From: Limisphaerales bacterium
GTDB lineage: Bacteria; Verrucomicrobiota; Verrucomicrobiia; Limisphaerales; AAA164-E04
Length of the DNA: 64,000 nt
Direction of reading: 5' to 3'
NCBI GenBank assembly: GCA_024761205.1
Contig: JAMASS010000004.1
Span: 1 to 64,000, forward strand
Part shown: positions 1 through 64,000 of the stretch, piece after piece
Position numbering within the stretch: the stretch's first letter is position 1
Layout: the number at the start of each line of letters is the position of its first letter
Program-made: the position numbers and the translations under genes
The notes under the pieces: model-generated
Told to the model about the DNA's origin: nothing
What the model saw: the letters and a program-made list of their open reading frames with translations, nothing else
The model's database searches: none

Positions 1-130
1 CCCGGTGGTGGTTGCCTTTCCTTGGGCTTGCCACCGAGATAGGTCTCATCCATCTCCACGGTCCCCCGAGCGCAACCGGGCTGCTCCCGAGGGGCGCACG
101 CAATCCGCTTGCGTCGGAAACTGATTGTTT

Positions 131-357
131 GAGGACTTCTCGAGGATGGGGCAACGGACGGCCTGAGCTCCTGCTCGGCCACGTGATCAAAGCCCTCCAC
201 TTGGCGCGGCTGCAAAATCGGCGTGTCTGCTCTTGCTTGGCGAGAGGCATAGCGACGGGGGGGTTGGCGTGGCCATGGGGGTGCAATCCCCATGTTTCCC
301 CAACCTCCCCACCGTTGAACAATCTTTATTGGCAAGAAATCCGGACGAGTCCGATTT
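131..357 (+). repeat. Dispersed degenerate repeat, copy A
   Basis: This stretch resembles 15625-15950 in the same orientation. Shared blocks include GAGGACTTCTCGAGG (131-145), GATCAAAGCC, a small perfect hairpin CATGGGG...CCCCATG (273-293) and a trailing GAAATCCGG block. No reading frame explains the similarity. Between the shared blocks the copies have diverged and differ in length, so this is an old dispersed element or a structured non-coding remnant. Confidence 0.5.
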
Positions 358-541
358 GCTTCTGATCATTCAAACACACGATCTGATTCACCTTCAATTT
401 CGCCTTTCCCAAGGCAGGTAAGAGCATGTCGGCGAGAATCGCAATCACAACCAACAATTCACTTAGTGTGAACCATCGGGTTCGAAGTCGATACTGGCTC
501 ATTTTCATTAGGACTAATAGCGAACCATGGCTTTTAGACAA
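326..541 (-). pseudogene. Prepilin-type N-terminal methylation domain protein, truncated
   Basis: The minus-strand frame contains a recognisable type IV prepilin leader: a basic start, then [20 protein letters not shown] followed by ALGKAK and a [10 protein letters not shown]-like segment. This matches the N-terminal cleavage/methylation motif of secreted pseudopilins common in Verrucomicrobia and Planctomycetes. The family consensus has a Glu at position 5 of the mature protein, which is present (SELL). The frame stops about 40 residues after the helix, whereas these proteins are usually 150-300 residues, so only the front end remains. The export machinery is not in the window. Confidence 0.65.
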
Positions 542-839
542 GAACCCCCGGAAATAATCCGAGAGAACACCACTTCTTGGCCTTAGTCGGCGGCTTCAAT
601 TTTACCATCGTCGCACCCTTGCCTCCATCAATTCGCTGGCTACAGCGAAAGACTCCACCCAATCAAGTCTTTCCAAGATCGAATGCACTGTCCGGCACAA
701 ATTCCCAAAGCCTCTCCCATAACATCGCTCTGACCAACAGAATCCCCTTCTCTCGACAGGCTTTCAGATAATCCGGAACGACATCCTTCACCTCCTTGAG
801 CCGAAATGTGTGGAGATCCAACTCATCAGTAATCGGCAT
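542..839 (-). pseudogene. Smr-domain (MutS2 C-terminal-like) protein, frameshifted
   Basis: Reading from 839 leftwards gives MPITDELDLHTFRLKEVKD, then VVPDYLKACREKGI, the N-terminal half of an Smr domain including its LDLHTF signature. After that the frame is lost. A GxALG/WVES-like middle and a GGKGATMVKL-like end appear in other frames. Stand-alone Smr proteins of about 90-100 residues are nucleic-acid-binding or nicking proteins. The frameshift falls where the conserved HGKGTG loop should be, so the product would be inactive. Identification rests on the first 35 residues plus the end motif. Confidence 0.65.
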
Positions 840-1012
840 CTACTATCGGGTCCTCGGAGAACGGAAAACTCCCCTTATGATCTGGACTAGAATTCATCAC
901 ACCGGTCTTTGTCTTCGTGTCTACTGTGCGTTTCGATAGATCAGCTGATTGACCACCAAGTGGTCCGGAAACTCACCTGCCATCTCGCAGCCCCAAGCGT
1001 TTGTTCTGCGAA

Positions 1013-1262
1013 CTACCTCTCAGTTGGTTCAAGGAAATAATACATGCCACCTTCATCTGCCAAGGCAGCGTGAAGGGCGTTTTCCATCTTTTTGAGAACC
1101 TCAAGCATACTTAAGTATCCGCAATGAGATTCTTGGTCTCTCCCTGACCCGCCTTAATATCATACAGTTCATCCGTGTCCCACAAACCATCCTAGGCAAT
1201 ATACTTATCTTGGTTGCCACGCACTCTAAACACCGTAGGCAACCCGTCGAAAATTTTGAGAA
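1013..1262 (-). pseudogene. Sulfatase C-terminal remnant
   Basis: Minus-strand translation gives a stretch typical of sulfatase C-termini: VFRVRGNQDKYIA, then DGLWDTDELYDIK, GETKNLIAD, and in another frame KKMENALHAALADEGGMYYF. An in-frame TAG interrupts the first part and a frameshift separates the second. The catalytic N-terminal portion is absent; upstream sequence is a GC-rich block that does not continue the gene. A different, complete sulfatase lies at 5448. Confidence 0.65.
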
Positions 1263-1932
1263 TTAAACACAGGACTCCATGTTTTTGCTTCTTCGATCTT
1301 CGGGGCGAGGCTTCCTTGGCCTAGGGATTTTGCCGCTTTCTTGACCTTCTCACTGGCGGCCGGATTTTCCCCGCTGCGGCTAGGCTTGAACCGCCCCGAG
1401 GCGGACCTGTCAGCGCGGGGGGACTCTCCAAGCCTGATTTCGTTGCAACCGCTCGCACGAATGGAATCCCCATCTTCAAGCGCGACCCAGAAAGCGGGAA
1501 CGCCACCGCCCCAACAATCCAAGCCGTCTTCCGCCCGCCGCCCAGCTCCCTCCTGGATGGCAAGGACGAGAACCCCTCCGGCTGGCTTACACCGGACGCC
1601 TGACACCCGCTGGCGGCGCGGCAAGGGGGACTGCTCAAAGAGCGCCAAGCTGATTCGCTCGGCAAAGACTTGCCGCCCCGGGTCGAGGTTTCCGAGACGC
1701 GCGGCCCCAGCCTCAGCGCGGCAAGGAGCGCCACTGAATCCCGGCGGATTTTCTCAAGGCGGCCAAGAGCCCCTCTTCGCCGGAAACCGATCCATGAACG
1801 CAAAGGCGCCGACCGGTTCATCTCTGCTTTCGCTCGCGCAAGGTCAGGAAAACAAAAATATTGCGGCGCCAAATGCTTAATTTCTAAAATTTTAGTAGCA
1901 TTTTTATTTTCCTTTGCTACATTCACCCGCCT
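1263..1932. other. GC-rich non-coding block
   Basis: About 670 bases with open frames on both strands but no frame that reads like a protein: Arg, Pro and Ser dominate in all of them, as expected from GC-rich non-coding DNA. It separates the sulfatase remnant from the dksA-like gene. I see no transposase, RNA gene or clear repeat in it. The last 70 bases, which are AT-rich, could hold the promoter of the downstream operon. Confidence 0.5.
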
Positions 1933-2028
1933 TTGATATCCCAATGCGCCAACAAAGAGCCTTTTGCTCGGACCAGTTTGTCACTGATTGAGAGCAAGCA
2001 ATGGGAAACAGCACGAAGGCAAGTAGTC

Positions 2029-2670
2029 GTGACAGCAAAGAAAAAAGCGGCCAAGAAAGCGAGTGGGCGGAGGAAACGGGCTAAAGCCCCAGTCGCTACG
2101 GCTACGACAGCTGCCATCCTGGGCATCCCGCCAGCCCGGGCAAAGGCGAAGAAAGCCAAGAGCAAAAAGGGCGACACGGGATATAAACCCATCAAGGTTA
2201 AACCGAAGTGGGAAAAATATTACCGCACGCTGGTTGGACTACATGATCGCCTACTCAATCAAATGGATGAATTGGCCAAAGAATCCGCCGAGCAACTTCA
2301 GGGTTACAGCCTCCACATGGCGGACTCTGGCACCGATAATTTCGACCGTGATTTTGCCCTCAGCCTCCTTTCCTCCGACCAGGACGCTGTGTATGAGATC
2401 GAAGAAGCCCTCAAAAGAATCGAGAAGGGGACTTACGGAGTGTGCGAACTGACCGGTAAATCGATCCCAAAAGCCCGCCTAGAGGCCATTCCGTGGACTC
2501 GCTTCACTGTGGATGCCCAAGCGCAACTTGAGAAGGATGGGGCGCTCCGCCAACGGCGGCTCGGGGTGCTAGGTTCGGTTGATTCAACCGGTAGCCGCAG
2601 TACGGCCCATGAAGTCGACGACGACGATGACAGCGTTAACAAACCTGCCACCGCTAAAGACAAAGATTAA
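2029..2670 (+). CDS. DksA/TraR-family zinc-finger-type regulator
   Basis: The product belongs to the DksA/TraR family, whose members bind the RNA polymerase secondary channel and adjust promoter choice. A Lys/Ala-rich N-terminal tail is followed by a coiled-coil region (KYYRTLVGLHDRLLNQMDEL) and the family C-terminal segment with LKRIEKGTYGVCELTGKSI. Classical DksA has four zinc cysteines; here only one (YGVCEL) is visible, a zinc-less variant I believe is common in Verrucomicrobia. I chose the GTG at 2029 because a GAAGG lies upstream and the tail becomes the usual AKKKAAKK type; an upstream ATG at 1933 is possible. The rpmG start follows 3 bases after the stop, so the genes are probably co-transcribed. 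Confidence 0.85.
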   Translation: MTAKKKAAKKASGRRKRAKAPVATATTAAILGIPPARAKAKKAKSKKGDTGYKPIKVKPKWEKYYRTLVGLHDRLLNQMDELAKESAEQLQGYSLHMADSGTDNFDRDFALSLLSSDQDAVYEIEEALKRIEKGTYGVCELTGKSIPKARLEAIPWTRFTVDAQAQLEKDGALRQRRLGVLGSVDSTGSRSTAHEVDDDDDSVNKPATAKDKD

Positions 2671-2673
2671 AGA

Positions 2674-2841
2674 ATGCCACGCGAAATAGTTACCATCGAA
2701 TGCACCGAAGCTCGCGCCGAAGGAAAACCGCCTTCACGCTATATGACTTCCCGAAACAAGAAGCTGCAGACTGAAAAGGTGGAGAAAAAGAAATACAACC
2801 CATTCCTGCGACGCCACACCCTGCACCGAGAAATCAAATAG
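2674..2841 (+). CDS. rpmG: 50S ribosomal protein L33 (bL33)
   Basis: This 55-residue ORF starts [13 protein letters not shown] and ends [14 protein letters not shown]. The YMTSRNKK and [11 protein letters not shown] segments are characteristic of bL33. The protein sits in the large ribosomal subunit near the E site. The gene lies 3 bases after the DksA-like gene and 17 bases before rpsR. The zinc-ribbon cysteines of some L33 paralogues are not present, so this is the zinc-free form. Confidence 0.93.
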
Positions 2842-2858
2842 ACGAATCCTACTTCATC

Positions 2859-3110
2859 ATGGCACGTAAGAAAGGTAAAGACAAACGACGTAACGACACC
2901 AGTCGATACCAATCCCGCACCCCGAGGCCAAAACCAAAGATTGACTTCACCATCGACGCCCTCGACTTTCGGAACGTCGACCTCCTCCAGCAGTTCGTGA
3001 CGGGTCAGGGTCGTTTGTTACCTCGCAAATACACCAATCTGCCCGCCCACTATCAGCGGAAGCTCAGTCGCTCGGTGAAACAAGCCCGACAAATGCTCCT
3101 AATGCGGTAG
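2859..3110 (+). CDS. rpsR: 30S ribosomal protein S18 (bS18)
   Basis: This 83-residue protein has the core bS18 features: a basic N-terminus, IDALDFRNVDLLQQFV, GQGRLLPRKYTNL and a helix with YQRKLSRSVKQARQM. bS18 binds 16S rRNA on the platform beside bS6. It ends the dksA-like/rpmG/rpsR operon and is followed 35 bases later by a clear intrinsic terminator. The pairing of rpmG with rpsR is a frequent bacterial arrangement. Confidence 0.96.
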   Translation: MARKKGKDKRRNDTSRYQSRTPRPKPKIDFTIDALDFRNVDLLQQFVTGQGRLLPRKYTNLPAHYQRKLSRSVKQARQMLLMR

Positions 3111-3144
3111 AAGAACGGGGTTTGTCACAATCTCTGCGAACGAG

Positions 3145-3175
3145 AGACCACGCCTAGTTGCGCGGTCTTTCTTTT
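3145..3175 (+). terminator. Rho-independent terminator after rpsR
   Basis: The inverted arms AGACC-A-CGC (3145-3153) and GCG-C-GGTCT (3160-3168) enclose a 6-base loop and are followed by TTTCTTTT. There is one internal mismatch. Position and T-tract fit termination of the dksA-like/rpmG/rpsR transcript. Confidence 0.8.
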
Positions 3176-3575
3176 GGAATCCTTGATTCGTGAGTTCCAC
3201 CGGTGCGGTGAATGACGACGAGAGTGTGCCCCACCCAAAAGTTCCGATTTCGTCAGGGCTTATCTCTCGGCAACCGCACGATTTTCGACTCGCACGCCCC
3301 ACAAAAGCGGCTTCCCCTCGCCCCCCGAACATCAAAAGAGAGACGAGACAACAGCACTAACTAAGACCCAACCCTAGTCATGGATAATCGATTGGTTGAG
3401 CGCCCCTCTGGAGCTCGCTTGACCAATCACTGCCCCAAAACCGCAATGAACCTTCCCCTCCGAATCCCCGTTTGACTTAAGTCAGCGACTGATCAAGGTT
3501 AGTTTGCAAAGGTGTGAAAGAAACGAGCCGTTTCTGGGAATTACAAATGGCCTTCTCATCGAGCATCCCTTGGTT
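3176..3575. other. Non-coding stretch, nothing recognised
   Basis: Roughly 400 bases between the rpsR terminator and the sigma-factor pseudogene. Frames on both strands are short and give no family-like sequence. It may contain the promoter of the former sigma-factor gene. Confidence 0.4.
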
Positions 3576-4003
3576 ATGAACGATATTCCAATTACCCAAC
3601 CAACGCTGTTGTTCAAGGTTCGAGATGCAGACGACAACCTCGCTTGAGAGCAATTCGTCAACATCACACCCCTCTCGTTTTTGGATACTATCGCCAAAGA
3701 GTCTTTCAGGATGCCGATGCCTCGGCCATCTCTCAGGAAGTGATGCGAACCGTCACCCAGAAAATCAACGGCTTTGATTACAGCAAGAAAAAGGGAACCT
3801 GCCGAGGCTAGTTGCTGACCGTAACACGAAACAAACTTCTGAAGTATTTTGCCAAACTTCAAAAACATCCACAAAAGAGCGGTAGAACCACGATTCGAGC
3901 CCAAATAGAGGCGCCCCCACAGAAGAGAAACGGACGAACGGAACGCGCCCTCAGTTTGGGTGCCGCCTACATCGCCTGCTCAGCATCTGCGTTTCCATCC
4001 TAG
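3576..4003 (+). pseudogene. ECF-type RNA polymerase sigma factor, degraded
   Basis: From the ATG at 3576 the text reads MNDIPITQPTLLFKVRDADD, the usual opening of planctomycete/verrucomicrobial ECF sigma factors. After a TGA it continues as EQFVNITPL. In a second frame comes FQDADASAISQEVMRTVTQK, then GFDYSKKKGTCRG, a TAG replacing the expected Trp, and LLTVTRNKLLKYFAKL. These correspond to sigma region 2 (QDADAxDxxQEV and RGWLxTVxRN). At least two nonsense changes and a frameshift are present, and no region 4 is recognisable. Such factors usually control surface or secreted-protein regulons. Confidence 0.8.
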
Positions 4004-4543
4004 GTCAAGTCCAGTGGTCGTTCGAGCAGCACCCATTCATCCACGAGCCAGCCGTTCTATCGCATCACCTCGGTCCCGCACCCGCCAGGCATCGCGCCGG
4101 TTCGCCATATTCTGTTTTCGATAGCCAATCAGTAACCAGACCGACCTGCCTCACCAAGGCGCCGTTACTCGCAGGTAAATGCCGTAACGCTTCGTTGACG
4201 CCACAAAAACTGCCAAACCCAACCTCAGCCTCAACCTACTGCTTCAAGTTTTGAGAAGCACCGCCGCACCTTCGTCTAGCGGACTCATCAGCCAGTGACT
4301 CATGTCTCCTCCCCTTGGCATCGGCCTCTACACACGCCAAACACATCACAAACTCAAGAAACCAATCCGGAACCGGCAGCAGGGAGATTCGGCGAATCCC
4401 AGATTCGGGCGCCAAAATTTATCGTTTCCCAACACGCAACGCCGCTTGGCGGCTCAGGCTCAAGATCGTTCACTGAAATAACCCAGGATTTTTCCCATGC
4501 AAAACGTTGATTATTTCCCTAGCGAGCCTGGAAACTGCCCGCC
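4004..4543. other. Non-coding stretch, nothing recognised
   Basis: About 540 bases with only short open frames and no family-like text. It lies between two pseudogenes and is probably the eroded remainder of the sigma-factor operon. Confidence 0.4.
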
Positions 4544-5290
4544 GTGAAATTAATCATCGTTCTTGGTCTGTTGGCATTAATTGGCTCAACCGTTGAAGCT
4601 CAGCTCGAGAAAAAGTGGGAGGTTACGGTTAAGGGGATTGGGGTCGGTATGTCACAACATCGGGCGAGTATAACGTGATACATGGTGACGATGGTTCAGT
4701 AGGGTTGATGCTAGGCAGAGCGACAATTGCCTTGATTGATCAAAATGGTGAACTTATCACTCTGTCTCCAATGAGTTTGGACCTGACGCCGATGCTGATT
4801 CTTTTGAATAGCCAATTTGTGGTGACATTAGAGTCCGACAGTCTGATTGTTCATACTGTTGAACGAGACGGAAGCAGTGGCAGTCTAAGGCGTGTTCAAG
4901 AAATAAAGGGCAGTTTTTACATATGGCAATGATCTTGCCTTTCTTCGAGTTAGCAACTTATACGGAATGCTTTATTCTCTCACCGATGTTGATGGCGGAA
5001 AGACCAGTTCTAGGACCAAAATTACGAAATGGAGGCTATCGGATTCCAGCATTTTGGGGCAGCCTCACTTGGAATCCAAAAAAAACTTCGGTCAATAAAG
5101 TTACCCTGTCAGCCGATACAGAGAAAAACGCGGATTATCAGCTTCTCAAGGGCGCGACGGTCGATCAACCACTGGAACCGGTTCGAAATTTTTTGGCACG
5201 GGAGGTGCCGTAACCGTTAAGGAAGAGCAAGAGGACAAGGAATTCTTTAGGGTGAGAAAGAGGTTCCGCAACAACTCCCTCCCCAGCATG
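4544..5290 (+). pseudogene. Secreted surface-type protein of unknown function, frameshifted
   Basis: A GTG at 4544 opens a clean signal peptide (KLIIVLGLLALIGSTVEAQ). The frame then stops after about 40 codons, while the coding sense continues in another frame (YNVIHGDDGSVGLMLG). Further pieces follow in two more frames. The last contains KEEQEDKEFFRVRKRF, which resembles the EFFRVR end often seen in verrucomicrobial secreted repeat proteins. No catalytic domain is recognisable. At least three frame changes make this a pseudogene. The assignment as one former gene is inference from continuity of coding-like text. Confidence 0.5.
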
Positions 5291-5447
5291 GACCGCCCAA
5301 GAAGCCATAAGCCCCACGGCCATGACGGCGCCTAATCCATATCCGACACTTTTAGCTTTAGGCAAGACGCCTTCCGCCATGATTCAAAAATCGCAACCTT
5401 AGCCCAAGAGTTCCTTTGTCCGACCAAGTGAACCCAGCAGTCAAACC

Positions 5448-7112
5448 ATGTCCAACTGCACCAGTCCTCATCGTCAGCAGTCCCGAACATTGTCTTCTAA
5501 TCGTTGCCACCTCAGGCAAGACCGGCTGCGTCTGTTGCTAGCACTAGTCATTCTACTCGCCTCCGCTGTGCTCTTCGCTCACGCGGACAACAAACGCCCC
5601 CATATCTTAATCGCCTTCGCCGACGATTGGGGCAAATACGCCAGTGCCTACGCTGCTCGCACACCCGGCACCCCGAACGATGTGCTCCAGACGCCACATT
5701 TTGACCGTATCGCCCGTGAAGGCGTCCTCTTCCACAACGCCTTCGTGACCTCCCCATCATGCACCCCATGCCGGAGTTCACTTCTTTCGGGACAGTACTT
5801 TTGGCGAACCGGACGCGGCGCCATCCTTCAAGGGGCCGTTTGGGACAACACGATTCCCACCTACCCCTTACTCTTGAAAGACGCTGGATACCACATCGGA
5901 CACTCATACAAAGTCTGGGCGCCGGGCACGCCTCGGAACGCTCCCTACGGCGCCGATACCTATGCTTACAATCGCTTCGGCAATCGTTTCAACCGTTTCT
6001 CCCAAACTGTCAGCGCTGCGAAAAATCCCGACCGGGCACAAAAGGATCTTCTAAATGAAGTGCGTCGCAATTTTCAAGACTTCCTCTCCAAGCGACCGGC
6101 CGATTCTCCGTTCTCCTACTGGTTTGGGCCTACCAATTGCCACCGAAAATGGATACAAGGTTCGGGCGCCGCCCTTTGGGGCCTTCAACCGGAATCCTTG
6201 AAAGGGAAACTCCCGCCCTTTCTGCCGGATGTCCCCACCATTCGCGAAGATTTTGCCGACTACCTGGGAGAAGTTCAGGCCTTTGATGCCGCTGTTGGGG
6301 TGCTGATCGAGGAGCTTGAACGTATCGGCGAGCTCGAAAATACCCTGATCCTAGTCAGCGGTGATCACGGAATCCCCGGCTTTCCTCGGGCGAAATGCAA
6401 CCTTTACGATTTCGGGGTCGCCGTTCCCCTGGCGGTACGCTGGGGAAATACAATCGCTCCCAATCGACAAGTCGATGATTTCGTGAATCTCATGGACCTA
6501 GCACCCACCTTTCTCGAAGCGGCTGGTGTTGAGATTCCCTTTGTCATGACGGGAAAGAGCCTCGTACCCGTCCTGCAAGCTGTTGGCTCCGGACAGATCG
6601 ATCTGAGCCGGGACTTTGTGGTGACCGGCCGAGAACGGCACGTAGCCGCCGCCCGCCCCGGGTTCCTACCCTACCCCCAACGAGCGATCCGCACTGCGGA
6701 TTTTCTCTACATTCGGAATTTCAAACCGGACCGCTGGCCGATGGGCATCGCCCCGGGATTTGGCCTCCCGAGCGGCTCATTTCCCTCTCAAAAACAGCTT
6801 GAGAAAGACACCTTCGTCGCCTTTGCTGATCTCGACGCCAGTCCCACCAAGGCCTATCTCGGTAGCGTCCGAAACGACAACACGATGAAATCATACGTCG
6901 CCTACGCCTTTGGGCGCCGCTCCGAAGAAGAACTCTACGACCTCACGAAGGATCCGCATCAGCTGCATAACGTTGCCAGCCAAGCCTTCTATCAAGCGGT
7001 CAAAACAAAACTTGCAGCCCGATTGAATCAGGTTCTGGAGGAGACAAAAGATCCCCGGATTCATGATGAACCGATTTTCGAGCGCCCACCCTATGCCGGA
7101 CCTTTAAAGTAA
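5448..7112 (+). CDS. Secreted sulfatase (alkaline-phosphatase superfamily, heparan N-sulfatase-like)
   Basis: This 554-residue protein has an N-terminal hydrophobic segment (about residues 27-46) consistent with export. The mature part starts with [19 protein letters not shown], the metal-binding DDW motif of sulfatases. The [13 protein letters not shown] segment fits the C-x-P-x-R formylglycine signature, with the first Cys being the residue converted by a maturase. [11 protein letters not shown] supplies the second metal-binding motif. The C-terminus has the usual [17 protein letters not shown] pattern. The family hydrolyses sulfate esters or sulfamates of polysaccharides, probably host or algal glycans; the substrate cannot be read from sequence. 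No maturase gene is in the window. The gene is complete, unlike the sulfatase remnant at 1013. Confidence 0.92.
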
Positions 7113-7115
7113 AGG

Positions 7116-7853
7116 CTAAGGTGTTTCCAACTCCACGTAACCGGCAAACTTCCATTCATCATCAATCCGACGCATGGAAACCCTCTGCATACGTCCCGGT
7201 CCTTCAATGTAGACATCCATCATGACTTTATTATCGGAGACATCGCGTCGATTCAGCACTTGCAGGCCGGTAATAGCCGCAACATCAGACTGATGTTTGG
7301 TTGAGATTTCGGACTCGGTCTTGTCCTGCCATCTCTCCGCCATCCGCTCCTGCTCAGACGGTGCGAGGCTATCGAAGTAGGCCTGGGGATCTCCCTGCTG
7401 CATCGTCCAAATCGCCGACACCAGCGCATCCTCCGGTGAGGTGTAGCCGAGGAATTCCCAGCTTTCCCTCGGAAAACTTCGAAGTCCTTGTCCGGTACTC
7501 GGAGCATTGGCAACCGATTCCGTTGCCGACTCTCTCAACGATCGATTCTCTGCTTGCAGACGACGGTTCGTCTCCTGCAACTGCGCCAGGGAGTCCGCAC
7601 CCCCCCGCAACCGGTTGACCTCCCCTCTCAGCTTGTGAACCTCCCTTGCCTCACGCTGCAGCTGCTCAATCTCTGCCTGATGCTTCGCCTGCACCGCAGC
7701 GGCAGCATCACTAGCATTCGATTCCGCCGCCTTGAGCTGCTGCATCAACAAGCCATTCGCCGCTCGCAGCCGAGCGACCTCCTGCCAACCAAAAATGGCT
7801 GCCACCACACCAACTACCGAACATACCGTTAAGATAGAAACGAGAACTCTCAT
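7116..7853 (-). CDS. Membrane-anchored coiled-coil protein of unknown function
   Basis: This 245-residue protein has one N-terminal transmembrane segment (about residues 4-22), then a long heptad-rich coiled coil (about 25-115, many Gln, Glu, Arg, Ala), a short linker and a compact C-terminal domain (about 130-245) beginning SWEFLGYTSPEDALVSAIW. The C-terminal part resembles small periplasmic domains of verrucomicrobial proteins that I cannot name. It is convergent with the sulfatase, the two stops being 3 bases apart. The frame is intact and codon use looks normal, so I consider it a real gene. Confidence 0.7.
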   Translation of the reverse strand: MRVLVSILTVCSVVGVVAAIFGWQEVARLRAANGLLMQQLKAAESNASDAAAAVQAKHQAEIEQLQREAREVHKLRGEVNRLRGGADSLAQLQETNRRLQAENRSLRESATESVANAPSTGQGLRSFPRESWEFLGYTSPEDALVSAIWTMQQGDPQAYFDSLAPSEQERMAERWQDKTESEISTKHQSDVAAITGLQVLNRRDVSDNKVMMDVYIEGPGRMQRVSMRRIDDEWKFAGYVELETP

Positions 7854-8035
7854 ATTTTTGCGACAAGTCTAATCCCCCACCCATCGTCACACACCACTAG
7901 GACTTTTCCAGCCAGATCTCAACCAACCCATGTCTTGACCTCGCCTGGCACTTAGCACTTGAAACTTGGCACTCCGAATCCGCCCCGCGGCGGTTCAAAA
8001 ATCAACAATCTCTATATGCTACTCGCCATTCACCT

Positions 8036-8727
8036 CTACTCCGCAGACCCCGCGAAGATCAGCCCATTTTTCTCCGCATAAGCCGCTAACTCAAGGACGT
8101 TCTTAATCTCCAGTTTCTTCATAATACGATAGCGGTGGTTTTGCACGGATCACGTGTGCAACTTCAGTTCCTCGGCAATTTGTCCGCTCTTCAGCCCCTT
8201 AACAACCAGGCCCATGATATCCTGTTCCCGCAAGCTCAATATCTTGGAAAAATCACGGGATTTTGCGCTAGCTCAGAGCTGACTTTTTGGACTAACACCG
8301 CACAATAGCACTTCCCGGAAGCCACGTTCCTCATTCGCCTCCTCGAGGATATCCAGGGTCTGATTCTTTCCCACGTAGTAGCCATGAACCCCGATTTCAC
8401 GCAAACGACTTGATCGCAAAAGGGATCTTTCAATAGGGGAACATCAAGATGCAAACTCCCTGAATCGATGCCAAGAGCGATTCGGCCATCGAGATCCCGG
8501 CCAACTCCAGCATATCTATATCGGTCACAATAAGGTCCCGGATGCACCTCAAAACAAAACCTTCGCCCGGAAATGCCGTCAGCAAGACCGCCTAAGACAT
8601 CAAACTCCCAATTCATTTCCAGCACCTTGGCCAAAACGTTTCTGAGCAATTCCTGATTCTCGATGATTACTGCTCTGAAAGTTCTCACAGCGCTCGATAA
8701 GCGGCCACCAAAAGCAGACACCAGCAC
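8036..8727 (-). pseudogene. NarL/FixJ-type response regulator, degraded
   Basis: The N-terminal part on the minus strand reads FRAVIIENQELLRNVLAKVLE, the start of a receiver domain. The middle is shifted between frames (LREIGVHGYYVGKNQTLDIL). The C-terminal part, ending at 8036, is a clear LuxR-type helix-turn-helix: KILSLREQDIMGLVVKGLKS, then GQIAEELKLHT, a TGA and VQNHRYRIMKKLEI. The stop inside the recognition-helix region and at least one frameshift inactivate it. No sensor kinase is nearby. The original role would have been a DNA-binding two-component regulator. Confidence 0.82.
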
Positions 8728-9087
8728 TTAAAGCCTCACGCAGAGACACAGCGAAAGAGATAAGGAGAAACTCAGCGTCTCCGCGTGAGATTCAACACCG
8801 ATGCTACTCTGCCGGTCGATACGCATTCGAGAAAATCGCTGATTCTCACTCGCGCCATAGGTGCCGGACTCAGCCGATTGCCAAGTGTGTTTCATATCCG
8901 TGCTGTTCTCCAATTTCACTGTGACCGGTCCGTTTTCATCTGCGACAATCTCGACGCGGGGTTGGCAGGCGTGAAGATCGCATCGCCTGAGGCGGCAACC
9001 GGCCCCACTCCGTCAATCTATAATGCACGCAGCACCGCACCCTCGCCGCCCTCACTCGAACCTGCACTAGCTAGCGTGGCTAACCGG
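8728..9087. other. Intergenic region, nothing recognised
   Basis: About 360 bases between the response-regulator pseudogene and the end of the methylase pseudogene. Short frames on both strands do not resemble known proteins. A GAGACACAG/CTCTGCGTGAG-like repeated text near 8740-8790 is low-complexity rather than a site I can name. Confidence 0.35.
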
Positions 9088-9962
9088 TCAGTGAGTTAGA
9101 AGCAATCTATCGGTTACAACTTCACCTTCCAATGTTTGTCCGCTCATCTGAAAGCGTTTGAGCATCGACTTCCCGCAGTTCACAGCAACTTGGCGCCCGA
9201 ACAGAGAGGATGGAAACCTATAAGTGCAATCTTGGTTTCCTGATTTTTTGGAACTATCTAAGAGCTTAAGGCCACGAAGGCCCCGCGAGCCTTAGCCTGC
9301 TCAATTCTCCTAAAAAGATCATCTTGATCAAATCCTTGAGCACCGTAGAGGATGGCCTAGCTGTGGCTGTAGGGCGGGTCGCAATAAACAACATCACCCT
9401 CGCGCACTCTGTCCAAGGACTCCGCGTATTCACGATGAAAGAATTCCGCGCCACGAACGCGCTCCGCCCGTTCGTTAACACGCCTTCCGAAGACACCAAA
9501 GTGGATTGGCTTATGCACTCCGCATGGCGTTGACATGTAACCGTCTGCCTTGCGGAACCGTATCACGCCTCCATAAGCAGCGCGAGTTAAAAAGAGGAAA
9601 TCAGCTGCATTGGTATTTGCATTGTAGCGGGCTTTGATCTTCTCATACTGTTCGACCTTATCGCCTTGCTGTGCTTCCTCCCACCGTTCCCGATACCATT
9701 GTTTAATAATCTCAGGATTCTTTTTAAGCGTCTGCCAAATGGTGATCAGAGGTTTGAAGCTATCCGCAGCTTCTGCCTTGTTTGGCGCTAGCACGCCAAG
9801 AATGGCCCCTGAACCCAAAAACGGCTCATGGTAAGCACCAAATCTCTTGGGAAAAAAAGAAATAATTTCGTGCGCGAAGCGTTGCTTGTTCCCTATCCAC
9901 TTAAGGAGTTGCGCTTTGTAGGGCTGGACACTCAAGCATGTGTCAAGATGTGTGGATTCCAT
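9088..9962 (-). pseudogene. DNA adenine methylase (Dam/DpnM-like, type II RM), broken
   Basis: The minus-strand gene starts at the ATG at 9962 and contains QLLKWIGNKQRFAHEIISFF, the SAM-binding motif of alpha-class (D12) N6-adenine methylases, HEPFLGSGAIL, and the catalytic DPPYSH at about residue 200. Directly after DPPYSHS there is a TAG, and the same frame continues AILYGAQGFDQDDLFRRIEQ. A frameshift later, the expected family ending SMLKRFQMSGQTLEGEVV continues to a stop at 9088. One nonsense mutation and one frameshift therefore remove the C-terminal third. It diverges from the Xre-type gene at 10028 and forms an RM locus with it. Confidence 0.88.
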
Positions 9963-10027
9963 TTTTTCTGCGAAATCAAAAAATACAAGAATTTGGGATA
10001 TTCTACAAGCGAATATAGGATGTTTGT

Positions 10028-10303
10028 GTGGCAAAACTCGGCACCAAAGAACACAAGATACTTTTAACATTGTTGAAGAAAACCCGCGTTGAGACGGGTT
10101 TGAGACAGGTTGACTTAGCGAAGAAGCTGAAAGTTCCTCAATCAATGATCAGCAAATATGAAGTCGGGGAGCGTCGCATTGATCTTTTGGAACTGAGAGA
10201 TATATGCGTTGCCCTTGGGGTATCTTTAACCGAGTTCGTTCAAGAACTCGAACATTTATTGAATAAAAACACCGATGAAACCGATTTCGAGATTTCTGAA
10301 TAG
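10028..10303 (+). CDS. Xre-family HTH regulator, probable RM controller protein
   Basis: This 91-residue protein has a helix-turn-helix of the Cro/C1 type: TGLRQVDLAKKLKVPQSMIS followed by KYEVGERRIDLLELRDICVA. The start is GTG at 10028. It sits 65 bases from the divergent methylase start and overlaps the restriction gene by 29 bases, the place expected for a controller (C) protein that delays endonuclease expression. It is the only intact gene of this RM locus. Some homologues are simply fused to, or cotranscribed with, restriction genes, so the C-protein role is inference. Confidence 0.75.
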   Translation: MAKLGTKEHKILLTLLKKTRVETGLRQVDLAKKLKVPQSMISKYEVGERRIDLLELRDICVALGVSLTEFVQELEHLLNKNTDETDFEISE

Positions 10304-11127
10304 GCCAAAATCCTTTTGGGCGTCCGTCCGCTCTTTAAGCCAAAAAATTGGCTATAGTAAAGGCGGGAAGATCAAAATTCCGACCATTCCGCAGATAGTC
10401 AAAGCCTTTAATAGCCTTGGTCTCGACTCCAATCTATTGATACAAACAGGAAACCCGGCACAGCTTTCATCTGATCTATATGATTACTTCAAAGAGCGTG
10501 CATATGTCTTGGAGAACGAAGTAGAATCCAAGCTGCTTGATGCCGAACAAGCCAAAACTCTGTTCGAATAAACCCAGGGTGAATTTAATCATAAATGTCC
10601 GATTCCGATGAATAATCAGAAGGGAGAGAAACGGGCAGAAGCATTTTTAACTGCACTTGTGAATATGATGATCGAGCGCCATGTTGAAGGGTTGCCATGT
10701 AATTACGACCCAAGAGAGCTGGCAACTATCACGCAAGGTGGAAAGCCTTTAAGGACCATGGCACGGCGCGTTGATGGCGCCTTCCCGTCCGTGGTCAATC
10801 CAATCGCGATTTGGGAGATCAAAGAATATTATTATACGACAACCTTTGGGAGCCGCATCGCTGACGGGGTCTATGAAACCCTGCTTGATGGTATGGAGCT
10901 TGAGGAACTGCGGGAACACGAAAGCATAAATGTGAAACATTACTTGATGGTGGATTCTCATTTAACATGGTGGAAGTGTGGGAAGTCTTACATCTGCCGA
11001 ATGTTCGATATGCTGCACATGGGTTATGCTGACAAAATTTTATTTGGCCGAGAGGTAATAGAAGAGATGCCGCGTATATAGTGAATGGGTGAACATCTAT
11101 AAGTCCAGGAAGAAAGAAGAAGCCTAA
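10275..11127 (+). pseudogene. Type II restriction endonuclease, in-frame stop and C-terminal frameshift
   Basis: The first part (10275-10571) encodes PKSFWASVRSLSQKIGYSKG and ends in a TAA. The same frame resumes at once and reads CPIPMNNQKGEKRAEAFLTA. Then come PLRTMARRVDGAFPSVVNP, AIWEIKEYYYTTTFGSRIAD and GMELEELREHE, the body of a PD-(D/E)xK-type endonuclease with the WEIKEYY element as the likely E-x-K. Near 11075 the frame shifts; SEWVNIYKSRKKEEA in the next frame is the expected tail, ending at 11127. Together with the dead methylase this is an extinct RM system. A single TAA could in principle be read through, but the second lesion argues against function. Confidence 0.82.
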
Positions 11128-12000
11128 GGAACCTCTGAATCTGGAATTAGCTTTCCGCGATGGCCAGCGTTTTGCCGATTCTGTGCGCCCCTCAAAGTGC
11201 GTTGCGCTGCAGCGCCCCCTGTCGGTCATCTCAAGACGTTTTGGCAGGCTCCCGGCCACACTACCCGAGAGACGGTCATGCTAGACGTGATGGCGCCGTC
11301 ATCGGATTCGAGAACCCGAGCAGGAGCACCAGCCGCCGGCCGTTCTGCTCAAGTCCCCGGCAGCGGACCTTGCCGCTCCAAACGCCCGCCCGTGAAGCGC
11401 CGCCTGCTCTCGGCCTCGTTGGAGCAGAGCCTCCATCGCCGGGGTTGTGGAATAGTTGCATACCGAGCACGCGCAACATCACCGACAGGGGCCAGGGCTG
11501 CCGTCCCTTCCCGCTTCCCTGGGGTGGACCGGCGCGATGCGGGCCTTAAAACGAGTCCGGGAAATGAGCTTGTCCATCCGTTCCCACAAAAGCTCTTCCT
11601 GTGCTCACAGGTCCGAGCATGTCTTCTGCCCCATGGTTTGGCGCTCCGGGAGAATGATCGGCTCAATGACCCCCTCAACGGACCGGTTGTTCAGAGTTTC
11701 CCTTAGGGGAGCAAACAACCGTTCCGAAGAGTCCCTGAGCGCCCTTGGCTCCGCTAGTACTGCTTAAAAACTGCGCCAGGTTTGGACGGCGGTGGGGAAC
11801 GAAGGCAATCGAACGCACTCACGCTACCTAACTTCAGGAGATAGGAAAGGCACTGACACCAAGACTTCCGAGGGAATGCCGAAGTAACCGAAGAAAGCGA
11901 CTCGCCTTAGTCTACATTACTGATTTTCTCCACCCGTAGCCGTCACTATCGGTTCAAGGGATGGCGCTGAGTGAACCGATTCTGCTCACCAAGAAATACA
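11128..12000. other. Degraded or non-coding region, no gene identified
   Basis: About 870 GC-rich bases. Minus-strand fragments such as LNNRSVEGVIEPIILPERQT near 11650 look coding, but they are broken by stops and I cannot place them in a family. A transposase origin is possible but unsupported. The rest shows only Arg/Pro-rich shadow frames. Confidence 0.35.
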
Positions 12001-12658
12001 GATGGGGAAGCTAACATTCCTAAGACAATGACTTACTCCCAGGGTTCTGGGATAGCGGTGACAATGAGTGTTTCGACCAACGCCTGATCGGCAAGCGTGT
12101 AGGTGCCGACATTAAAGGCATCATCAAAGTTGACACCAAGTCTTGAATTCAGTGCAAAGTGGTGGAAATACCACCGGTATAGCTGAACTCGGTTCCGGAT
12201 GCCCATTCGATTGTGTCTGCTTGGTTAGTCACCAACATGATGTCATCTCCCAAAACTGGAGTCTGAATCAAACAAGAGAGCGATAACCGAGAAACTCGTG
12301 AGTGCACTGTCTGCGGTCAAGGAAATCGCTGAATCTAAGGAAACATATTGCCCGCCTCCAAAGGGGCCGGAGATGTCGCTCTGGTAGGGGTTTCTTGAGA
12401 TTGATGTGTCTGGAGTCTTTCTCTGCACGAGCAAGAAAGACTTGGGTCCGAACTATTGGCAACATTATTCACCGCTCCAAAGGTAAACGTGATGGTGGAG
12501 ATCCCCCGCAGAAATCCGAAGAGACGGTAACCCCTCGCCATCATATCGCGAGAGCCGTTTGTACCTGTCAGCGTCGATGTCAGCGCAGCTAGCGAGCATT
12601 TGAGGTTTGAAAACACGACACTTGCTACTGATGCTGATACTATAAACAATACTCTCAT
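12001..12658 (-). pseudogene. PEP-CTERM-type secreted protein, degraded
   Basis: The minus strand opens at 12658 with a signal-peptide-like start (MRVLFIVSASVASVVFSN). Scattered Ser/Thr/Gly-rich pieces follow in different frames (YVSLDSAISLTADSALTSFS, LVTNQADTIEWASGTEFSYT, NVGTYTLADQALVETLI). Near 12036-12053 the text reads AIPEPWE and then, after a TAA, VIVLGMLA. An IPEP motif followed by a hydrophobic helix is the PEP-CTERM sorting signal, recognised by exosortase. The stop falls exactly between the motif and the helix. Several frameshifts confirm decay. No exosortase is in the window. Confidence 0.65.
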
Positions 12659-13165
12659 TCACTATACAGCCTAGGGACTGTACATATCACCGCCAAGCAG
12701 CAAGAAGGTGAAACCTTATGAATGGCCGGATCTTAATTTATTCGGCGACATTCCGCTCCTTTCACCGGAGGCTCTGTGGCCACGAACGCTCTACACGAGA
12801 TCAAATAGCCCTGCCGATTACATACCGGACAAGCGTTCTGCAGGTCAACAAACCCTTAACGATCCTGTCTAGTTCTCCGCAGCAACGGATGAACAACCCG
12901 TCGCTTACCACCCGTACCAGAACCCATGATGCCAATCATCAAATGACGAAGGATTCCCGCACCCCACTCGTCCCATTTGAATTCAGCCACGCCTTCCCCA
13001 TAGGAATTCTCCAAATCGAAAAACGAAAAATCATCCCCTCCTACCAGAAGAACTCATCTCTGAGCCCAAGCAGAATCCATAAACTCGCCATCGATTTCGG
13101 AACGCCCCCGCGTACATTCTGCAAACGATTCTGCCGAGTCGATAGGCCCCCCAGCAGCGACGCCA
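12659..13165. other. Non-coding stretch, nothing recognised
   Basis: About 500 bases between two minus-strand pseudogenes. A plus-strand open frame at 12718-13227 has no family resemblance and runs into the protease remnant antisense, so I treat it as chance. It may be eroded upstream or downstream sequence of the neighbours. Confidence 0.35.
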
Positions 13166-14059
13166 TCAACCGGAGGAACGACATTCTCCCACCGGCACCG
13201 GTACGGTTATTTCAACCTCAGGGGTGACTCCTCCGGTATCTTCCTGCACCCCGACATCAGCGCCTCCAATTCTCCTGATAATCCAACCTAAGAAATAGCC
13301 GACCCTAGTGTAAACTCCGCATCCACCTCCTCGGCACATCCCAGTCGGAACCAAAGCTAACGATACCTACCAAGACGGAGACATCGTCCGCCGCATTTCT
13401 GACGACCACCGGCCCGCCACTGTCTCCATTACATAAATCCTTCCCCCCGTTCTCGTATCCAGCGGCGAGCGTGTCGCGACGGTCAACTCGGCCTTAAAAG
13501 CCCCGCTGAATTGCGCTAGATCAAGCGATACGATGGGAAAACAACCTCTCTGAGGACGTCGGAAGGACTCCCTCTTTCCGACGTGAGACCCCACCCAAAG
13601 ACACGCGCATCACTCCCGGTTCGGACAATGCCTCGCTCTGGATGAGCGGTAGCAGATCCACGCCTTCCACCAGCTCACTCAACTCCAGGAGTGCGATATC
13701 CGCATCAATCCCGTCGTCGGGATCAAAGAAAAACCGGATGGGCAATGATTCGCACTACCCAACTCGTTGAAAAGCCGAGGGGATCCCTCAGCTCGCCGGC
13801 CCCCACAGCAACATCCACATTTCCCAAGATTTTGTTTTCAACACAATGCGCCGCCAGGATCACGCGTGTCGGAGAAATCAAACTCCCTCCGCAGAAATAA
13901 ATAACTGTTGGTCAGATAGGGATCATCGCCGGATATCAAGCCAACCATCCAGGAACAGTCCGCACGATTTATCTCCAAGCCATCAACGATTCTCGGAACA
14001 ATGCCCCCAATCCCGCATCTTCCAAACGCCCACCCCGGGCCACCACGCTCCGCCAAAGC
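13166..14059 (-). pseudogene. Trypsin-like serine protease (S1 family), degraded
   Basis: Minus-strand pieces in several frames line up with an S1 protease in order. The mature start is RIVDGLEINRADCSWMVGLI. CGGSLISPTRVILAAHC follows near 13860 with the catalytic His. DDGIDADIALLELSELVEGV has the catalytic Asp. The catalytic Ser motif NGDSGGPVVV is near 13420, and the C-terminal helix reads GVYTRVGYFLGWI. Every catalytic residue is still legible but no frame spans more than about 75 residues, with at least four frameshifts or stops. It would have been a secreted protease; a short hydrophobic leader may lie upstream near 14100. Confidence 0.85.
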
Positions 14060-14170
14060 CGACCAACGACTCTCTTCAATTCCATGATATTTATCTTTAC
14101 TCTTCGTTCTTCTCCAGTCTGCTCATCAGCCTCACTGCAACTGTCATTCAGAGCACCATCGCTTCCAAGT

Positions 14171-14521
14171 AGTCAATTAACGTGATTGTACTCAAGAACC
14201 GCCCTAATCAGATAGCAACTCGCTCGCGGCGTTTCTTAAATAATGCCCATAGATGTCCATAGACTAGTACAGCCTCATAGATTTTCGTACAGACCACTAC
14301 CTCTGTATCACGCCATCTGAATCACGCCGACCGGCCTTGGCAACAGCGGGAATGATGATGAGGAACCACTGCACCCACTTCTGGACAATTACATTATCCA
14401 AGAAAAATTGGACGGATGATTGAAGGTTTGTCGAATTGCAGCGTCAAACTCATATTGTTAAGTTTTTGCCTGCTGAGGTTTTCTGCGATCACAGCCGGTA
14501 TCTCCATGTTGTAATTTAGGA
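14171..14521. other. Eroded sequence, possibly the 3' part of the neighbouring minus-strand gene
   Basis: Minus-strand text here (SLTLQFDKPS, FFLDNVIVQK) looks like the end of a secreted carbohydrate-binding type protein, but the frame is broken and I cannot assign a family. It may once have continued the frame at 14522-14944. Confidence 0.3.
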
Positions 14522-14944
14522 TCACGACCGGCTCCACCTTTTGCCGCTCGCATCCAAAACAGGCTTTCCGTTTGCATTCACCACTGGTTGTTGCAGAATC
14601 TTCGCCGTTGTTTCAGGAAACAGCCGCTGTAGACTGAACGGACCCGGGTTATTGAGCGCCGAGATATCAATCCGAAATTTGACGGTAACAATCGCTGTGT
14701 CCGTGATCTCAACCCGCTCCATCGAATCAAAAGCGCTCAAAAAGATCGCCATTTGAGGTGCCGCCCGCTGAGCTTCCGTAAAAATTGCCTCCGCTCTATC
14801 TGAAACCTCGAGGCTGGCGCACAGAACGATTCGCATTGCCTCGTCGGAAACTGTGGCTTTCACAATGCTGTATGCGCTTTCCAGAAACAACCGGACGGCT
14901 TCAGCCCTCACCTCGGGCGCGACTCGAACAATGACTACCACCAA
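14522..14944 (-). pseudogene. Unidentified protein fragment of 140 residues
   Basis: The minus-strand frame encodes a non-repetitive, compositionally normal protein (RVAPEVRAEAVRLFLESAYS, then DSMERVEITDTAIVTVKFRI, FPETTAKILQQPVVNANGKP). I do not recognise a family. No start codon with a ribosome-binding site is evident, and similar coding-like text occurs on the same strand at 15000-15230 and at 14400-14500 in other frames. I interpret it as the largest surviving piece of a longer decayed gene rather than an intact small gene. Confidence 0.4.
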
Positions 14945-15624
14945 CCTGGGCGCTAAGACGTAACGTCCTTGAAAAAAAAATCCGAATCACCCGTATCGCG
15001 CCCCTGTCACGGATATCCTCGGACCTCCCTTGGCCGGTAATTCAACGACCGGAGTCTGTTCACTAATCGACCGAATTGTCCTAATTGTGGACATTCGCAT
15101 ATCGAAACTAGTCGATACGTCCCCAAGGTAGAGAAAGCCAACAGGCTGTTTAATAACAGTAACCACGCTATCTAAATTCGCCTTTTATTTATACTCATCC
15201 GTTTTCTTCGGTTAACACTCACCACCAATGGAACGAATTCTGCCATGAAACCCCGAAATACAACAAATCTCTTCAACGTTATCAACGAGCTAGTCCGTAA
15301 GATACACCCTTAACAATCTCCCCATCGAAAAATCGAACTCTCGAGTAATTACACTTAACTTCAATGGTTAAAGAACGACCACTGCAAACCCGATCCGTAC
15401 ATCCAAGCCCGGTGTGCTCTGTCGACTCTGACCCTCGTGCTACCAAATCAATTATAAACTCGAGCCAGTGCCTGCTATCTCACAGGGTAGGAGTCCGATT
15501 TCAAGGGGGTAAAATCATGTCTTCCAGCAACATTCGTCCTTGATTACAAAACGAAGTCTTGAGGGGGCAATCTAGCCTGGATTTCTCGCCAATAGAGATG
15601 GTCGACATGAGGCGACCGAGATTT
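14945..15624. other. Eroded region, nothing assigned
   Basis: About 680 bases. Minus-strand text near 15000-15230 (VGFLYLGDVSTSFDMRMSTI, VVELPAKGGPRISVTG) appears coding but is interrupted. No family match can be supported. Confidence 0.3.
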
Positions 15625-15950
15625 GAGGACTTCTCGAGGGATGGGACGACGGGCGACTTGAGCCCCGGCTCGCCCGCTGGGGCCGCAAGGCTCATCTCTT
15701 GGCCGCGAGATCAAAGCCCGCCCGTAGCTCGCCCCTCACCCGGTGGTTTCCTTAATGGCCGGTTTCTCGGAAGCCGCTGAGTCCGGGCGGCCAAGGCCGA
15801 AAACCTCAGCGCACTGGCGCTGGGCATGGCCGCGTCGGGAGGTACGGCGGAAGGGTTGGGGCGGCGCCATGGGGCAATCCCCATGCTGCGGCAATTTCTC
15901 TGCCGTTGGTCAACCTTTGTGGGTGAGAAATCCGGGCTAGGTCGGATGTG
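15625..15950 (+). repeat. Dispersed degenerate repeat, copy B
   Basis: This is the second copy of the element at 131-357, same orientation. GAGGACTTCTCGAGG recurs at 15625-15639, GATCAAAGCC near 15710, and the hairpin CATGGGG-CAAT-CCCCATG at 15868-15885 with a perfect 7-bp stem. The shared end GAGAAATCCGG lies just before the stop of the flippase gene. Copy B is about 100 bases longer between blocks. Confidence 0.5.
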
Positions 15951-16974
15951 AAGACGAATCTCCTTCCGAGCGAAGCTCGCGAAAGGTTTTTCGGAGAGAA
16001 CAGATGTTGGGAAATTCCGAGTAGAGCAGCACTAAGCCTATGCTAGCGTAGCCCAGTTCGCGGACTCGGCGGAGGAGGGCATAGCTGGTGCCAAAGACGA
16101 TCGGGAGACCGAAGAGATAGCATAACCCGACGACTCCGGACTCTTGGACGCCCAGAGAGCCGGGAACGAACATGCCGAGGATTTTGGCGACACTGATGAA
16201 GGCCTCGATGGCGATTGCCTGCGGCCAAGAAATCGGGGATTGGAGGAGGTGTGAGATCAACCAGATTTCGATGGTATCCGCCAGCCAGCCAAGAAAATAG
16301 AATCCGGTGCAGACCAGAAAACTGCGGGGATGGTTTTGACAAAATATCCGAATCTGCCGATCGGTTTCCCTGATTGATTGTGCGTGTTTCGTGAGATGAG
16401 CAGTGGCGATTCCTAGTTTAGCAGCGATGAGAGAGATAATCGTGTAGAATCCGATTTGCTGAAAGACCAGTAGGCCGAGGAACACCAAGGTGAAAAGCGC
16501 TGTGGCAATCATCATACCGAGGCGCAGGGGGGAATCCTGAGGCAAGTGTTGCAATGCGATGACGACTCCAAGAGCGAGAAAGAGGACCTGAGCCAGCGTC
16601 TGGCAGGTTTTGGATGTCACGGCGGCCATCGCGCCGTGATCGGTGGAAACACCGCGTTGGCTGAGTAGATAGACCTTGAGAGCTTCGCCGCCGACATAGG
16701 CGGTCGGGATCACATAGTTCGTTGCTTCACTCGCCCATCGAATCTTGGCAAAGCGCCAAAAGCCAATGCACTCGGTGGGAAGGGTCTTAAATGCCCGCCG
16801 CCAGCCTAAGGTATCCAGCAGGTAAACCAAGGCGTAAGGAAGCAGGGCAAGAGGGGCCAACCAGCCAAGTTGAGAGATGGAAGCCCAAACCAACGAAGGG
16901 CCGGTTTGGATCACCAAGGCGGTGATGATGCTGACGGCTAGGAGCAAGAACCCAACTCGAAGTGCGTTTCGCAT
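15937..16974 (-). CDS. Flippase-like integral membrane protein (UPF0104/AglD-HpnL type)
   Basis: This 345-residue polytopic protein has about eight hydrophobic segments and belongs to the lysylphosphatidylglycerol-synthase transmembrane/UPF0104 group. Typical features are the N-terminal TM with a following WRRAFK loop, IRWASEATNYVIPTAYVGGE (the conserved E-x-x-N-x-x-x-P region), and IPGSLGVQE-like text (FVPGSLGVQESGVVGL). Members are linked to hopanoid or glycolipid handling and proposed to move lipids. It follows the CDP-alcohol phosphatidyltransferase gene by 6 bases, so the two are one operon, suggesting a shared lipid substrate. Its 3' end overlaps repeat copy B. Confidence 0.85.
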   Translation of the reverse strand: MRNALRVGFLLLAVSIITALVIQTGPSLVWASISQLGWLAPLALLPYALVYLLDTLGWRRAFKTLPTECIGFWRFAKIRWASEATNYVIPTAYVGGEALKVYLLSQRGVSTDHGAMAAVTSKTCQTLAQVLFLALGVVIALQHLPQDSPLRLGMMIATALFTLVFLGLLVFQQIGFYTIISLIAAKLGIATAHLTKHAQSIRETDRQIRIFCQNHPRSFLVCTGFYFLGWLADTIEIWLISHLLQSPISWPQAIAIEAFISVAKILGMFVPGSLGVQESGVVGLCYLFGLPIVFGTSYALLRRVRELGYASIGLVLLYSEFPNICSLRKTFRELRSEGDSSSHPT

Positions 16975-16980
16975 GAGCCG

Positions 16981-18093
16981 CTACGGGACCGCCTTGGGGC
17001 TGGATCGGAATGCGAGGACGAGAATGCCAATCCAGTAGATGTGAATCCCGATTCCTGCCAACCACACAAAGACCTTGAGTTGGTCCACCAGCGCAAGAAT
17101 GAGGACGAGGATGCTGAAGTCCCGATTGGCGGTCGTGTTGATCAATCGGTGGATGGCTTGGTTGGTCCGAGTGTAGTGGCTTGCCCAGAGCACGACCACG
17201 AAGGCCATGCCCGCACCAACCGCCGCGCTGAGGGTAAGCAACGTGATTGCGAGGGACGGCGACGCTTTGAGAAGGCTCAGTCCGATGCCAATAAAGACAG
17301 CGATGTGAACAATTTGATCTCCAATAAGGTCGAGCCATTTCCCCATCCTTGACTCGCAAAAACAGAGGCGAGCGAGATCCCCATCAACACAATCAATGAT
17401 GGCTGAGATTTGGAACAGAATCGCGCCCAGGATCGCTAATTCGTGGTAAGGAATGGACAAACACCAGGCGCTAAGAAGGCCGAGGAGAATGGCAATGATG
17501 GACACCAGATTCGGTGAAGCTTCGGCATGAACCAACCGCTGGGTGATGAGCCGACTGATTGGCCGATTCAGGTAACGATCGACTAAGCCGTCGTTATCAC
17601 TGGTCGTTCGCCGCAGCAAGCGTTTGCCGAGGCGTGTGGCGTCGGCCGGTGATGCTACTTGGGCGGCTGCACTGTTTGAAGTGATCGCTGGTTGAGGGCT
17701 ATCCCAGATAGGTGTTTCAGTGAGGATCGAGGTCGTGCTAACCACGTTGACGGGGTCGCCTCCTGCCGTGTGAAGTCGGCCAAAATTCTGTTGGAGTTGT
17801 CGAACATCAGCGGCGTCAAAATAAGCGCCGCCAGCCGCGACAATTGCCGATTCATCGGCGGCCGGCAAGACGGGGGCGACCCAATATGGAATACCGAACG
17901 CTCGAGAACGCCGTAATTCGGGAACGCTCCCTTGGGAGATGATCGTAATCTGCTCGCAGCCGCCTCGTTTTAAGGCGACTAATTGACGGTCCAGTAGCCG
18001 GACACCTAACATCAACAGATCAGATAGTTCCGGATCGTAGATCAGGTAGCCATTGGCGATCGGCGCCTTTTGAGAGGATACTGAAACCGTCAT
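16981..18093 (-). CDS. CDP-alcohol phosphatidyltransferase with N-terminal nucleotidylyltransferase-like region
   Basis: The C-terminal half contains the complete family signature D-x2-DG-x2-AR-x8-G-x3-D-x3-D as DCVDGDLARLCFCESRMGKW followed by LDLIGD, embedded in about six transmembrane segments. This catalyses transfer of a phospho-group from a CDP-linked donor to an alcohol in the membrane. Residues 1 to about 150 are soluble and look like a degenerate sugar-nucleotidyltransferase domain. The linker DGLVDRYLNRPISRLITQRL is typical of bifunctional IPC-transferase/DIPP-synthase-like enzymes. No GxG-x-G-x-R nucleotide loop is visible, so the first domain is probably inactive. The product might be an inositol or glycerol phospholipid; the acceptor is unknown. 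Confidence 0.85.
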   Translation of the reverse strand: MTVSVSSQKAPIANGYLIYDPELSDLLMLGVRLLDRQLVALKRGGCEQITIISQGSVPELRRSRAFGIPYWVAPVLPAADESAIVAAGGAYFDAADVRQLQQNFGRLHTAGGDPVNVVSTTSILTETPIWDSPQPAITSNSAAAQVASPADATRLGKRLLRRTTSDNDGLVDRYLNRPISRLITQRLVHAEASPNLVSIIAILLGLLSAWCLSIPYHELAILGAILFQISAIIDCVDGDLARLCFCESRMGKWLDLIGDQIVHIAVFIGIGLSLLKASPSLAITLLTLSAAVGAGMAFVVVLWASHYTRTNQAIHRLINTTANRDFSILVLILALVDQLKVFVWLAGIGIHIYWIGILVLAFRSSPKAVP

Positions 18094-18207
18094 CTTCTAG
18101 GGGGCGGACCGTGGCGATCCGGGACCACTATTTCGATCAGGAGGGAAATCTAGTAGCGATTCGCGGCAAGCGCCTGTCCTTGCAAAGCGCTTAATTAGAA
18201 CGTCGGC

Positions 18208-20157
18208 TCAGTTTGATGAATTTTGTGGTTGGATTTCGGTGGTGGTATTTTCGGGAGAAAGATCAGTGGCCGGACTTTCAGGTTCCGGTAGCGCACTCTC
18301 AGCGGTAGCTTCCTGTGTAGTGCCGTCCAGAGATTTTGAAAGTTCCTCTGGGATTTTCTCGATCCGATTGAGGACAAATTTTCTTCCGTCGTGCTGTTCG
18401 AGCGTAATTTCATCGCCCGGTTTGTGGTTGAGCAGCTCCTGAGCCATGGGCGAGAGGTAACTAATGATCCCTCTATCCGGATCCGAATCCCAAGCGCCGA
18501 GAATGGTGAAATCCTCTTGAGTTTGCTGGCTGATATCCGTGACGTTCACCACGGTGCCAATGGAGACGGAATTCGTGGTGGCCTCTGAGAAATCGGTCGC
18601 CCGCGCCATGGCCAGCTCGGTTTCCAACTCGGCCTTGCGGGACATGAGGATTTTTTGCATTTCCTTCGCGGCCTTATACTCATGGTTCTCTCGAAGGTCT
18701 CCGTAGCTTCTTGCGATGGCGATTTCCTTGGAATTGGCCGGAATCTTCTTGCGGACTAGCTGATCATATTCGTTGCGGCGACGTTCCAAACTAGACCACG
18801 AAACGACCAAGCCCTTCTCTTGGACATCTTGATCTCCAGAGATCAGCGCTTGGACTGCCGGGTAGGCTTTAACAATTCGAGCCAACAGGGAGCGCTTGTC
18901 CATGTCGTCGAAGCAGGACGACAATTGCAAGGTGCGCGTTAGATCTTTGACAATTTCCAAATCAGCGGTCTCAATCAACTCAATGAGAAGTTTCTTGTCG
19001 CTCATGATATAGTCACTCAGGCGACTGGATTTCTTCTCATTGAATTGATCCCGCTCCATGGCGGTGATCATGGCTCGAACCACTTCGGGGCCAAGGATAT
19101 CCGCAAAAGCGTCGGATCGAGATTTAGCCAACCAAAACAGGAGTTCACTGCTGGCCTGTTGTTGGTTGACGAGGCGCGTGAGGGTTTCTTTCAGCGAATC
19201 CAGGCGAGCGGACTCAATGAGTAAATTCGCGCACTCGCCTGCCAGTCGAGCACTGACGATGTTGATGATCTTAAGGATGGCAACCGTCCAGTCCTCCGTC
19301 CGAGCATCTTTGTATGATTTGAGAGCACGTTTGTGCCTGGCCGCTGGCAGTTGTTCGAGGATCTCGGAAACATTCTCGTTTTCGGTCCAGATCGTGGCGG
19401 CCTTGACTTCGTCCGACGTAGCCTCGATTTCGGCGAGTTCAACGAGATCGTCACGGGCGAAGATACCGTCTAAGGTGAGGGCGGGCTGATTTTTTTGATG
19501 CTTGGCGATTTCTTCGTTGAGTAGGTCAACCGTCTCTTTGAAGGTTGCCGTCTTGTTGGCCAAATCCTCGTGGCTTCGAGCCATCTCGTTAGCAACGGCA
19601 ATGCGTGCCTTGAGCCCTCTCGCGGCTCGGAAATCGTTGAGCAATCGCTCTTCGAGGGACACAGATTCGGCGTTATAAAGAATGGGCTCGCTCTTTTTAA
19701 TGGGCACACGAAAATGTCCGTTCTTCTTCAGTTCCTTCCGAACTCCGTCCCACCACTTGCGCCAATCGTCGGCAATGACATCCGGCACCAACACTTCTTG
19801 AATTTGGGCGACGGTAGCGGCGCCGTCGAAACTCTGGAGGACAAGCTTGATGAGATCGATGTGGTTAAGGGCTGCCATCTGGCGGAGTCCTTGGAGGTCC
19901 TTGGCTTTTCGGACTAAGATGTGTTCTGCTGGAATCGGTTTTAGCGTATTGGTGCCAAAACCTATATCCATTGAGTGGCCGGTCTTGTTTTCAAAATCGA
20001 TGAGAAAGCGAGAAAATACGGTGTCTACGGTAGTGATCTTGCCAAAGCCCCAGCTTCGGTGGGTGCAATAGCCGCACTCAGTCAGTTTGACTAGAGCATC
20101 AATCTGTTTTGGCTGGATCTTCCCCGCAGCAGCCAGTTTCTCGAACTCTTCTCTCAT
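18208..20157 (-). CDS. greA: Long GreA/GreB-family transcription elongation factor
   Basis: The last 160 residues are a canonical Gre factor: an N-terminal coiled coil (NEYDQLVRKKIPANSKEIAI, then RSYGDLRENHEYKAAKEMQK, with the catalytic D-LREN-EY acidic tip) and the globular domain (ILGAWDSDPDRGIISYLSPM, then AQELLNHKPGDE). Gre factors stimulate RNA cleavage by paused RNA polymerase. Before this lies an extension of about 470 residues that is soluble and mostly helical, starting MREEFEKLAAAGKIQPKQID and containing SWGFGKI. Usual GreA is about 160 residues; chlamydial GreA has a similarly long extension, so this is probably a PVC-lineage trait. The protein ends in an acidic Ser/Thr/Pro tail. 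The frame is intact. Confidence 0.9.
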   Translation of the reverse strand: MREEFEKLAAAGKIQPKQIDALVKLTECGYCTHRSWGFGKITTVDTVFSRFLIDFENKTGHSMDIGFGTNTLKPIPAEHILVRKAKDLQGLRQMAALNHIDLIKLVLQSFDGAATVAQIQEVLVPDVIADDWRKWWDGVRKELKKNGHFRVPIKKSEPILYNAESVSLEERLLNDFRAARGLKARIAVANEMARSHEDLANKTATFKETVDLLNEEIAKHQKNQPALTLDGIFARDDLVELAEIEATSDEVKAATIWTENENVSEILEQLPAARHKRALKSYKDARTEDWTVAILKIINIVSARLAGECANLLIESARLDSLKETLTRLVNQQQASSELLFWLAKSRSDAFADILGPEVVRAMITAMERDQFNEKKSSRLSDYIMSDKKLLIELIETADLEIVKDLTRTLQLSSCFDDMDKRSLLARIVKAYPAVQALISGDQDVQEKGLVVSWSSLERRRNEYDQLVRKKIPANSKEIAIARSYGDLRENHEYKAAKEMQKILMSRKAELETELAMARATDFSEATTNSVSIGTVVNVTDISQQTQEDFTILGAWDSDPDRGIISYLSPMAQELLNHKPGDEITLEQHDGRKFVLNRIEKIPEELSKSLDGTTQEATAESALPEPESPATDLSPENTTTEIQPQNSSN

Positions 20158-20259
20158 ATCAGCATTACTCGTGTCTTGCTCGGACCAAATTGTTAAACGA
20201 TGGTTAATAGAGTGTGACTATTGAAAAACCAAGAGAAATTGTCTTTAGAGTCCTGATTC

Positions 20260-21560
20260 AGGCGCCCGGTCGGATAAATGACTCGATGCGTTGTTGGGTC
20301 GAAGCTTTGCGGACGCTGAGCTCAGCGATAGAGATCGAGCGTTTGTACAGGAGTTGGTCTTTAGCGTTACCCGGGTGGCGGTGAGTCTTGGATTGAGTGT
20401 TGGATCGTTGAGTAACGCGACGTCCATTGAGCAATCTCAAGGTAGTGCTGCGACTGAGGGTCTATCAGTTGGTCTTTTTGTCACGGGTCCCCGAATACGC
20501 CAATTTGAACGAAATGGTGGATCTCGAGAAGGATCGGAAAGGCAACGCCAAAGCAAAGTTTGCCACTGCCATTCTACGACGTGTTTTGCGCGAGAAAAGG
20601 ACGGTGGCAGGGTGGATTGACCAGTTGAAGCGAGATCAGCCTGCGGTTGGATACTCTCATCCCACGTGGCTGATGGAACGGTGGCGCCAACGGTTCTCGA
20701 GCGATGACTTGACATTTCTGCTGGAATGGAACGATCGCGCTCTTGAGGTTTATGCACGGTTGAACGAACTGTGGTCCAGTGTTGAGCCGTTTGCCGATGT
20801 TTGGAGTCGGGAAGGAGTAGAATACCAATCGTGCGAGCTTCCCTGGCCTTCGCCGGCCAGGGTCTTTAGCATTCATAATAATTCGGGCGCAATTGTCCGA
20901 GAAGAGAGTTTCGGCAATGGTGGATATTATATCTAGGAACCGAGTACGCTGCTAAGCGTTGACCTTCTGGCGCCCAAGCTTGGAGATAAGGTTCTCGATC
21001 TCTGTGCCGTACTCAAGCGGCAAGACCTGCTATTTGGCTGAGCGGATGCAAAACCGCGGTGAGATACTCGCCTGTGATGTTGCTTCTTCACGGCTGCAGT
21101 TGGTTGAAGAGAATTGTGAGCGGTTGGGGGTCGGCAACGTAGTCTGCCGGCTGATAGACGAGAACAAGCTTCCGGATTTTGGTTGCTTGTTCAATTGCGT
21201 CTTGGTGGATGCCCCGGGCTCGAACACCGGGGTGATGCGATGCCGAGTCGATCTGCGTTGGCACATCAAGAAGTTGGCGCTCGAGCGATTGGGGCACTCC
21301 AGTCGTGATTGCTTCGCGAGGTCGCGAAGTTTGTGAAGCTCGGGGGGTGTGTTAATTACAGCACCTGTAGTTTGGAGACCGAAGAGAATCAAGCGATCGC
21401 CGCCGGATTCAGGGAGCGAGTTCCCGGAGTCTCTTTGGAGGCCGAACGGCAGATTACCCCGTTCATTGACGGTGTGGATGGCGCCTATGCCGTCTGCTTA
21501 GTGCGGGCGGCGGAAGGGCAGGTTAACTGTGGGGAGGCTGCCTCACCTTGGCACAGCTAG
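20260..21560 (+). pseudogene. rsmB: 16S rRNA m5C967 methyltransferase RsmB, degraded
   Basis: Pieces in three frames follow RsmB from end to end: ELSDRDRAFVQELVFSVTR; LSNLKVVLRLRVYQLVFLSR with VPEYANLNEMVDL and AKFATAILRRVLRE (NusB-like domain); SGKTCYLAERMQNRGEILAC (SAM motif I); CVLVDAPGSNTGVMRCRVDL (motif IV); and VNYSTCSLETEENQAIA (motif VI). Motif IV should read DAPCS; the Cys is Gly here. The motif VI Cys is kept. At least three frameshifts separate the pieces. RsmB methylates C967 of 16S rRNA and is non-essential in E. coli, consistent with loss. The greA start lies divergently 100 bases upstream. Confidence 0.88.
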
Positions 21561-21631
21561 TTACGCTCTAGGCGGATTCCTCCGGCAATAAATGATTGGA
21601 AATGCTCCTCGGGAATCCTATGTTGCCCGGT

Positions 21632-22636
21632 ATGAAGATTCTGGTGTGTTTAGGTTTATCGGTCATTGCTGTCACCACATGGATCGGTTGTGGAGATCCC
21701 GCAGGTGGCAATAGCGGGGAGAAGGCGATCCAAATCGCAGTCATCCCTAAAGGGACGACTCACGAGTTCTGGCGGTCCATTGAAGCGGGAGTCCGCAAAG
21801 CCGAACAAGAGCTTGGCGAGCAAGGGAAGCATGTTGAGATCATTTGGAAGGGCCCTCTCAAAGAGGATGACCGCGATCAGCAGATTCAGGTAGTTGAAAA
21901 TTTCACCACGCGACGAGTCACAGGGATAGTGTTGGCGCCCTTAGACTCGAAGGCCTTGGTTCGCCCGGTGGAAACGGCGCAGAAGGCTGGTATTCCTGTG
22001 GTCATCATCGACTCGGGTTTGGAGTCTGATCAGTACGCGAGTTTTGTGGCGACCGATAATTTTGAGGGGGGGCAAATGGCGGGTGAGTTCATGACGAAGC
22101 TTTTGGAAGGAAAGGGAAATGTCATCTTGCTTCGCTATGCGGTCGGTTCGGCTAGCACTGAGAAACGCGAAGATGGTTTCCTCAATGTCTTAAAGGTGCA
22201 TCCGGAGATTAAACTCATTTCGTCGGATCAGTATGCGGGACCGACACGAGAGACTGCCTACCAAGCGTCGCAAAACTTATTGAACCGTTTCGGGAAGGAC
22301 GTCGACGGCATCTTCTGCGTGAATGAGAACTCGACGATCGGCATGACCAAGGCGTTGCGGGAGATTGGCCGAGCTGGTGGTGATGTGAAGATGGTCGGTT
22401 TCGATGCGGGATCTCAATCGATCAAGGATATGGAGAATGGAGACATACAGGGTCTTGTGGTTCAGGATCCCTTGCGGATGGGATATGAGGGCGTGATGAC
22501 GATGATGAAGTATCTGGATGGCGATGAAGTTGAGAAGCGGATTGATACGGGTGTAGTGATGGTCACACTGGAGAACATGACCGAGCCTTCGATGCATGAT
22601 CTTTTGCATCCCCCGTTCGAAAAGTATCTTAAGTAG
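21632..22636 (+). CDS. Sugar ABC transporter substrate-binding lipoprotein (RbsB-like)
   Basis: The product starts MKILVCLGL and has a lipoprotein signal peptide ending WIGC, so the mature protein would be lipid-anchored at Cys20. The body is a periplasmic-binding-protein-like fold (Peripla_BP_4): IQIAVIPKGTTHEFWRSIEA, GIVLAPLDSKALVRPVE, IPVVIIDSGLESDQYASFVA, then GIFCVNENSTIGMTKALREI. This is the ribose/galactose/inositol binder type. I chose the ATG at 21632 because it leaves a normal signal peptide; an in-frame ATG 36 bases upstream is less likely. The ATPase gene follows and then a broken permease, so the transporter as encoded here is incomplete. Confidence 0.9.
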   Translation: MKILVCLGLSVIAVTTWIGCGDPAGGNSGEKAIQIAVIPKGTTHEFWRSIEAGVRKAEQELGEQGKHVEIIWKGPLKEDDRDQQIQVVENFTTRRVTGIVLAPLDSKALVRPVETAQKAGIPVVIIDSGLESDQYASFVATDNFEGGQMAGEFMTKLLEGKGNVILLRYAVGSASTEKREDGFLNVLKVHPEIKLISSDQYAGPTRETAYQASQNLLNRFGKDVDGIFCVNENSTIGMTKALREIGRAGGDVKMVGFDAGSQSIKDMENGDIQGLVVQDPLRMGYEGVMTMMKYLDGDEVEKRIDTGVVMVTLENMTEPSMHDLLHPPFEKYLK

Positions 22637-22760
22637 TCGATTCTGCGGGTTTCCGATTCGTTCTGATTTAGGATGGATCATCATTCTGTTCTAAAGCGAT
22701 TTCCAGAGACGAGAGGGGCTGCTTGTGCCGACGAGGTAATGGAAGGTTTGACTGGATTTA

Positions 22761-24254
22761 ATGGTTGTTCCACGTTTGAGAATGAGCGGTGTCGTCAAGT
22801 CTTTTGGCGCCACTCGGGCCTTGCGTGGCGTCAGTTTTGAAGTCGCTCCGGGGGAGGTGCATACTCTGATCGGGGAGAATGGCGCGGGGAAGAGTACGCT
22901 GATGAAGGTGCTGAGCGGCGCCCACCAAGCTGATGAGGGTAGGATTGAGTTGGATGGAGAGCCGTTTCTTCCTAAGAACCCGTTGCACGCCAGAGATAGT
23001 GGCATTGCCATGATTTATCAGGAACTCAACTTGGCTCCTGATCTCTCGGTAGAGGAGAATATTCTCCTCGGGGAGGAGCCTCGGAGGTTTGGCTTGATTC
23101 GGCGGCGGATGAGTCGAGATTTGGCGCAGCAAGCACTCGAACAACTTGATCATTCGGGCCTATCGTTGGCTACTCCGGTTTATGAACTGAGTATTGCAGA
23201 ACAGCAACTGGTCGAGATCGCGCGGGCACTGACTCAGCGACCTAGGGTGCTGATCATGGACGAGCCGACTAGTAGTTTGACTCAGGTGGATGTCGAACGT
23301 TTGTTCCGAGTGATCGCTCGTTTGAAGACTCAGGGGGTTAGTATCGTCTACATCAGTCATTTTTTGGAGGAGTGCGAAAAGGTTTGTGATCGCTATACTG
23401 TACTTCGCGACGGCGAATCCGTGGGGACGGGCGAGATGGACACTACGGAGATCGACGGGATCATTCGTCTTATGGTTGGGCGTGAAATGAAGGAGATCTA
23501 TCCGAAGCTCGAACATTCCTTGGGTGCGCCAGCACTGGAGTTGGAAGGGCTTGCCGGACGGAAGAAACCGCACTCGGTTTCGCTTAAGCTACGACGTGGC
23601 GAGATTTTTGGCGTTGCCGGATTGGTCGGGGCAGGGCGAACAGAGACGTTGAGGACGTGTTTCGGGTTGGATCGACTTACCTCCGGTCGAGTTCGAGTGG
23701 CTGGGGAGGAGAGTACGGAGGGGACGCCACGACTTCGTTTACGGCAAGGGATGGGGCTTCTTAGTGAGAATCGCAAAGGGGAAGGTTTGTTACTGAACCA
23801 AAGCATTGCCAACAACCTCACTATGACTCGCTTCGAACCATTCTCAAAATTTGGTTTTATCCGTCATGCAGATCAATCACGGGCAGCGAATCAATGGATT
23901 GACCGACTCGGAGTCCGTACGTCCGGGGCTCGACAGACGATCGGAGAGTTGTCCGGCGGCAATCAGCAAAAAGTCGCGATCGGTCGCTTATTGCATCACG
24001 ACGCCGATATTTTGTTGTTCGATGAGCCCACCAGAGGCATTGACGTGGGGAGTAAAGCGCAGATTTATCAACTGGTCAATGAACTGGCCAAGCAAGGGAA
24101 AGCGATACTCTTTGTGAGCTCGTATTTGCCGGAGTTGCTCGGTGTTTGTGACACCATCGGCGTGATGTGTCGAGGGATGTTGAAAGAAGTGCGCCCAGCA
24201 GAGGGGTGGGATGAAGAGCAGATTCTGGCAGTCGCGATTGGGCAGGATGAGTGA
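22761..24254 (+). CDS. Sugar ABC transporter ATP-binding protein (RbsA/MglA-like, two ATPase domains)
   Basis: This 497-residue protein has two fused nucleotide-binding domains. Domain 1 has Walker A GENGAGKST (about residue 37), LSIAEQQLVEIARAL and Walker B VLIMDEPTSSLT. Domain 2 has the degenerate P-loop GLVGAGRTE that marks RbsA-type proteins, the signature LSGGNQQKVAIGRLL and LLFDEPTRGID. It energises uptake of a monosaccharide delivered by the binding protein upstream. The gene is intact and 18 bases from the permease pseudogene. Unless a permease elsewhere pairs with it, it has no partner. Confidence 0.93.
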   Translation: MVVPRLRMSGVVKSFGATRALRGVSFEVAPGEVHTLIGENGAGKSTLMKVLSGAHQADEGRIELDGEPFLPKNPLHARDSGIAMIYQELNLAPDLSVEENILLGEEPRRFGLIRRRMSRDLAQQALEQLDHSGLSLATPVYELSIAEQQLVEIARALTQRPRVLIMDEPTSSLTQVDVERLFRVIARLKTQGVSIVYISHFLEECEKVCDRYTVLRDGESVGTGEMDTTEIDGIIRLMVGREMKEIYPKLEHSLGAPALELEGLAGRKKPHSVSLKLRRGEIFGVAGLVGAGRTETLRTCFGLDRLTSGRVRVAGEESTEGTPRLRLRQGMGLLSENRKGEGLLLNQSIANNLTMTRFEPFSKFGFIRHADQSRAANQWIDRLGVRTSGARQTIGELSGGNQQKVAIGRLLHHDADILLFDEPTRGIDVGSKAQIYQLVNELAKQGKAILFVSSYLPELLGVCDTIGVMCRGMLKEVRPAEGWDEEQILAVAIGQDE

Positions 24255-24272
24255 GTTGTGTGAGTAGAATCT

Positions 24273-25268
24273 ATGGCGAGTGAGGCTGGCAAGGAAACGC
24301 TTCAGGGGCGGTCGGGTTTGTGGCGCTGGATCAATGTGCTCGGTCCGTTTTTGGGACTGGTCATCGTCACGGGACTATTCGCGCTGAGCGAGGAGTTACG
24401 CCCCATTTTTTTCACCGGCAGCAATGCCAAACTCATTCTGACACAAACGGTCATCGTAGTGATTGGGGCACTGGGGATGACGATGGTCATTGTGAGCGGC
24501 GGTATTGATTTGAGCGCCGGGGCCGTCGTGGCCCTGACCAGCGTGGTGGCAGCCACACTGTTGATGGAATCGGCCCGCCAACATTGGCCTTTTTATTGAC
24601 CGTGGGCAGCGGCGCTTTGATTGGATTTCTTAATGGATTGGTGATTGCCGGATTACGGATGATGCCCTTTATCGTCACTTTGGGGATGATGGGAATCGCA
24701 CGGGGAAGCGCGAAGTGGTTGGGGAACAATCAAACAGTGAACCCGGAGGACAATGCTTTGAATAAAATCATGGAACCGGTCAATCCGCTCGAACTGTTTC
24801 CTCTCCCGATGGGTGTCTGGACTGCGATTGCTCTGGCCATTGTGATGACGGTGGTCATGCGGCAGACGGTATTTGGTCGCTATATCTTTGCGATTGGTTC
24901 GAACGAGGATACGGCTCGGCTTTGTGGGATTCCAGTGCAACGACAGAAGGTGTTGATTTACACGCTGGCCGGAATGTTTTTCGGGATTGCGGGTGTGATG
25001 CAGTACTCGGTTAACCCAAGGCGATCCCACAGTAGCGATTGGGCTTGAGCTGGAGATTATTGCGGCGGTGGTGATCGGTGGTGCAAGCTTGAACGGTGGG
25101 TCGGGAAGTATCTTGGGCACCGTCATTGGGGCGCTGATCATGGCGGTTCTCAAGAGCGGTTCAAGCCAAATGAATTGGCCGACCTACATGCAAGAGATTA
25201 CCATCGGCATCGTGATTATCCTAGCAGTCGGACTGGATCGCCTCCGACAATCGCGTTTGAAGACCTAA
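24273..25268 (+). pseudogene. Sugar ABC transporter permease (RbsC-like), two frameshifts
   Basis: Three consecutive frames make one RbsC-type permease. The first (24273-24599) covers the N-terminal TMs with GALGMTMVIVSGGIDLSAGA, the family signature. The second (about 24584-25048) includes MMPFIVTLGMMGIARG and FAIGSNEDTARLCGIPV. The third (to 25268) starts GDPTVAIGLELEIIAAVVIG and carries the last TMs. Shifts lie near 24580 and near 25015. No residues appear to be missing, which suggests recent single-base indels. Sequencing errors would look the same here, but neighbouring genes carry many clear lesions. Confidence 0.88.
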
Positions 25269-25283
25269 GGCTTTTGGAGAGAA

Positions 25284-25335
25284 TGGCAGGGACTTTAGTG
25301 CCACCTTCCGGGGCCGGGGACTAAAATCCCTGTCA
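25284..25335. repeat. Imperfect inverted repeat after the transporter operon
   Basis: Two 20-base arms (25284-25303 and 25316-25335) are inverted copies with 16 of 20 positions matching. The core is CAGGGAYTTTAGT and the loop is short and GC-rich. It lies 15 bases after the permease stop and before a T-rich CTTTT. It can act as a terminator or be a REP/MITE-like element. The remaining 340 bases up to btaA hold no gene that I can see. Confidence 0.55.
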
Positions 25336-25672
25336 CGTTCTTTTAGCTGTCCCTCGGATGGTCAGATCTACTGAAAGCGTTGAATAACGTTCCCCTTCAT
25401 CGTTTCCTGATCGCCACTTCTTCTGAATTATTCTGATACAAAGCGAGTCTAAGTTAGTCTCGTCGTGATCAGCCAGGTTGTATGGTGTGCCAGTCGACGT
25501 TCTTTCCTAAATCTTGACGTCATTCTCCCTGAATCTTCGAGGATGGAGGGGATCTTGAGCTGTTTTTTTGATACTTAAACCATTTTGAATTCGGAAGAAT
25601 ATCTTTGACTGGTGGCAAGAGATGCCTCGGGTGAGTGTCTCTTAGCTGACGGTCTCTAATTAAGAGTTAGTT

Positions 25673-26763
25673 ATGCCAATTGCTGGATTGCACAATCACG
25701 TGTTCCGCCATATTCACGGTCGGAATCTTATCTATAATACTTGCTGGGAAGATCCGCGAATTGATCGTGCTCTTTTTGGGCTGGGTTCCTCAAGTGGATT
25801 GGTGACCATAACGAGTGCAGGATGTAATGTTCTCGATTACTTATTGGATCTGCCTGCGGTGTTTTTTCGGTGGACGTCAATTACCGCCGAAATACACTTC
25901 TCGCGCTGAAACGTTACTTTCTCCGATATGGCGGTTTCGAGGATTTGTTGCAGGCGTTTGGTGGGGGAGTTCATCCGAATTTCTGGAATGTCTTTGGCTC
26001 GTTTCGGCATGAGATGCCGGGAGTACCGCATTCTGGGACCGTAAGGAGAGTTTTTTTCAGGGGCCCAGCATTCGGGACTCATTCTACTTCCGCGGTGGGG
26101 CGGGCAATGTTGCCTTTCTCATTGCTCAGTATTTAAAACAGCTTGGGAACAGCTTTTGGGGAGCGGTTAGAGGAGTTCTTTCAATGCGGAGCTCTCCAAG
26201 ATCAGCGGCGGAATTATGACCTGATAGAACCCCATGTATTCAGCCGCCCGATTCGGTGGAGGTGTCGGCAACCCTTGGCAATGAGCCTTTTGGGAGTTCC
26301 TCGTTCTCAAATGGAGATAATCAAACAACAATATCCGGAAGGCGGATTGATAAACTATACCCAGGAATGCTTGAGGCGTGTTTTCACCGAAGTACTGATA
26401 CACGATAATTACTTTTGGCGAGTCTATGCGACTGGGGATTATACTAGAGAGTGCTGTCCTAATCATCTTAAGGAGGAGAATTTCGCCTTGTTGAATGAAG
26501 CTTCCGATCGGATTTACATCTCCTGTAATATCGTCAGCGGTTTCTTGCGAGCCAGGCCCAGAATCTACACGTATTATGAGTTGATGCTTCAGAATAACCG
26601 GAGGGGAACGAAAGTTCTAATGCGATCGGCGGCCTTTGAAATTGATTTCTTACCTGAGTTTCTAACCGAGCGTCTCCGTGTTTGTCCGGAACCAGCAAAC
26701 ACCCTGCATCAACAAGATCGGATCGGCGCCTGTGGGAGCGTTTTATTGGCCGAAGTCAAGTAG
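25673..26763 (+). pseudogene. btaA: BtaA-like SAM:diacylglycerol 3-amino-3-carboxypropyltransferase, frameshifted
   Basis: The N-terminus (NLIYNTCWEDPRIDRALFGL and VTITSAGCNVLDYLLD) matches the DUF3419/BtaA family, including its SAM-binding loop. It continues in a second frame (VDVNYRRNTLLALKRYFLRY), in a third (DSFYFRGGAGNVAFLIAQYL), and from 26143 in the original sense (AMSLLGVPRSQMEIIKQQYP, IHDNYFWRVYATGDYTRECC, then SCNIVSGFLRA). BtaA moves the aminocarboxypropyl group of SAM onto diacylglycerol, the first step to the betaine lipid DGTS. At least three frameshifts inactivate it. btaB follows after 1 base. Confidence 0.85.
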
Positions 26764-26764
26764 C

Positions 26765-27435
26765 GTGGGTGTTTCTGATTCGGTGGGACCCGGTTTGGCT
26801 GCGTACTATTGATGGCACGCCCGTTTCTACGATGCCACCCGTTGGGCCTTGCTTTTCGGGCGCGATCGGATGGTGCGCCTAGTTCACGATGCCATGACTC
26901 CCCAAAGGATTTTGGGGATCGGTTGTGGCACTGGGAGAAGCATGGAGCAGCTGGCACGCGTGTTCCCGGCGGCTTCGATTGCAGGATTGCATATCTCCCA
27001 CGATATGTTGTCTCGGGCTGCTCGAAGGTTGAGGCCATACGGCGAGAGAATTCAGCTTGTGGAGGGGCATACGGTGATGGCCCGTTTGCCGAGTTCTCGT
27101 TTGATCTTGTGGTTTGCGCCTATTGCCTTTCCATGATGAATCCCGGCTGGAAGAACGCCATTGCCGCCGCTTGGTCTGATCTGAGGGAAGGGGGTGTTTT
27201 CGCTGCGATTGACTTCTATGAGAGTCCAGTGGATCTGTTTCGGAGGCAGATGCAGGTGAATCATGTTGCGGTGGAGGCACACTTGCTAGGTGAGATCGAT
27301 GTCTACTTTGGCCGGACGCTCATTGAGTTTGATCGGGCCTATCTGGGACTCTGGCGTTATTCGTCTTTATCGGTCAAAAATTTCCTGTCCCACGAAACCC
27401 AGAAATGCCGATATTCGCAGATGCAGATTCATTGA
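26765..27435 (+). pseudogene. btaB: BtaB-like SAM-dependent N-methyltransferase, nonsense and frameshift
   Basis: A GTG at 26765 starts MGVSDSVGPGLAAYY, then an in-frame TGA, then WHARFYDATRWALLFGRDRM and ILGIGCGTGRSMEQLARVFP, the SAM motif I of a class I methyltransferase. Near 27095 the frame shifts and continues FDLVVCAYCLSMMNPGWKNA, LREGGVFAAIDFYESP and DVYFGRTLIEF. The FYDATRW segment and the gene order after btaA identify BtaB, which trimethylates the homoserine head group to give DGTS. Both lesions are internal, so the protein is dead. Confidence 0.83.
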
Positions 27436-27470
27436 TCGAGAATCGACCTTGACCAACTAATCGTAAGCCT

Positions 27471-28824
27471 ATGAAAAAGGATACCTCCAGTGCGGACCTG
27501 CACGTCCATAGCAATTACTCAAACCATCCCAGTGAATGGCTGCTTCGGCGAATTGGTTCTGCGGAGTGCTATGCCAATGGATGTCTATCGTCGGGCGAAA
27601 AGTAAGGGAATGGATTTTGTGACGATCTGCGGTCACAACCGAATTGATGGAGCGTTGGAGATCGCGCACTTCGAAGACACTTTTATCAGTTGTGAGGTGA
27701 CCAACCTATTTCCCGGAAGATGGGGCCAAATTTCACCTACTAGTGACAGGGGTCACGGAGGCGCAATTTGGCGAGATCGACCGGCTTCGGGAAAACATTT
27801 GCGAGCTCCTCGACTATTTGGTTCGGAAAGATATTGTGCATTCTCTGACTCATCCCTTGTTTCGAGTGAACGCGCGGGCGGGAGTGGAACATGTTGAGAA
27901 GATCTTGTTGCTCTTCAATCGCTTTGAAGGAATCAACGGCACTCGAGATCCACGGGCAGTGGACTTAGTGCGAGCCGTTTTTCGGAATTTGACTCCAGAC
28001 ATGATTTGGGGAATGGCGGAGAAGCATGGGATTGATCCGGTGGGTGAGAAACCATGGATCAAAACTTTTACCGGCGGAAGCGATGATCACGGCGGCCTTT
28101 ACATTGCGAGTGTCTACACCCGAACGCCGGAAGCTTCCTCGGCGTCTGAGTTTCTCAATCATTTGCGGGCTGGCAGCCATGAGATGGCCGGATCATCGGG
28201 CAACAGTTTGGCTTTGTCGCACAGCTTCTATCAGATTGCTCGAAATTACTACAACTAGGTGTTGAACCGCCGGTCCGACGCGCAGAAAGATTTCGTGAGT
28301 GAATTGTTCCGGCGGCTTCTTGAGCTCGTGCCAACAGTGCAGACGTCAACATTTGGCCAGCGGGTTCGTAGCGGTGTCCATGGGCTTTTTTGGCGGCTCA
28401 AAGGCCTGTTCCCACCAGACCCCGAACGAGTTTTGGCTGAGGAATTCGGTTGTTCCCACCGTTTCTGGAGGTTGTTGCGTATTTGGAGAAGCAGGAGTTC
28501 CGAGAGATCATTGTCGCGACTCCGGGGCCGATGGGCGTGTTGGCCTTGTTGTCTGCGCGATTGTTGAATATTCGTTGTTCAGTGTTGGCGCAGCCGCAGG
28601 TGCCAGACTATGTCAATCAGATGACGGACGATCCGAATTTCGAGTTGATGGCTGAAAATTACCTAGACTGGTTCTATGACCAAGCCGATCGGGTCTTTTG
28701 TCAATCACCCGCGGAGAAGCAACGATTGGTTGCGCAGGGTGTCACAGCGGAGTGCCTTGATCAGTCGGGAATCGACGATCCCTCTAAAGCTAAGGCAGCG
28801 GCTCTCGAGGCTGAAGTAGTTTAG
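27471..28824 (+). pseudogene. PHP-domain phosphoesterase fused to GT4 glycosyltransferase, degraded
   Basis: The start MKKDTSSADLHVHSNYSNHP carries the H-x-H metal motif of PHP phosphoesterases. The domain continues in a second frame (MDVYRRAKSKGMDFVTICGH) and a third (HSLTHPLFRVNARAGVEHVE, FTGGSDDHGGLYIASVYTRT). At 28256 a single TAG separates it from sequence in the same frame (DFVSELFRRLLELVPTVQTS). After another shift this leads to a GT4 N-terminal domain (IVATPGPMGVLALLSARLLN and DWFYDQADRVFCQSPAEKQR). The C-terminal GT half is missing. Same-frame continuity across the TAG suggests a former PHP-GT fusion. Two adjacent genes is the alternative, since a GTG directly follows the TAG. Confidence 0.72.
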
Positions 28825-28856
28825 TGATGAGTCATTTCTAGCGAGAGGAACGAACA

Positions 28857-29867
28857 ATGCGAATCCTCCTGGTTACAGACGCTTGGTTGCCGCAGATCAA
28901 TGGTGTCGTCACCACCTTTCGGCATCTGCGGGAAGAATTGGAGAAGCGAGGACATGAGTTTCATGTCATTCATCCCGGCCACTTTCCGAGCGTCGCCTGC
29001 CCTTTCTACACATCGTTGCGACTGGCGATTCTGGTTCGAAGGAGGCTGGCTCGATGCCTTGAGATTGCCGATTTTGACGCGTTGCATATTGCCACCGAGG
29101 GGCCCATCGGTTGGGCGGCTCGAAAGTGGTCTCTGACGCACAAAGTTCATTTCACCTCTTCCTACCACACTCAGTTTCCTCAATATTTGAAACGTTACTG
29201 CGGCTTTCCCCAGTCGCTCTCTTATTGTCTGCTGCGACGCTTTCATGCTGCTGCTCGTGAGACGCTGGTTCCGACGCTCTCGGTAAAAAACGAACTGCAG
29301 TCTCGTGGGTTTAGCCACCTGAATGTGTGGACACGAGGGGTCGACCATACCGTCTTTTGTCCGGGCAGGAAAACGGAGTTCCTGGATGTGCCGGGACCTA
29401 AATTCCTTTACTGCGGACGTGTTGCTAAGGAGAAGGGCATTGAAAAATTTCTTGAGCTTGAGCTTCCTGGAACCAAGGTTGTCGTTGGCGATGGACCGAT
29501 GTTGCCGGTGCTGAAGCGTCGGTTTCCGGAAGTGGTCTGGTCCGGATTTCAACAAGGTCAGCAGCTCGCAAGTCGCTATCGATCTGCCAATGTTTTTGTT
29601 TTTCCAAGTGAGACTGACACCTTTGGCGTGGTCATGCTAGAGGCATTGGCCAGCGGTTTGCCGGTTGCTGCTTTTCCGGTCACTGGGCCAAGGGATGTGA
29701 TTACGAGTAAGGATGTTGGTGTGCTCAATTGGGATCTCCGGGCGGCCTGCCTGCAATGTCTCAACCTTAAGTCGTCCGATGCCGCTGCGTTTGGGCGACA
29801 ATTTACTTGGGGACAGGTGGCTGAATTGTTTTTAAGGACGGTTTCCAAGTCTCAGGCCGCCAAGTAG
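28857..29867 (+). CDS. GT4-family glycosyltransferase (lipid or mannosyl type)
   Basis: This 336-residue GT-B fold enzyme starts MRILLVTDAWLPQINGVVTT, the typical opening of SqdX/MgtA/PimB-like enzymes acting on diacylglycerol or on mannose acceptors. HFTSSYHTQFPQYLKRYCGF, then VWTRGVDHTVFCPGR, FLYCGRVAKEKGIEKFLELE and FVFPSETDTFGVVMLEALAS (with the E-x7-E nucleotide-sugar motif) complete the fold. The ribosome-binding site GAGAGGA lies 8 bases before the start. It is the only intact gene of the lipid locus. A diacylglycerol acceptor is inferred from context, not shown. Confidence 0.85.
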   Translation: MRILLVTDAWLPQINGVVTTFRHLREELEKRGHEFHVIHPGHFPSVACPFYTSLRLAILVRRRLARCLEIADFDALHIATEGPIGWAARKWSLTHKVHFTSSYHTQFPQYLKRYCGFPQSLSYCLLRRFHAAARETLVPTLSVKNELQSRGFSHLNVWTRGVDHTVFCPGRKTEFLDVPGPKFLYCGRVAKEKGIEKFLELELPGTKVVVGDGPMLPVLKRRFPEVVWSGFQQGQQLASRYRSANVFVFPSETDTFGVVMLEALASGLPVAAFPVTGPRDVITSKDVGVLNWDLRAACLQCLNLKSSDAAAFGRQFTWGQVAELFLRTVSKSQAAK

Positions 29868-29929
29868 TCAGCCCCAGCGCCCTGCATCAAACGTTACCCC
29901 CGCAGTATAGGGGTGGTTAGGCCATTTTC

Positions 29930-30500
29930 GTTCAGAAAACACTACGTCGCTATGTAGCGAAGCGCGGAGACAAAAGTCGAGGAAGCGGCTCTCGAGCGGA
30001 TTCCTGGCAAATTGAGTGGTCAGCAAACAAGCCACATCCCAAGTGCCAGCCGCAAAATGGGGCAAGATCGCCAAGGAGTTGGGACAAGAACCGAAGTGCA
30101 GGGAAACACTGAACGAATAGGGGAGCAAGGCCCATTTGCTCAAGGGCGTTGTCCAGACTTATCCGTAAAGGGCGACGATTTGGCGGCTCGGGCGTTCACG
30201 ATTGAGAAACCCGAAGCGTTTCATACTTGGCGGAAATGGGTGGAGTATCTGCCTTTACAGTCAGTGGCGCTCTCTGAAGCCGGCATTGATGTGAAATCGA
30301 AGATTTTGGAGAAGTCTGAAGCTAGCAGAGCGCCTCGGTAACTACCATGATTTGGACAATCTCCGAATTTTTATGAGGGACCAACTTGAGAGTGCAGTCG
30401 ATTTCAGGACCGTGAGCCACTTCTACCAGGTCGCCAACCGGATCGAATCTCGGGCGATTCGACGTTTTCGAAAGGATTGTGATGCCATTTAATTCTACAA
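29930..30500 (+). pseudogene. CHAD-domain protein remnant
   Basis: Fragments in several frames match CHAD domains: KPEAFHTWRKWVEYLPLQSV (the H-x-x-RK-x-V-KxLRY helix) and LGNYHDLDNLRIFMRDQLES (the LGxxHDLxxLR helix), followed by NRIESRAIRRFRKDC. CHAD domains bind inorganic polyphosphate through conserved His and Lys/Arg residues. Stops and frame changes throughout show that it is dead. Its place beside the phosphorus-free lipid genes would fit a phosphate-related locus, but that is inference. Confidence 0.65.
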
Positions 30501-30581
30501 GCCCAAGGCCGTTCGCAGCGGGGGCGTTGAAGGGATTGTAGGTTGGAGGGGAAGGCTGAGGACCGGTTACCTTAAAAAGGA

Positions 30582-31352
30582 CTACATCCCCATAATCTGA
30601 TATCCTGAATCGACGTAAATGACCTGTCCTGTGATGGCGGCAGCACCGTCACTGGCTAAGAAAACGCCGGTTGCGCCCAGCTCGGCTGGGTTGACGTTCC
30701 GTTTCAAGGGCGCGTGTTTTTCGTAATGCTTCAGCATGGACGTGAATCCCGAGATGCCGCGGGCTGCGAGAGTGTTCATCGGACCGGCGCTGATGCAGTT
30801 GACCCGTATCTTCTGGGGACCGAGATCAGCGGCCAGATAACGGGTGGATGCCTCCAGTGCCGCCTTGGCGACGCCCATCACGTTATAGTTCGGCACGACT
30901 TTCGCGGCGCCGTAGTAAGATATGGCGATGATGCCGCCACCGTCAGTCATCAACGGCGCGGCTTCCCGGGTAACCGCTACCAGGGAATAGGCAGAAACAT
31001 CATGAGCGACGCGAAAGGATTCTCGATCGGTATCGACGAAGTTACCTTCGAGAGCCTGCCGCGGGGCGAAGGCGATCGAGTGCAGTAGGAGGTTCAGCTT
31101 GCCAAACTTGGCTTTGACTTGGGTGAAGACCTCAGCGATGTCTTCATCAGAGGTGACGTCACAAGGGAGCAGGAGAACATCATCGCCAAAGGTCGCAGCT
31201 AATTGCTCGACGTTTCTTTTCAAACGGTCGCCCTGGTAGGTGAATGCGAGGGTGGCGCCAGCCTCGTGCCAGGCTTGTGCGATCGCCCAGGCAATGGATC
31301 GCTTGTTGGCGACGCCAAATACCAGGCCAAGTTTTCCTTCAAGTGTCGCCAT
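30582..31352 (-). CDS. fabI: Enoyl-[acyl-carrier-protein] reductase (NADH)
   Basis: This 256-residue short-chain reductase starts MATLEGKLGLVFGVANKRSI, with the FabI-type cofactor loop G-V-A-N-x-x-S-I-A. LHSIAFAPRQALEGNFVDTD is the FabI substrate-side signature, and the catalytic pair Y-x6-K appears as YNVMGVAK with the second Tyr in ISYYGAAK. It performs the last reduction of fatty-acid elongation. I chose the ATG at 31352 because homologous sequence starts there; upstream in-frame codons back to 31526 are not FabI-like. It is intact and convergent with the CHAD remnant. Confidence 0.95.
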   Translation of the reverse strand: MATLEGKLGLVFGVANKRSIAWAIAQAWHEAGATLAFTYQGDRLKRNVEQLAATFGDDVLLLPCDVTSDEDIAEVFTQVKAKFGKLNLLLHSIAFAPRQALEGNFVDTDRESFRVAHDVSAYSLVAVTREAAPLMTDGGGIIAISYYGAAKVVPNYNVMGVAKAALEASTRYLAADLGPQKIRVNCISAGPMNTLAARGISGFTSMLKHYEKHAPLKRNVNPAELGATGVFLASDGAAAITGQVIYVDSGYQIMGM

Positions 31353-32987
31353 AGGTTCGATTTCGCTACGCACATGCCATAGGCGATTCTCTCTTTGATG
31401 GCAAGGGGTTAAACTCTTTCCGGTAAGATTCCGTTGTGAATCCAAAGCGGCGAAGAATCGTCGTATTCCATAACGTGGCGGCACTTGGTAAGGTGAACTT
31501 TGACGCGATAGCGTCCTGCTCGTCATCCGAAGCCTTGGCGAAGGATGAGCGCGCGATGAAGCATCATCACTTTCAATGATGCCTCATTCCCTCTGGAAGA
31601 CTATACCGTTTTGGGCGACGGTGCCGGTTCGCTTAGAATGTGGGGTTTTCCTGATAAAAGCCTATCTGAAATCTTTGTTTTGTTTGTTGTTTTCTTCTGT
31701 GCTGAGCGCTTCGGCGGCCAAGGTTTCGATTAATCTCAGCTTTGAACTTGGAGCTGCAAATCAAGTTCGGATTGGAACGAGCGGTGTCGGGGCATGAGTC
31801 CATGGCGGGAGTGATCGGTTGAACGACACGCTGCAACGCCTCTTGCTGGCGCATGGGCGGCGTGATGTCTTGCCGATAAATTCTGAATCGTATCAAGGCT
31901 GGAAAGTTTATGGACCAGCCGCGGAGAGAGATGCTATTGAGTCTCCAAACCGTGTTTCGGAGCGATCGATTCCACGACTACGCGCGACAGTCGACAAAGG
32001 TATCGAATGTGAGCTTTCCGGTGGATCGATAGGCTAAGGAGCGTGATCGAATTGCATTGGGATCGGACAACTTGGATGTCGTTGACACTCCGGGATTCAC
32101 CCGTGGGTCGATTAGCTATGTTGGTGCTATCAACGGATAAAAGGGCGCCTCTGCTGGAGACTTGATTTATGCAAGGGCGGGGGCGAGTTCTTTGGATCGC
32201 GTACAGTTCTCAAGACGCCATCCTAGAGGCGAATATCCGTGGCGATCATGAGTATGGGGCGCGTTTGGCAGATTTGGTTGTCAATCTGAAGAAGCTCTTC
32301 GATATGAACTTGACTCTGACCGTGTCCAGCACGCGGGCCAATCATTCGGCATCCAAATCGAGATATGAAGCGGTTAATCGAACGTGGTCAGGCAGTCTAC
32401 CGCAATTCTCAATTCCACCAACGTGCTGCACTGGTATCTCAAGGAAGATCGCATGCGGCTGTCAGGAAGAACGAATCCTTGGAAAAGGGGCGAGGATCTC
32501 AATTTGATGCCCTCCAGCACCCACCTCGCGCGCGCCCGACTGGATTCTGAGCCAATCGACGAGTCATTTTCTCGTTCCGGACGATGTCATGGCTTCTTGC
32601 TGGATTGTGGCTATCAGACGGGTGATCGATTTTGTGCTGGCCATCTCGACAAGGTGGCAGTGTTCGGTTTTCAGTTCGGGCACTTCTCGACTCTGGCACC
32701 TATTTGGTGATGGTGGATATTGAATCCGATGGCATGAATTCCCGGCAAGTGGGTTGAGGTGGTGCTTATCGTTGAGTAGATGACGAATTGGCCAGTGTGG
32801 CAGATAAAATTCGCTAATGAAACGAAGCGTTCGATGTCCCGGTATTGGGTTGTTGGCACTGCTTATTTATTTCCTCCTCGGACCATCGGTATTTGCTCAT
32901 CCTATTTCGTGGGAATTATATACTTGTGCAGACACAACAAGCTGCTAGTGGGGGCATACTGAGGGCCTAAATAACCCGGGACGAGAC
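31353..32987. other. Decayed coding region, protein not identified
   Basis: From about 31650 a signal-peptide-like start appears on the plus strand (SLFCLLFSSVLSASAAK). From 32030 to 32720 coding-like text jumps between frames: RIALGSDNLDVVDTPGFTRG, SISYVGAIN, AILEANIRGDHEYGARLADL and YLKEDRMRLSGRTN. I cannot assign a family. The pieces probably belong to one or two secreted proteins with many frameshifts. No RNA gene or element end was recognised before the transposase at 32988. Confidence 0.4.
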
Positions 32988-33838
32988 ATGGCACGCAAGG
33001 CACCCGGAAAGCCCACCGGAAGAGCATCACCCGCACCGAACTGAATACGGATGTTTTCCGACGAGAAAGCCGCCCGCCAGTGGTTCAAGCACATCCTGTG
33101 GCCAGAGGGCATCCTCTACTGTTCCGGTTGTGGCAATGACAATACGCACGAGTGCAGCCACGCCAAAATGCCCTACCGCTGCCGGGACTACCGCAAGTTT
33201 TTCAACGTCAAGACCGGAACGGTCATGGTAAATTCCCCAATCCCCCCTGATCGAGTGGGTGTGCGCCATCTATTTTGACACCGCGTCCTTCAAGGACGTT
33301 TTCAGCATGAAGATGCATCGAGATTTGGATGTCACCCAGCAGAAGACCGCATGGCGCATGCAGCAGCGCATCTGCAAGGCGTTCGCCGCGCAAGGCACCA
33401 AGGTTTTATTCGACGGCCCGGTAGAAGTGGACGAAACTTACTTCGGCGACAAGGAGCGCAATAAGCACGCGAAGGACAAGCTCAAGGCCGGTCACGGATC
33501 GGTGAGCAAGACCGCCGTGGTCAGCGCGAAGGACAGACACACCAACAAGACCGCCGCCCGAGTGGTCGAATCGACCGATCGTGCCACTTTGCCGGGATTT
33601 GTCGCGAAACACGCCACCGAGGACACGGCATACGAAGGGTTGTCGGACCACTCTGCGGTCACGCGCTCGGTGGACGAGTACGTTTCCGTTCACGTTCACA
33701 CCAACGGCGTCAGAGTCCTTTTGGTCAATGCTCAAGCGGGCGCACAAGGGCACCTTCCACAAACTCAGTTTCAAAGCACCTGCAACGCTACGTGGACAAG
33801 GCCGAGGGCGTCGAATGACTCAAGAGTTACATGAGTGA
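32988..33838 (+). mobile_element. IS1595-family (ISXO2-like) transposase, frameshifted
   Basis: The text begins MARKAPGKP and moves through three frames. The N-terminal zinc-ribbon part reads ARQWFKHILWPEGILYCSGC and CRDYRKFFNVKTGTVM. The DDE part has GPVEVDETYFGDKERNKHAK. The end reads VHTNG, then after a shift ESFWSMLKRAHKGTFHKLSF. These are the IS1595 signatures (DETYFGGKExNKH; NGIESFWSxLKRxHxGTFH). Shifts near 33020, 33235 and 33710 kill it. It abuts the N6-methylase remnant that begins at 33840. A GGGGGCATACTGA motif upstream, near 32952, may be part of the terminal repeat. Confidence 0.85.
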
Positions 33839-33839
33839 G

Positions 33840-34958
33840 TGCTCGTCTGCAAATTCGGGCTTTGGGTCGGTTCCGAGAGGCTGCCCTACGAGAAGTCGGA
33901 AGAAGGAACGATAGACGACACGTCCGACATTCCTCGGTTCGGAGTCACCTAGCCTCAATCTCCTAAATTTCATGAACTCACGCCCGCGACCGACCTCGAA
34001 GCTTTGCTTCGACGTTGTCACAATTACATCTACGTCAAATCAGGGAGTCCAGAAGGCGGAAGCATTTCACGAACTGCAAAAGCTGCTTTTCTACAAGGTG
34101 TCGGAAAGGAATGCAAATCCATCGCGGGGCAGTGTAGTCTGCTCAAAAAAAGGATCATCCCGTTGTTCGAAGAGGTCAAGGTCCGCTATCCTTACATCTT
34201 CGGAACCGGCGACTACATCAAGCTGAATCGCTGTGTCCTCGCCTACATCGTCTCCGAGTTGCAGTGGTACTCCTTGCTCAACATGCAGACGGACGTTAAG
34301 GGTCAGGCATATGAGGAATTGATGGGAGCCAATCTCCAGGGAGACCAAGGGAGTCGTCCTTCACACCGCGAAACGTCTGCGACATGACTGCTCGCATGGT
34401 GCTGTCGCTTCACTCGGACCAGAAAGTCACTTCCCTCAAGGTCTGGATTGCTGTTGCGGCACAGGTGGCTTCCTCGTTGCCACTATCAATCTTCTGCGTT
34501 AGAAGATCGTCGGTTCCGAGGAAAAAATTCGCAACTGCGCAGCGGTTCGCGTGAAGGAACTGGCGGAATGCAACCTCGTCGGCATGGACATCAATCCCTT
34601 CCTAGTAAGGACTACGCAGATGAACATCGGCATGCACGGCGACGGTTCCGTCAACCTGTTCCAGAGCAACTCCCTCGCCGCACCGAGGGAATGGGAAGAC
34701 GAAAGCGCCAAGCAGAAGGTCAAGCAGGACGTGTTCGGCATCGTCGTGACCAATCCGCCGTTCGGAGGGAAGGCGCACATAGACGATCAGCAAGTGCTTG
34801 ACCAGTTACAAACTGCCGGCGTTGGAGATGAAAGACACGCGTAACCTGATGCCAGCCGAGCAGTTGTTCATGGAGGGGGCGTTGAAGTACGTCAAACGGG
34901 GCGGCTACCTCACCATCGTCCTTCCGCAAAGCGGATGGGACGCACCCGACGCCAGATG
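33840..34958 (+). pseudogene. N6-adenine DNA methylase (HsdM-like), 5'-truncated and frameshifted
   Basis: Pieces in three frames follow an HsdM-type N-6 methylase. HELTPATDLEALLRRCHNYI and AEAFHELQKLLFYKVSERNA are the N-terminal helical domain. YIKLNRCVLAYIVSELQWYS and KGQAYEELMGANLQGD follow. FTPRNVCDMTARMVLSLHSD and DCCCGTGGFLVATINLL are SAM motif I. IVVTNPPFGGKAHI holds the catalytic NPPF. It ends around RGGYLTIVLPQSGWDAPD without the usual C-terminus. The IS1595 copy lies directly upstream. No specificity or restriction subunit is seen. Confidence 0.83.
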
Positions 34959-34959
34959 A

Positions 34960-37100
34960 ATTGGGGCGGGCTGTGTTGGAACCGGTTAATATCGCTTGGA
35001 AGGATCGGTCATAGGAAGCTTCGGCATTATCGGATGTAATTCCATTTAGTTCCCAGAAAACAGGCACGGGCTCCATTATAGGCGGCAGCGGCAGCGATAA
35101 GATCAAGAGAGGGATTACCGATTTCATTGATCAGTTCAACAAGGTTCAGGATTTCATTGATGCCAATGCGGAGTCGACAAGTGATGTCGCAGGCAAGGTG
35201 ACTTCCGGGCCTCTGCAATCCGAGAGGGAAGCGGAATCGATTGCTTCAGAAGTCAGTGAAGTTTCCTCGCTATCGAGTTTCTTAAACCCTTGAGCGATAT
35301 TGGAATTGACACGAACGGTTTCAACAATGATTTAGCAGTGAGCGGCACCGATTTGTTTGACAAGAGCCCGGTGGAGTCCCGCAGTATTGGGAAATTGTCC
35401 CTGGAGCCGGACACGTATATTGGGTTTGGCAGAACGATTGCACAGGAGAAGCGGGGACTCATTGAGACAGTTGATTTACGATATCCTGATCGCCGTCATT
35501 ATCGAGGTCGGCCAAGGCCATTTCGTGATTAATAGGTTGAGAATCGAATCCCTATTGCTGACTCGCTTCGCTGAATGTGAGATCACCTCCGTTGCGGAAC
35601 GCAGCGTTCGAAACCGTCAGCTTTGGAAAACGACTGCGAAGCTTAAGTTGCCCGGCAGGTGACAGTGATTGTCGCTGTGTCAAGGCGTCGAGTTCACGTG
35701 CGACGTCGGCGTTTTGGGCATCCCGCCAGTGACCGGTGGTAATGATAATATCTTCATAGTCATCGAGATCAACATTGATAAACGCAGGGCACCACGACCA
35801 GTCAGATGCCTTCAAGCCAGCAACCGAGCCAACTCGGCGTAATGACCGCCTTCGTGTTAGAGGAGAAGCGTGTTTCGAGGCGATTGCGGCCGCAAACTCT
35901 GCGTGTTCCGATATTGGGCGAAGCGAAGGTCGTGCCATCCATCACTTGGACCTGGCGCGCGGCATGTCGACGGCTCAACTCATCGACTACAAAAATGTCG
36001 GCCAATCCATTGCGATTGATGTCGGCCACACCGATCCTCATGGAGAAAAGGCTGGTCTGTTGAATCGCCAACTCTTCGATCGGGCGGAAGTACTCTTTGG
36101 TATCATTGATCCAGATTCGATCGAGCGATTGAAAATCGTTGCAGACATAGAGATCGGGGGAGCCGTCATCATCCAAGTCGCGAAAGATGGCGGAAAGACT
36201 CCAATCGCAGAATGAGTCTGCGGTTGGCCGGGGCGGATCCAAGAACGGCCTTGAATGCCTTGGCTTGGCAATGAACCGACCTTGCCCAGTGTTGCGAAAG
36301 AGTTGGTCTGCCTGTCCGTTCTCCAGGACACCGCTGTCACGATGAAAAGAGAATCGGCCGACGAGGTCCGGGCTGGTGACCGGGCGGCCATTGTAGGGAA
36401 CCAATTCATACACCCCATTTTTGATGCGGACATCGAATGGGCCGTTTGGTTCGTCCCGCATGGTTACGTTGCGGTAATTGACCACGTAGAGGTCCAGCCA
36501 GCCGTTGCCATCAATATCTGCCAGTGCCTTGCTGATTGGTCAGGCCCCATTGCCGGGTTTGTTCTTGAAACACCCGTTGCCGGTATTGAGGAAGAGACGC
36601 GTTCCGCAACGGATGCCATTGACAAGAAGATTGGGATCACCGTCATTGTAAACATCGGGGAAGGCAGCGTTCATAACGATATGATTGGGGAGTGACAGCC
36701 GGCTCTGTCGATCAGGTTTTCGAATTGGCCGTTCTCTTGGTTTTGCCACAATTGGTTGGTCCCGAGTTGAGTAGTGAAATAGCAGTCCGGAGAACCGTCG
36801 CCACATCCCGCGAGAGCCAAGCCATTATCGTGGTCGTAGTGGGCCGCTTTGTAGGTTGATGCCTGCATCATCCACGATGTTGTGGTGAAACTGGATGCCG
36901 CTGTCCATAATACGATCGGCAAACTGGAAGTCACAGCTGGTGCTGATGCCTTGCGCCAGGTGCTTTTGAGCTTCTTTCCGGATGGCGAGTTGCTTTAGCG
37001 CGTAGGTGCATTCTGGTGAAGTGGCCGCCACATGGACGGACTCCATCAAGTGCGATCCGACTGTCCTGCATAGGGCGAGAAGGGTTACGGCAGCGGTTCC
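34960..37100 (-). pseudogene. VCBS/FG-GAP repeat protein with ASPIC/UnbV domain, degraded
   Basis: The minus strand carries a long secreted repeat protein in pieces. Near 36900 it reads DSGIQFHHNIVDD. Repeats follow with Asp-rich calcium loops: LADIDGNGWLDLYVVNYRN, FRDLDDDGSPDLYVCNDFQS, VADINRNGLADIFVVDELS, FINVDLDDYEDIIITTGHW and ADLDNDGDQDIV. A C-terminal ASPIC/UnbV piece reads CNRSAKPNIRVRLQGQFPNT. The longest frame is 35802-36485. Several stops and shifts break the gene. Such CRTAC1-like proteins are extracellular and common in Planctomycetes and Verrucomicrobia. The right-hand 5' limit and the left-hand junction with the methylase remnant are approximate. Confidence 0.82.
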
Positions 37101-37184
37101 AAACGTCGTTCGAAGGAAAGGACTTATTGGTGTGGCACACAACAATAGGGCGATATGATTGAGCGAATATGACAGTAGCCTAGG

Positions 37185-37224
37185 CCCCAAAAAGACCGGA
37201 CAAGATATCCTGTCTTTTTTGGGG
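37185..37224. repeat. Near-palindromic 40-bp hairpin
   Basis: CCCCAAAAAGAC and GTCTTTTTTGGGG flank a GATATC-centred middle, giving an almost continuous stem. It lies about 65 bases before the IS1595 remnant. It resembles a bidirectional terminator or an element end that shields a transposase from read-through; which of these it is cannot be settled here. Confidence 0.55.
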
Positions 37225-37290
37225 GGAAATTACATACTTTCACTAGCCGGGGGGCAAGTATATTTAAGGGTGGCGTCGGTAGAAAGGCAA

Positions 37291-37683
37291 GTTATGGACC
37301 AGACGGGAAAGATACAGACACTGAGCATCAGGCAATTCTTCCGGAGGTTTCCTGATGAAGTGGTTGCTGTTGGCCTATCTGGAAGCAAAGCGGTGGCCTG
37401 TGGCTGGTCGTGTCCGGGCGTTCCCGGTGCGTGAGACCACCAAGGACACTTTACAATCCACCATTAGAGAAAACGTCCGGCGCGGCTCGTGGCTCTACAC
37501 CGACGCTTACTCTGCCTATTGCGGCTTGATCGCCTATGAACATGAGGCGGTATCTCACTACACGGGCGAATATGTCCGAGGGCAAGCTCATACCAATTCC
37601 ATTGAATCCTTTTGGGCCTTGCTCAAGCGGGGGATTTATGGCACCTTTCACCACATCAGTCCGAAATATCTGCACCACACATG
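37291..37683 (+). mobile_element. IS1595-family transposase remnant with internal deletion
   Basis: A short N-terminal piece (MDQTGKIQTLSIRQFFRRFP) is followed within 20 codons, in another frame, by the C-terminal catalytic part: VRETTKDTLQSTIRENVRRG, LYTDAYSAYCGLIAYEHEA and RGQAHTNSIESFWALLKRGI. The family is the same as the copy at 32988, but the sequences differ enough to be a separate element. The whole middle, including the DETYFGGKE block, is deleted. The end (KYLHH) is cut at the point where the AT-rich RM island begins. Confidence 0.82.
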
Positions 37684-37863
37684 AAAGACAACCCTTACTA
37701 TGAAAAGTTCGAGAAATTATCTAAAGCACTCGTGCACCCCATCCCTAACAAGAAGCATCGAATCCGGCGGTCATTAAACAGACACCAGCCACAATCTCGC
37801 ATGAACGACTTGTTCAAAGCCATGCCTGACAAAACTGTTACCTTCGAGGAATTGATTGCATGA
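37681..37863 (+). CDS. Small basic protein preceding the methyltransferase, function unknown
   Basis: This 60-residue ORF starts MKDNPYYEKFEKLSKALVHP, contains a basic middle (KKHRIRRSLNRH) and ends KTVTFEELIA. Its stop overlaps the methyltransferase start (ATGA), so the two are translationally coupled. I do not recognise the sequence and see no helix-turn-helix. It could be a small regulator or an antitoxin-like accessory of the RM cassette, or the truncated tail of a gene cut by the IS junction. Base composition is AT-rich like the next two genes. Confidence 0.5.
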   Translation: MKDNPYYEKFEKLSKALVHPIPNKKHRIRRSLNRHQPQSRMNDLFKAMPDKTVTFEELIA

Positions 37864-38696
37864 GCGCAGTAATGAAACAGATTGCTGAAGAAAAAACGGC
37901 AATCGTTTATGAAGGTGATTGCCTTAAAATTATTCCACAAAAGATACCTGCTAATACTGTCGATCTGATTGTTACCTCACCGCCATATGCAGACCAAAGA
38001 AAAGACAATTATGGTGGCGTGTGTGCAGATGAATACGTGGAGTGGATGTTGCCAAGAACCGAAGAATTGAAAAAGTGTTTGAAACCAACAGGGTCATTTG
38101 TGCTAAACATTAAGGAGCGAGCCATTAACGGCGAACGCCATCCGTATGTAATAGAACTGATACAGGGAATGAGAACTCAAGGCTGGCGCTGGGTTGAAGA
38201 GTATTGCTGGCATAAGAAAAACTGTTATCCAGGGAGGTGGCCTAATAGATTCAGGGATTCGTGGGAACGTCTACTACATTTCACAAAAGAAAAGAGATTC
38301 AAAATGAATCAGGATGCTGTGATGGTGCCAATGGGTGATTGGAAGGAAGCACGATTAAAGCATCTATCGAAAACAGATATGAAGCGCGATAATAGTGCTC
38401 ATGGTAACGGCTTTGGCAAACGTATCGCTAATTGGCAAGGCAGGAAACTTGCTTATCCTACAAATGTTCTTCATATGGCAACAGAGTGTAATAACTCTGG
38501 TCATCCAGCAGCATTCCCTGAAAAGCTGCCTAATTGGTTTATCCGTTTGTTTACCGATTCTGGCGACTTGGTATTAGACCCTTTTGCGGGGGGGGCAACA
38601 CTTATAGCCGCGAGGAAACTTGGCAGAGCATCGATTGGGATAGACTTGTCGAGCGAGTATTGCGACTTAATGCGGGAAAGGCTTGGTATCCGATGA
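37860..38696 (+). CDS. Type II DNA methyltransferase, beta class (N4-cytosine or N6-adenine)
   Basis: This 278-residue enzyme has the catalytic motif near the N-terminus (VDLIVTSPPYADQRKDNYGG, TSPPY at about residue 40) and the SAM-binding motif near the C-terminus (DSGDLVLDPFAGGATLIAAR). This order defines beta-class amino-methyltransferases. TSPPY is seen in both N4-cytosine and N6-adenine enzymes, so the target base is open. It is intact, of normal length, and clearly AT-richer than flanking genes. Its stop overlaps the endonuclease start (ATGA), giving a compact methylase-endonuclease operon. Confidence 0.93.
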   Translation: MSAVMKQIAEEKTAIVYEGDCLKIIPQKIPANTVDLIVTSPPYADQRKDNYGGVCADEYVEWMLPRTEELKKCLKPTGSFVLNIKERAINGERHPYVIELIQGMRTQGWRWVEEYCWHKKNCYPGRWPNRFRDSWERLLHFTKEKRFKMNQDAVMVPMGDWKEARLKHLSKTDMKRDNSAHGNGFGKRIANWQGRKLAYPTNVLHMATECNNSGHPAAFPEKLPNWFIRLFTDSGDLVLDPFAGGATLIAARKLGRASIGIDLSSEYCDLMRERLGIR

Positions 38697-39421
38697 ACCA
38701 ACCTGCTTGGTGGATACAGGCTGAAGCCGACCTGAACCAAAACGTAATCAAATTTGCTGATGAACTCAGGAAGAAGCTGGAAGAATTCGACCCTAAAGTA
38801 GTAATAAAGAGAAAGAATCCTTACCTGTTTTGCTTACGGGATACGAGTGGTGTTGAATCATTTTCGTCATCTATTCTTGAGGCTTTTCTATCATCCAGTG
38901 AAGAAACCATGTTTGGAAACTTGGCTGAAAAGTGCGCTGTTGCTATATGCAAAAATGCCAAAAATGGTATGAAGTCTACAGGCGAAGGAATTGATCTTGA
39001 GTATGCCAACGGGAATGTTAGAACTATTATCCGAGTAAAATCTGGGATGAACTGGGGCAATTCATCACAGCGTAAAAAGATGAAGGAATACTTCACCAAA
39101 GCCAAGCGTATTCTAGGGCAGGGAGCAAATGCTGATAATCATATTAAGTGCATTGAAGGCATATGCTATGGCCCTGCAAGTAAGAAAAACAAGGGAGACT
39201 TCCACACCTATATAGGCTCTGACTTTTGGGAAGAAATCATCGACTGGAACGGAACATATATGGCATTGCTGGATATATTTTCCAAACATGCAGCAAATGG
39301 ATTACAAGAAATTAAACAGGCTGCTAAAGATAAGATTACTAGATTTCTTATTGATAACGAGATTTCTTTGGGCAATAAGATTCATTGGGCCAACCTAGTC
39401 CGCTATGTAAATGGGAGATGA
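38693..39421 (+). CDS. Type II restriction endonuclease (PmeII/TdeIII-like)
   Basis: The protein, about 242 residues from the ATG at 38693, resembles PmeII/TdeIII-family endonucleases. KRKNPYLFCLRDT and ILEAFLSSSEETMFGNLAEK are N-terminal landmarks, and EGIDLEYANGNVRTIIRVKS followed by GMNWGNSSQ supplies the PD-(D/E)xK-like core (D in GIDLE, then R/E-V-K). The start overlaps the methyltransferase stop. I rejected the longer in-frame start at 38534 because it would overlap the methylase by 160 bases. Codon use is AT-rich, which suggests recent transfer. Recognition sequence unknown. After the stop there is only a truncated 8-codon ORF (ATG at 39424). Confidence 0.85.
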   Translation: MNQPAWWIQAEADLNQNVIKFADELRKKLEEFDPKVVIKRKNPYLFCLRDTSGVESFSSSILEAFLSSSEETMFGNLAEKCAVAICKNAKNGMKSTGEGIDLEYANGNVRTIIRVKSGMNWGNSSQRKKMKEYFTKAKRILGQGANADNHIKCIEGICYGPASKKNKGDFHTYIGSDFWEEIIDWNGTYMALLDIFSKHAANGLQEIKQAAKDKITRFLIDNEISLGNKIHWANLVRYVNGR

Positions 39422-39454
39422 CATGAGCCAAAAGCAACAAAAAACTTAAGGGTT

Positions 39455-39778
39455 GCCTATGTTTATGAATCGTGATTTTGGCTACATTGGGGATGTTGTG
39501 GAATTGACGATACGAGCGGTTGAAACGCTTGCAAGTCGGATGTACAACTGTGGCAGTGGCGTTTTCATTCAGCGAGGTTATCGAGATTTTGAATAAGGCA
39601 AGGTACGGAATATGCTGGCGAATATTTTGAGAATCCACATGACTTTTACCAACCTCATACGGAAGCGGATATGGAACGTGCGAACGCTGAATTGTCCTTC
39701 ACACTAGCCTATTCGCCGGAGAAGAGGATTCGTGAATATGTGGGACAGCATCCAAATGAATGTGTAGTTGATGGCTGA
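39455..39778 (+). pseudogene. NAD-dependent heptose/sugar epimerase (HldD-like), C-terminal fragment
   Basis: The text FGYIGDVVELTIRAVETLAS followed by RMYNCGSG and, in other frames, EVIEILNKARYG and ENPHDFYQPHTEADMERANA, then YSPEKRIREYVGQHP, matches the last third of ADP-glyceromanno-heptose-6-epimerase-like enzymes. The NAD-binding N-terminus and catalytic Y-x3-K are absent because the AT-rich RM island begins immediately upstream. At least one frameshift is also present. The stop overlaps the start of the AsmA-like gene by 8 bases, so the epimerase was probably upstream in the same operon. Confidence 0.75.
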
Positions 39779-42700
39779 TAAGTTAATCCACCAGCAGGAG
39801 AATCTGGAATTTGATAAGCTGCCTCTTTCGCGGGATCAGAGGCGAATGAGGCAGTTCATTGCCAGTGTGTTGTGCTTAGTAGGTCTGCTTTGCCTATGGA
39901 TCCACACCGAGTGGTTTGCGAAGGGCTATTTGTTGGAGAAATTGGCAAGGGAAAACGCGCTCACCATTTCGGCGGAAACGTTTCGCTTAAACTGGTTCAG
40001 TCGACTTGTGGGAGAGGACATCCAAGTGACTCCTTTGGGGGAGGAAACATTATTCAAATGTCAGCATCTGGAGGTAAGGTTTAGTCCTCTGGCTTGGTTG
40101 TTCGGCGATCAGAGCATCCGGGGGCTCCATGCTTCCGGGGCGGATGTTGCTGTTGTGGAGAGGGAGAATGGCTCAAGTAACTTGGCTCTTTTTTTCGCCA
40201 ATCTATCGACTCGACCGAGAAACCAAGGGAAGCCCTTGGCGGGCAGGCGGCTTGATGAAGTCCGGGTCGAGAACAGTCAACTGCGATTCGCCTGGGAACA
40301 TCGACCGGAGGCCGAGATTGTGTTTGAGGGGATCAACTTCTCGCTGAATGACTTGGCGCCCAATGTGGATACGGTGGCGGTATTGAGCACTGCGATTCAG
40401 GTAAAGACTGAGGACGGAGCGACATTGACTGCCGAGACTGCTGGCGAGGTATCGGTGAATTTGCAGCCGTCGTGTTGGCCCAACGTCGCTGAGGGGGCTT
40501 TTGAGTTCAACTTTCGGGAGGGTACTGATCATTTGGCCGGCTTGAATGATGCCGTTGGTATTCTCTCCGTGGCGATTTTGGCCCAGGAGGTCAAGGAGAG
40601 CGGATTCCGACTCCAGCGGGGTGCTGACAAACTGGGCGCCCTAATGGTCGCTGGGCCCTTCATCTCGGCGAAGAAAGAGGGGCAACTTCAGGTCCGCCTG
40701 GCGGAACTTGACCGTGATTTTGTCAGTTTGCTTGGAGCGCTTTTGGGTTTTGATTTAAGCGCGGGTCTTTTGGAAGGGCGAAGTACGCTTGATTGGTCTT
40801 TTGGAGGAGCGGTTGTTTCCGCCCGGGGACAATTCAAGGGACAGCGAGTGGCGCTTCGTGAAGGGGGGGTGAGCACCCCGGAGTCGGATGTCAATTGCGA
40901 ATACGCCTTCCAGTATAATCAGAACGATATGTTGGTTTTGTTGCAGAAGTGTCGGTTTGATGCGACTAGCGGCGGCGACCGCTGGCTCGATGGTTATCTG
41001 GACTCTCCGGTGGTGATTCGTTGGGGCAATGTGTATCAGGGGATCAGAGAGTCCAATTTCAAACTGCAACTCTCGAACGTCAATCTGCGCGATTGGAGTC
41101 ATGTCGTCTCTGACAAGGTTCTGAACGGTCGCTTGTTTTTTGATGTCACGGCATCGATCCGGCGAGATGGACAGATTATTGAGGCTGAGGCTACGGGCCG
41201 GTTGGAGGGGTTCACCGTGCCTGGTTCTGGGGATGAGCGAAGTGAGACGGATCTGGATTTTCGTGCGGTTTTGAGGCTTGAGGAATTGAAACGGCTCAAC
41301 GTGGGGAACCTCGAGTTTGATTGGACCCAAGGGGATGTGGAGTTGTTACGGGGTAATGGGGCACTCTCGTATCAGTTTTTTGATCAGATACACAATATTC
41401 AGTTGTCCACCCGAGGACAGATTCCTTGGTTTGTGGAGCATGCGGCATTGCCGGGACTTAATGTGTCGGCGGGTGACTTCGATGTCTCGGGATATATCCG
41501 ATCCAAGAATCAGGACAGTAATCTGGTGTTGGCGGTCTCGTTGGTAGATCTTGTTGGTGACTATCGCGGCTTGGAGATCAATGATTACCGGTTTGACCTG
41601 AATGCGGATGCCGTGATTGGCCGGGGGCGAGTTCTGGTCAACAACCTGAGTGTGGATGCCAAACGGAGTCACTCATCGGGCGGGGTGATAGGGATCAATG
41701 GGCAGTTCGACTTTGAATCGTTGATTGGTGAGATGCGATTTCAAACTGTCGGGGTGAACAAACACTTGGTGATGCCTTTAGTGGGTTCTCTATTGAGGGA
41801 GGAGGTTTTGGATCAGGCCGAGTTTGAAATCAAAGGACAGGCGGACCTGAACCTGAATGGTGAGAGTCAGTTGAACGGAAGCATCGGAGTTCAGGGGTTG
41901 AAATATGTCGATGAGAGGGAGGGGGAATCGCTGCTGGATATCGCCTTGACTGTGGATTCTCGGTTTGATCAAACGGCATTCTGGGTAGAGGAGGCAAAGT
42001 TGATTTTATCGCCAACAGATTTGGCTGTGAATGAGGTCCAAATTAGTGGGCAGATTCCTCTGCAGGCGGCGGCGGATTCAAGTGGTTTGTTGAGTTTGCG
42101 GGCTCGGTCCTTGGATCTTACAGATTATTGGGCCGTCCTAGATCATCCCGCTAGGGGGGAAACTACGAGGTCGGATGGTCGTGATGGCCTCACGCGTGGG
42201 CTTTTGGGCAGTTTGGAGGGTGAATTGGGACTCGGACCTCTCGGATTGACGTTGGATATTGGGGAGTTGTTCCTAAACGACATTGCGGCTTCCAATTTCG
42301 TGGTTCAGGGAACGGTCGGCAAGGACCTTCTGTTGCTAGATCAGTTTGATGTTCATCTCAATGGGAGTGTTAGTGGACGAGTGGCGGTCAAGAATAATGA
42401 TTCGGCCATGGATCTCTCTGTGGCCGCGTCTGCTAAGCAAGTGCCGATTGGTCCGTTGTATCGGAGTTTCAAGAGTTCCGACTCCGAGCTGATCGACGGA
42501 TCTGTCGATGTTGAGTTGACGCTTGATGGTCAGGTTCCGTTGGCAGGGAGTGGGGGAGGCGTTTCTTTGACTGGGAATGTGGCGGTCAATTGGATGGATC
42601 CCGTCGTGGAACCCTTAAACATGGAAGAAGCACCTTGGCTGGCTTCGATTGTCCGGGCCATTAATCTCCAATCGTCGTCTCCCCTAAGGGTGAATCGAAT

Positions 42701-43061
42701 TAGCGGATCTGCGAGGATCGTCGATGATTTAGCGACCGTTGAGAGCCTTGAGCTTGAGGCTAATCTGCTTCAACTGACGTCTACGGGTCAGTTTAAGGTT
42801 TTGCCGAATATAGGCGACAGCCCGGTCCATTTGCCGGTTGCAGTATTGATGGATCCTGTTTTGGCTGAAAAGGTCCATTTACCGTTCAATGGAGAACCGA
42901 ATGCGGACGGGTTGAGTTTGGTGCCAGGCTTCCTGTCAATTTCCGGGGAGTTGGCGGGTCTTGAGTTGAAAGTCGACCGATCCGCCTTGGCGAGAGTGTT
43001 GGCAAAGAACGGAGACAATGGTTCTTCTTCTGAAGAAAGTGCTGCCTCCGGGCAAAAATAG
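39771..43061 (+). CDS. AsmA/DUF748-like inner-membrane-anchored envelope protein
   Basis: This 1096-residue protein has one transmembrane helix near residues 27-45 (FIASVLCLVGLLCLWIH), and the rest is predicted periplasmic. The region after the helix (ENALTISAETFRLNWFSRLV) and the many short beta-rich repeats with alternating hydrophobics are typical of AsmA-like proteins, some of which move lipids between membranes. The C-terminal part (IVRAINLQSSSPLRVNRISG, VESLELEANLLQLTSTGQFK) matches AsmA_2-type C-termini. The start is ATG at 39771; a TTG 3 bases upstream is possible. It is intact and marks the start of the well-preserved half. The exact function is unproven. Confidence 0.75.
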   Translation: MADKLIHQQENLEFDKLPLSRDQRRMRQFIASVLCLVGLLCLWIHTEWFAKGYLLEKLARENALTISAETFRLNWFSRLVGEDIQVTPLGEETLFKCQHLEVRFSPLAWLFGDQSIRGLHASGADVAVVERENGSSNLALFFANLSTRPRNQGKPLAGRRLDEVRVENSQLRFAWEHRPEAEIVFEGINFSLNDLAPNVDTVAVLSTAIQVKTEDGATLTAETAGEVSVNLQPSCWPNVAEGAFEFNFREGTDHLAGLNDAVGILSVAILAQEVKESGFRLQRGADKLGALMVAGPFISAKKEGQLQVRLAELDRDFVSLLGALLGFDLSAGLLEGRSTLDWSFGGAVVSARGQFKGQRVALREGGVSTPESDVNCEYAFQYNQNDMLVLLQKCRFDATSGGDRWLDGYLDSPVVIRWGNVYQGIRESNFKLQLSNVNLRDWSHVVSDKVLNGRLFFDVTASIRRDGQIIEAEATGRLEGFTVPGSGDERSETDLDFRAVLRLEELKRLNVGNLEFDWTQGDVELLRGNGALSYQFFDQIHNIQLSTRGQIPWFVEHAALPGLNVSAGDFDVSGYIRSKNQDSNLVLAVSLVDLVGDYRGLEINDYRFDLNADAVIGRGRVLVNNLSVDAKRSHSSGGVIGINGQFDFESLIGEMRFQTVGVNKHLVMPLVGSLLREEVLDQAEFEIKGQADLNLNGESQLNGSIGVQGLKYVDEREGESLLDIALTVDSRFDQTAFWVEEAKLILSPTDLAVNEVQISGQIPLQAAADSSGLLSLRARSLDLTDYWAVLDHPARGETTRSDGRDGLTRGLLGSLEGELGLGPLGLTLDIGELFLNDIAASNFVVQGTVGKDLLLLDQFDVHLNGSVSGRVAVKNNDSAMDLSVAASAKQVPIGPLYRSFKSSDSELIDGSVDVELTLDGQVPLAGSGGGVSLTGNVAVNWMDPVVEPLNMEEAPWLASIVRAINLQSSSPLRVNRISGSARIVDDLATVESLELEANLLQLTSTGQFKVLPNIGDSPVHLPVAVLMDPVLAEKVHLPFNGEPNADGLSLVPGFLSISGELAGLELKVDRSALARVLAKNGDNGSSSEESAASGQK

Positions 43062-43169
43062 GGAGATGTTAAACTTTTGGCTCGGGAATGGACCGGAGTT
43101 GAAACACCGCCCGCCCGGTGATGTCTGGAGTGGATTTTCCATGAAATCTCAGCAGAAAACGATTATTGA

Positions 43170-44540
43170 ATGAAGGAGGTCTTAGCCTATTTGAAGTGTC
43201 ATTGTGCGCGTTTTTTGGAGGAACTCTGCGAGTTTGTCGCCATTCCCAGCGTTTCCGCTCAACCCCAACATCGCGCCGATTTAAAGCGAGCTTCGGATTG
43301 GTTGGTGCAGCATTGTCGAGGCATAGGGCTCAAGGTAAAACGCCATCCAACCCCAGGGAATCCCGTGGTGACCGCGACGACCCGAAAGGGCCGTGGCGGG
43401 GATCGACCCCATTATCTGGTTTACGGACATTACGATGTGCAGCCAGCGGACCCGTTTGAACTCTGGAAGACGCCACCCTTCGAGCCTGTGGTCGTGGGCG
43501 ACTCTCTCTTCGGCCGTGGGGCCAGCGACAACAAGGGGCAACATTTCGCGCATTTGAAAGCTGTTGAAGCTTATTTGGCCACGGGGACACCGCTGCCCTG
43601 TGATGTCACATTCTTATTGGAGGGTGAGGAGGAAGTGGGTAGCGAACACTTGGTCCCCTTTCTTCGGTCGGAACGGGAGGACCTGGCGGTGGATGGAGTC
43701 GTGATCTCGGATAATGGAATGCCGAGTCTTAAGCATCCAGCGCTGACCTATGGCTTGCGAGGGGTGGTCGCCTTTGAGGTGCACTTGACCGGGCCGAATC
43801 GGGATCTGCACTCCGGGATCTATGGCGGTGCTGTGGACAATCCGGCGATGGTTTTGAGCCAGCTTCTCGGATCGCTCAGGCGTGCTGACGGAACCATCGC
43901 TGTTCCTGGTTTTTATGACGGGGTTGAACCTCTAGCGAAATTCGAACGGCAGCAGATGGCGCGTTATCCGGAGTCCGATGCTTCGCTGAGACGGCAGCTC
44001 GGTGTCCGTGAACTCTTTGGTGAGAGGGGATTTAGCAGTGTGGAACGGAGAGCCGCGCGGCCGACACTGGAGATCAACGGTTTGACGAGTGGCTACCAGG
44101 GGGAGGGCAGCAAGACGATCGTACCCGGGCAGGCCAGTGTCAAGGTGACGTGCCGCTTGGTGCCGCATCAGAAGCCAAAACATGTATTACGGGTGATCAA
44201 ACAGCATCTTCAAGCGAAGTGCCCAAAGTCGGTTAAGATGGTTTTCGAACCCGGGCATGCCGGTGAGTCCTATATGACCAGTCCGGAAGGCCCCCAAGCT
44301 GGTGCAGCGTTGCGAGCGTTGGAGCAGGCTTTTGGCCGAAAGCCGATCTTGATGCGTGAGGGGGGGGCGATTCCGATTGTCACTGAGTTTAAGCAGATTT
44401 TGAAAGTGAACACCTTACTTCTGGGTTTGGGGTTGCCAGACGACAATGTACACTCACCCAATGAAAAGGTGAGCCTGACCGCGCTGCAAAAGGGGATGGC
44501 GATGGGTGCCTATCTTTGGCGGGAGCTGGGCGCCTTGTGA
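43170..44540 (+). CDS. M20-family dipeptidase/metallopeptidase
   Basis: This 456-residue M20 peptidase has the first metal motif YLVYGHYDVQPADPFELWKT (His, Asp), the bridging region GRGASDNKGQHFAHLKAVEA, the catalytic EGEEEVGSEHL, and a late metal ligand in DDNVHSPNEKV. The dimerisation/lid domain is present (about 190-350, ALTYGLRGVVAFEVHLTGPN). It should cleave dipeptides or small peptides in the cytosol. A strong Shine-Dalgarno-like AAGGAGGT lies inside codons 2-4, so a TTG start about 20 bases downstream is possible, but the ATG gives the better family N-terminus. Confidence 0.92.
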   Translation: MKEVLAYLKCHCARFLEELCEFVAIPSVSAQPQHRADLKRASDWLVQHCRGIGLKVKRHPTPGNPVVTATTRKGRGGDRPHYLVYGHYDVQPADPFELWKTPPFEPVVVGDSLFGRGASDNKGQHFAHLKAVEAYLATGTPLPCDVTFLLEGEEEVGSEHLVPFLRSEREDLAVDGVVISDNGMPSLKHPALTYGLRGVVAFEVHLTGPNRDLHSGIYGGAVDNPAMVLSQLLGSLRRADGTIAVPGFYDGVEPLAKFERQQMARYPESDASLRRQLGVRELFGERGFSSVERRAARPTLEINGLTSGYQGEGSKTIVPGQASVKVTCRLVPHQKPKHVLRVIKQHLQAKCPKSVKMVFEPGHAGESYMTSPEGPQAGAALRALEQAFGRKPILMREGGAIPIVTEFKQILKVNTLLLGLGLPDDNVHSPNEKVSLTALQKGMAMGAYLWRELGAL

Positions 44541-44649
44541 GTCGGATTCGGTTTTGACGAGTGCGCCTTCCGGTCTTTGAAGTGAGTGTTAGGCAGCGCT
44601 TCTTCGTTCTTGTCTTTACTCGTCGCTCGCCCGCAGTCTAGATTGCGGC

Positions 44650-45384
44650 ATGGCTTCGGGCCTCCTCGTCAGAGAGATCTACTCAAGCATCCAAGGCGAA
44701 AGTACCTGGGCAGGGTGGCCGTGCATTTTTGTTCGCTTAACCGGATGTGATTTGCGGTGCTCTTACTGTGACTCGGTCTATGCCTTTAGCGGCGGGGAGT
44801 GTTTGACGGTGGAGGCGGTGCTGCGGGAAGTGGATCGGCTGGCGAACTCTTATTCTGAATCTGATCGTTCACCGCGATTGCCCTTAGTCGAGATCACCGG
44901 CGGGGAACCCTTATTGCAAACGCAAGTCAATCCTTTGATGGAACGATTATGTGATTCTGAATTTACGGTGTTGCTGGAGACTAGCGGTGCGCACGAGATT
45001 CGGCACGTTGATTCCCGGGTTCATCGAATCGTGGACCTCAAATGTCCCAGCAGTGGGGAGTCGGATCGTGTGCTTTTGGAAAACATCGATTCGCTTCGGC
45101 CAACGGATGAGGTGAAGTTTGTTATCGGCACCCAACAGGACTACGAGTGGGCTAGGGAAATGGAGCAACGGCATCAGCTGACGTCGATTTGTCCGGTTCT
45201 GTTTTCAAGTGTGGCGCCCCTGACGCCGGAGCAGACGAGTCCTGTTTTGAATGCAGTGCTGCCAGATCATCTCTCGATTTCTCGTCGGGAGTTGGTGGAG
45301 AATATTCTCCGGGACAAGCTTTTGGTCCGTTTCCAACTGCAGATGCACAAGTTCATTTGGCCTCCTGATCAGGTGGGGGTGTAA
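44650..45384 (+). CDS. queE: 7-carboxy-7-deazaguanine synthase
   Basis: This 244-residue radical-SAM enzyme opens with VREIYSSIQGESTWAGWPCI and has the cluster motif C-x3-C-x2-C as GCDLRCSYCDS. ITGGEPLLQ and LETSGAHEIRHVD are further QueE features. It converts 6-carboxy-tetrahydropterin to 7-carboxy-7-deazaguanine in queuosine biosynthesis. queA lies in the same window at 55070 on the other strand, so the pathway is probably retained. The stop is 4 bases before the aminotransferase start, making it the first gene of a tight operon. Confidence 0.94.
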   Translation: MASGLLVREIYSSIQGESTWAGWPCIFVRLTGCDLRCSYCDSVYAFSGGECLTVEAVLREVDRLANSYSESDRSPRLPLVEITGGEPLLQTQVNPLMERLCDSEFTVLLETSGAHEIRHVDSRVHRIVDLKCPSSGESDRVLLENIDSLRPTDEVKFVIGTQQDYEWAREMEQRHQLTSICPVLFSSVAPLTPEQTSPVLNAVLPDHLSISRRELVENILRDKLLVRFQLQMHKFIWPPDQVGV

Positions 45385-45387
45385 GAC

Positions 45388-46710
45388 ATGATTCGCTCAC
45401 GACGCCAGGAGACACTGGGGTTGCTTCGGGAGTATGAGTCCCAGAACATTACCTATCTCCCGGAAGACAGTGCTTGGCCGATCGTTTGGGAGCGCGCTAA
45501 AGGGATGCGAATCTGGGACTGCGATGGAAAGGAGTATTTAGACTTTTCATCGGCTTTTGGCGTAGCCGCTGCGGGCCACGCCCCCCCCGCAGTCATCCGG
45601 GCAGGCAAGGCTCAGATGGCGAGGCTCCCTCATGCTATGGGAGATGTGCACCCTCATCCCGGTAAGGCTCATTTGGCGAAGCGATTGAGTGAGCTGACCT
45701 TTGGGCGATGGAGTCGTTCTCAAAATTTTCAGAGCCCTTACCGAGCAAAGGTCGTCTTCTGCAATTCTGGGTTTGAAGCTGTCGAGGTGGCGTTGAAGAG
45801 CGTTTGCCAATTGTCGGGGCGGGATCGAATCGTCTCTTTTAAGGGTGGATATCATGGATTGGGCTACGGGGCATTGGTGGCTACAGATCGGGAATATTTT
45901 CGGGGACGGTTTGGCAGGCAAGTGGGAGGGTTCGCTGATTCGGTCCGGTTTCCTTTCGTTAGGGCAAATCTCGAACGGTTAAGGGGCGAACTGATCGCGG
46001 CGCTTGAGTCGCGGCGTGTGGGCGGGGTGCTGGTCGAGCCAATTCAAGGGCGGGGTGGCATTAATGTCCCGCCGCCGGGGTTTCTCACATTGTTGCGTGA
46101 ACTCTGTGATCAATATGAGGCGTTTCTGATCCTCGACGAAATCTATACGGGATTTGGGCGGACAGGCACTTGGTTCGCCTGCGAGGATGAAGGTGTTGTG
46201 CCCGATTTTGTGTGTGTGGGTAAGGCTCTTGCGGGTGGGTTCCCGATGGCCGCATGTGTTGGGCGCAGTGATCTCATGGATAGCGCCTGGCCTCCAAGTA
46301 CGGGCGAGGCTATTCATACCAGCACCTATTTGGGACATCCGGTCGGTTGCGCCATGGCTCTGGCTCAATTGGAGTTGATCGAGCGACGGGGGCTCGTGGA
46401 ACGTAGTGCTCGCATGGGCACCTATTTTGTGACGGCGTTGCAGAGAACTTTTCGTGATGCCGGAGGATGTGTTCGGGTCCGCGGTAGGGGGCTGATGATC
46501 GGCGTGGATTTCCGTAATCCGGAGGGAGGTCCCGATAGGCGACTATCCCTGGCGTTGATTGAGGCGTTGTTGGGGCGTGGGTACATTTTGCTGCCTGACG
46601 GCGAATTCGGCAATGTAATGGGCATCACACCGCCGCTCATTGTGACTCAGAAGCAGATAGATGATTTTGTGCGGTGCCTCGGTCATCTGTATTTGGCGTT
46701 GAGAACATGA
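45388..46710 (+). CDS. Class III aminotransferase (PLP-dependent)
   Basis: This 440-residue fold-type I PLP enzyme shows the N-terminal WDCDGKEYLDFSSAFGVAAA, the phosphate-binding NSGFEAVEVALK, SFKGGYHGLG, the FLILDEIYTGFGRTG cofactor-ring aspartate motif, and the Schiff-base lysine in CVGKALAGGFPMAA. Substrate specificity (ornithine, 4-aminobutyrate, acetylornithine or other omega-amino acid) cannot be read. It sits between queE (4-base gap) and rsmA (ATGA overlap), so it is co-expressed with housekeeping genes, which does not point to a pathway. Confidence 0.9.
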   Translation: MIRSRRQETLGLLREYESQNITYLPEDSAWPIVWERAKGMRIWDCDGKEYLDFSSAFGVAAAGHAPPAVIRAGKAQMARLPHAMGDVHPHPGKAHLAKRLSELTFGRWSRSQNFQSPYRAKVVFCNSGFEAVEVALKSVCQLSGRDRIVSFKGGYHGLGYGALVATDREYFRGRFGRQVGGFADSVRFPFVRANLERLRGELIAALESRRVGGVLVEPIQGRGGINVPPPGFLTLLRELCDQYEAFLILDEIYTGFGRTGTWFACEDEGVVPDFVCVGKALAGGFPMAACVGRSDLMDSAWPPSTGEAIHTSTYLGHPVGCAMALAQLELIERRGLVERSARMGTYFVTALQRTFRDAGGCVRVRGRGLMIGVDFRNPEGGPDRRLSLALIEALLGRGYILLPDGEFGNVMGITPPLIVTQKQIDDFVRCLGHLYLALRT

Positions 46711-47561
46711 TGACTTTGACTGAGATGCGGCGGATTCTGGCTGAGTCCGATATTCAGTTGACTAAGTCTCTGGGGCAGAATTTCTTGCATGATGGCAATC
46801 AGCTGCGGCGAATCGTCGAGTTGGCCGATTTATCTGAGAAGGATTTTGTGCTGGAGGTGGGACCGGGTTTGGGGTCATTGACTGAACAATTGATCGTAAA
46901 CTCGGGGAGGGTGCTTGCGATCGAAAAGGATTCCAGGCTGGTGGCGTGCTTGCGAAAACGATTTGAGGATGAGCCGAAGCTCGAGCTGGTGCATGATGAT
47001 GCTCTGGTTTATCTCCGTGGGGCTGGAGTACCGGTCTGGCATGGTTGGAAGTTGGTGGCCAATCTGCCTTATTCTGTTGGTACGCCTATTTTGGTAGAAC
47101 TCGCGATGGCGTCCGAACCACCGGAGGTGATGGTCGTGATGTTGCAGTTGGAGGTGGTCAATCGGATACGAGCGGCTGTAGGGAGCGGCGATTATGGCGT
47201 CTTGTCTCTGATGCTGCAGGTTGGGTATGTTCCCACGAATTGGTTCAAGGTCCCGGCCACTTGCTTCTTTCCCCAACCGGACGTAGCTTCGGCCTGTGTC
47301 GCCCTGAGGCGGCGGCGGGAACCTCTTCTCAAGGGTCTGGATTTCAAACGATTCGTGCGAGTGGTCAAATTGGGTTTCGGTCAGCGTCGCAAGGTCATGT
47401 TAAAGCTGCTGAAAACCCAATGGCCGGAGAAGACGCTCGTGGAATGCTTCGAGTTTCTGGAGATTGATTCTCAGGCACGGGCGGAGTCCGTGTCTTTAGA
47501 TCAGTTTGTGGGGCTCGCCCAGCGACTTCGCAAGGTTGAAACCCGAAATGGAGTCGAATGA
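46707..47561 (+). CDS. rsmA: 16S rRNA dimethyladenosine transferase
   Basis: The start ATG at 46707 overlaps the previous stop by 4 bases. The product carries LTKSLGQNFLHDGNQLRRIV (KsgA signature), LEVGPGLGSLTEQLI (SAM motif I), the catalytic motif IV VANLPYSVGTPI, and FFPQPDVASACVALRRR. KsgA/RsmA dimethylates A1518 and A1519 of 16S rRNA and acts as a late assembly checkpoint. It is intact, in contrast to the decayed rsmB at 20260. Confidence 0.95.
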   Translation: MMTLTEMRRILAESDIQLTKSLGQNFLHDGNQLRRIVELADLSEKDFVLEVGPGLGSLTEQLIVNSGRVLAIEKDSRLVACLRKRFEDEPKLELVHDDALVYLRGAGVPVWHGWKLVANLPYSVGTPILVELAMASEPPEVMVVMLQLEVVNRIRAAVGSGDYGVLSLMLQVGYVPTNWFKVPATCFFPQPDVASACVALRRRREPLLKGLDFKRFVRVVKLGFGQRRKVMLKLLKTQWPEKTLVECFEFLEIDSQARAESVSLDQFVGLAQRLRKVETRNGVE

Positions 47562-48075
47562 TGTGGAAGAGATTTTTGATGAAGTGAATGAGCGGGACGA
47601 AGTGATCGGGCAGCGGCCTCGATCGGAAATCCATCATCTCAAACTCAGGCATCGGGCGGTCCACCTCTTGGTCTTCAATGATACGGGATCGTTGTTTCTG
47701 CAGAAGCGTTCGTTGTTAAAGGACTGTTTTCCGGGAAAATGGGACTCTTCGGCCTCGGGCCATCTGGATCAGGGGGAAGATTATGATGCGTGTGCAGTTC
47801 GGGAAGTTCGGGAGGAGATTGGTTTGGTTTTGGCTGTCGTCCCTGAGAAGCTCTTTAAGATCAATGCCTGTCCGGAAACAGGTCAGGAGTTTGTCTGGGT
47901 TTACCGTTGCCATGCAAATGGCCCGTTCCAATTGCAGGAAGAAGAAATCTCCGAGGGGCGTTGGCTCTCCCCCGGGGAGGTGGCCCATTGGATTGCTGAC
48001 TGTCCGGAGGATTTTGCCAATGGGTTCATTTTGGTTTGGCGACGCTACCAGGCCCATCTGGCAGCCAAACCTTGA
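47548..48075 (+). CDS. NUDIX hydrolase (isopentenyl-diphosphate isomerase-like subgroup)
   Basis: This 175-residue protein has a full Nudix box, G-x5-E-x7-RE-x2-EE-x-G, as GHLDQGEDYDACAVREVREE followed by IGL. The N-terminal RHRAVHLLVFNDTGSLFLQK followed by RSLLKDCFPGKWDSSASGHL is typical of YfcD/IDI-type Nudix enzymes. It probably hydrolyses a nucleoside-diphosphate derivative; the substrate is unknown. The start at 47548 overlaps rsmA by 14 bases. Confidence 0.9.
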   Translation: MESNDVEEIFDEVNERDEVIGQRPRSEIHHLKLRHRAVHLLVFNDTGSLFLQKRSLLKDCFPGKWDSSASGHLDQGEDYDACAVREVREEIGLVLAVVPEKLFKINACPETGQEFVWVYRCHANGPFQLQEEEISEGRWLSPGEVAHWIADCPEDFANGFILVWRRYQAHLAAKP

Positions 48076-48082
48076 GGTTTGC

Positions 48083-48979
48083 ATGGAGCATTTACTTGGC
48101 ATTGATCTGGGCGGTTCAAGTGTCAAAGCGCTTGCCGTCTCCCCTGAAGGTGAGCAAATGCTGGTGAGGCAGGTGGGCTTTGATTCGGACCAACCGCTCG
48201 AATGGGCGCAGCATGTAAGGTCTCTTGTTCCAGAGATCGAATCGAAATTGGGAGGTCAGGCGGCCAGCATTGGCCTTTCCGCTCCGGGCCTTGCGGCGGC
48301 GGATGCCCGATCCATTCGGCATATGCCGGGGCGGTTGCAGGGATTGGAAGACTTCGATTGGACGGAATATCTCGGGCGCAAGCGTTTGATTCCGGTCATG
48401 AACGACGCCCATGCTGCTCTGGCCGGCGAGTCTTGGGTGGGAGCGGTTCGGAACATCAGGAATGTTGTCTTTGTTACCCTCGGCACTGGGGTTGGTGGGG
48501 CGGTGATGGTGGACGGTAATATTCTTCGAGGCGCGATTGGGCGTGCAGGGCACGTGGGGCATATTTGTTTGGATCCCATGGGGGAACCGGATATCTGCCG
48601 GACGCCGGGGAGTCTGGAACTGGCGATCGGTAACTGCACGATTGAACGGCGGACTCAAGGGAAGTACTCGGCAACGCATGAACTGGTGGGAGCGGTGAGA
48701 AACGGCGATAGAGAGGCAGCTGAGATATGGCGGGATTCGGTGCGAAACTTGGCTTGTGGACTAACGTCGCTCACAAATGTTCTGGATCCTGAGGTGATTA
48801 TCATCGGCGGCGGCATTGCTCAGGCCGGTGACGTGTTGTTTGAACCGCTCCAAGAATTCATGGATGCGATGGAATGGGTTGTTTCCGGGTATCGGGTTCG
48901 CATTGAGCCGGCGCAATTGGGTGAAATGGCCGGTGCTTATGGTGCGGCGATTACCGGATTTCGGCGAAACGGTGTATAG
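48083..48979 (+). CDS. ROK-family sugar kinase
   Basis: The 298-residue protein starts MEHLLGIDLGGSSVKALAVS, the ATP-binding DxGG motif. Further motifs are VMNDAHAALAGESWVG (catalytic N-D), VFVTLGTGVGGAVMVDGNIL, RAGHVGHICLD, and IIIGGGIAQAGD near the C-terminus. ROK glucokinases normally bind zinc through C-x-CG-x2-GC; here the region reads DICRTPGSLE with a single Cys, so zinc binding is probably lost. It likely phosphorylates glucose or another hexose. It follows the Nudix gene by 7 bases. An in-frame extension back to 47783 is antisense-like noise and was rejected. Confidence 0.88.
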   Translation: MEHLLGIDLGGSSVKALAVSPEGEQMLVRQVGFDSDQPLEWAQHVRSLVPEIESKLGGQAASIGLSAPGLAAADARSIRHMPGRLQGLEDFDWTEYLGRKRLIPVMNDAHAALAGESWVGAVRNIRNVVFVTLGTGVGGAVMVDGNILRGAIGRAGHVGHICLDPMGEPDICRTPGSLELAIGNCTIERRTQGKYSATHELVGAVRNGDREAAEIWRDSVRNLACGLTSLTNVLDPEVIIIGGGIAQAGDVLFEPLQEFMDAMEWVVSGYRVRIEPAQLGEMAGAYGAAITGFRRNGV

Positions 48980-49021
48980 TGGGCAGGTGGTTGAGTTAGA
49001 ACTCAGCGATTTGAAGTCTTT

Positions 49022-49951
49022 TTGAATGATTTGGCATCACGGTGGGTGAAGGATACTTCTCCTCATTCGGATTTCACGGCCTGCATCCCCATGCGGAGTC
49101 TGCAGGATGCTATGGACTGTAGTCTGGCGCTGACTAGTCAGGAAATTGAGAATGCGATCGATACGCATGAGGTCTTGTCTGATCGCTATCAGCTGACCGT
49201 TGGGAAGAGGGACTATCAACGAGCGCTCAAGATCATCGAACGGTTCCGGGAGGAAAACCGTCGTTGGCGCTGGCAACAGCCGTTTGCGGGCTCCAAGTTA
49301 GTCTTCCGGTGGTCGAGTTTGATCTGGTGTTTAGTGTTGGGAGCGTTTGGTTACTTGCCGGTCGTCAAGCCGGCAGTGTTGGCGGGAGGAATCCTTGATA
49401 GTGCCTCGGTATTTGAGGGGGAGTGGTGGCGGATTGTCACGGCCACCATGCTTCACCGAGATGTGGCTCATTTGTTTTCCAATCTTTCTGCTGGTTTCGT
49501 GCTGTTCGGCTTGGTGATGGGGCGCTATGGAATTGGCGTTGGCTTGTTGGGAGTGCTCTTGACCGGGATTGGGGGAAACCTGTTTGGGCTGGCGTTTCAT
49601 GAAAATCCCTATCGTGGGTTGGGAGCCTCTGGCGCTGTGATGGGCGGCCTCGGGATGCTGGGACCGCACGCTGTAGGACTGGTTCGAGAAGACAAACGTG
49701 CGTATCGCGTGATGGTGAGTAGTCTCTTGGCCGTGGCGATGTTGTTTGTCTTGTTTGGCCTCTCCCCTGATAGCGATGTGATTGCGCATCTTGGCGGCTT
49801 CTTCACGGGGATCACCTTGGGGGTTGTGTTGGGTTTTGTTGATGAGATTGAGTTGAAGACAGGTCGTTGGAATCTGCTTTGCAGCCTTGGGATCTTGGGC
49901 ATATTGCTTTGGGCTTGGGGTGCTGCATTGGCTGGGCATGTCCTACGCTGA
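49022..49951 (+). CDS. Rhomboid-family intramembrane serine protease
   Basis: This 309-residue protein has a soluble N-terminal part (about residues 1-95) and then six or seven transmembrane segments. LHRDVAHLFSNLSAGFVLFG carries the conserved H-x-x-x-N, LGASGAVMGGLGM the catalytic G-x-S-G, and VIAHLGGFFTGITLGVVLGF the catalytic His. Rhomboids cleave membrane-embedded substrates. The start is uncertain: I give the TTG at 49022, but the first in-frame ATG is at residue 24. The gene follows the ROK kinase by 42 bases. Confidence 0.9.
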   Translation: MNDLASRWVKDTSPHSDFTACIPMRSLQDAMDCSLALTSQEIENAIDTHEVLSDRYQLTVGKRDYQRALKIIERFREENRRWRWQQPFAGSKLVFRWSSLIWCLVLGAFGYLPVVKPAVLAGGILDSASVFEGEWWRIVTATMLHRDVAHLFSNLSAGFVLFGLVMGRYGIGVGLLGVLLTGIGGNLFGLAFHENPYRGLGASGAVMGGLGMLGPHAVGLVREDKRAYRVMVSSLLAVAMLFVLFGLSPDSDVIAHLGGFFTGITLGVVLGFVDEIELKTGRWNLLCSLGILGILLWAWGAALAGHVLR

Positions 49952-50010
49952 TGGCGAGCATTTTTGCAGCGGGTTGCGTTGTGCTCTCCGATAGTGTTAG
50001 ATTTTTTTTG

Positions 50011-51096
50011 ATGAAGATATTGGCTCGGCTTTTATGGGTGGCGCTTTTTCTGGCGTTTGTGAATTTGTTCGCTGCCGAGTCTGTCAATCGGGGGCGCTAT
50101 TTTTTGGGGATCACAGACTTCTCAGATTGGGACAAGAGCTGGGATCGTGCGCGGGGGCAGCTGATTGTTAAGTCGCCGTTGATTCGTTCCGTCGTTGAGT
50201 TTGATGAACTTGTGCCTTCCTGGAATGTCGAAGGTGAGGTTTGTTGTTCGTTGTCTGTCGAGGTTTTGGTCGGGGATCGTTGGGCGGGGCCTTATTCCTT
50301 TGGGCATTGGAGCCGCGGTGAATTCGCGGCCGGGAGAACTAGTGTCAACGGGCAAAAGGATGAGATCGGTCAAGTCAGCACGGACACTTTGATTTTAACA
50401 AGACCGGCGAGAGTAGTTCGGCTTCGAATGATTCTTCAGCCGGCCGACGTGGGGGTTGAGAGTCTAAAATTGGTGGGCTTGTCCTTCACGGACACGAAAG
50501 CAGTCCCTGTTCCTTTGGTTTCTGACCGTCGGGCTTGGGGCAAGGAGCTGAGTGTGCCGCGGATTTGTCAGCTCGATTTCAAAGGCGGCGAGGTTTGGTG
50601 CAGTCCGGCAAGTGTGAGCATGGTGTTGGCTTACTGGGCGAATCAGTTGTCGCGCCCCGAACTGAGGAAGCCGGTACCTCAAGTGGCCGCTGAGATCTTC
50701 GATCCTGGTTGGAATGGAACCGGCAATTGGTCTTTCAGTACTGCTTACGCGGGCGCCTTTTCCGGGATTCGGGGTTTGGTGGTGCGGCTTAGCGACTCTG
50801 TAGAGCTGGAGGCATTTATTCTCGCCGGAATTCCGTTGTCGGTCTCGGTGGCTTACGATGTGCTTAAAGGAATGGAGCGTCGCGGGAGTGACGGTCACCT
50901 AGTGGTTTGTGTGGGGTTTGATCGTGATGGTGACATTGTTGTCAATGATCCGGCCAAGTCCCCTCAAGTGCATTGGGTTTATCCTCGGGAAGCCTTTGTC
51001 AAGGCATGGGCGTATTCGAAGAATACAGCCTATTTGATCTATCCTGAGACGCAGGCTTTGCCGCCGGATTCCTCGCTTCTTTGGTCGGTTCAGTGA
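50011..51096 (+). CDS. Secreted C39-like cysteine peptidase
   Basis: This 361-residue protein starts with a signal peptide (MKILARLLWVALFLAFVNLF, then AAES). The N-terminal half is beta-rich and of unknown function. The C-terminal half has a papain-like C39 fold: GGEVWCSPASVSMVLAYW with the catalytic Cys, DGHLVVCVGFDRDGDIVVND with the catalytic His and Asn/Asp. It is a stand-alone peptidase, not part of an ABC exporter, probably acting outside the cytoplasm on proteins or cell-wall peptides. It ends the queE-to-C39 operon. Confidence 0.82.
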   Translation: MKILARLLWVALFLAFVNLFAAESVNRGRYFLGITDFSDWDKSWDRARGQLIVKSPLIRSVVEFDELVPSWNVEGEVCCSLSVEVLVGDRWAGPYSFGHWSRGEFAAGRTSVNGQKDEIGQVSTDTLILTRPARVVRLRMILQPADVGVESLKLVGLSFTDTKAVPVPLVSDRRAWGKELSVPRICQLDFKGGEVWCSPASVSMVLAYWANQLSRPELRKPVPQVAAEIFDPGWNGTGNWSFSTAYAGAFSGIRGLVVRLSDSVELEAFILAGIPLSVSVAYDVLKGMERRGSDGHLVVCVGFDRDGDIVVNDPAKSPQVHWVYPREAFVKAWAYSKNTAYLIYPETQALPPDSSLLWSVQ

Positions 51097-51104
51097 CCTG
51101 ATGA

Positions 51105-51538
51105 AATTTGACTGATCCGTCTCTTGGATTGTTTGGGCGATTCGTTTGCTGGCCATGCCAATGGGAATGACAGCGGCGATCAGCGTGGCGATGAGGCTCA
51201 CGAATTCAGAACCATGTCGGTGTTCCAATGGTAATCATAGCGCAGGCACTTTTTGCGAGGATGATGCGTCCAACACCGGTGCAACTAATGTACGCGGACC
51301 TCGGGGCAATCACCGCCGTTGCCAGCGCGCCGATAAAAACGTCCACCACCCGGACGACTAGAATGAGCAAAAGACCGCCGATAGGAATGAGTGCGCGATA
51401 CTTCTTTAGGGACACCGAATCATTGGTATCTATTCCCGCTGGGATCGGGTAAGGAGTGAGGTTCAGCCTTTGAGTGAAGCCGATGGCAATTCCCGCAATG
51501 ATCAGACCGGCGATGAAGCTCAGGATCGCTCGTGGCAT
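51105..51538 (-). pseudogene. Small integral membrane protein, frameshifted
   Basis: The frame from 51538 encodes two to three hydrophobic helices (ILSFIAGLIIAGIAIGF, LIPIGGLLLILVVRVVDVFI, then ITIGTPTW). It then loses the frame near 51210, where LIATLIAAVIPIGMASKRIA continues in another frame as the probable last helix. I cannot name the family. The shift could be a single indel, so a functional gene with a sequence error is possible. Confidence 0.5.
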
Positions 51539-51626
51539 CGGCTGACTCTAGCCACCGGTTCGTTTCCTGGAATATAATTGCGTGCGTTCCGAAAAGCTTT
51601 GAGAATGGGGGATATTTTTCAATTCG

Positions 51627-52964
51627 ATGTTTGCTATGAGAAACATAAGTTTGCCCGCCTTTGTCCGCCTTTGCGCGATCATTTTCCTGTTCGCTCTTCT
51701 GGTCTACGCGCCACAAGGCCAAGCCGAGGACAACCAACCGCCGACCGGCTTTAAGGCGCTCTTTAATGGGACTGATCTCACGGGGTGGCACGGGATGGGG
51801 CACTTTGATCCTCGAAAACTCTGGGCCATGAGTCCCGAAGAGCGAGCGGCTAAGCGAGAGCAGGATATGAAGAGTGTGCGGGAGCATTGGCGAGTGGCAG
51901 ACGGCGCGATCGTGAACGATGGTCACGGGGCCTATCTCACCACGGATGAAGATTATGGCGATATCGAGTTGATGATCGATTACAAAACGGTGGCCAAGGC
52001 GGATAGCGGAATTTATCTAAGGGGTAACCCGCAGGTTCAGATTTGGGATTACACCGAAGGGGGGGGGAAATGGAACATCGGTGCCGACAAAGGATCGGGA
52101 GGTCTTTGGAACAATTCACCGGGTGCTGCCGGGAAAGATCCTTTGGTATTGGCGGACAAGGCGCTTGGTGAGTGGAATCGTTTTCGAATCATTCAAGTGG
52201 GCGATCGGACCAGTGTATTTCTGAATGATCGGCTGGTCGTCGATCATGCGGTGATGGAGAATTTCTGGGATCGAGAGAGTCCGTTGTGGAGCAAGGGGCC
52301 GGTCCAGTTACAGACTCACGGAGGGGAGATTCAATGGAAGAATATCTATTTGCGAGAAATACCGCCCAATGAAGCTAACGTGATGCTTTCCGAACCGGGG
52401 TTTAAACCCATATTCAATGGTGAGAATCTCGACGGTTGGGAAGGCCCGGTGGATAATTACCAGGTTCAGGATGGAGCTATTGTTTGTAAGCCAAGATCTG
52501 GAGGGACAATCTATTATCACCAAGAGTTTTCTGATTTTATCGTGCGCTTTGAATTCAAACTGCCTCCCGGAGGGAATAATGGCTTGGCGATTCGCTATCC
52601 CGGAAAGGGAGACACCGCTTATGTTGGGATGTGCGAGTTACAGGTGCTGGACGACAGTGCGGCCAAATACGCCAAGTTGGACGATCGACAGTATCATGGA
52701 TCAGCCTACGGCATGGTGGCGGCGAAACGCGGCTTTCAGCGCCCCGTGGGTAAGTGGAATTACCAGGAAGTTACGGTGAAGGGGGCGACGATCAAAGTCG
52801 CATTGAACGGCACGACCATTCTGGATACGGACCTCAGCAAAGTGAACGATTACATGGCGAATACCCCGCATCCCGGAAAAAGTCGGGAGGCGGGCTGCTT
52901 TGGGTTTGCTGGTCATGGGGATCCGGTAGCGTTTCGGAAGGTGCGGATCAAGGCACTTCGTTGA
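51627..52964 (+). CDS. Secreted tandem DUF1080 (3-keto-disaccharide hydrolase-like) protein
   Basis: This 445-residue exported protein has a signal peptide ending near residue 32 (YAPQGQAED). Two DUF1080 domains follow: the first from FKALFNGTDLTGWHGMGH to about residue 245, the second from FKPIFNGENLDGWEGPVDNY to the end. Each has the beta-jelly-roll text (DIELMIDYKTVAKADSGIYL; FIVRFEFKLPPGGNNGLAIR). The family acts in carbohydrate breakdown, and 3-keto-disaccharide hydrolysis is reported for some members. Such proteins are abundant in Verrucomicrobia and Planctomycetes. It is intact and 8 bases upstream of the adenosyltransferase gene. Confidence 0.88.
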   Translation: MFAMRNISLPAFVRLCAIIFLFALLVYAPQGQAEDNQPPTGFKALFNGTDLTGWHGMGHFDPRKLWAMSPEERAAKREQDMKSVREHWRVADGAIVNDGHGAYLTTDEDYGDIELMIDYKTVAKADSGIYLRGNPQVQIWDYTEGGGKWNIGADKGSGGLWNNSPGAAGKDPLVLADKALGEWNRFRIIQVGDRTSVFLNDRLVVDHAVMENFWDRESPLWSKGPVQLQTHGGEIQWKNIYLREIPPNEANVMLSEPGFKPIFNGENLDGWEGPVDNYQVQDGAIVCKPRSGGTIYYHQEFSDFIVRFEFKLPPGGNNGLAIRYPGKGDTAYVGMCELQVLDDSAAKYAKLDDRQYHGSAYGMVAAKRGFQRPVGKWNYQEVTVKGATIKVALNGTTILDTDLSKVNDYMANTPHPGKSREAGCFGFAGHGDPVAFRKVRIKALR

Positions 52965-52972
52965 CCTAGGCA

Positions 52973-53527
52973 ATGAGCATTACAACAAAGCGAGGGGACC
53001 TTGGAGAGACTAGGTTGAACTATAATCGGCCGGTTCGTAAATCCCACTCCAGAGTTGCTGCTTATGGCACCGTGGATGAGTTAAACTCAGCCTTGGGCAT
53101 GGCCCGCTGTCAGTGCGATGATACAGAGATTAAGTCTGTCATAAGCTCAGTCCAGGATCAGCTTGTCACTTTAATGGGAGAATTAGCTACTGAGAGCACC
53201 GACCGTAAAAGATATCTGCAAGATGGATTCACAGTGGTCGATGAGGCGTTTGTGGCGGTCATTGATGATCTGGTAGCAGATTTGGAGAGTCGAGGGCTGT
53301 CTTTCAAGGGGTGGGCAAAGCCTGGAGATCACCCGCTTTCGTCCATACTGGACATGGCTCGATGCGTTTGTCGTCGTGCCGAATGCCAGGTTTGCTGTCT
53401 GCTCGATAATAATTTTGAGACCAATACGAATATCCAGCGATATCTGAACCGTTTGAGTGACGCCTTATGGTTATTAGCTCGTTGGATTGAAGCACAAACA
53501 AAGCAGCAATCACCGGGAAAGAGATGA
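52973..53527 (+). CDS. PduO-type cob(I)alamin adenosyltransferase
   Basis: This 184-residue protein matches the PduO/CobA2 family: KRGDLGETRLNYNRPVRKSH at the N-terminus (normally TKxGDxGxTxL), VAAYGTVDELNSALGMAR, and LDMARCVCRRAECQVCCLLD with NRLSDALWLLARW near the end. It makes adenosylcobalamin from cob(I)alamin and ATP. The N-terminal ATP loop departs somewhat from the consensus (NYNRPV instead of GGxRV). No B12-dependent enzyme lies nearby, and its closeness to a DUF1080 gene looks incidental. Confidence 0.85.
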   Translation: MSITTKRGDLGETRLNYNRPVRKSHSRVAAYGTVDELNSALGMARCQCDDTEIKSVISSVQDQLVTLMGELATESTDRKRYLQDGFTVVDEAFVAVIDDLVADLESRGLSFKGWAKPGDHPLSSILDMARCVCRRAECQVCCLLDNNFETNTNIQRYLNRLSDALWLLARWIEAQTKQQSPGKR

Positions 53528-53542
53528 TAAAGGATACGATCA

Positions 53543-54334
53543 ATGAGGGTTTTTCTGAATGATTGGCGGACACTTAGGTTTGGTTTCGGCGTTGGTGTTG
53601 CTGTCTTCCTTGGCCTTTTGCGGGCGGTTGTGGAGATCGGTGCCTTCGCAGTTTTGAAAGTAGAGGCGGAGCTAGCCCATCCCCTTTCAAAATGAGTAAC
53701 ACCCTGGAAGAATCACGCGGATCAGTGTGGAACTTGCCCAAGCACTTGGGGGTCACTTGGGGCGAGAGATTGTGATTCAGAACCCGGCTTTCGATGGACT
53801 GTTCCATCGCTGAAGAGGGGCAAGCTTGCTCTCATTATCTCGTCGATGCCCGGGAGCTTGCTCAGTCGATCGATTTTTTAGATCCGTGTCTGAAGGCCGG
53901 ATTATGTCTGCTAGTGGTGAAGGGGGCGACGATTGATTCTTTTGGGGCTTTGACATGGTGGCTGTGAAAAGCGGAATGATAGGGCATCAGCACCCGCGGT
54001 GAAGCACCTCAGCAGTGAAAGGGGGTTAGTATTGGCCAGCGAATCGTCTTGCGTTTTTGAGATGGTCCAAAGCAAAGCCTTGGGCTTCATCTACAGCAGA
54101 TGTCTACTTGTAAAAATTGGAAGCGGCACGAAGAAATAACCTAGCCTTTGCTGACGTTGTTCGAAGAAGGATCTTGGGCTATCGGTGTCCGCAAGGGGCC
54201 GGCTGAGTTATTGGCACAGGTGAAGAATCCATCGGAACGTTCCGGTTTCAGGATGGGTTTGATCGACTGAGGGATAATACTTGCAGGAACAGAAAGAAGC
54301 CTTTCGGGAGCTGGGTATCGACTTCTATTTTTGA
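53543..54334 (+). pseudogene. Amino-acid ABC transporter substrate-binding protein (SBP family 3), degraded
   Basis: Pieces in several frames line up with a polar-amino-acid binding protein: SVELAQALGG, IQNPAFDGLF, LALIISSMPGS, AQSIDFLDPCLKAGLCLLVV, KGATIDSFGAL, KNWKRHEEI, LLAQVKNPSE and finally GFDRLRDN and QEQKEAFRELGIDFYF with a stop at 54334. These correspond to family landmarks (DLIISSMTxTPERAxxIDFSDPY; FDRLxDKYL). Stops and shifts throughout show that it is dead. A membrane-like start sits at 53543. The permease and ATPase are not present here. Confidence 0.75.
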
Positions 54335-55059
54335 GCTTGGCTGGAGCGATGGTTGCGCTTTCGCTGCAGGGTGATGTAAAGCTCATTGCCGCGTCTTTTT
54401 CGCTTCGTGTGCTGCCATTGAGTGCAGTCGTCCAAGGAGTCAAACGCCTCACCTTCGGCAATGGTGGGTGATTGATCGCCGCCGATGATCAGGGGGCAAA
54501 TCGTCAGGTTGATTTCGTCGATCAGATCGCGTCGAAAGAGGGATTGATTGAGGGTCCCGCCGCCTTCCAGAAGGAGCCGCTGGATGCGGTGAATCTTCCG
54601 CAGCCAGGCTAGTGCTGCGGCCCAGTCAATCTCTCGGCCTTTGCTAACATGGACGCCGGCGACGATGGTTTCATAGCGGTCTCGCACTCTCTTTGGCGCA
54701 CTTGTGGTGGTGAGGATAAGAAGGGGGAGTTTTGTCTCTTTAAAAACGGGTTTATCGAGCGGGATGGTTCCCCGGCCGGTGACGATGATGCGATGAAACC
54801 TCTTTGTCGGAGGATTAGGTGATCGATGTTTGCTGGTTCTAAGGTCCAATACTGCATTATCTCTGTTGATGGTAGTGGCTGCGCAGAGGACACCGTCAAC
54901 GGAGTGGCGGAGTCGGTACAGGTTTGACTGATCCGCCCGAGATCCGAAACGAGAGAAGTAGGACCGCGCCGCCGCAATTTTTCCGTCGGCGGACATAGCC
55001 ATGTTAAGGAGGATGTAGGGACGTCCTCGAGGATTGGCTTTCGGGGAATCTTCTGGCAT
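54325..55059 (-). CDS. RibD C-terminal-domain reductase (DHFR-like fold)
   Basis: The stand-alone reductase starts near the ATG at 55059 (MPEDSPKANPRGRPYILLNM) and has AMSADGKIA, the RibD_C/DHFR-type NADPH-binding start, VDGVLCAATTINRDNAVLDL, and LLLEGGGTLNQSLFRRDLID with the conserved EGG motif. This family reduces pyrimidine ribosyl intermediates of riboflavin synthesis or related pterins. The deaminase half of RibD is absent. It lies 10 bases after the queA stop, so both are in one transcript. Start choice is uncertain; the ATG at 55089 would overlap queA. Confidence 0.85.
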   Translation of the reverse strand: MPEDSPKANPRGRPYILLNMAMSADGKIAAARSYFSRFGSRADQSNLYRLRHSVDGVLCAATTINRDNAVLDLRTSKHRSPNPPTKRFHRIIVTGRGTIPLDKPVFKETKLPLLILTTTSAPKRVRDRYETIVAGVHVSKGREIDWAAALAWLRKIHRIQRLLLEGGGTLNQSLFRRDLIDEINLTICPLIIGGDQSPTIAEGEAFDSLDDCTQWQHTKRKRRGNELYITLQRKRNHRSSQAQK

Positions 55060-55069
55060 GCCGTGATCC

Positions 55070-56164
55070 TCACTGAATGAACATGGCATCTCCGTAGCTG
55101 AAGAATCGGTAGTTCTCCTTAATCGCTGCCGCGTAGGTTTGGTGGATCATTTCGATGCCGTTCATTTGCTTGGGCGAGGCGAAGGCGCTAACCAGCATGA
55201 GGAGGCTCGATTTGGGGAGATGGAAGTTCGTGATCAGTGCATCGACAATTTTGAATTCGTAGGGTGGATAAATGAAGATATTCGTTTTCCCGCGTTGTGG
55301 CTGAATGATTCCGTTGCTGGTTGTGGTGACGGTTTCCAAGACTCGAACCGTCGTCGTACCAACGGCGATAATCCGCCGTCCTTGCGCCTTGGCGGCCGCC
55401 AAAGATTTGGCTGCCTCGCGGGAGAGTTCGAAAGATTCTTTGTGCATTTGGTGCTCCGAAATGGGATTGGTCTTGACCGGGGTGAAGGTTCCTAATCCGA
55501 CATGGAGGATGACCTTGACGATTGAAATACCGCTTTGTTCGAGGTGTTGCAGAAGGCCTTCAGAGAAATGGAGGCCGGCGGTCGGTGCCGCCACGGAGCC
55601 CTGGTGGCGGGCATAGATCGTTTGATAGCGATTGATATCATCGAATGAACGATTTTTGGCTGGCTCAATGTAAGGGGGTAGAGGCACCTCACCAAAAGTG
55701 TCCAAGGCGTCGAGAATGTTTTCGATGCCGTTAAAACTCACGAGATAGTGACCTTCAGGGTTCTTCTCCTTTACTTCAAACTGTATTGGAGCGGCGGAAT
55801 TGTCAGGCCCAATGATCTGGACCGTTGTACCGGGCGAGACCCGCTTTCCTGGTTTGAGCATGACCCACCAGAGATTCTGCGCGACCGCTTCAAGGAGGAG
55901 AATCTCCACGGCGCCTTCACTTGAACACTTCTTTCCGCGGAGGCGTGCCGGGATCACTTTGGAGTCATTGACCACCAAAACATCGCTGGGCTTGAGGAGT
56001 GTTGCCAAATCGGCGAAGGATCGGTGTTCAATGGCTTTTTCAGCTCGATCAAGGATCAGCAGCCGTGACTCATCCCGCACGTCAGTAGGTTTCTGCGCGA
56101 TGAGGTGTTCCGGCAGCGCATAGTCAAATTGACTGAGGTCTAGTGTTTTGGTTGTTAAATTCAT
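55070..56164 (-). CDS. queA: S-adenosylmethionine:tRNA ribosyltransferase-isomerase
   Basis: The product of about 364 residues starts MNLTTKTLDLSQFDYALPEH followed by LIAQKP, the QueA opening. It contains DESRLLILDR, LVVNDSKVIPARLRGKK, ARHQGSVAAPTAGLHFSEGL, HVGLGTFTPVKT, and GTTTVRVLE, all conserved family blocks. It transfers the ribosyl part of SAM to 7-aminomethyl-7-deazaguanine in tRNA, the penultimate step of queuosine synthesis. The gene is intact, and with queE supports a functional queuosine pathway. Confidence 0.95.
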   Translation of the reverse strand: MNLTTKTLDLSQFDYALPEHLIAQKPTDVRDESRLLILDRAEKAIEHRSFADLATLLKPSDVLVVNDSKVIPARLRGKKCSSEGAVEILLLEAVAQNLWWVMLKPGKRVSPGTTVQIIGPDNSAAPIQFEVKEKNPEGHYLVSFNGIENILDALDTFGEVPLPPYIEPAKNRSFDDINRYQTIYARHQGSVAAPTAGLHFSEGLLQHLEQSGISIVKVILHVGLGTFTPVKTNPISEHQMHKESFELSREAAKSLAAAKAQGRRIIAVGTTTVRVLETVTTTSNGIIQPQRGKTNIFIYPPYEFKIVDALITNFHLPKSSLLMLVSAFASPKQMNGIEMIHQTYAAAIKENYRFFSYGDAMFIQ

Positions 56165-56500
56165 GGGTAACAGAGAGAGGTTTGTGCGGATTGAGCGCGG
56201 ATTCAATCTATTACCTGATAGCCGCTATTTGATGTTTTGGCGGTTGTTTCCGGGTCGAAACACTTTGGGCAAGGGTTCATCCGAGTTTTCTGGGGGGTGA
56301 TTGCTGTGAGGAGAGTGCGGAAAAACGGTGATGGATCAGCGCACTCCAAGCCTGGCGACATTTCGTTACGTCCGTGGTAGAGCAATCGCATCGTAGATTG
56401 CAGCGATTCTTCTCCGTTTTGGGTTTTCCAGATAGGTGCATTCCACTCGGCGAACGCCAGACTTCAAACTCCTTTTAAAATCGATTTCAAATTTTAAAGG

Positions 56501-56529
56501 TTGACCATAGTGGGGCATGAGACTATAAA
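56501..56529 (+). promoter_or_regulatory. Sigma70-type promoter of the mraZ/dcw cluster
   Basis: A -35 box TTGACC (56501-56506) and a -10 box TATAAA (56524-56529) are separated by exactly 17 bases, close to consensus, about 70 bases before the mraZ start. The 56207-56500 stretch upstream, between the divergent queA and this promoter, holds no gene that I can see. Confidence 0.75.
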
Positions 56530-56554
56530 GTGTAGCAAAGTGTTTTATTATGGG
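56527..56554 (+). promoter_or_regulatory. Probable MraZ operator, 10-bp-periodic repeats
   Basis: AAAGTGT occurs at 56527-56533 and again at 56537-56543, followed by a weaker ATTATGG at 56547-56553: three units at a 10-base period with 3-base spacers. A GTGGG at 56510 is in phase two periods upstream. Tandem AAAGTG(T/G) boxes with 3-base spacers are the known MraZ sites of Mollicutes, and E. coli MraZ uses 10-base-spaced TGGG repeats. The first unit overlaps the -10 box, so binding would block transcription of mraZ and the cluster. Confidence 0.6.
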
Positions 56555-56598
56555 ATCAAAAGTGAGGTGAATTGTGAGAATAAAACAAACCGCCTATT

Positions 56599-57063
56599 AT
56601 GGCTGAAATTGTTGAAAATGCGCCGCTTTTCTTCAATTCCGAATACACATTCGGCATTGACGCCAAGCGGCGTCTGCAGATTCCGGCTAAGTGGAAAAAG
56701 GTGCCGGGGGCGTCAGCATTTACCTTGTTGGTCTGGCGGAAGGAATCGGGCCACGGGGCTTGTCTCCTCGCCTTGCCCCCTTCTGCGATGATGGATTTGA
56801 TGCAGAAATTGAAGGGAATGCCCTTCGCAGATCCGAAAGCAGAGGCTTTGAGACGGTCTTTGGGCGCTCGGTCGGACCAAGTGGTGTTGGACAGTGCCAG
56901 CCGAATTTGCCTGCCGGATAAGCTGGCCGCAGAGGCGGGATTGAATAAGAAAGCTCTTTTGATCGGGATGTTTGATCGTTTTCAGATTTGGGATCCGGAG
57001 CGCTATGCCGCTGCAAGTGCTTTTGATGAAAAGATTTATGATGACGCGATTCAGCTTCTCTAG
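56599..57063 (+). CDS. mraZ: Transcriptional regulator MraZ
   Basis: The 154-residue protein carries two SpoVT/AbrB-like units: FFNSEYTFGIDAKRRLQIPA with KWKK, and SDQVVLDSASRICLPDKLAA followed by EAGLNKKALLIGMFDRFQIW. MraZ forms a ring that binds repeated boxes upstream of the division and cell-wall cluster and represses it. This copy starts the cluster and lies just downstream of the promoter and repeats described at 56501-56554, consistent with auto-control. MraZ usually has about 140-150 residues, so the length is normal. Confidence 0.95.
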   Translation: MAEIVENAPLFFNSEYTFGIDAKRRLQIPAKWKKVPGASAFTLLVWRKESGHGACLLALPPSAMMDLMQKLKGMPFADPKAEALRRSLGARSDQVVLDSASRICLPDKLAAEAGLNKKALLIGMFDRFQIWDPERYAAASAFDEKIYDDAIQLL

Positions 57064-57068
57064 AGGCT

Positions 57069-57500
57069 ATGAGTTTTATTCGATTATTGGCAGTTGGGAA
57101 GGGCATCGACGCCAAAGGGGTAGGTGAGAACCCGTTCAAGCCGGTGGATCGTGGGCTCATGGCTGATCTGGGATCGGAGTCGTGGGAGAGCCCGGAGTTC
57201 TCGCAGGGAGAGGCGTTGAAGCCGACAGACCCGGTATCGGACCAGAGATCAGGCTGGGGGTTACGGTGGACCAGATCATGGCTGCGGAAACGGATTGTTG
57301 AGGGAGCTTGTCGGAATCCCTTGTCACTTGAAGGTTTCGAAGTGAAACGAAATGATCTGTGGGAGTCCGATTGGGAGGTGCGGGTGGCGGAATCTAAGTG
57401 TCTTGAGTTCGAGCCGGGGTCAGTTCAGGTCAGTCGTCGATCATCTTTTGGAGGTTGGCTGTGGGGTTGCTTCCGCTTTTGGAGTCGGAAACGTCAATAG
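57069..57500 (+). CDS. Conserved-position protein of unknown function in the dcw cluster
   Basis: This 143-residue ORF begins MSFIRLLAVGKGIDAKGVGE, is polar and rich in Arg, Trp and Ser, and ends with an amphipathic stretch (FGGWLWGCFRFWSRKRQ). No family is recognised and there is no transmembrane helix. It starts 5 bases after mraZ and ends 21 bases before rsmH, so it is transcribed with them. The intact frame and tight spacing support a real gene. Some verrucomicrobial clusters carry an extra ORF here, but I cannot confirm homology. Confidence 0.6.
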   Translation: MSFIRLLAVGKGIDAKGVGENPFKPVDRGLMADLGSESWESPEFSQGEALKPTDPVSDQRSGWGLRWTRSWLRKRIVEGACRNPLSLEGFEVKRNDLWESDWEVRVAESKCLEFEPGSVQVSRRSSFGGWLWGCFRFWSRKRQ

Positions 57501-57521
57501 CTAGTTTGGATTTTATGAAGA

Positions 57522-58448
57522 GTGCCAGCGTTCGATCACACAACGGTATTACTGTCCGAAGTAGTCACTCGACTAGCACCCGTTCCGATGGGGCGGTATC
57601 TGGATGGAACGGTCGGTGGGGCTGGACATGCGGCTGCCATTTTGGCGGCGAGTGCGCCGAGTGGCCGCTTGTTCGGGTGCGATCAAGATGGCGAAGCCGT
57701 CCGGGCAGCTCGGTCTAGGCTGGCGGAGTATTCCGGTCGATTCGAGGTCCGGCAACTTAATTTTGCCGAGTTGGGCGACTGGTTGGATTCGGGATCGATT
57801 GATGGTGCCGTCTTGGATCTAGGTGTCAGTTCGCATCAGCTGGATGTGGCGGAGCGGGGATTTAGTCTGCGACTGGATGGCCCGCTAGACATGCGGATGG
57901 ATGAGCGGATGAGCCGAACAGCAGCGGATCTTGTGAATGAGCTGGAGGCTGACGAGTTGGCGAAGCTTTTCTTCGAATTCGGTGGGGAATCGAGGGCGCG
58001 AGGCTTGGCGCGCGCGCTCGTTGCGGAACGTCGGATGAGTCGATTTCAATCGACCCTTCAGCTGGCCGCGCTGGCTGAACGGGTTCTTCCCCGTCGGGGA
58101 AGAATTCATCCGGCGACGAGAATTTTTCAGGCGTTGAGAATCGCGGTGAATGATGAGTTGGGGCGTTTGGATGAGGGATTGCGGGTCATTTGGTCATTGC
58201 TGAAGCCCGGCGGGCGTCTGGCGGTGATCACGTTTCATTCGGCTGAAGCGAAGCATGTGAAGGAATTTGGGCATCGATTGGCGCTCAACTATAGCATCCG
58301 AGGGGACTCGGATATCCCGGAGTTCCGGGAGACGAAGCGAGCGGAAATGAAGTGGGTGGAACGGCGCGCCCTTCAGCCCCAGCGGGACGAGGTGTTACGA
58401 AACCCTCGTTCGCGGAGCGCCCAGCTGCGGGTGATGGAAAAGTTGTAA
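57522..58448 (+). CDS. rsmH: 16S rRNA m4C1402 methyltransferase
   Basis: The 308-residue product starts with GTG (MPAFDHTTVLLSEVVTRL) and carries YLDGTVGGAGHAAAIL (SAM motif), GAVLDLGVSSHQLDVAERGF (family signature), RIHPATRIFQALRIAVNDEL and PGGRLAVITFHSAEAKHVKE. RsmH (MraW) methylates C1402 of 16S rRNA at N4. Placement after mraZ and before ftsL is classical. An ATG at 57514 is out of frame, so the GTG is the likely start. Confidence 0.94.
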   Translation: MPAFDHTTVLLSEVVTRLAPVPMGRYLDGTVGGAGHAAAILAASAPSGRLFGCDQDGEAVRAARSRLAEYSGRFEVRQLNFAELGDWLDSGSIDGAVLDLGVSSHQLDVAERGFSLRLDGPLDMRMDERMSRTAADLVNELEADELAKLFFEFGGESRARGLARALVAERRMSRFQSTLQLAALAERVLPRRGRIHPATRIFQALRIAVNDELGRLDEGLRVIWSLLKPGGRLAVITFHSAEAKHVKEFGHRLALNYSIRGDSDIPEFRETKRAEMKWVERRALQPQRDEVLRNPRSRSAQLRVMEKL

Positions 58449-58497
58449 ATCAGAGCTCTCTTGATGCCTTTAGAGGGCGTGAAAAGTTGTTTGAGTT

Positions 58498-58878
58498 ATG
58501 TGGCGTCGTGAAAAGAGTCGTGATGAAGTGATCGGAGCCGGGTGGTTTATTAAAGCTGCCGTTGTTTGCTTTTTTGTTGGTGGGAGTTGTGCGGGCTACT
58601 TGTGGCAAAAGAACCAGGTTCACGAGTTGGGCCAGAAGATTCGCGGGTTAGAGCGCGAACTGGATCAACTCGAGCAGGGTAATGATGTGCTGCGGCAGCG
58701 TTACGCGGTGTTGGAATCGCAGCCGGAGCTCAATCGTCGGGTGCGGGAATTTGGGTTGGATCTACGTCCGCCAGCGCCGGAACAGATTTTTAGGCTGCGA
58801 GAGGCCGGAGACGGGCGGCAAGTGTCTTTCTCTCGTTCGCACAGCCTTTCAACGGATCGCGATGGCGACCGGAACTAG
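58498..58878 (+). CDS. ftsL: FtsL-like cell division protein
   Basis: This 126-residue protein has a short cytoplasmic N-terminus, one transmembrane segment (AAVVCFFVGGSCAGYLW, about residues 21-37) and a leucine/glutamine heptad coiled coil (VHELGQKIRGLERELDQLEQ, GNDVLRQRYAVLESQPEL). This is the FtsL architecture. Sequence is poorly conserved in this family, so the call relies on topology, length and position between rsmH and ftsI. It would join FtsB and FtsQ in activating FtsWI. Confidence 0.8.
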   Translation: MWRREKSRDEVIGAGWFIKAAVVCFFVGGSCAGYLWQKNQVHELGQKIRGLERELDQLEQGNDVLRQRYAVLESQPELNRRVREFGLDLRPPAPEQIFRLREAGDGRQVSFSRSHSLSTDRDGDRN

Positions 58879-58937
58879 ACAGGTGAGATTGTAAGGCTAC
58901 CGTTGTGAGTTTGTTGTGCAGGTAAGTTGGTAGAATA

Positions 58938-60827
58938 ATGGTATTTCGCGTTCAGTTGCGTCGACTTATTGCATTCGGCATTCTTTTGCTGATGGGGTTT
59001 TCCTTGCTCTTGGGGCGGCTGGTGTTCATCCAAATCTTTCGGCATGATGAGCTGCGCGCCAAAGCGTCAAAACACACTCAACGGACCTATGTCAAACAGA
59101 CCAAGCGAGGCGATATCTATGATCGTAATGGTGCTCTGCTCGCCAGCACCCAGCGCCTCAGGATACTTTGTGCGGATCCGAGTCGTATTGGCAGACACTA
59201 TCGTTCTCTAGGCGCCTTGCTCGCTGAGCATCTAAAGGTTGATCCGAAATCTCTGATCGACCGATTGCGTCCTCGGGGATTTACCAATTCGGTCGGCGAG
59301 GTGGTCATTGACCCGCACGTGCGATTGCGGGTCAAGGTCACGGAGGCGGAGTGGCAGTCGATCCAGTCCTTGATGAAAGAGGTGACATTGGCCGAGGAGG
59401 CGTTGTTGCCGGAGGATGAAAAGGAGTTTTTGGAGGGGCTGCGGCGTTGGGCGATCTTTACCGAACCGGTTGAAAGTCATCGGCGCTACTATCTGAACGG
59501 AGAGTTGGCGGCGCATGTTCTGGGATTTGTTCAGACGCAGGAGCGACTTGTTCGGAATCAATCCGTCTTCTTCGTCAGTGGGAAGGCCGGTGTGGAAGCC
59601 ACCTTTGATCACCACTTGCAGGGTGTCCTGGGTTGGAGAACGACGGCGACTGATAGTCGCCGCCGCGAATTGGTGGCCTTTCGAGGTATGGACGTCGATG
59701 CCCGCGCCGGCTTCAACGTTCATTTGACGATTGATGCCGGGGTGCAAATGATCGTGGAGGATGAACTCAAAAAGGGTGTTGCGGCGTTTGATCCTTTGAC
59801 GGCGACTGTGATCGTGGCTCGGCCTCATACGGGTGAGATTCTGGCGCTTGCGAACTATCCAACCTTTGATCCTAATCACTCGGGTGACTACCCGGTTCGA
59901 AATCGACGCAATCGTGCGATTAGCGATCAGTTTGAACCGGGGTCAACGTTTAAGATCGTTTCCGTGTCGGCAGCATTGAATGAGAAGGTGGTTAATCTTG
60001 GGAGTTGTTTCGATTGTGAGAATGGCCACATCTATTTCATGGGCTGGTCGCTTCATGATGCTCATCGCTACGATATTCTGACGGTTAAGGAGATCATAAT
60101 GAAGTCCTCGAATATCGGGACGTTCAAGATCGCCCAGCAACTTGGCAAGGAGCGGCTTTACGATTATCTGTTGCGTTTTGGGATTGGTTCGGTGACCGGG
60201 ATTAGTCTGCCGGCTGAGCGGCAGGGGAAACTTCGGCTTTTGGAGGATTGGTCGGGTTTGTCTATTTCTCGAGTGCCCATTGGCTACGAAATCGCGGTGA
60301 CACCGCTGCAGATTACCATGGCGATGTGCACCATAGCAAACGGTGGCTGGTTAATGAGTCCAATGATCGTTCGCCATCTCTCGGATGATCGAGGGAATGT
60401 CGTGATGACTTATCATCCGGAGAAAATCAGGCGAGTGGTTTCAGAGCAGACAACGCGTCAAATGACAGAAGCTCTTGAGATGGTAGTGATGAAGGGCGGC
60501 ACGGCGCCCAAGGCCAAGCTGGATCATTATACCGTAGCGGGTAAGACGGGAACCGCCCGGAAGTACATTCCGAACGTCGGTTACGCGCGTCGAAAGTGCT
60601 ATGCCTCGTTCATTGGTTTTCTGCCGGTCGAGCGCCCTGAGATCGTGATTTCGGTCATCTTCAATGAGCCAAAAGGCAGCATTTCTGGTGGGGTGATATC
60701 AGGACCCGTGTTTAAAGCGATTGCGACGCGACTGGCTAACTATCTGAATATCCCGCCCTCGAATGAACTGAAATATCAGACGGAGATTCAAGATGATCTT
60801 GTGACGGAAGCCCATGCTCGGCGGTAG
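58938..60827 (+). CDS. ftsI: Peptidoglycan transpeptidase, penicillin-binding protein 3 type
   Basis: The 629-residue class B PBP has one N-terminal transmembrane helix (LIAFGILLLMGFSLLLGRLV), a dimerisation/pedestal region with RGDIYDRNGALLAST, and the transpeptidase domain with all three active-site motifs: S-x-x-K in EPGSTFKIVSV, SSN in IMKSSNIGTFK, and KTG in VAGKTGTARK. It cross-links septal peptidoglycan as the partner of FtsW. No PASTA domain is visible. It is followed by murE after 44 bases. Confidence 0.94.
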   Translation: MVFRVQLRRLIAFGILLLMGFSLLLGRLVFIQIFRHDELRAKASKHTQRTYVKQTKRGDIYDRNGALLASTQRLRILCADPSRIGRHYRSLGALLAEHLKVDPKSLIDRLRPRGFTNSVGEVVIDPHVRLRVKVTEAEWQSIQSLMKEVTLAEEALLPEDEKEFLEGLRRWAIFTEPVESHRRYYLNGELAAHVLGFVQTQERLVRNQSVFFVSGKAGVEATFDHHLQGVLGWRTTATDSRRRELVAFRGMDVDARAGFNVHLTIDAGVQMIVEDELKKGVAAFDPLTATVIVARPHTGEILALANYPTFDPNHSGDYPVRNRRNRAISDQFEPGSTFKIVSVSAALNEKVVNLGSCFDCENGHIYFMGWSLHDAHRYDILTVKEIIMKSSNIGTFKIAQQLGKERLYDYLLRFGIGSVTGISLPAERQGKLRLLEDWSGLSISRVPIGYEIAVTPLQITMAMCTIANGGWLMSPMIVRHLSDDRGNVVMTYHPEKIRRVVSEQTTRQMTEALEMVVMKGGTAPKAKLDHYTVAGKTGTARKYIPNVGYARRKCYASFIGFLPVERPEIVISVIFNEPKGSISGGVISGPVFKAIATRLANYLNIPPSNELKYQTEIQDDLVTEAHARR

Positions 60828-60871
60828 GTTGAGACATGCAGGTAATTTTTTGATGATGGCTATAGTTTGAG

Positions 60872-62380
60872 GTGAGAAACGTGACTCAACCGCTCTCTAG
60901 TTTACTGACAGGCTTGGCAGGTTTCGATCTGGTCGGGTCCGAGGCCGTGTCTGTGACGGGCATCACGTGTGATTCTCGAAAAGTTGTCCCGGGTATGGTA
61001 TTCGTGGCGGTCGCCGGTAGGCGGGAGGATGGGCAGTTGTATGTGGGCGAGGCGCTGGATCGGGGAGCGCGAGTGATTGTGAGCCAAGCGGGTGATCTCC
61101 CGGTCGGGAATCGCACCCTAGTGCGAGTGGCTGATCCGAGATTGGCGGTCTCTCGGTTGGCAGCAGCGTGGTATGGTTATCCCAGCCGCTCGCTAGGGAT
61201 CACCGGAATCACGGGGACGAACGGCAAAACGAGCGTCTCATTCCTGCTTCGACACATCGTCCGGCATCAAAGCGGTCCCTGCGGACTGATCGGCACAGTT
61301 CGGTATGAGATCGGTGATCGACACATTCCGGCTAGTCGGACGACACCGGATGCCGTTGAGTTGCAGAAGCTCTTGCGAAACATGTGCGACGAGGGCTGCA
61401 AGAAAGTGATCATGGAGGTAAGTTCTCATGCCTTGGACCAAGACCGGGTGGCCGATGTCTCTTTTGAATTAGCGGCCTTTACCAACCTCACCCGTGATCA
61501 TCTGGACTACCACGGGAACATGGAGGCCTACTATCTGGCCAAGCGGCGCCTTTTCGAATCGTTGGCTCAGTTTGAAGGCCGAAGGGCGATCGTGCTCAAT
61601 CTCGATGATGGTTACGGTCGGCGGTTGAAGAGGGAGATGGATGACGTCCGGACGGTAAGTTTTGGCATTGAGACCAATGGCACCGTTGATGTTTCTGCGG
61701 AAGGGATCGAGTGTTTGCCGGATGGTACACAGTTTGAATTGGTGTCTCACGGGACCCGTCAGAAGGTTCGCCTGCCTTTGATTGGAGAATATAATGTGCA
61801 GAACTGTCTGGCGACAGTGGCATTGGCGACCGAGATGGGATATTCGCTATCCGATATCGCGGAAGCTCTCGAAACGGTGCCGGGTATTCCCGGACGGCTG
61901 GAGAAAGTGGAGTCCGGTCAGCCGTTCTCGGTTTTCATCGACTACGCCCACACGGCCGATGCGCTCCAGCGAGTGATGGAGACCCTAAAGGCACTGTCAC
62001 CAAAAAGGCTACTGTTGCTCTTTGGTTGCGGCGGCGGGCGAGACCAGGGGAAACGTAGCGAAATGGGACGAGTGGCGGCGGAATGGGCGGACCAGTCGTG
62101 GATCACCAATGATAACCCAAGGTATGAAGACCCGCAGCAGATTGTCGAACAGATCGTTGCCGGTATGCGCGCGGCTGGCAATCAGACCTGGGAGGTCGAG
62201 TTGAATCGCCGGCGAGCGATTGAGGAAGTGATTGCCGCAGCGGCTTCCGGCGATGTGGTGTTGATCGCTGGAAAGGGGCATGAGACTTACCAGGAGATCG
62301 ACGGGGCGGTGATCCCTTTTGATGATCGTCTATATGTCGAGAAGAGTTTGGAAAACCTGGCTTCAATGCAGGGGAAGTGA
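60872..62380 (+). CDS. murE: UDP-MurNAc-tripeptide ligase
   Basis: The Mur ligase has ITGITGTNGKTSVSFLLRHI (ATP loop), TTPDAVELQKLL, VMEVSSHALDQDRV-like text (IMEVSSHALDQDRVADVSFE) and TNLTRDHLDYHGNMEAYYLA. The motif NDNPRYEDP indicates meso-diaminopimelate as the added residue, since DNPR is the Dap-type signature. The start is GTG at 60872 or, better placed behind GAGGTGAG, GTG at 60881. Length (about 500) is normal. It acts in the cytoplasm on UDP-MurNAc-dipeptide. Confidence 0.94.
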   Translation: MRNVTQPLSSLLTGLAGFDLVGSEAVSVTGITCDSRKVVPGMVFVAVAGRREDGQLYVGEALDRGARVIVSQAGDLPVGNRTLVRVADPRLAVSRLAAAWYGYPSRSLGITGITGTNGKTSVSFLLRHIVRHQSGPCGLIGTVRYEIGDRHIPASRTTPDAVELQKLLRNMCDEGCKKVIMEVSSHALDQDRVADVSFELAAFTNLTRDHLDYHGNMEAYYLAKRRLFESLAQFEGRRAIVLNLDDGYGRRLKREMDDVRTVSFGIETNGTVDVSAEGIECLPDGTQFELVSHGTRQKVRLPLIGEYNVQNCLATVALATEMGYSLSDIAEALETVPGIPGRLEKVESGQPFSVFIDYAHTADALQRVMETLKALSPKRLLLLFGCGGGRDQGKRSEMGRVAAEWADQSWITNDNPRYEDPQQIVEQIVAGMRAAGNQTWEVELNRRRAIEEVIAAAASGDVVLIAGKGHETYQEIDGAVIPFDDRLYVEKSLENLASMQGK

Positions 62381-62393
62381 GGTTGGCTTTGTG

Positions 62394-63893
62394 ATGAATC
62401 CGCGACATCTAGGTTTTATTGCGGAGGCAGCTCGAGGTGAGTTGCGGAATGCCAGTCCTAACGACTTGGTGACCGGACTCAGTACGGATTCGCGAACCAT
62501 CGGCCGAGGTGATCTTTTTGTGGCCTTGGTGGGAGATCGATTTGATGCCCACGAATTCATTACTGACGAGATTGGGGAGATCGCGAGTGCTTGTGTGGTG
62601 GAATCTGCCCGCCTCGGCGGTCGTTTGGCCGGATATCCTCAGATTATGGTGGATGATACTCGGGTCGCCTTGGGCCGGCTGGCAGCGAGCTATCGTCAGT
62701 CTTTCGATCTGCCGATCATCGCGGTGACCGGATCTAATGGCAAGACCTCTACCAAAAGATTCTTGAACGCAGTCTTGTCGCAGCGATTTGATGTTTGCGC
62801 CAGTCCCGCGAGTTTTAATAACGATGTCGGTGTTCCTCTCTCGTTGTTGCAAATGGGTGAGAGTACTCAGGTCGCTGTTTTTGAAGTGGGAACGAATCAT
62901 CCCGGTGAGATCAGACCATTGGTTGAGATGATTCAGCCTGGCTTTGGAGTGATTACCTCCATCGGGCGGAGTCATCTAGAGTTTTTTGGATCGGTTGAAG
63001 CGGTCGCGGAGGAGAAGGGAGCCTTGGGGGAGGTGCTGCCTCGTGACGGGGTCCTTTTCGTCAATGGTGACACGCCGTTTTTAGAAAAGCTTTTATCCCG
63101 GGTCGAAGCTCGGGTGGTGCGGGTTGGTTTTGAGGAATGGAATGATTGGCGGATTGGCGCTTGGGAAATGGGGCGGGAAGGAATGGAATTCTCGATCAAG
63201 GCGGAGGCCTTGGGTGGGTATCGGGAATTTCGCCTTCACGCTCTGGGTCGCCATCATCTGATCAATGCGACTTTGGCAATCGCAGTGGGGGCGGAGCTGG
63301 GGCTAACGCCAGATGAGTTGAAATCAGGAATCGCCAAGAGCGGTGCCGAGCGGATGCGCCTGGAGTGGGGAGGTTTTGGTGGCGTGATGTTGCTTGATGA
63401 CAGTTACAACGCGAACGCCGATTCCATGATCGCAGCATTGAAGACGCTTGAAGCCTTTCCGTGCAGTGGAGCTCGCTATGGTGTTCTTGGTGACATGGGG
63501 GAGCTAGGTGAATTCAGCACGGAAGCTCACGCCGAGGTGGGGCGAGTGGCGGCTGATTGTCAGGTGGATCATCTGATCAGTGTCGGTAAGTGGTCGGAGG
63601 TGACCCGCCGGGCAGCTGCGGATCAGGGAGCCGAATCAGCGGTCGCTTATGCGAACTGGGAAGCGGTGGGAGAGATGCTTTGCGATCAGCTTCGGAGCGG
63701 TGACGCGGTGCTGGTCAAGGCCTCTCGTGCGGCTCGATTGGATCGCTTGGTGGAATTTCTGAAGCAGGCATTGGGTTCTGAGGGTGAATCGGTCCGTGGT
63801 GGGCATCTGAGCTTTGACGCGGTTAACGCCTTGAATTCCGATGGGGCGATAAGTGCAGGGAGATCCGGCCGAATCCATAGGTCAAGAATTTAG
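62394..63893 (+). CDS. murF: UDP-MurNAc-pentapeptide synthetase
   Basis: The protein of about 499 residues starts MNPRHLGFIAEAARGELRNA and contains VTGSNGKTSTKRFLNAVLSQ (ATP loop), SFNNDVGVPLSLLQ, VFEVGTNHPGEIRPLVEMIQ and LLDDSYNANADSMIAALKTL, all MurF hallmarks. It adds D-Ala-D-Ala to UDP-MurNAc-tripeptide. The ATG at 62394 is preceded by an in-frame GTG (62391). The last ~40 residues are Gly/Ser-rich and unlike the family. The stop is 13 bases before murE's follower, mraY. Confidence 0.94.
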   Translation: MNPRHLGFIAEAARGELRNASPNDLVTGLSTDSRTIGRGDLFVALVGDRFDAHEFITDEIGEIASACVVESARLGGRLAGYPQIMVDDTRVALGRLAASYRQSFDLPIIAVTGSNGKTSTKRFLNAVLSQRFDVCASPASFNNDVGVPLSLLQMGESTQVAVFEVGTNHPGEIRPLVEMIQPGFGVITSIGRSHLEFFGSVEAVAEEKGALGEVLPRDGVLFVNGDTPFLEKLLSRVEARVVRVGFEEWNDWRIGAWEMGREGMEFSIKAEALGGYREFRLHALGRHHLINATLAIAVGAELGLTPDELKSGIAKSGAERMRLEWGGFGGVMLLDDSYNANADSMIAALKTLEAFPCSGARYGVLGDMGELGEFSTEAHAEVGRVAADCQVDHLISVGKWSEVTRRAAADQGAESAVAYANWEAVGEMLCDQLRSGDAVLVKASRAARLDRLVEFLKQALGSEGESVRGGHLSFDAVNALNSDGAISAGRSGRIHRSRI

Positions 63894-63905
63894 GACCACA
63901 AAGAA

Positions 63906-64000
63906 ATGCTGTATTACCTGCACCAATATGTTCTTGAGAGCGTGGCGGGATCCTCTTGGGAAGGGCCCTTGTCTGGGCTCCGGGTCTTTCGGTATATCAC
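63906..64000 (+). CDS. mraY: Phospho-N-acetylmuramoyl-pentapeptide-transferase, 5' end only
   Basis: The visible 31 codons read MLYYLHQYVLESVAGSSWEG and then PLSGLRVFRYIT, the MraY N-terminus (MLYYL...LRVFRYITFR). The gene runs off the window. MraY makes lipid I in the inner membrane. It starts 12 bases after the murF stop. Confidence 0.85.
   Translation, partial: MLYYLHQYVLESVAGSSWEGPLSGLRVFRYI

What the first reader, a model, noticed from the sequence alone, without database searches (positions are those of the whole stretch)
25673..30500. Candidate phosphorus-free membrane-lipid locus: btaA, btaB, PHP-GT, GT4 and CHAD, mostly dead
Seen: BtaA- and BtaB-like sequence, then a PHP-phosphoesterase joined to a GT4 half, an intact GT4 with a lipid-type N-terminus, and CHAD fragments, all on one strand without other genes between. 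Known: BtaA/BtaB make the betaine lipid DGTS from diacylglycerol, GT4 enzymes can glycosylate diacylglycerol under phosphate stress, and CHAD binds polyphosphate. Inference: the PHP enzyme supplied diacylglycerol (for example by dephosphorylating phosphatidate), feeding both betaine and glycolipid branches. If intact versions exist in relatives, this would be a combined replacement-lipid operon. All but the GT4 are broken here.
Basis: partly seen in the sequence, partly recalled or inferred. Interest (0 to 1): 0.68.

Follow-up and report, generated by a model that had tools for sequence, protein, structure and literature searches.

The report
Decayed operon for phosphorus-free membrane lipids
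This stretch is the decayed remains of a real bacterial gene set for swapping phosphate-containing membrane lipids for phosphate-free ones; an intact relative suggests that an enzyme of an unrelated family may take the place of the usual phospholipid-cutting enzyme.

Summary
btaA, btaB and a PHP phosphoesterase with half a glycosyltransferase lie here as pseudogenes (9 frameshifts, an internal stop, large deletions). The next gene, a GT4, is intact. The CHAD gene was not confirmed. One genome of the same family but another genus (G004) carries btaA-btaB-PHP-GT4 intact and in the same order, next to a PhoX phosphatase gene. The GT4 has the marks of Agt/GTcp, diacylglycerol glycosyltransferases used under phosphate starvation. 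The missing glycosyltransferase half is inherited, not damage: G004 and two loci from sulfate-reducer-type bacteria share it, and the PHP and GT4 trees agree. Elsewhere btaA and agt genes often sit beside plcP, the phospholipase C that supplies diacylglycerol; here PHP fills that slot, and no PlcP was found in 11 genomes of the family, although 94 of 288 phylum genomes match. Best reading: a lipid-remodelling operon in which a PHP enzyme stands in for PlcP, intact in G004 and being lost here. The four-gene order is known from two genera only, and the PHP reaction is inferred, not shown.

The parts
25673..26763 (+). btaA pseudogene (PF11899, betaine-lipid synthesis, first step): 3 frameshifts, 21 codons missing
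   Evidence: 43% identical to intact G004 BtaA
26795..27435 (+). btaB pseudogene (SAM methyltransferase): 2 frameshifts, TGA at 26810
   Evidence: 41% identical to intact G004 BtaB
27471..28824 (+). PHP phosphoesterase plus N-terminal half of a GT4, pseudogene: 4 frameshifts, stop at 28256-28258, about 160 codons missing near 28367-28449; invariant metal-site Asp read as Gly at 27631-27633
   Evidence: 58% identical to the intact 628-aa G004 protein, which also lacks the C-terminal GT half
28857..29867 (+). intact GT4 of the Agt/GTcp type (predicted diacylglycerol glycosyltransferase), 336 aa
29868..30500 (+). claimed CHAD fragments: not confirmed, no family match

Best explanation
The locus is a decaying operon for phosphorus-free lipids. 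In the working form (G004) a PHP-family phosphoesterase would release diacylglycerol from a phosphorus-containing glycerolipid and so free phosphate; BtaA and BtaB would turn diacylglycerol into the betaine lipid DGTS; the Agt-type GT4 would turn it into glucosyl- or glucuronosyl-diacylglycerol. The PHP protein fills the slot that PlcP holds in other bacteria. Its ancestor was a PHP-GT4 fusion that lost its own transferase half, the sugar step being left to the neighbouring Agt. Shown here: gene content, order, homology, an intact copy, the shared truncation, no detected PlcP. Inferred: the substrate of PHP, the products, control by phosphate. In this genome all but the GT4 is broken.
For: Intact same-order copy in G004 with PhoX next to it. 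GT4 keeps the catalytic and diacylglycerol-binding residues reported for GTcp (against PMC8231724) and groups with alphaproteobacterial GT4s that directly follow a PlcP-type gene. PlcP lies within 3 kb of btaA in 12 loci of the phylum, matches in 94 of 288 phylum genomes and in none of 11 genomes of the family. Short PHP and GT4 form matching clades across phyla. Phosphate genes near short PHP in G004, L156, L199. An 830-aa family occurs beside both PHP-GT4 and plcP-btaAB. PHP fold with all metal motifs in intact relatives.
Against: Only one intact four-gene copy. PHP-GT and btaA do not go together across the phylum. Full-length PHP-GT often neighbours a DUF2334 deacetylase and gpgSDF-like genes. 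No PHP enzyme acting on phospholipids was found in the papers searched. No Pho box detected. Most PlcP loci still have btaA without PHP, so the slot argument is by analogy.
Confidence: 0.55

Rival explanations
1. Same lipid operon, but the PHP protein does not make diacylglycerol. It acts on something else (a sugar phosphate, a head-group phosphate or the glycolipid itself) or, with its dead transferase half, as partner or regulator of the GT4; diacylglycerol comes from ordinary phosphatidate phosphatases.
For: The dead GT half is kept with conserved sequence in G004, L156 and L166, which suggests a binding role. Full-length PHP-GT goes with amino-sugar lipid genes where diacylglycerol is not the obvious acceptor (PMC12713373). 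Nearest folds are PHP enzymes with varied substrates, such as RNase AM and PsfC.
Against: The PHP gene stands in plcP's slot and no PlcP was detected in the family.
Confidence: 0.33
2. PHP and GT4 belong to polysaccharide or LPS synthesis and stand beside btaAB by chance.
For: PHP-GT is scattered and rarely near btaA outside this family. GT4 enzymes are common in polysaccharide loci.
Against: Same order kept in two genera whose GT4s are only 56% identical; GT4 is of the plcP-linked type; neighbours are phosphate and phospholipid genes (DgkA, Psd, PhoX, PhoR-PhoU-PhoB), not capsule genes.
Confidence: 0.06
3. The genes are not dead: the frameshifts are sequencing or assembly errors and the operon works in this organism.
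For: The genome is a 92-contig assembly and other genes of the window are interrupted too.
Against: Large internal deletions, a changed invariant metal-site Asp, and a clean 1-kb GT4 next door; the genome is judged 95% complete and housekeeping genes at 40-48 kb are intact.
Confidence: 0.06

Closest known systems
plcP-btaAB and plcP-agt phosphate-stress lipid remodelling operons (PMC4796936, PMC9239053)
   Same: btaA, btaB and an Agt-type GT4 in one operon with a phosphoesterase; phosphate genes near
   Different: The phosphoesterase is a PHP-family protein with a dead GT half, not the calcineurin-like PlcP; both betaine-lipid and glycolipid branches are in one run
Agt of Agrobacterium and GTcp of Pelagibacter (GT4 lipid glycosyltransferases, PMC8231724)
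   Same: Length, H and D of the catalytic pair, FPSxTDTFG, TR pair, C-terminal Trp
   Different: GRVAxEKN reads GRVAKEKG in the window; upstream gene is PHP, not plcP
Full-length PHP-GT4 fusion proteins of Kiritimatiellae, Chthoniobacterales and Phycisphaerae (about 800 aa)
   Same: PHP domain, linker and N-terminal GT half are homologous end to end
   Different: C-terminal GT domain and GT motifs lost; neighbours are btaAB and Agt instead of DUF2334 or gpgSDF-like genes
gpgSDF operon for glucosaminyl phosphatidylglycerol (PMC12713373)
   Same: Lipid GT4; its parts neighbour full-length PHP-GT in Kiritimatiellae
   Different: No deacetylase or flippase at the window or in G004
PHP phosphoesterases (RNase AM 7ug9, PsfC 7rty, 3e38)
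   Same: Fold of residues 1-258 of the short PHP protein (Z 13.7 to 16.5, rmsd 2.9 to 3.2, 181 to 208 aligned)
   Different: Here joined to a GT-B half and paired with a lipid glycosyltransferase; substrate unknown

Membership tests
plcP-type lipid remodelling operon | PlcP (calcineurin-like phospholipase C) in the operon or genome | tested here: not met
   No match in 11 family genomes, while the same query matches 94 of 288 phylum genomes; the gene in its place is PHP
plcP-type lipid remodelling operon | btaA/btaB or agt beside the phosphoesterase gene | tested here: met
   G004 intact; window remnants
plcP-type lipid remodelling operon | induction by low phosphate | not testable with these tools
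   PhoX and Pho regulators nearby in relatives; no E. coli-type Pho box found
Agt/GTcp group of GT4 | catalytic His and Asp, FPSxTDTFG, Thr-Arg pair, C-terminal Trp | tested here: met
   residues from PMC8231724
Agt/GTcp group of GT4 | GRVAxEKN motif | tested here: inconclusive
   window GRVAKEKG, G004 GRVAREKN
Agt/GTcp group of GT4 | grouping with plcP-linked GT4s rather than GpgS | tested here: met
   tree, 100/100 split from GpgS-like rows; characterised Agt itself was not in the tree
Agt/GTcp group of GT4 | glycosylation of diacylglycerol | not testable with these tools
   needs an assay
BtaA (PF11899) | profile match over the cut-off | tested here: met
   113 bits, cut-off 28.2
BtaA (PF11899) | intact reading frame | tested here: not met
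   3 frameshifts and 21 codons missing in the window; intact in G004
PHP phosphoesterase | PHP fold and metal motifs (HxH, DHN, E, H, SDDH) | tested here: met
   invariant or nearly so in 36 relatives, fold; in the window the Asp of DHN reads Gly
CHAD (PF05235) | profile match at 29868-30500 | tested here: not met
   none at E<=1

The most novel reading that the evidence does not exclude
A PHP-family phosphoesterase, born from a PHP-glycosyltransferase fusion, is a second and unrelated solution to PlcP's job: releasing diacylglycerol from phospholipids during phosphate starvation, in Verrucomicrobiota and some sulfate-reducer-type bacteria, perhaps also in Planctomycetota.
Probability: 0.42. 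Interest if true: 0.72.

Novelty: new variant of a known kind. Interest (0 to 1): 0.52.

Why it matters
PlcP is used as the marker of lipid remodelling, and groups without it, such as verrucomicrobial methanotrophs, are taken to lack that pathway (PMC9239053). If a PHP enzyme can do the same job, that marker misses cases, and the widespread PHP-GT4 fusion proteins of unknown function gain a testable role. The PHP-GT4 pair also occurs in a closed Planctomycetes genome and in Desulfobulbaceae, so it can be tested without this decayed copy.

Tried and rejected
CHAD: Pfam, whole-genome profile search and PDB search gave nothing at the place. E. coli-type Pho boxes upstream of btaA, PHP or PhoX: best scores no better than shuffles. 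PHP-GT and btaA as a phylum-wide pair: 7 shared genomes against about 5 expected, never on one contig outside this family. Solved relatives of the short PHP protein by sequence: none; only the fold shows them. NCBIfam models for the GT4: lipid-GT models are among the best, but far below their cut-offs. A search of Desulfobacterota for more PHP-GT4 pairs was not possible with the tool, which takes only genome handles as centre. Sequencing error as the cause of the lesions was considered and rated unlikely.

Full report
What is there. The window is part of contig C34 of a 4.9-Mb, 92-contig genome judged 95% complete. Genomes of the same phylum have contigs of exactly the lengths of named Kiritimatiellaeota, Pontiellaceae and Spartobacteria records, so the host is taken to be Verrucomicrobiota in the GTDB sense; this is inference. 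At 25673-29867 on the + strand lie, in order, a btaA remnant, a btaB remnant, a PHP-GT remnant and an intact GT4. Pfam confirms PF11899, methyltransferase, a weak PHP_C, a GT4 N-terminal half and a full GT4. Against the intact G004 proteins, a frame-aware alignment counts 9 frameshifts, 1 stop and about 21 and 160 missing codons in the first three genes (2.9 kb aligned) and no lesion in the 1-kb GT4. At the same rate about 3.5 lesions would be expected in the GT4; the chance of none is about 0.03 by my own Poisson arithmetic, so retention of the GT4 is suggested, not proven. The CHAD reading of 29868-30500 is not supported.

Intact relatives. Of 11 genomes of the family, only this one and G004, of another genus, have bona fide btaA. 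G008, a one-contig genome of the window's genus, has only a distant DUF3419 protein and no PHP-GT. G004 contig C4 (locus L034) carries btaA (404 aa), btaB (226 aa), PHP-GT (628 aa) and GT4 (356 aa) intact, in the same order and strand, with gaps or overlaps of 7 to 14 bases; a PhoX alkaline phosphatase gene converges on the GT4 and a PhoH-type gene lies further on. So the locus is a plausible working operon in this family and is being lost in the window's genus.

The GT half. Full-length homologues have about 800 aa: PHP, helical linker, complete glycosyltransferase. The G004 protein ends at 628 aa and has lost the GT motifs (WxTDTFxDVNGV reads AIMMDPVTDLHDR; IYHTDFP reads VLAQCNMS); the window has the same end and VLAQPQVPD. 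L156 (Candidatus Anaeroferrophillacea) and L166 (Desulfobulbaceae) also have a short form of 613-617 aa directly followed by the same GT4. The four short forms are one clade (SH-aLRT 98) and the GT4s show the same grouping (91/92); Phycisphaerae pairs of full PHP-GT plus GT4 (L152, L159, L160, L215) fall outside. L153, also short but without this GT4, is the next branch. So the half GT is an inherited state, and PHP and GT4 travel together, probably also between phyla. A model of the L156 protein (pLDDT 82.9, pTM 0.82) has a PHP domain at 1-258 and a GT-B N-terminal domain at 424-612.

The GT4. It keeps the catalytic His and Asp, FPSETDTFG, the Thr-Arg pair, the NGVV and TEGP loops and the C-terminal Trp, the residues reported for UDP-sugar and diacylglycerol binding in GTcp of Pelagibacter (PMC8231724). 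A model of the window protein is a complete GT-B fold, pLDDT 86; phosphatidylinositol mannosyltransferase PimA is among many tied GT4 matches (Z 28.4, rmsd 3.1, 312 aligned). Alphaproteobacterial relatives in Sphingomonas and Roseomonas (49% and 45% identical to the G004 GT4) lie directly behind a gene annotated UDP-2,3-diacylglucosamine diphosphatase. It has the Metallophos domain and, from its place beside agt, is read here as plcP, as described for plcP-agt operons (PMC4796936, PMC9239053).

The slot argument. With the Sphingomonas PlcP as query, 12 btaA loci of this phylum have PlcP within 3 kb of btaA, directly adjoining in L243, L250 and L251. PlcP matches in 94 of 288 phylum genomes but in none of 11 genomes of the window's family. 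At the window and G004 locus the PHP gene stands where a plcP might be expected. An 830-aa protein family without Pfam match lies beside PHP-GT4 in L156 and L166, beside full PHP-GT in L171 and beside plcP-btaAB in L243, which links the two arrangements. Phosphate genes are close in several loci: PhoX (G004), PhoR-PhoU-PhoB-PhoH (L156), exopolyphosphatase-PhoB-PhoR (L199), PhoB and PhoU (L168, L171).

Grounds for caution. Full-length PHP-GT is found in 49 of 387 phylum genomes and btaA in 40; 7 genomes have both against about 5 expected, and outside this family they lie on different contigs. In 41 of 80 named loci a DUF2334 deacetylase stands near PHP-GT, mostly directly upstream; Kiritimatiellae add a GpgS-like GT4 and a flippase-like protein, the parts of the gpgSDF operon for glucosaminyl phosphatidylglycerol (PMC12713373). 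PHP thus goes with lipid glycosylation widely, but not always with diacylglycerol glycolipids, and what its PHP domain cuts is unknown.

Verdict. A combined betaine-lipid and glycolipid operon is supported by one intact copy, the nature of the GT4, phosphate context and the plcP comparison. That PHP supplies diacylglycerol is the most economical reading and remains untested. It works like plcP-type remodelling; it is not filed as a member because plcP itself is absent.

Noticed in passing
L184-L231 (41 of 80 loci), L106, L114, L134, L163, L170: Full-length PHP-GT4 fusions stand next to a DUF2334 deacetylase, and in Kiritimatiellae also next to a GpgS-like GT4 and a flippase-like gene: they may belong to amino-sugar phospholipid synthesis.
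   Followed up: partly
L156:13748-16249, L166:3121-5556, L171:7646-9697, L243:67-1635: An 811-834-aa protein family without Pfam match lies beside PHP-GT4 pairs and beside plcP-btaAB; in three of the loci a phosphatidylserine decarboxylase gene adjoins it.
   Followed up: partly
window 21596-25268; L035:11765-13950, L036, L240:1217-4501: Orthologues of the same sugar ABC transporter (54-71% identical binding protein) lie within a few kb of btaA in four loci of different families.
   Followed up: partly
window 1-16000 and 24000-40000: Low coverage by long frames (11-47% per 8 kb, against 70-90% in relatives): the genome region looks rich in pseudogenes.
   Followed up: partly
window 24273-25268 and 33051-33834: The ABC transporter permease and a transposase-like gene are also split into several frames.
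   Followed up: no
G000:C37:20408-20983 (L236): The only CHAD-type gene found in this genome is interrupted by a TAG.
   Followed up: no
L199:9953-16207 (Holophagales): A separately shortened PHP protein (610 aa) is followed on the same strand by exopolyphosphatase, PhoB-like and PhoR-like genes, without a GT4.
   Followed up: partly
L037:8334-9488 and L042:10346-11518: In family f7, btaA is followed not by a recognisable btaB but by an unidentified 384-390-aa gene.
   Followed up: no
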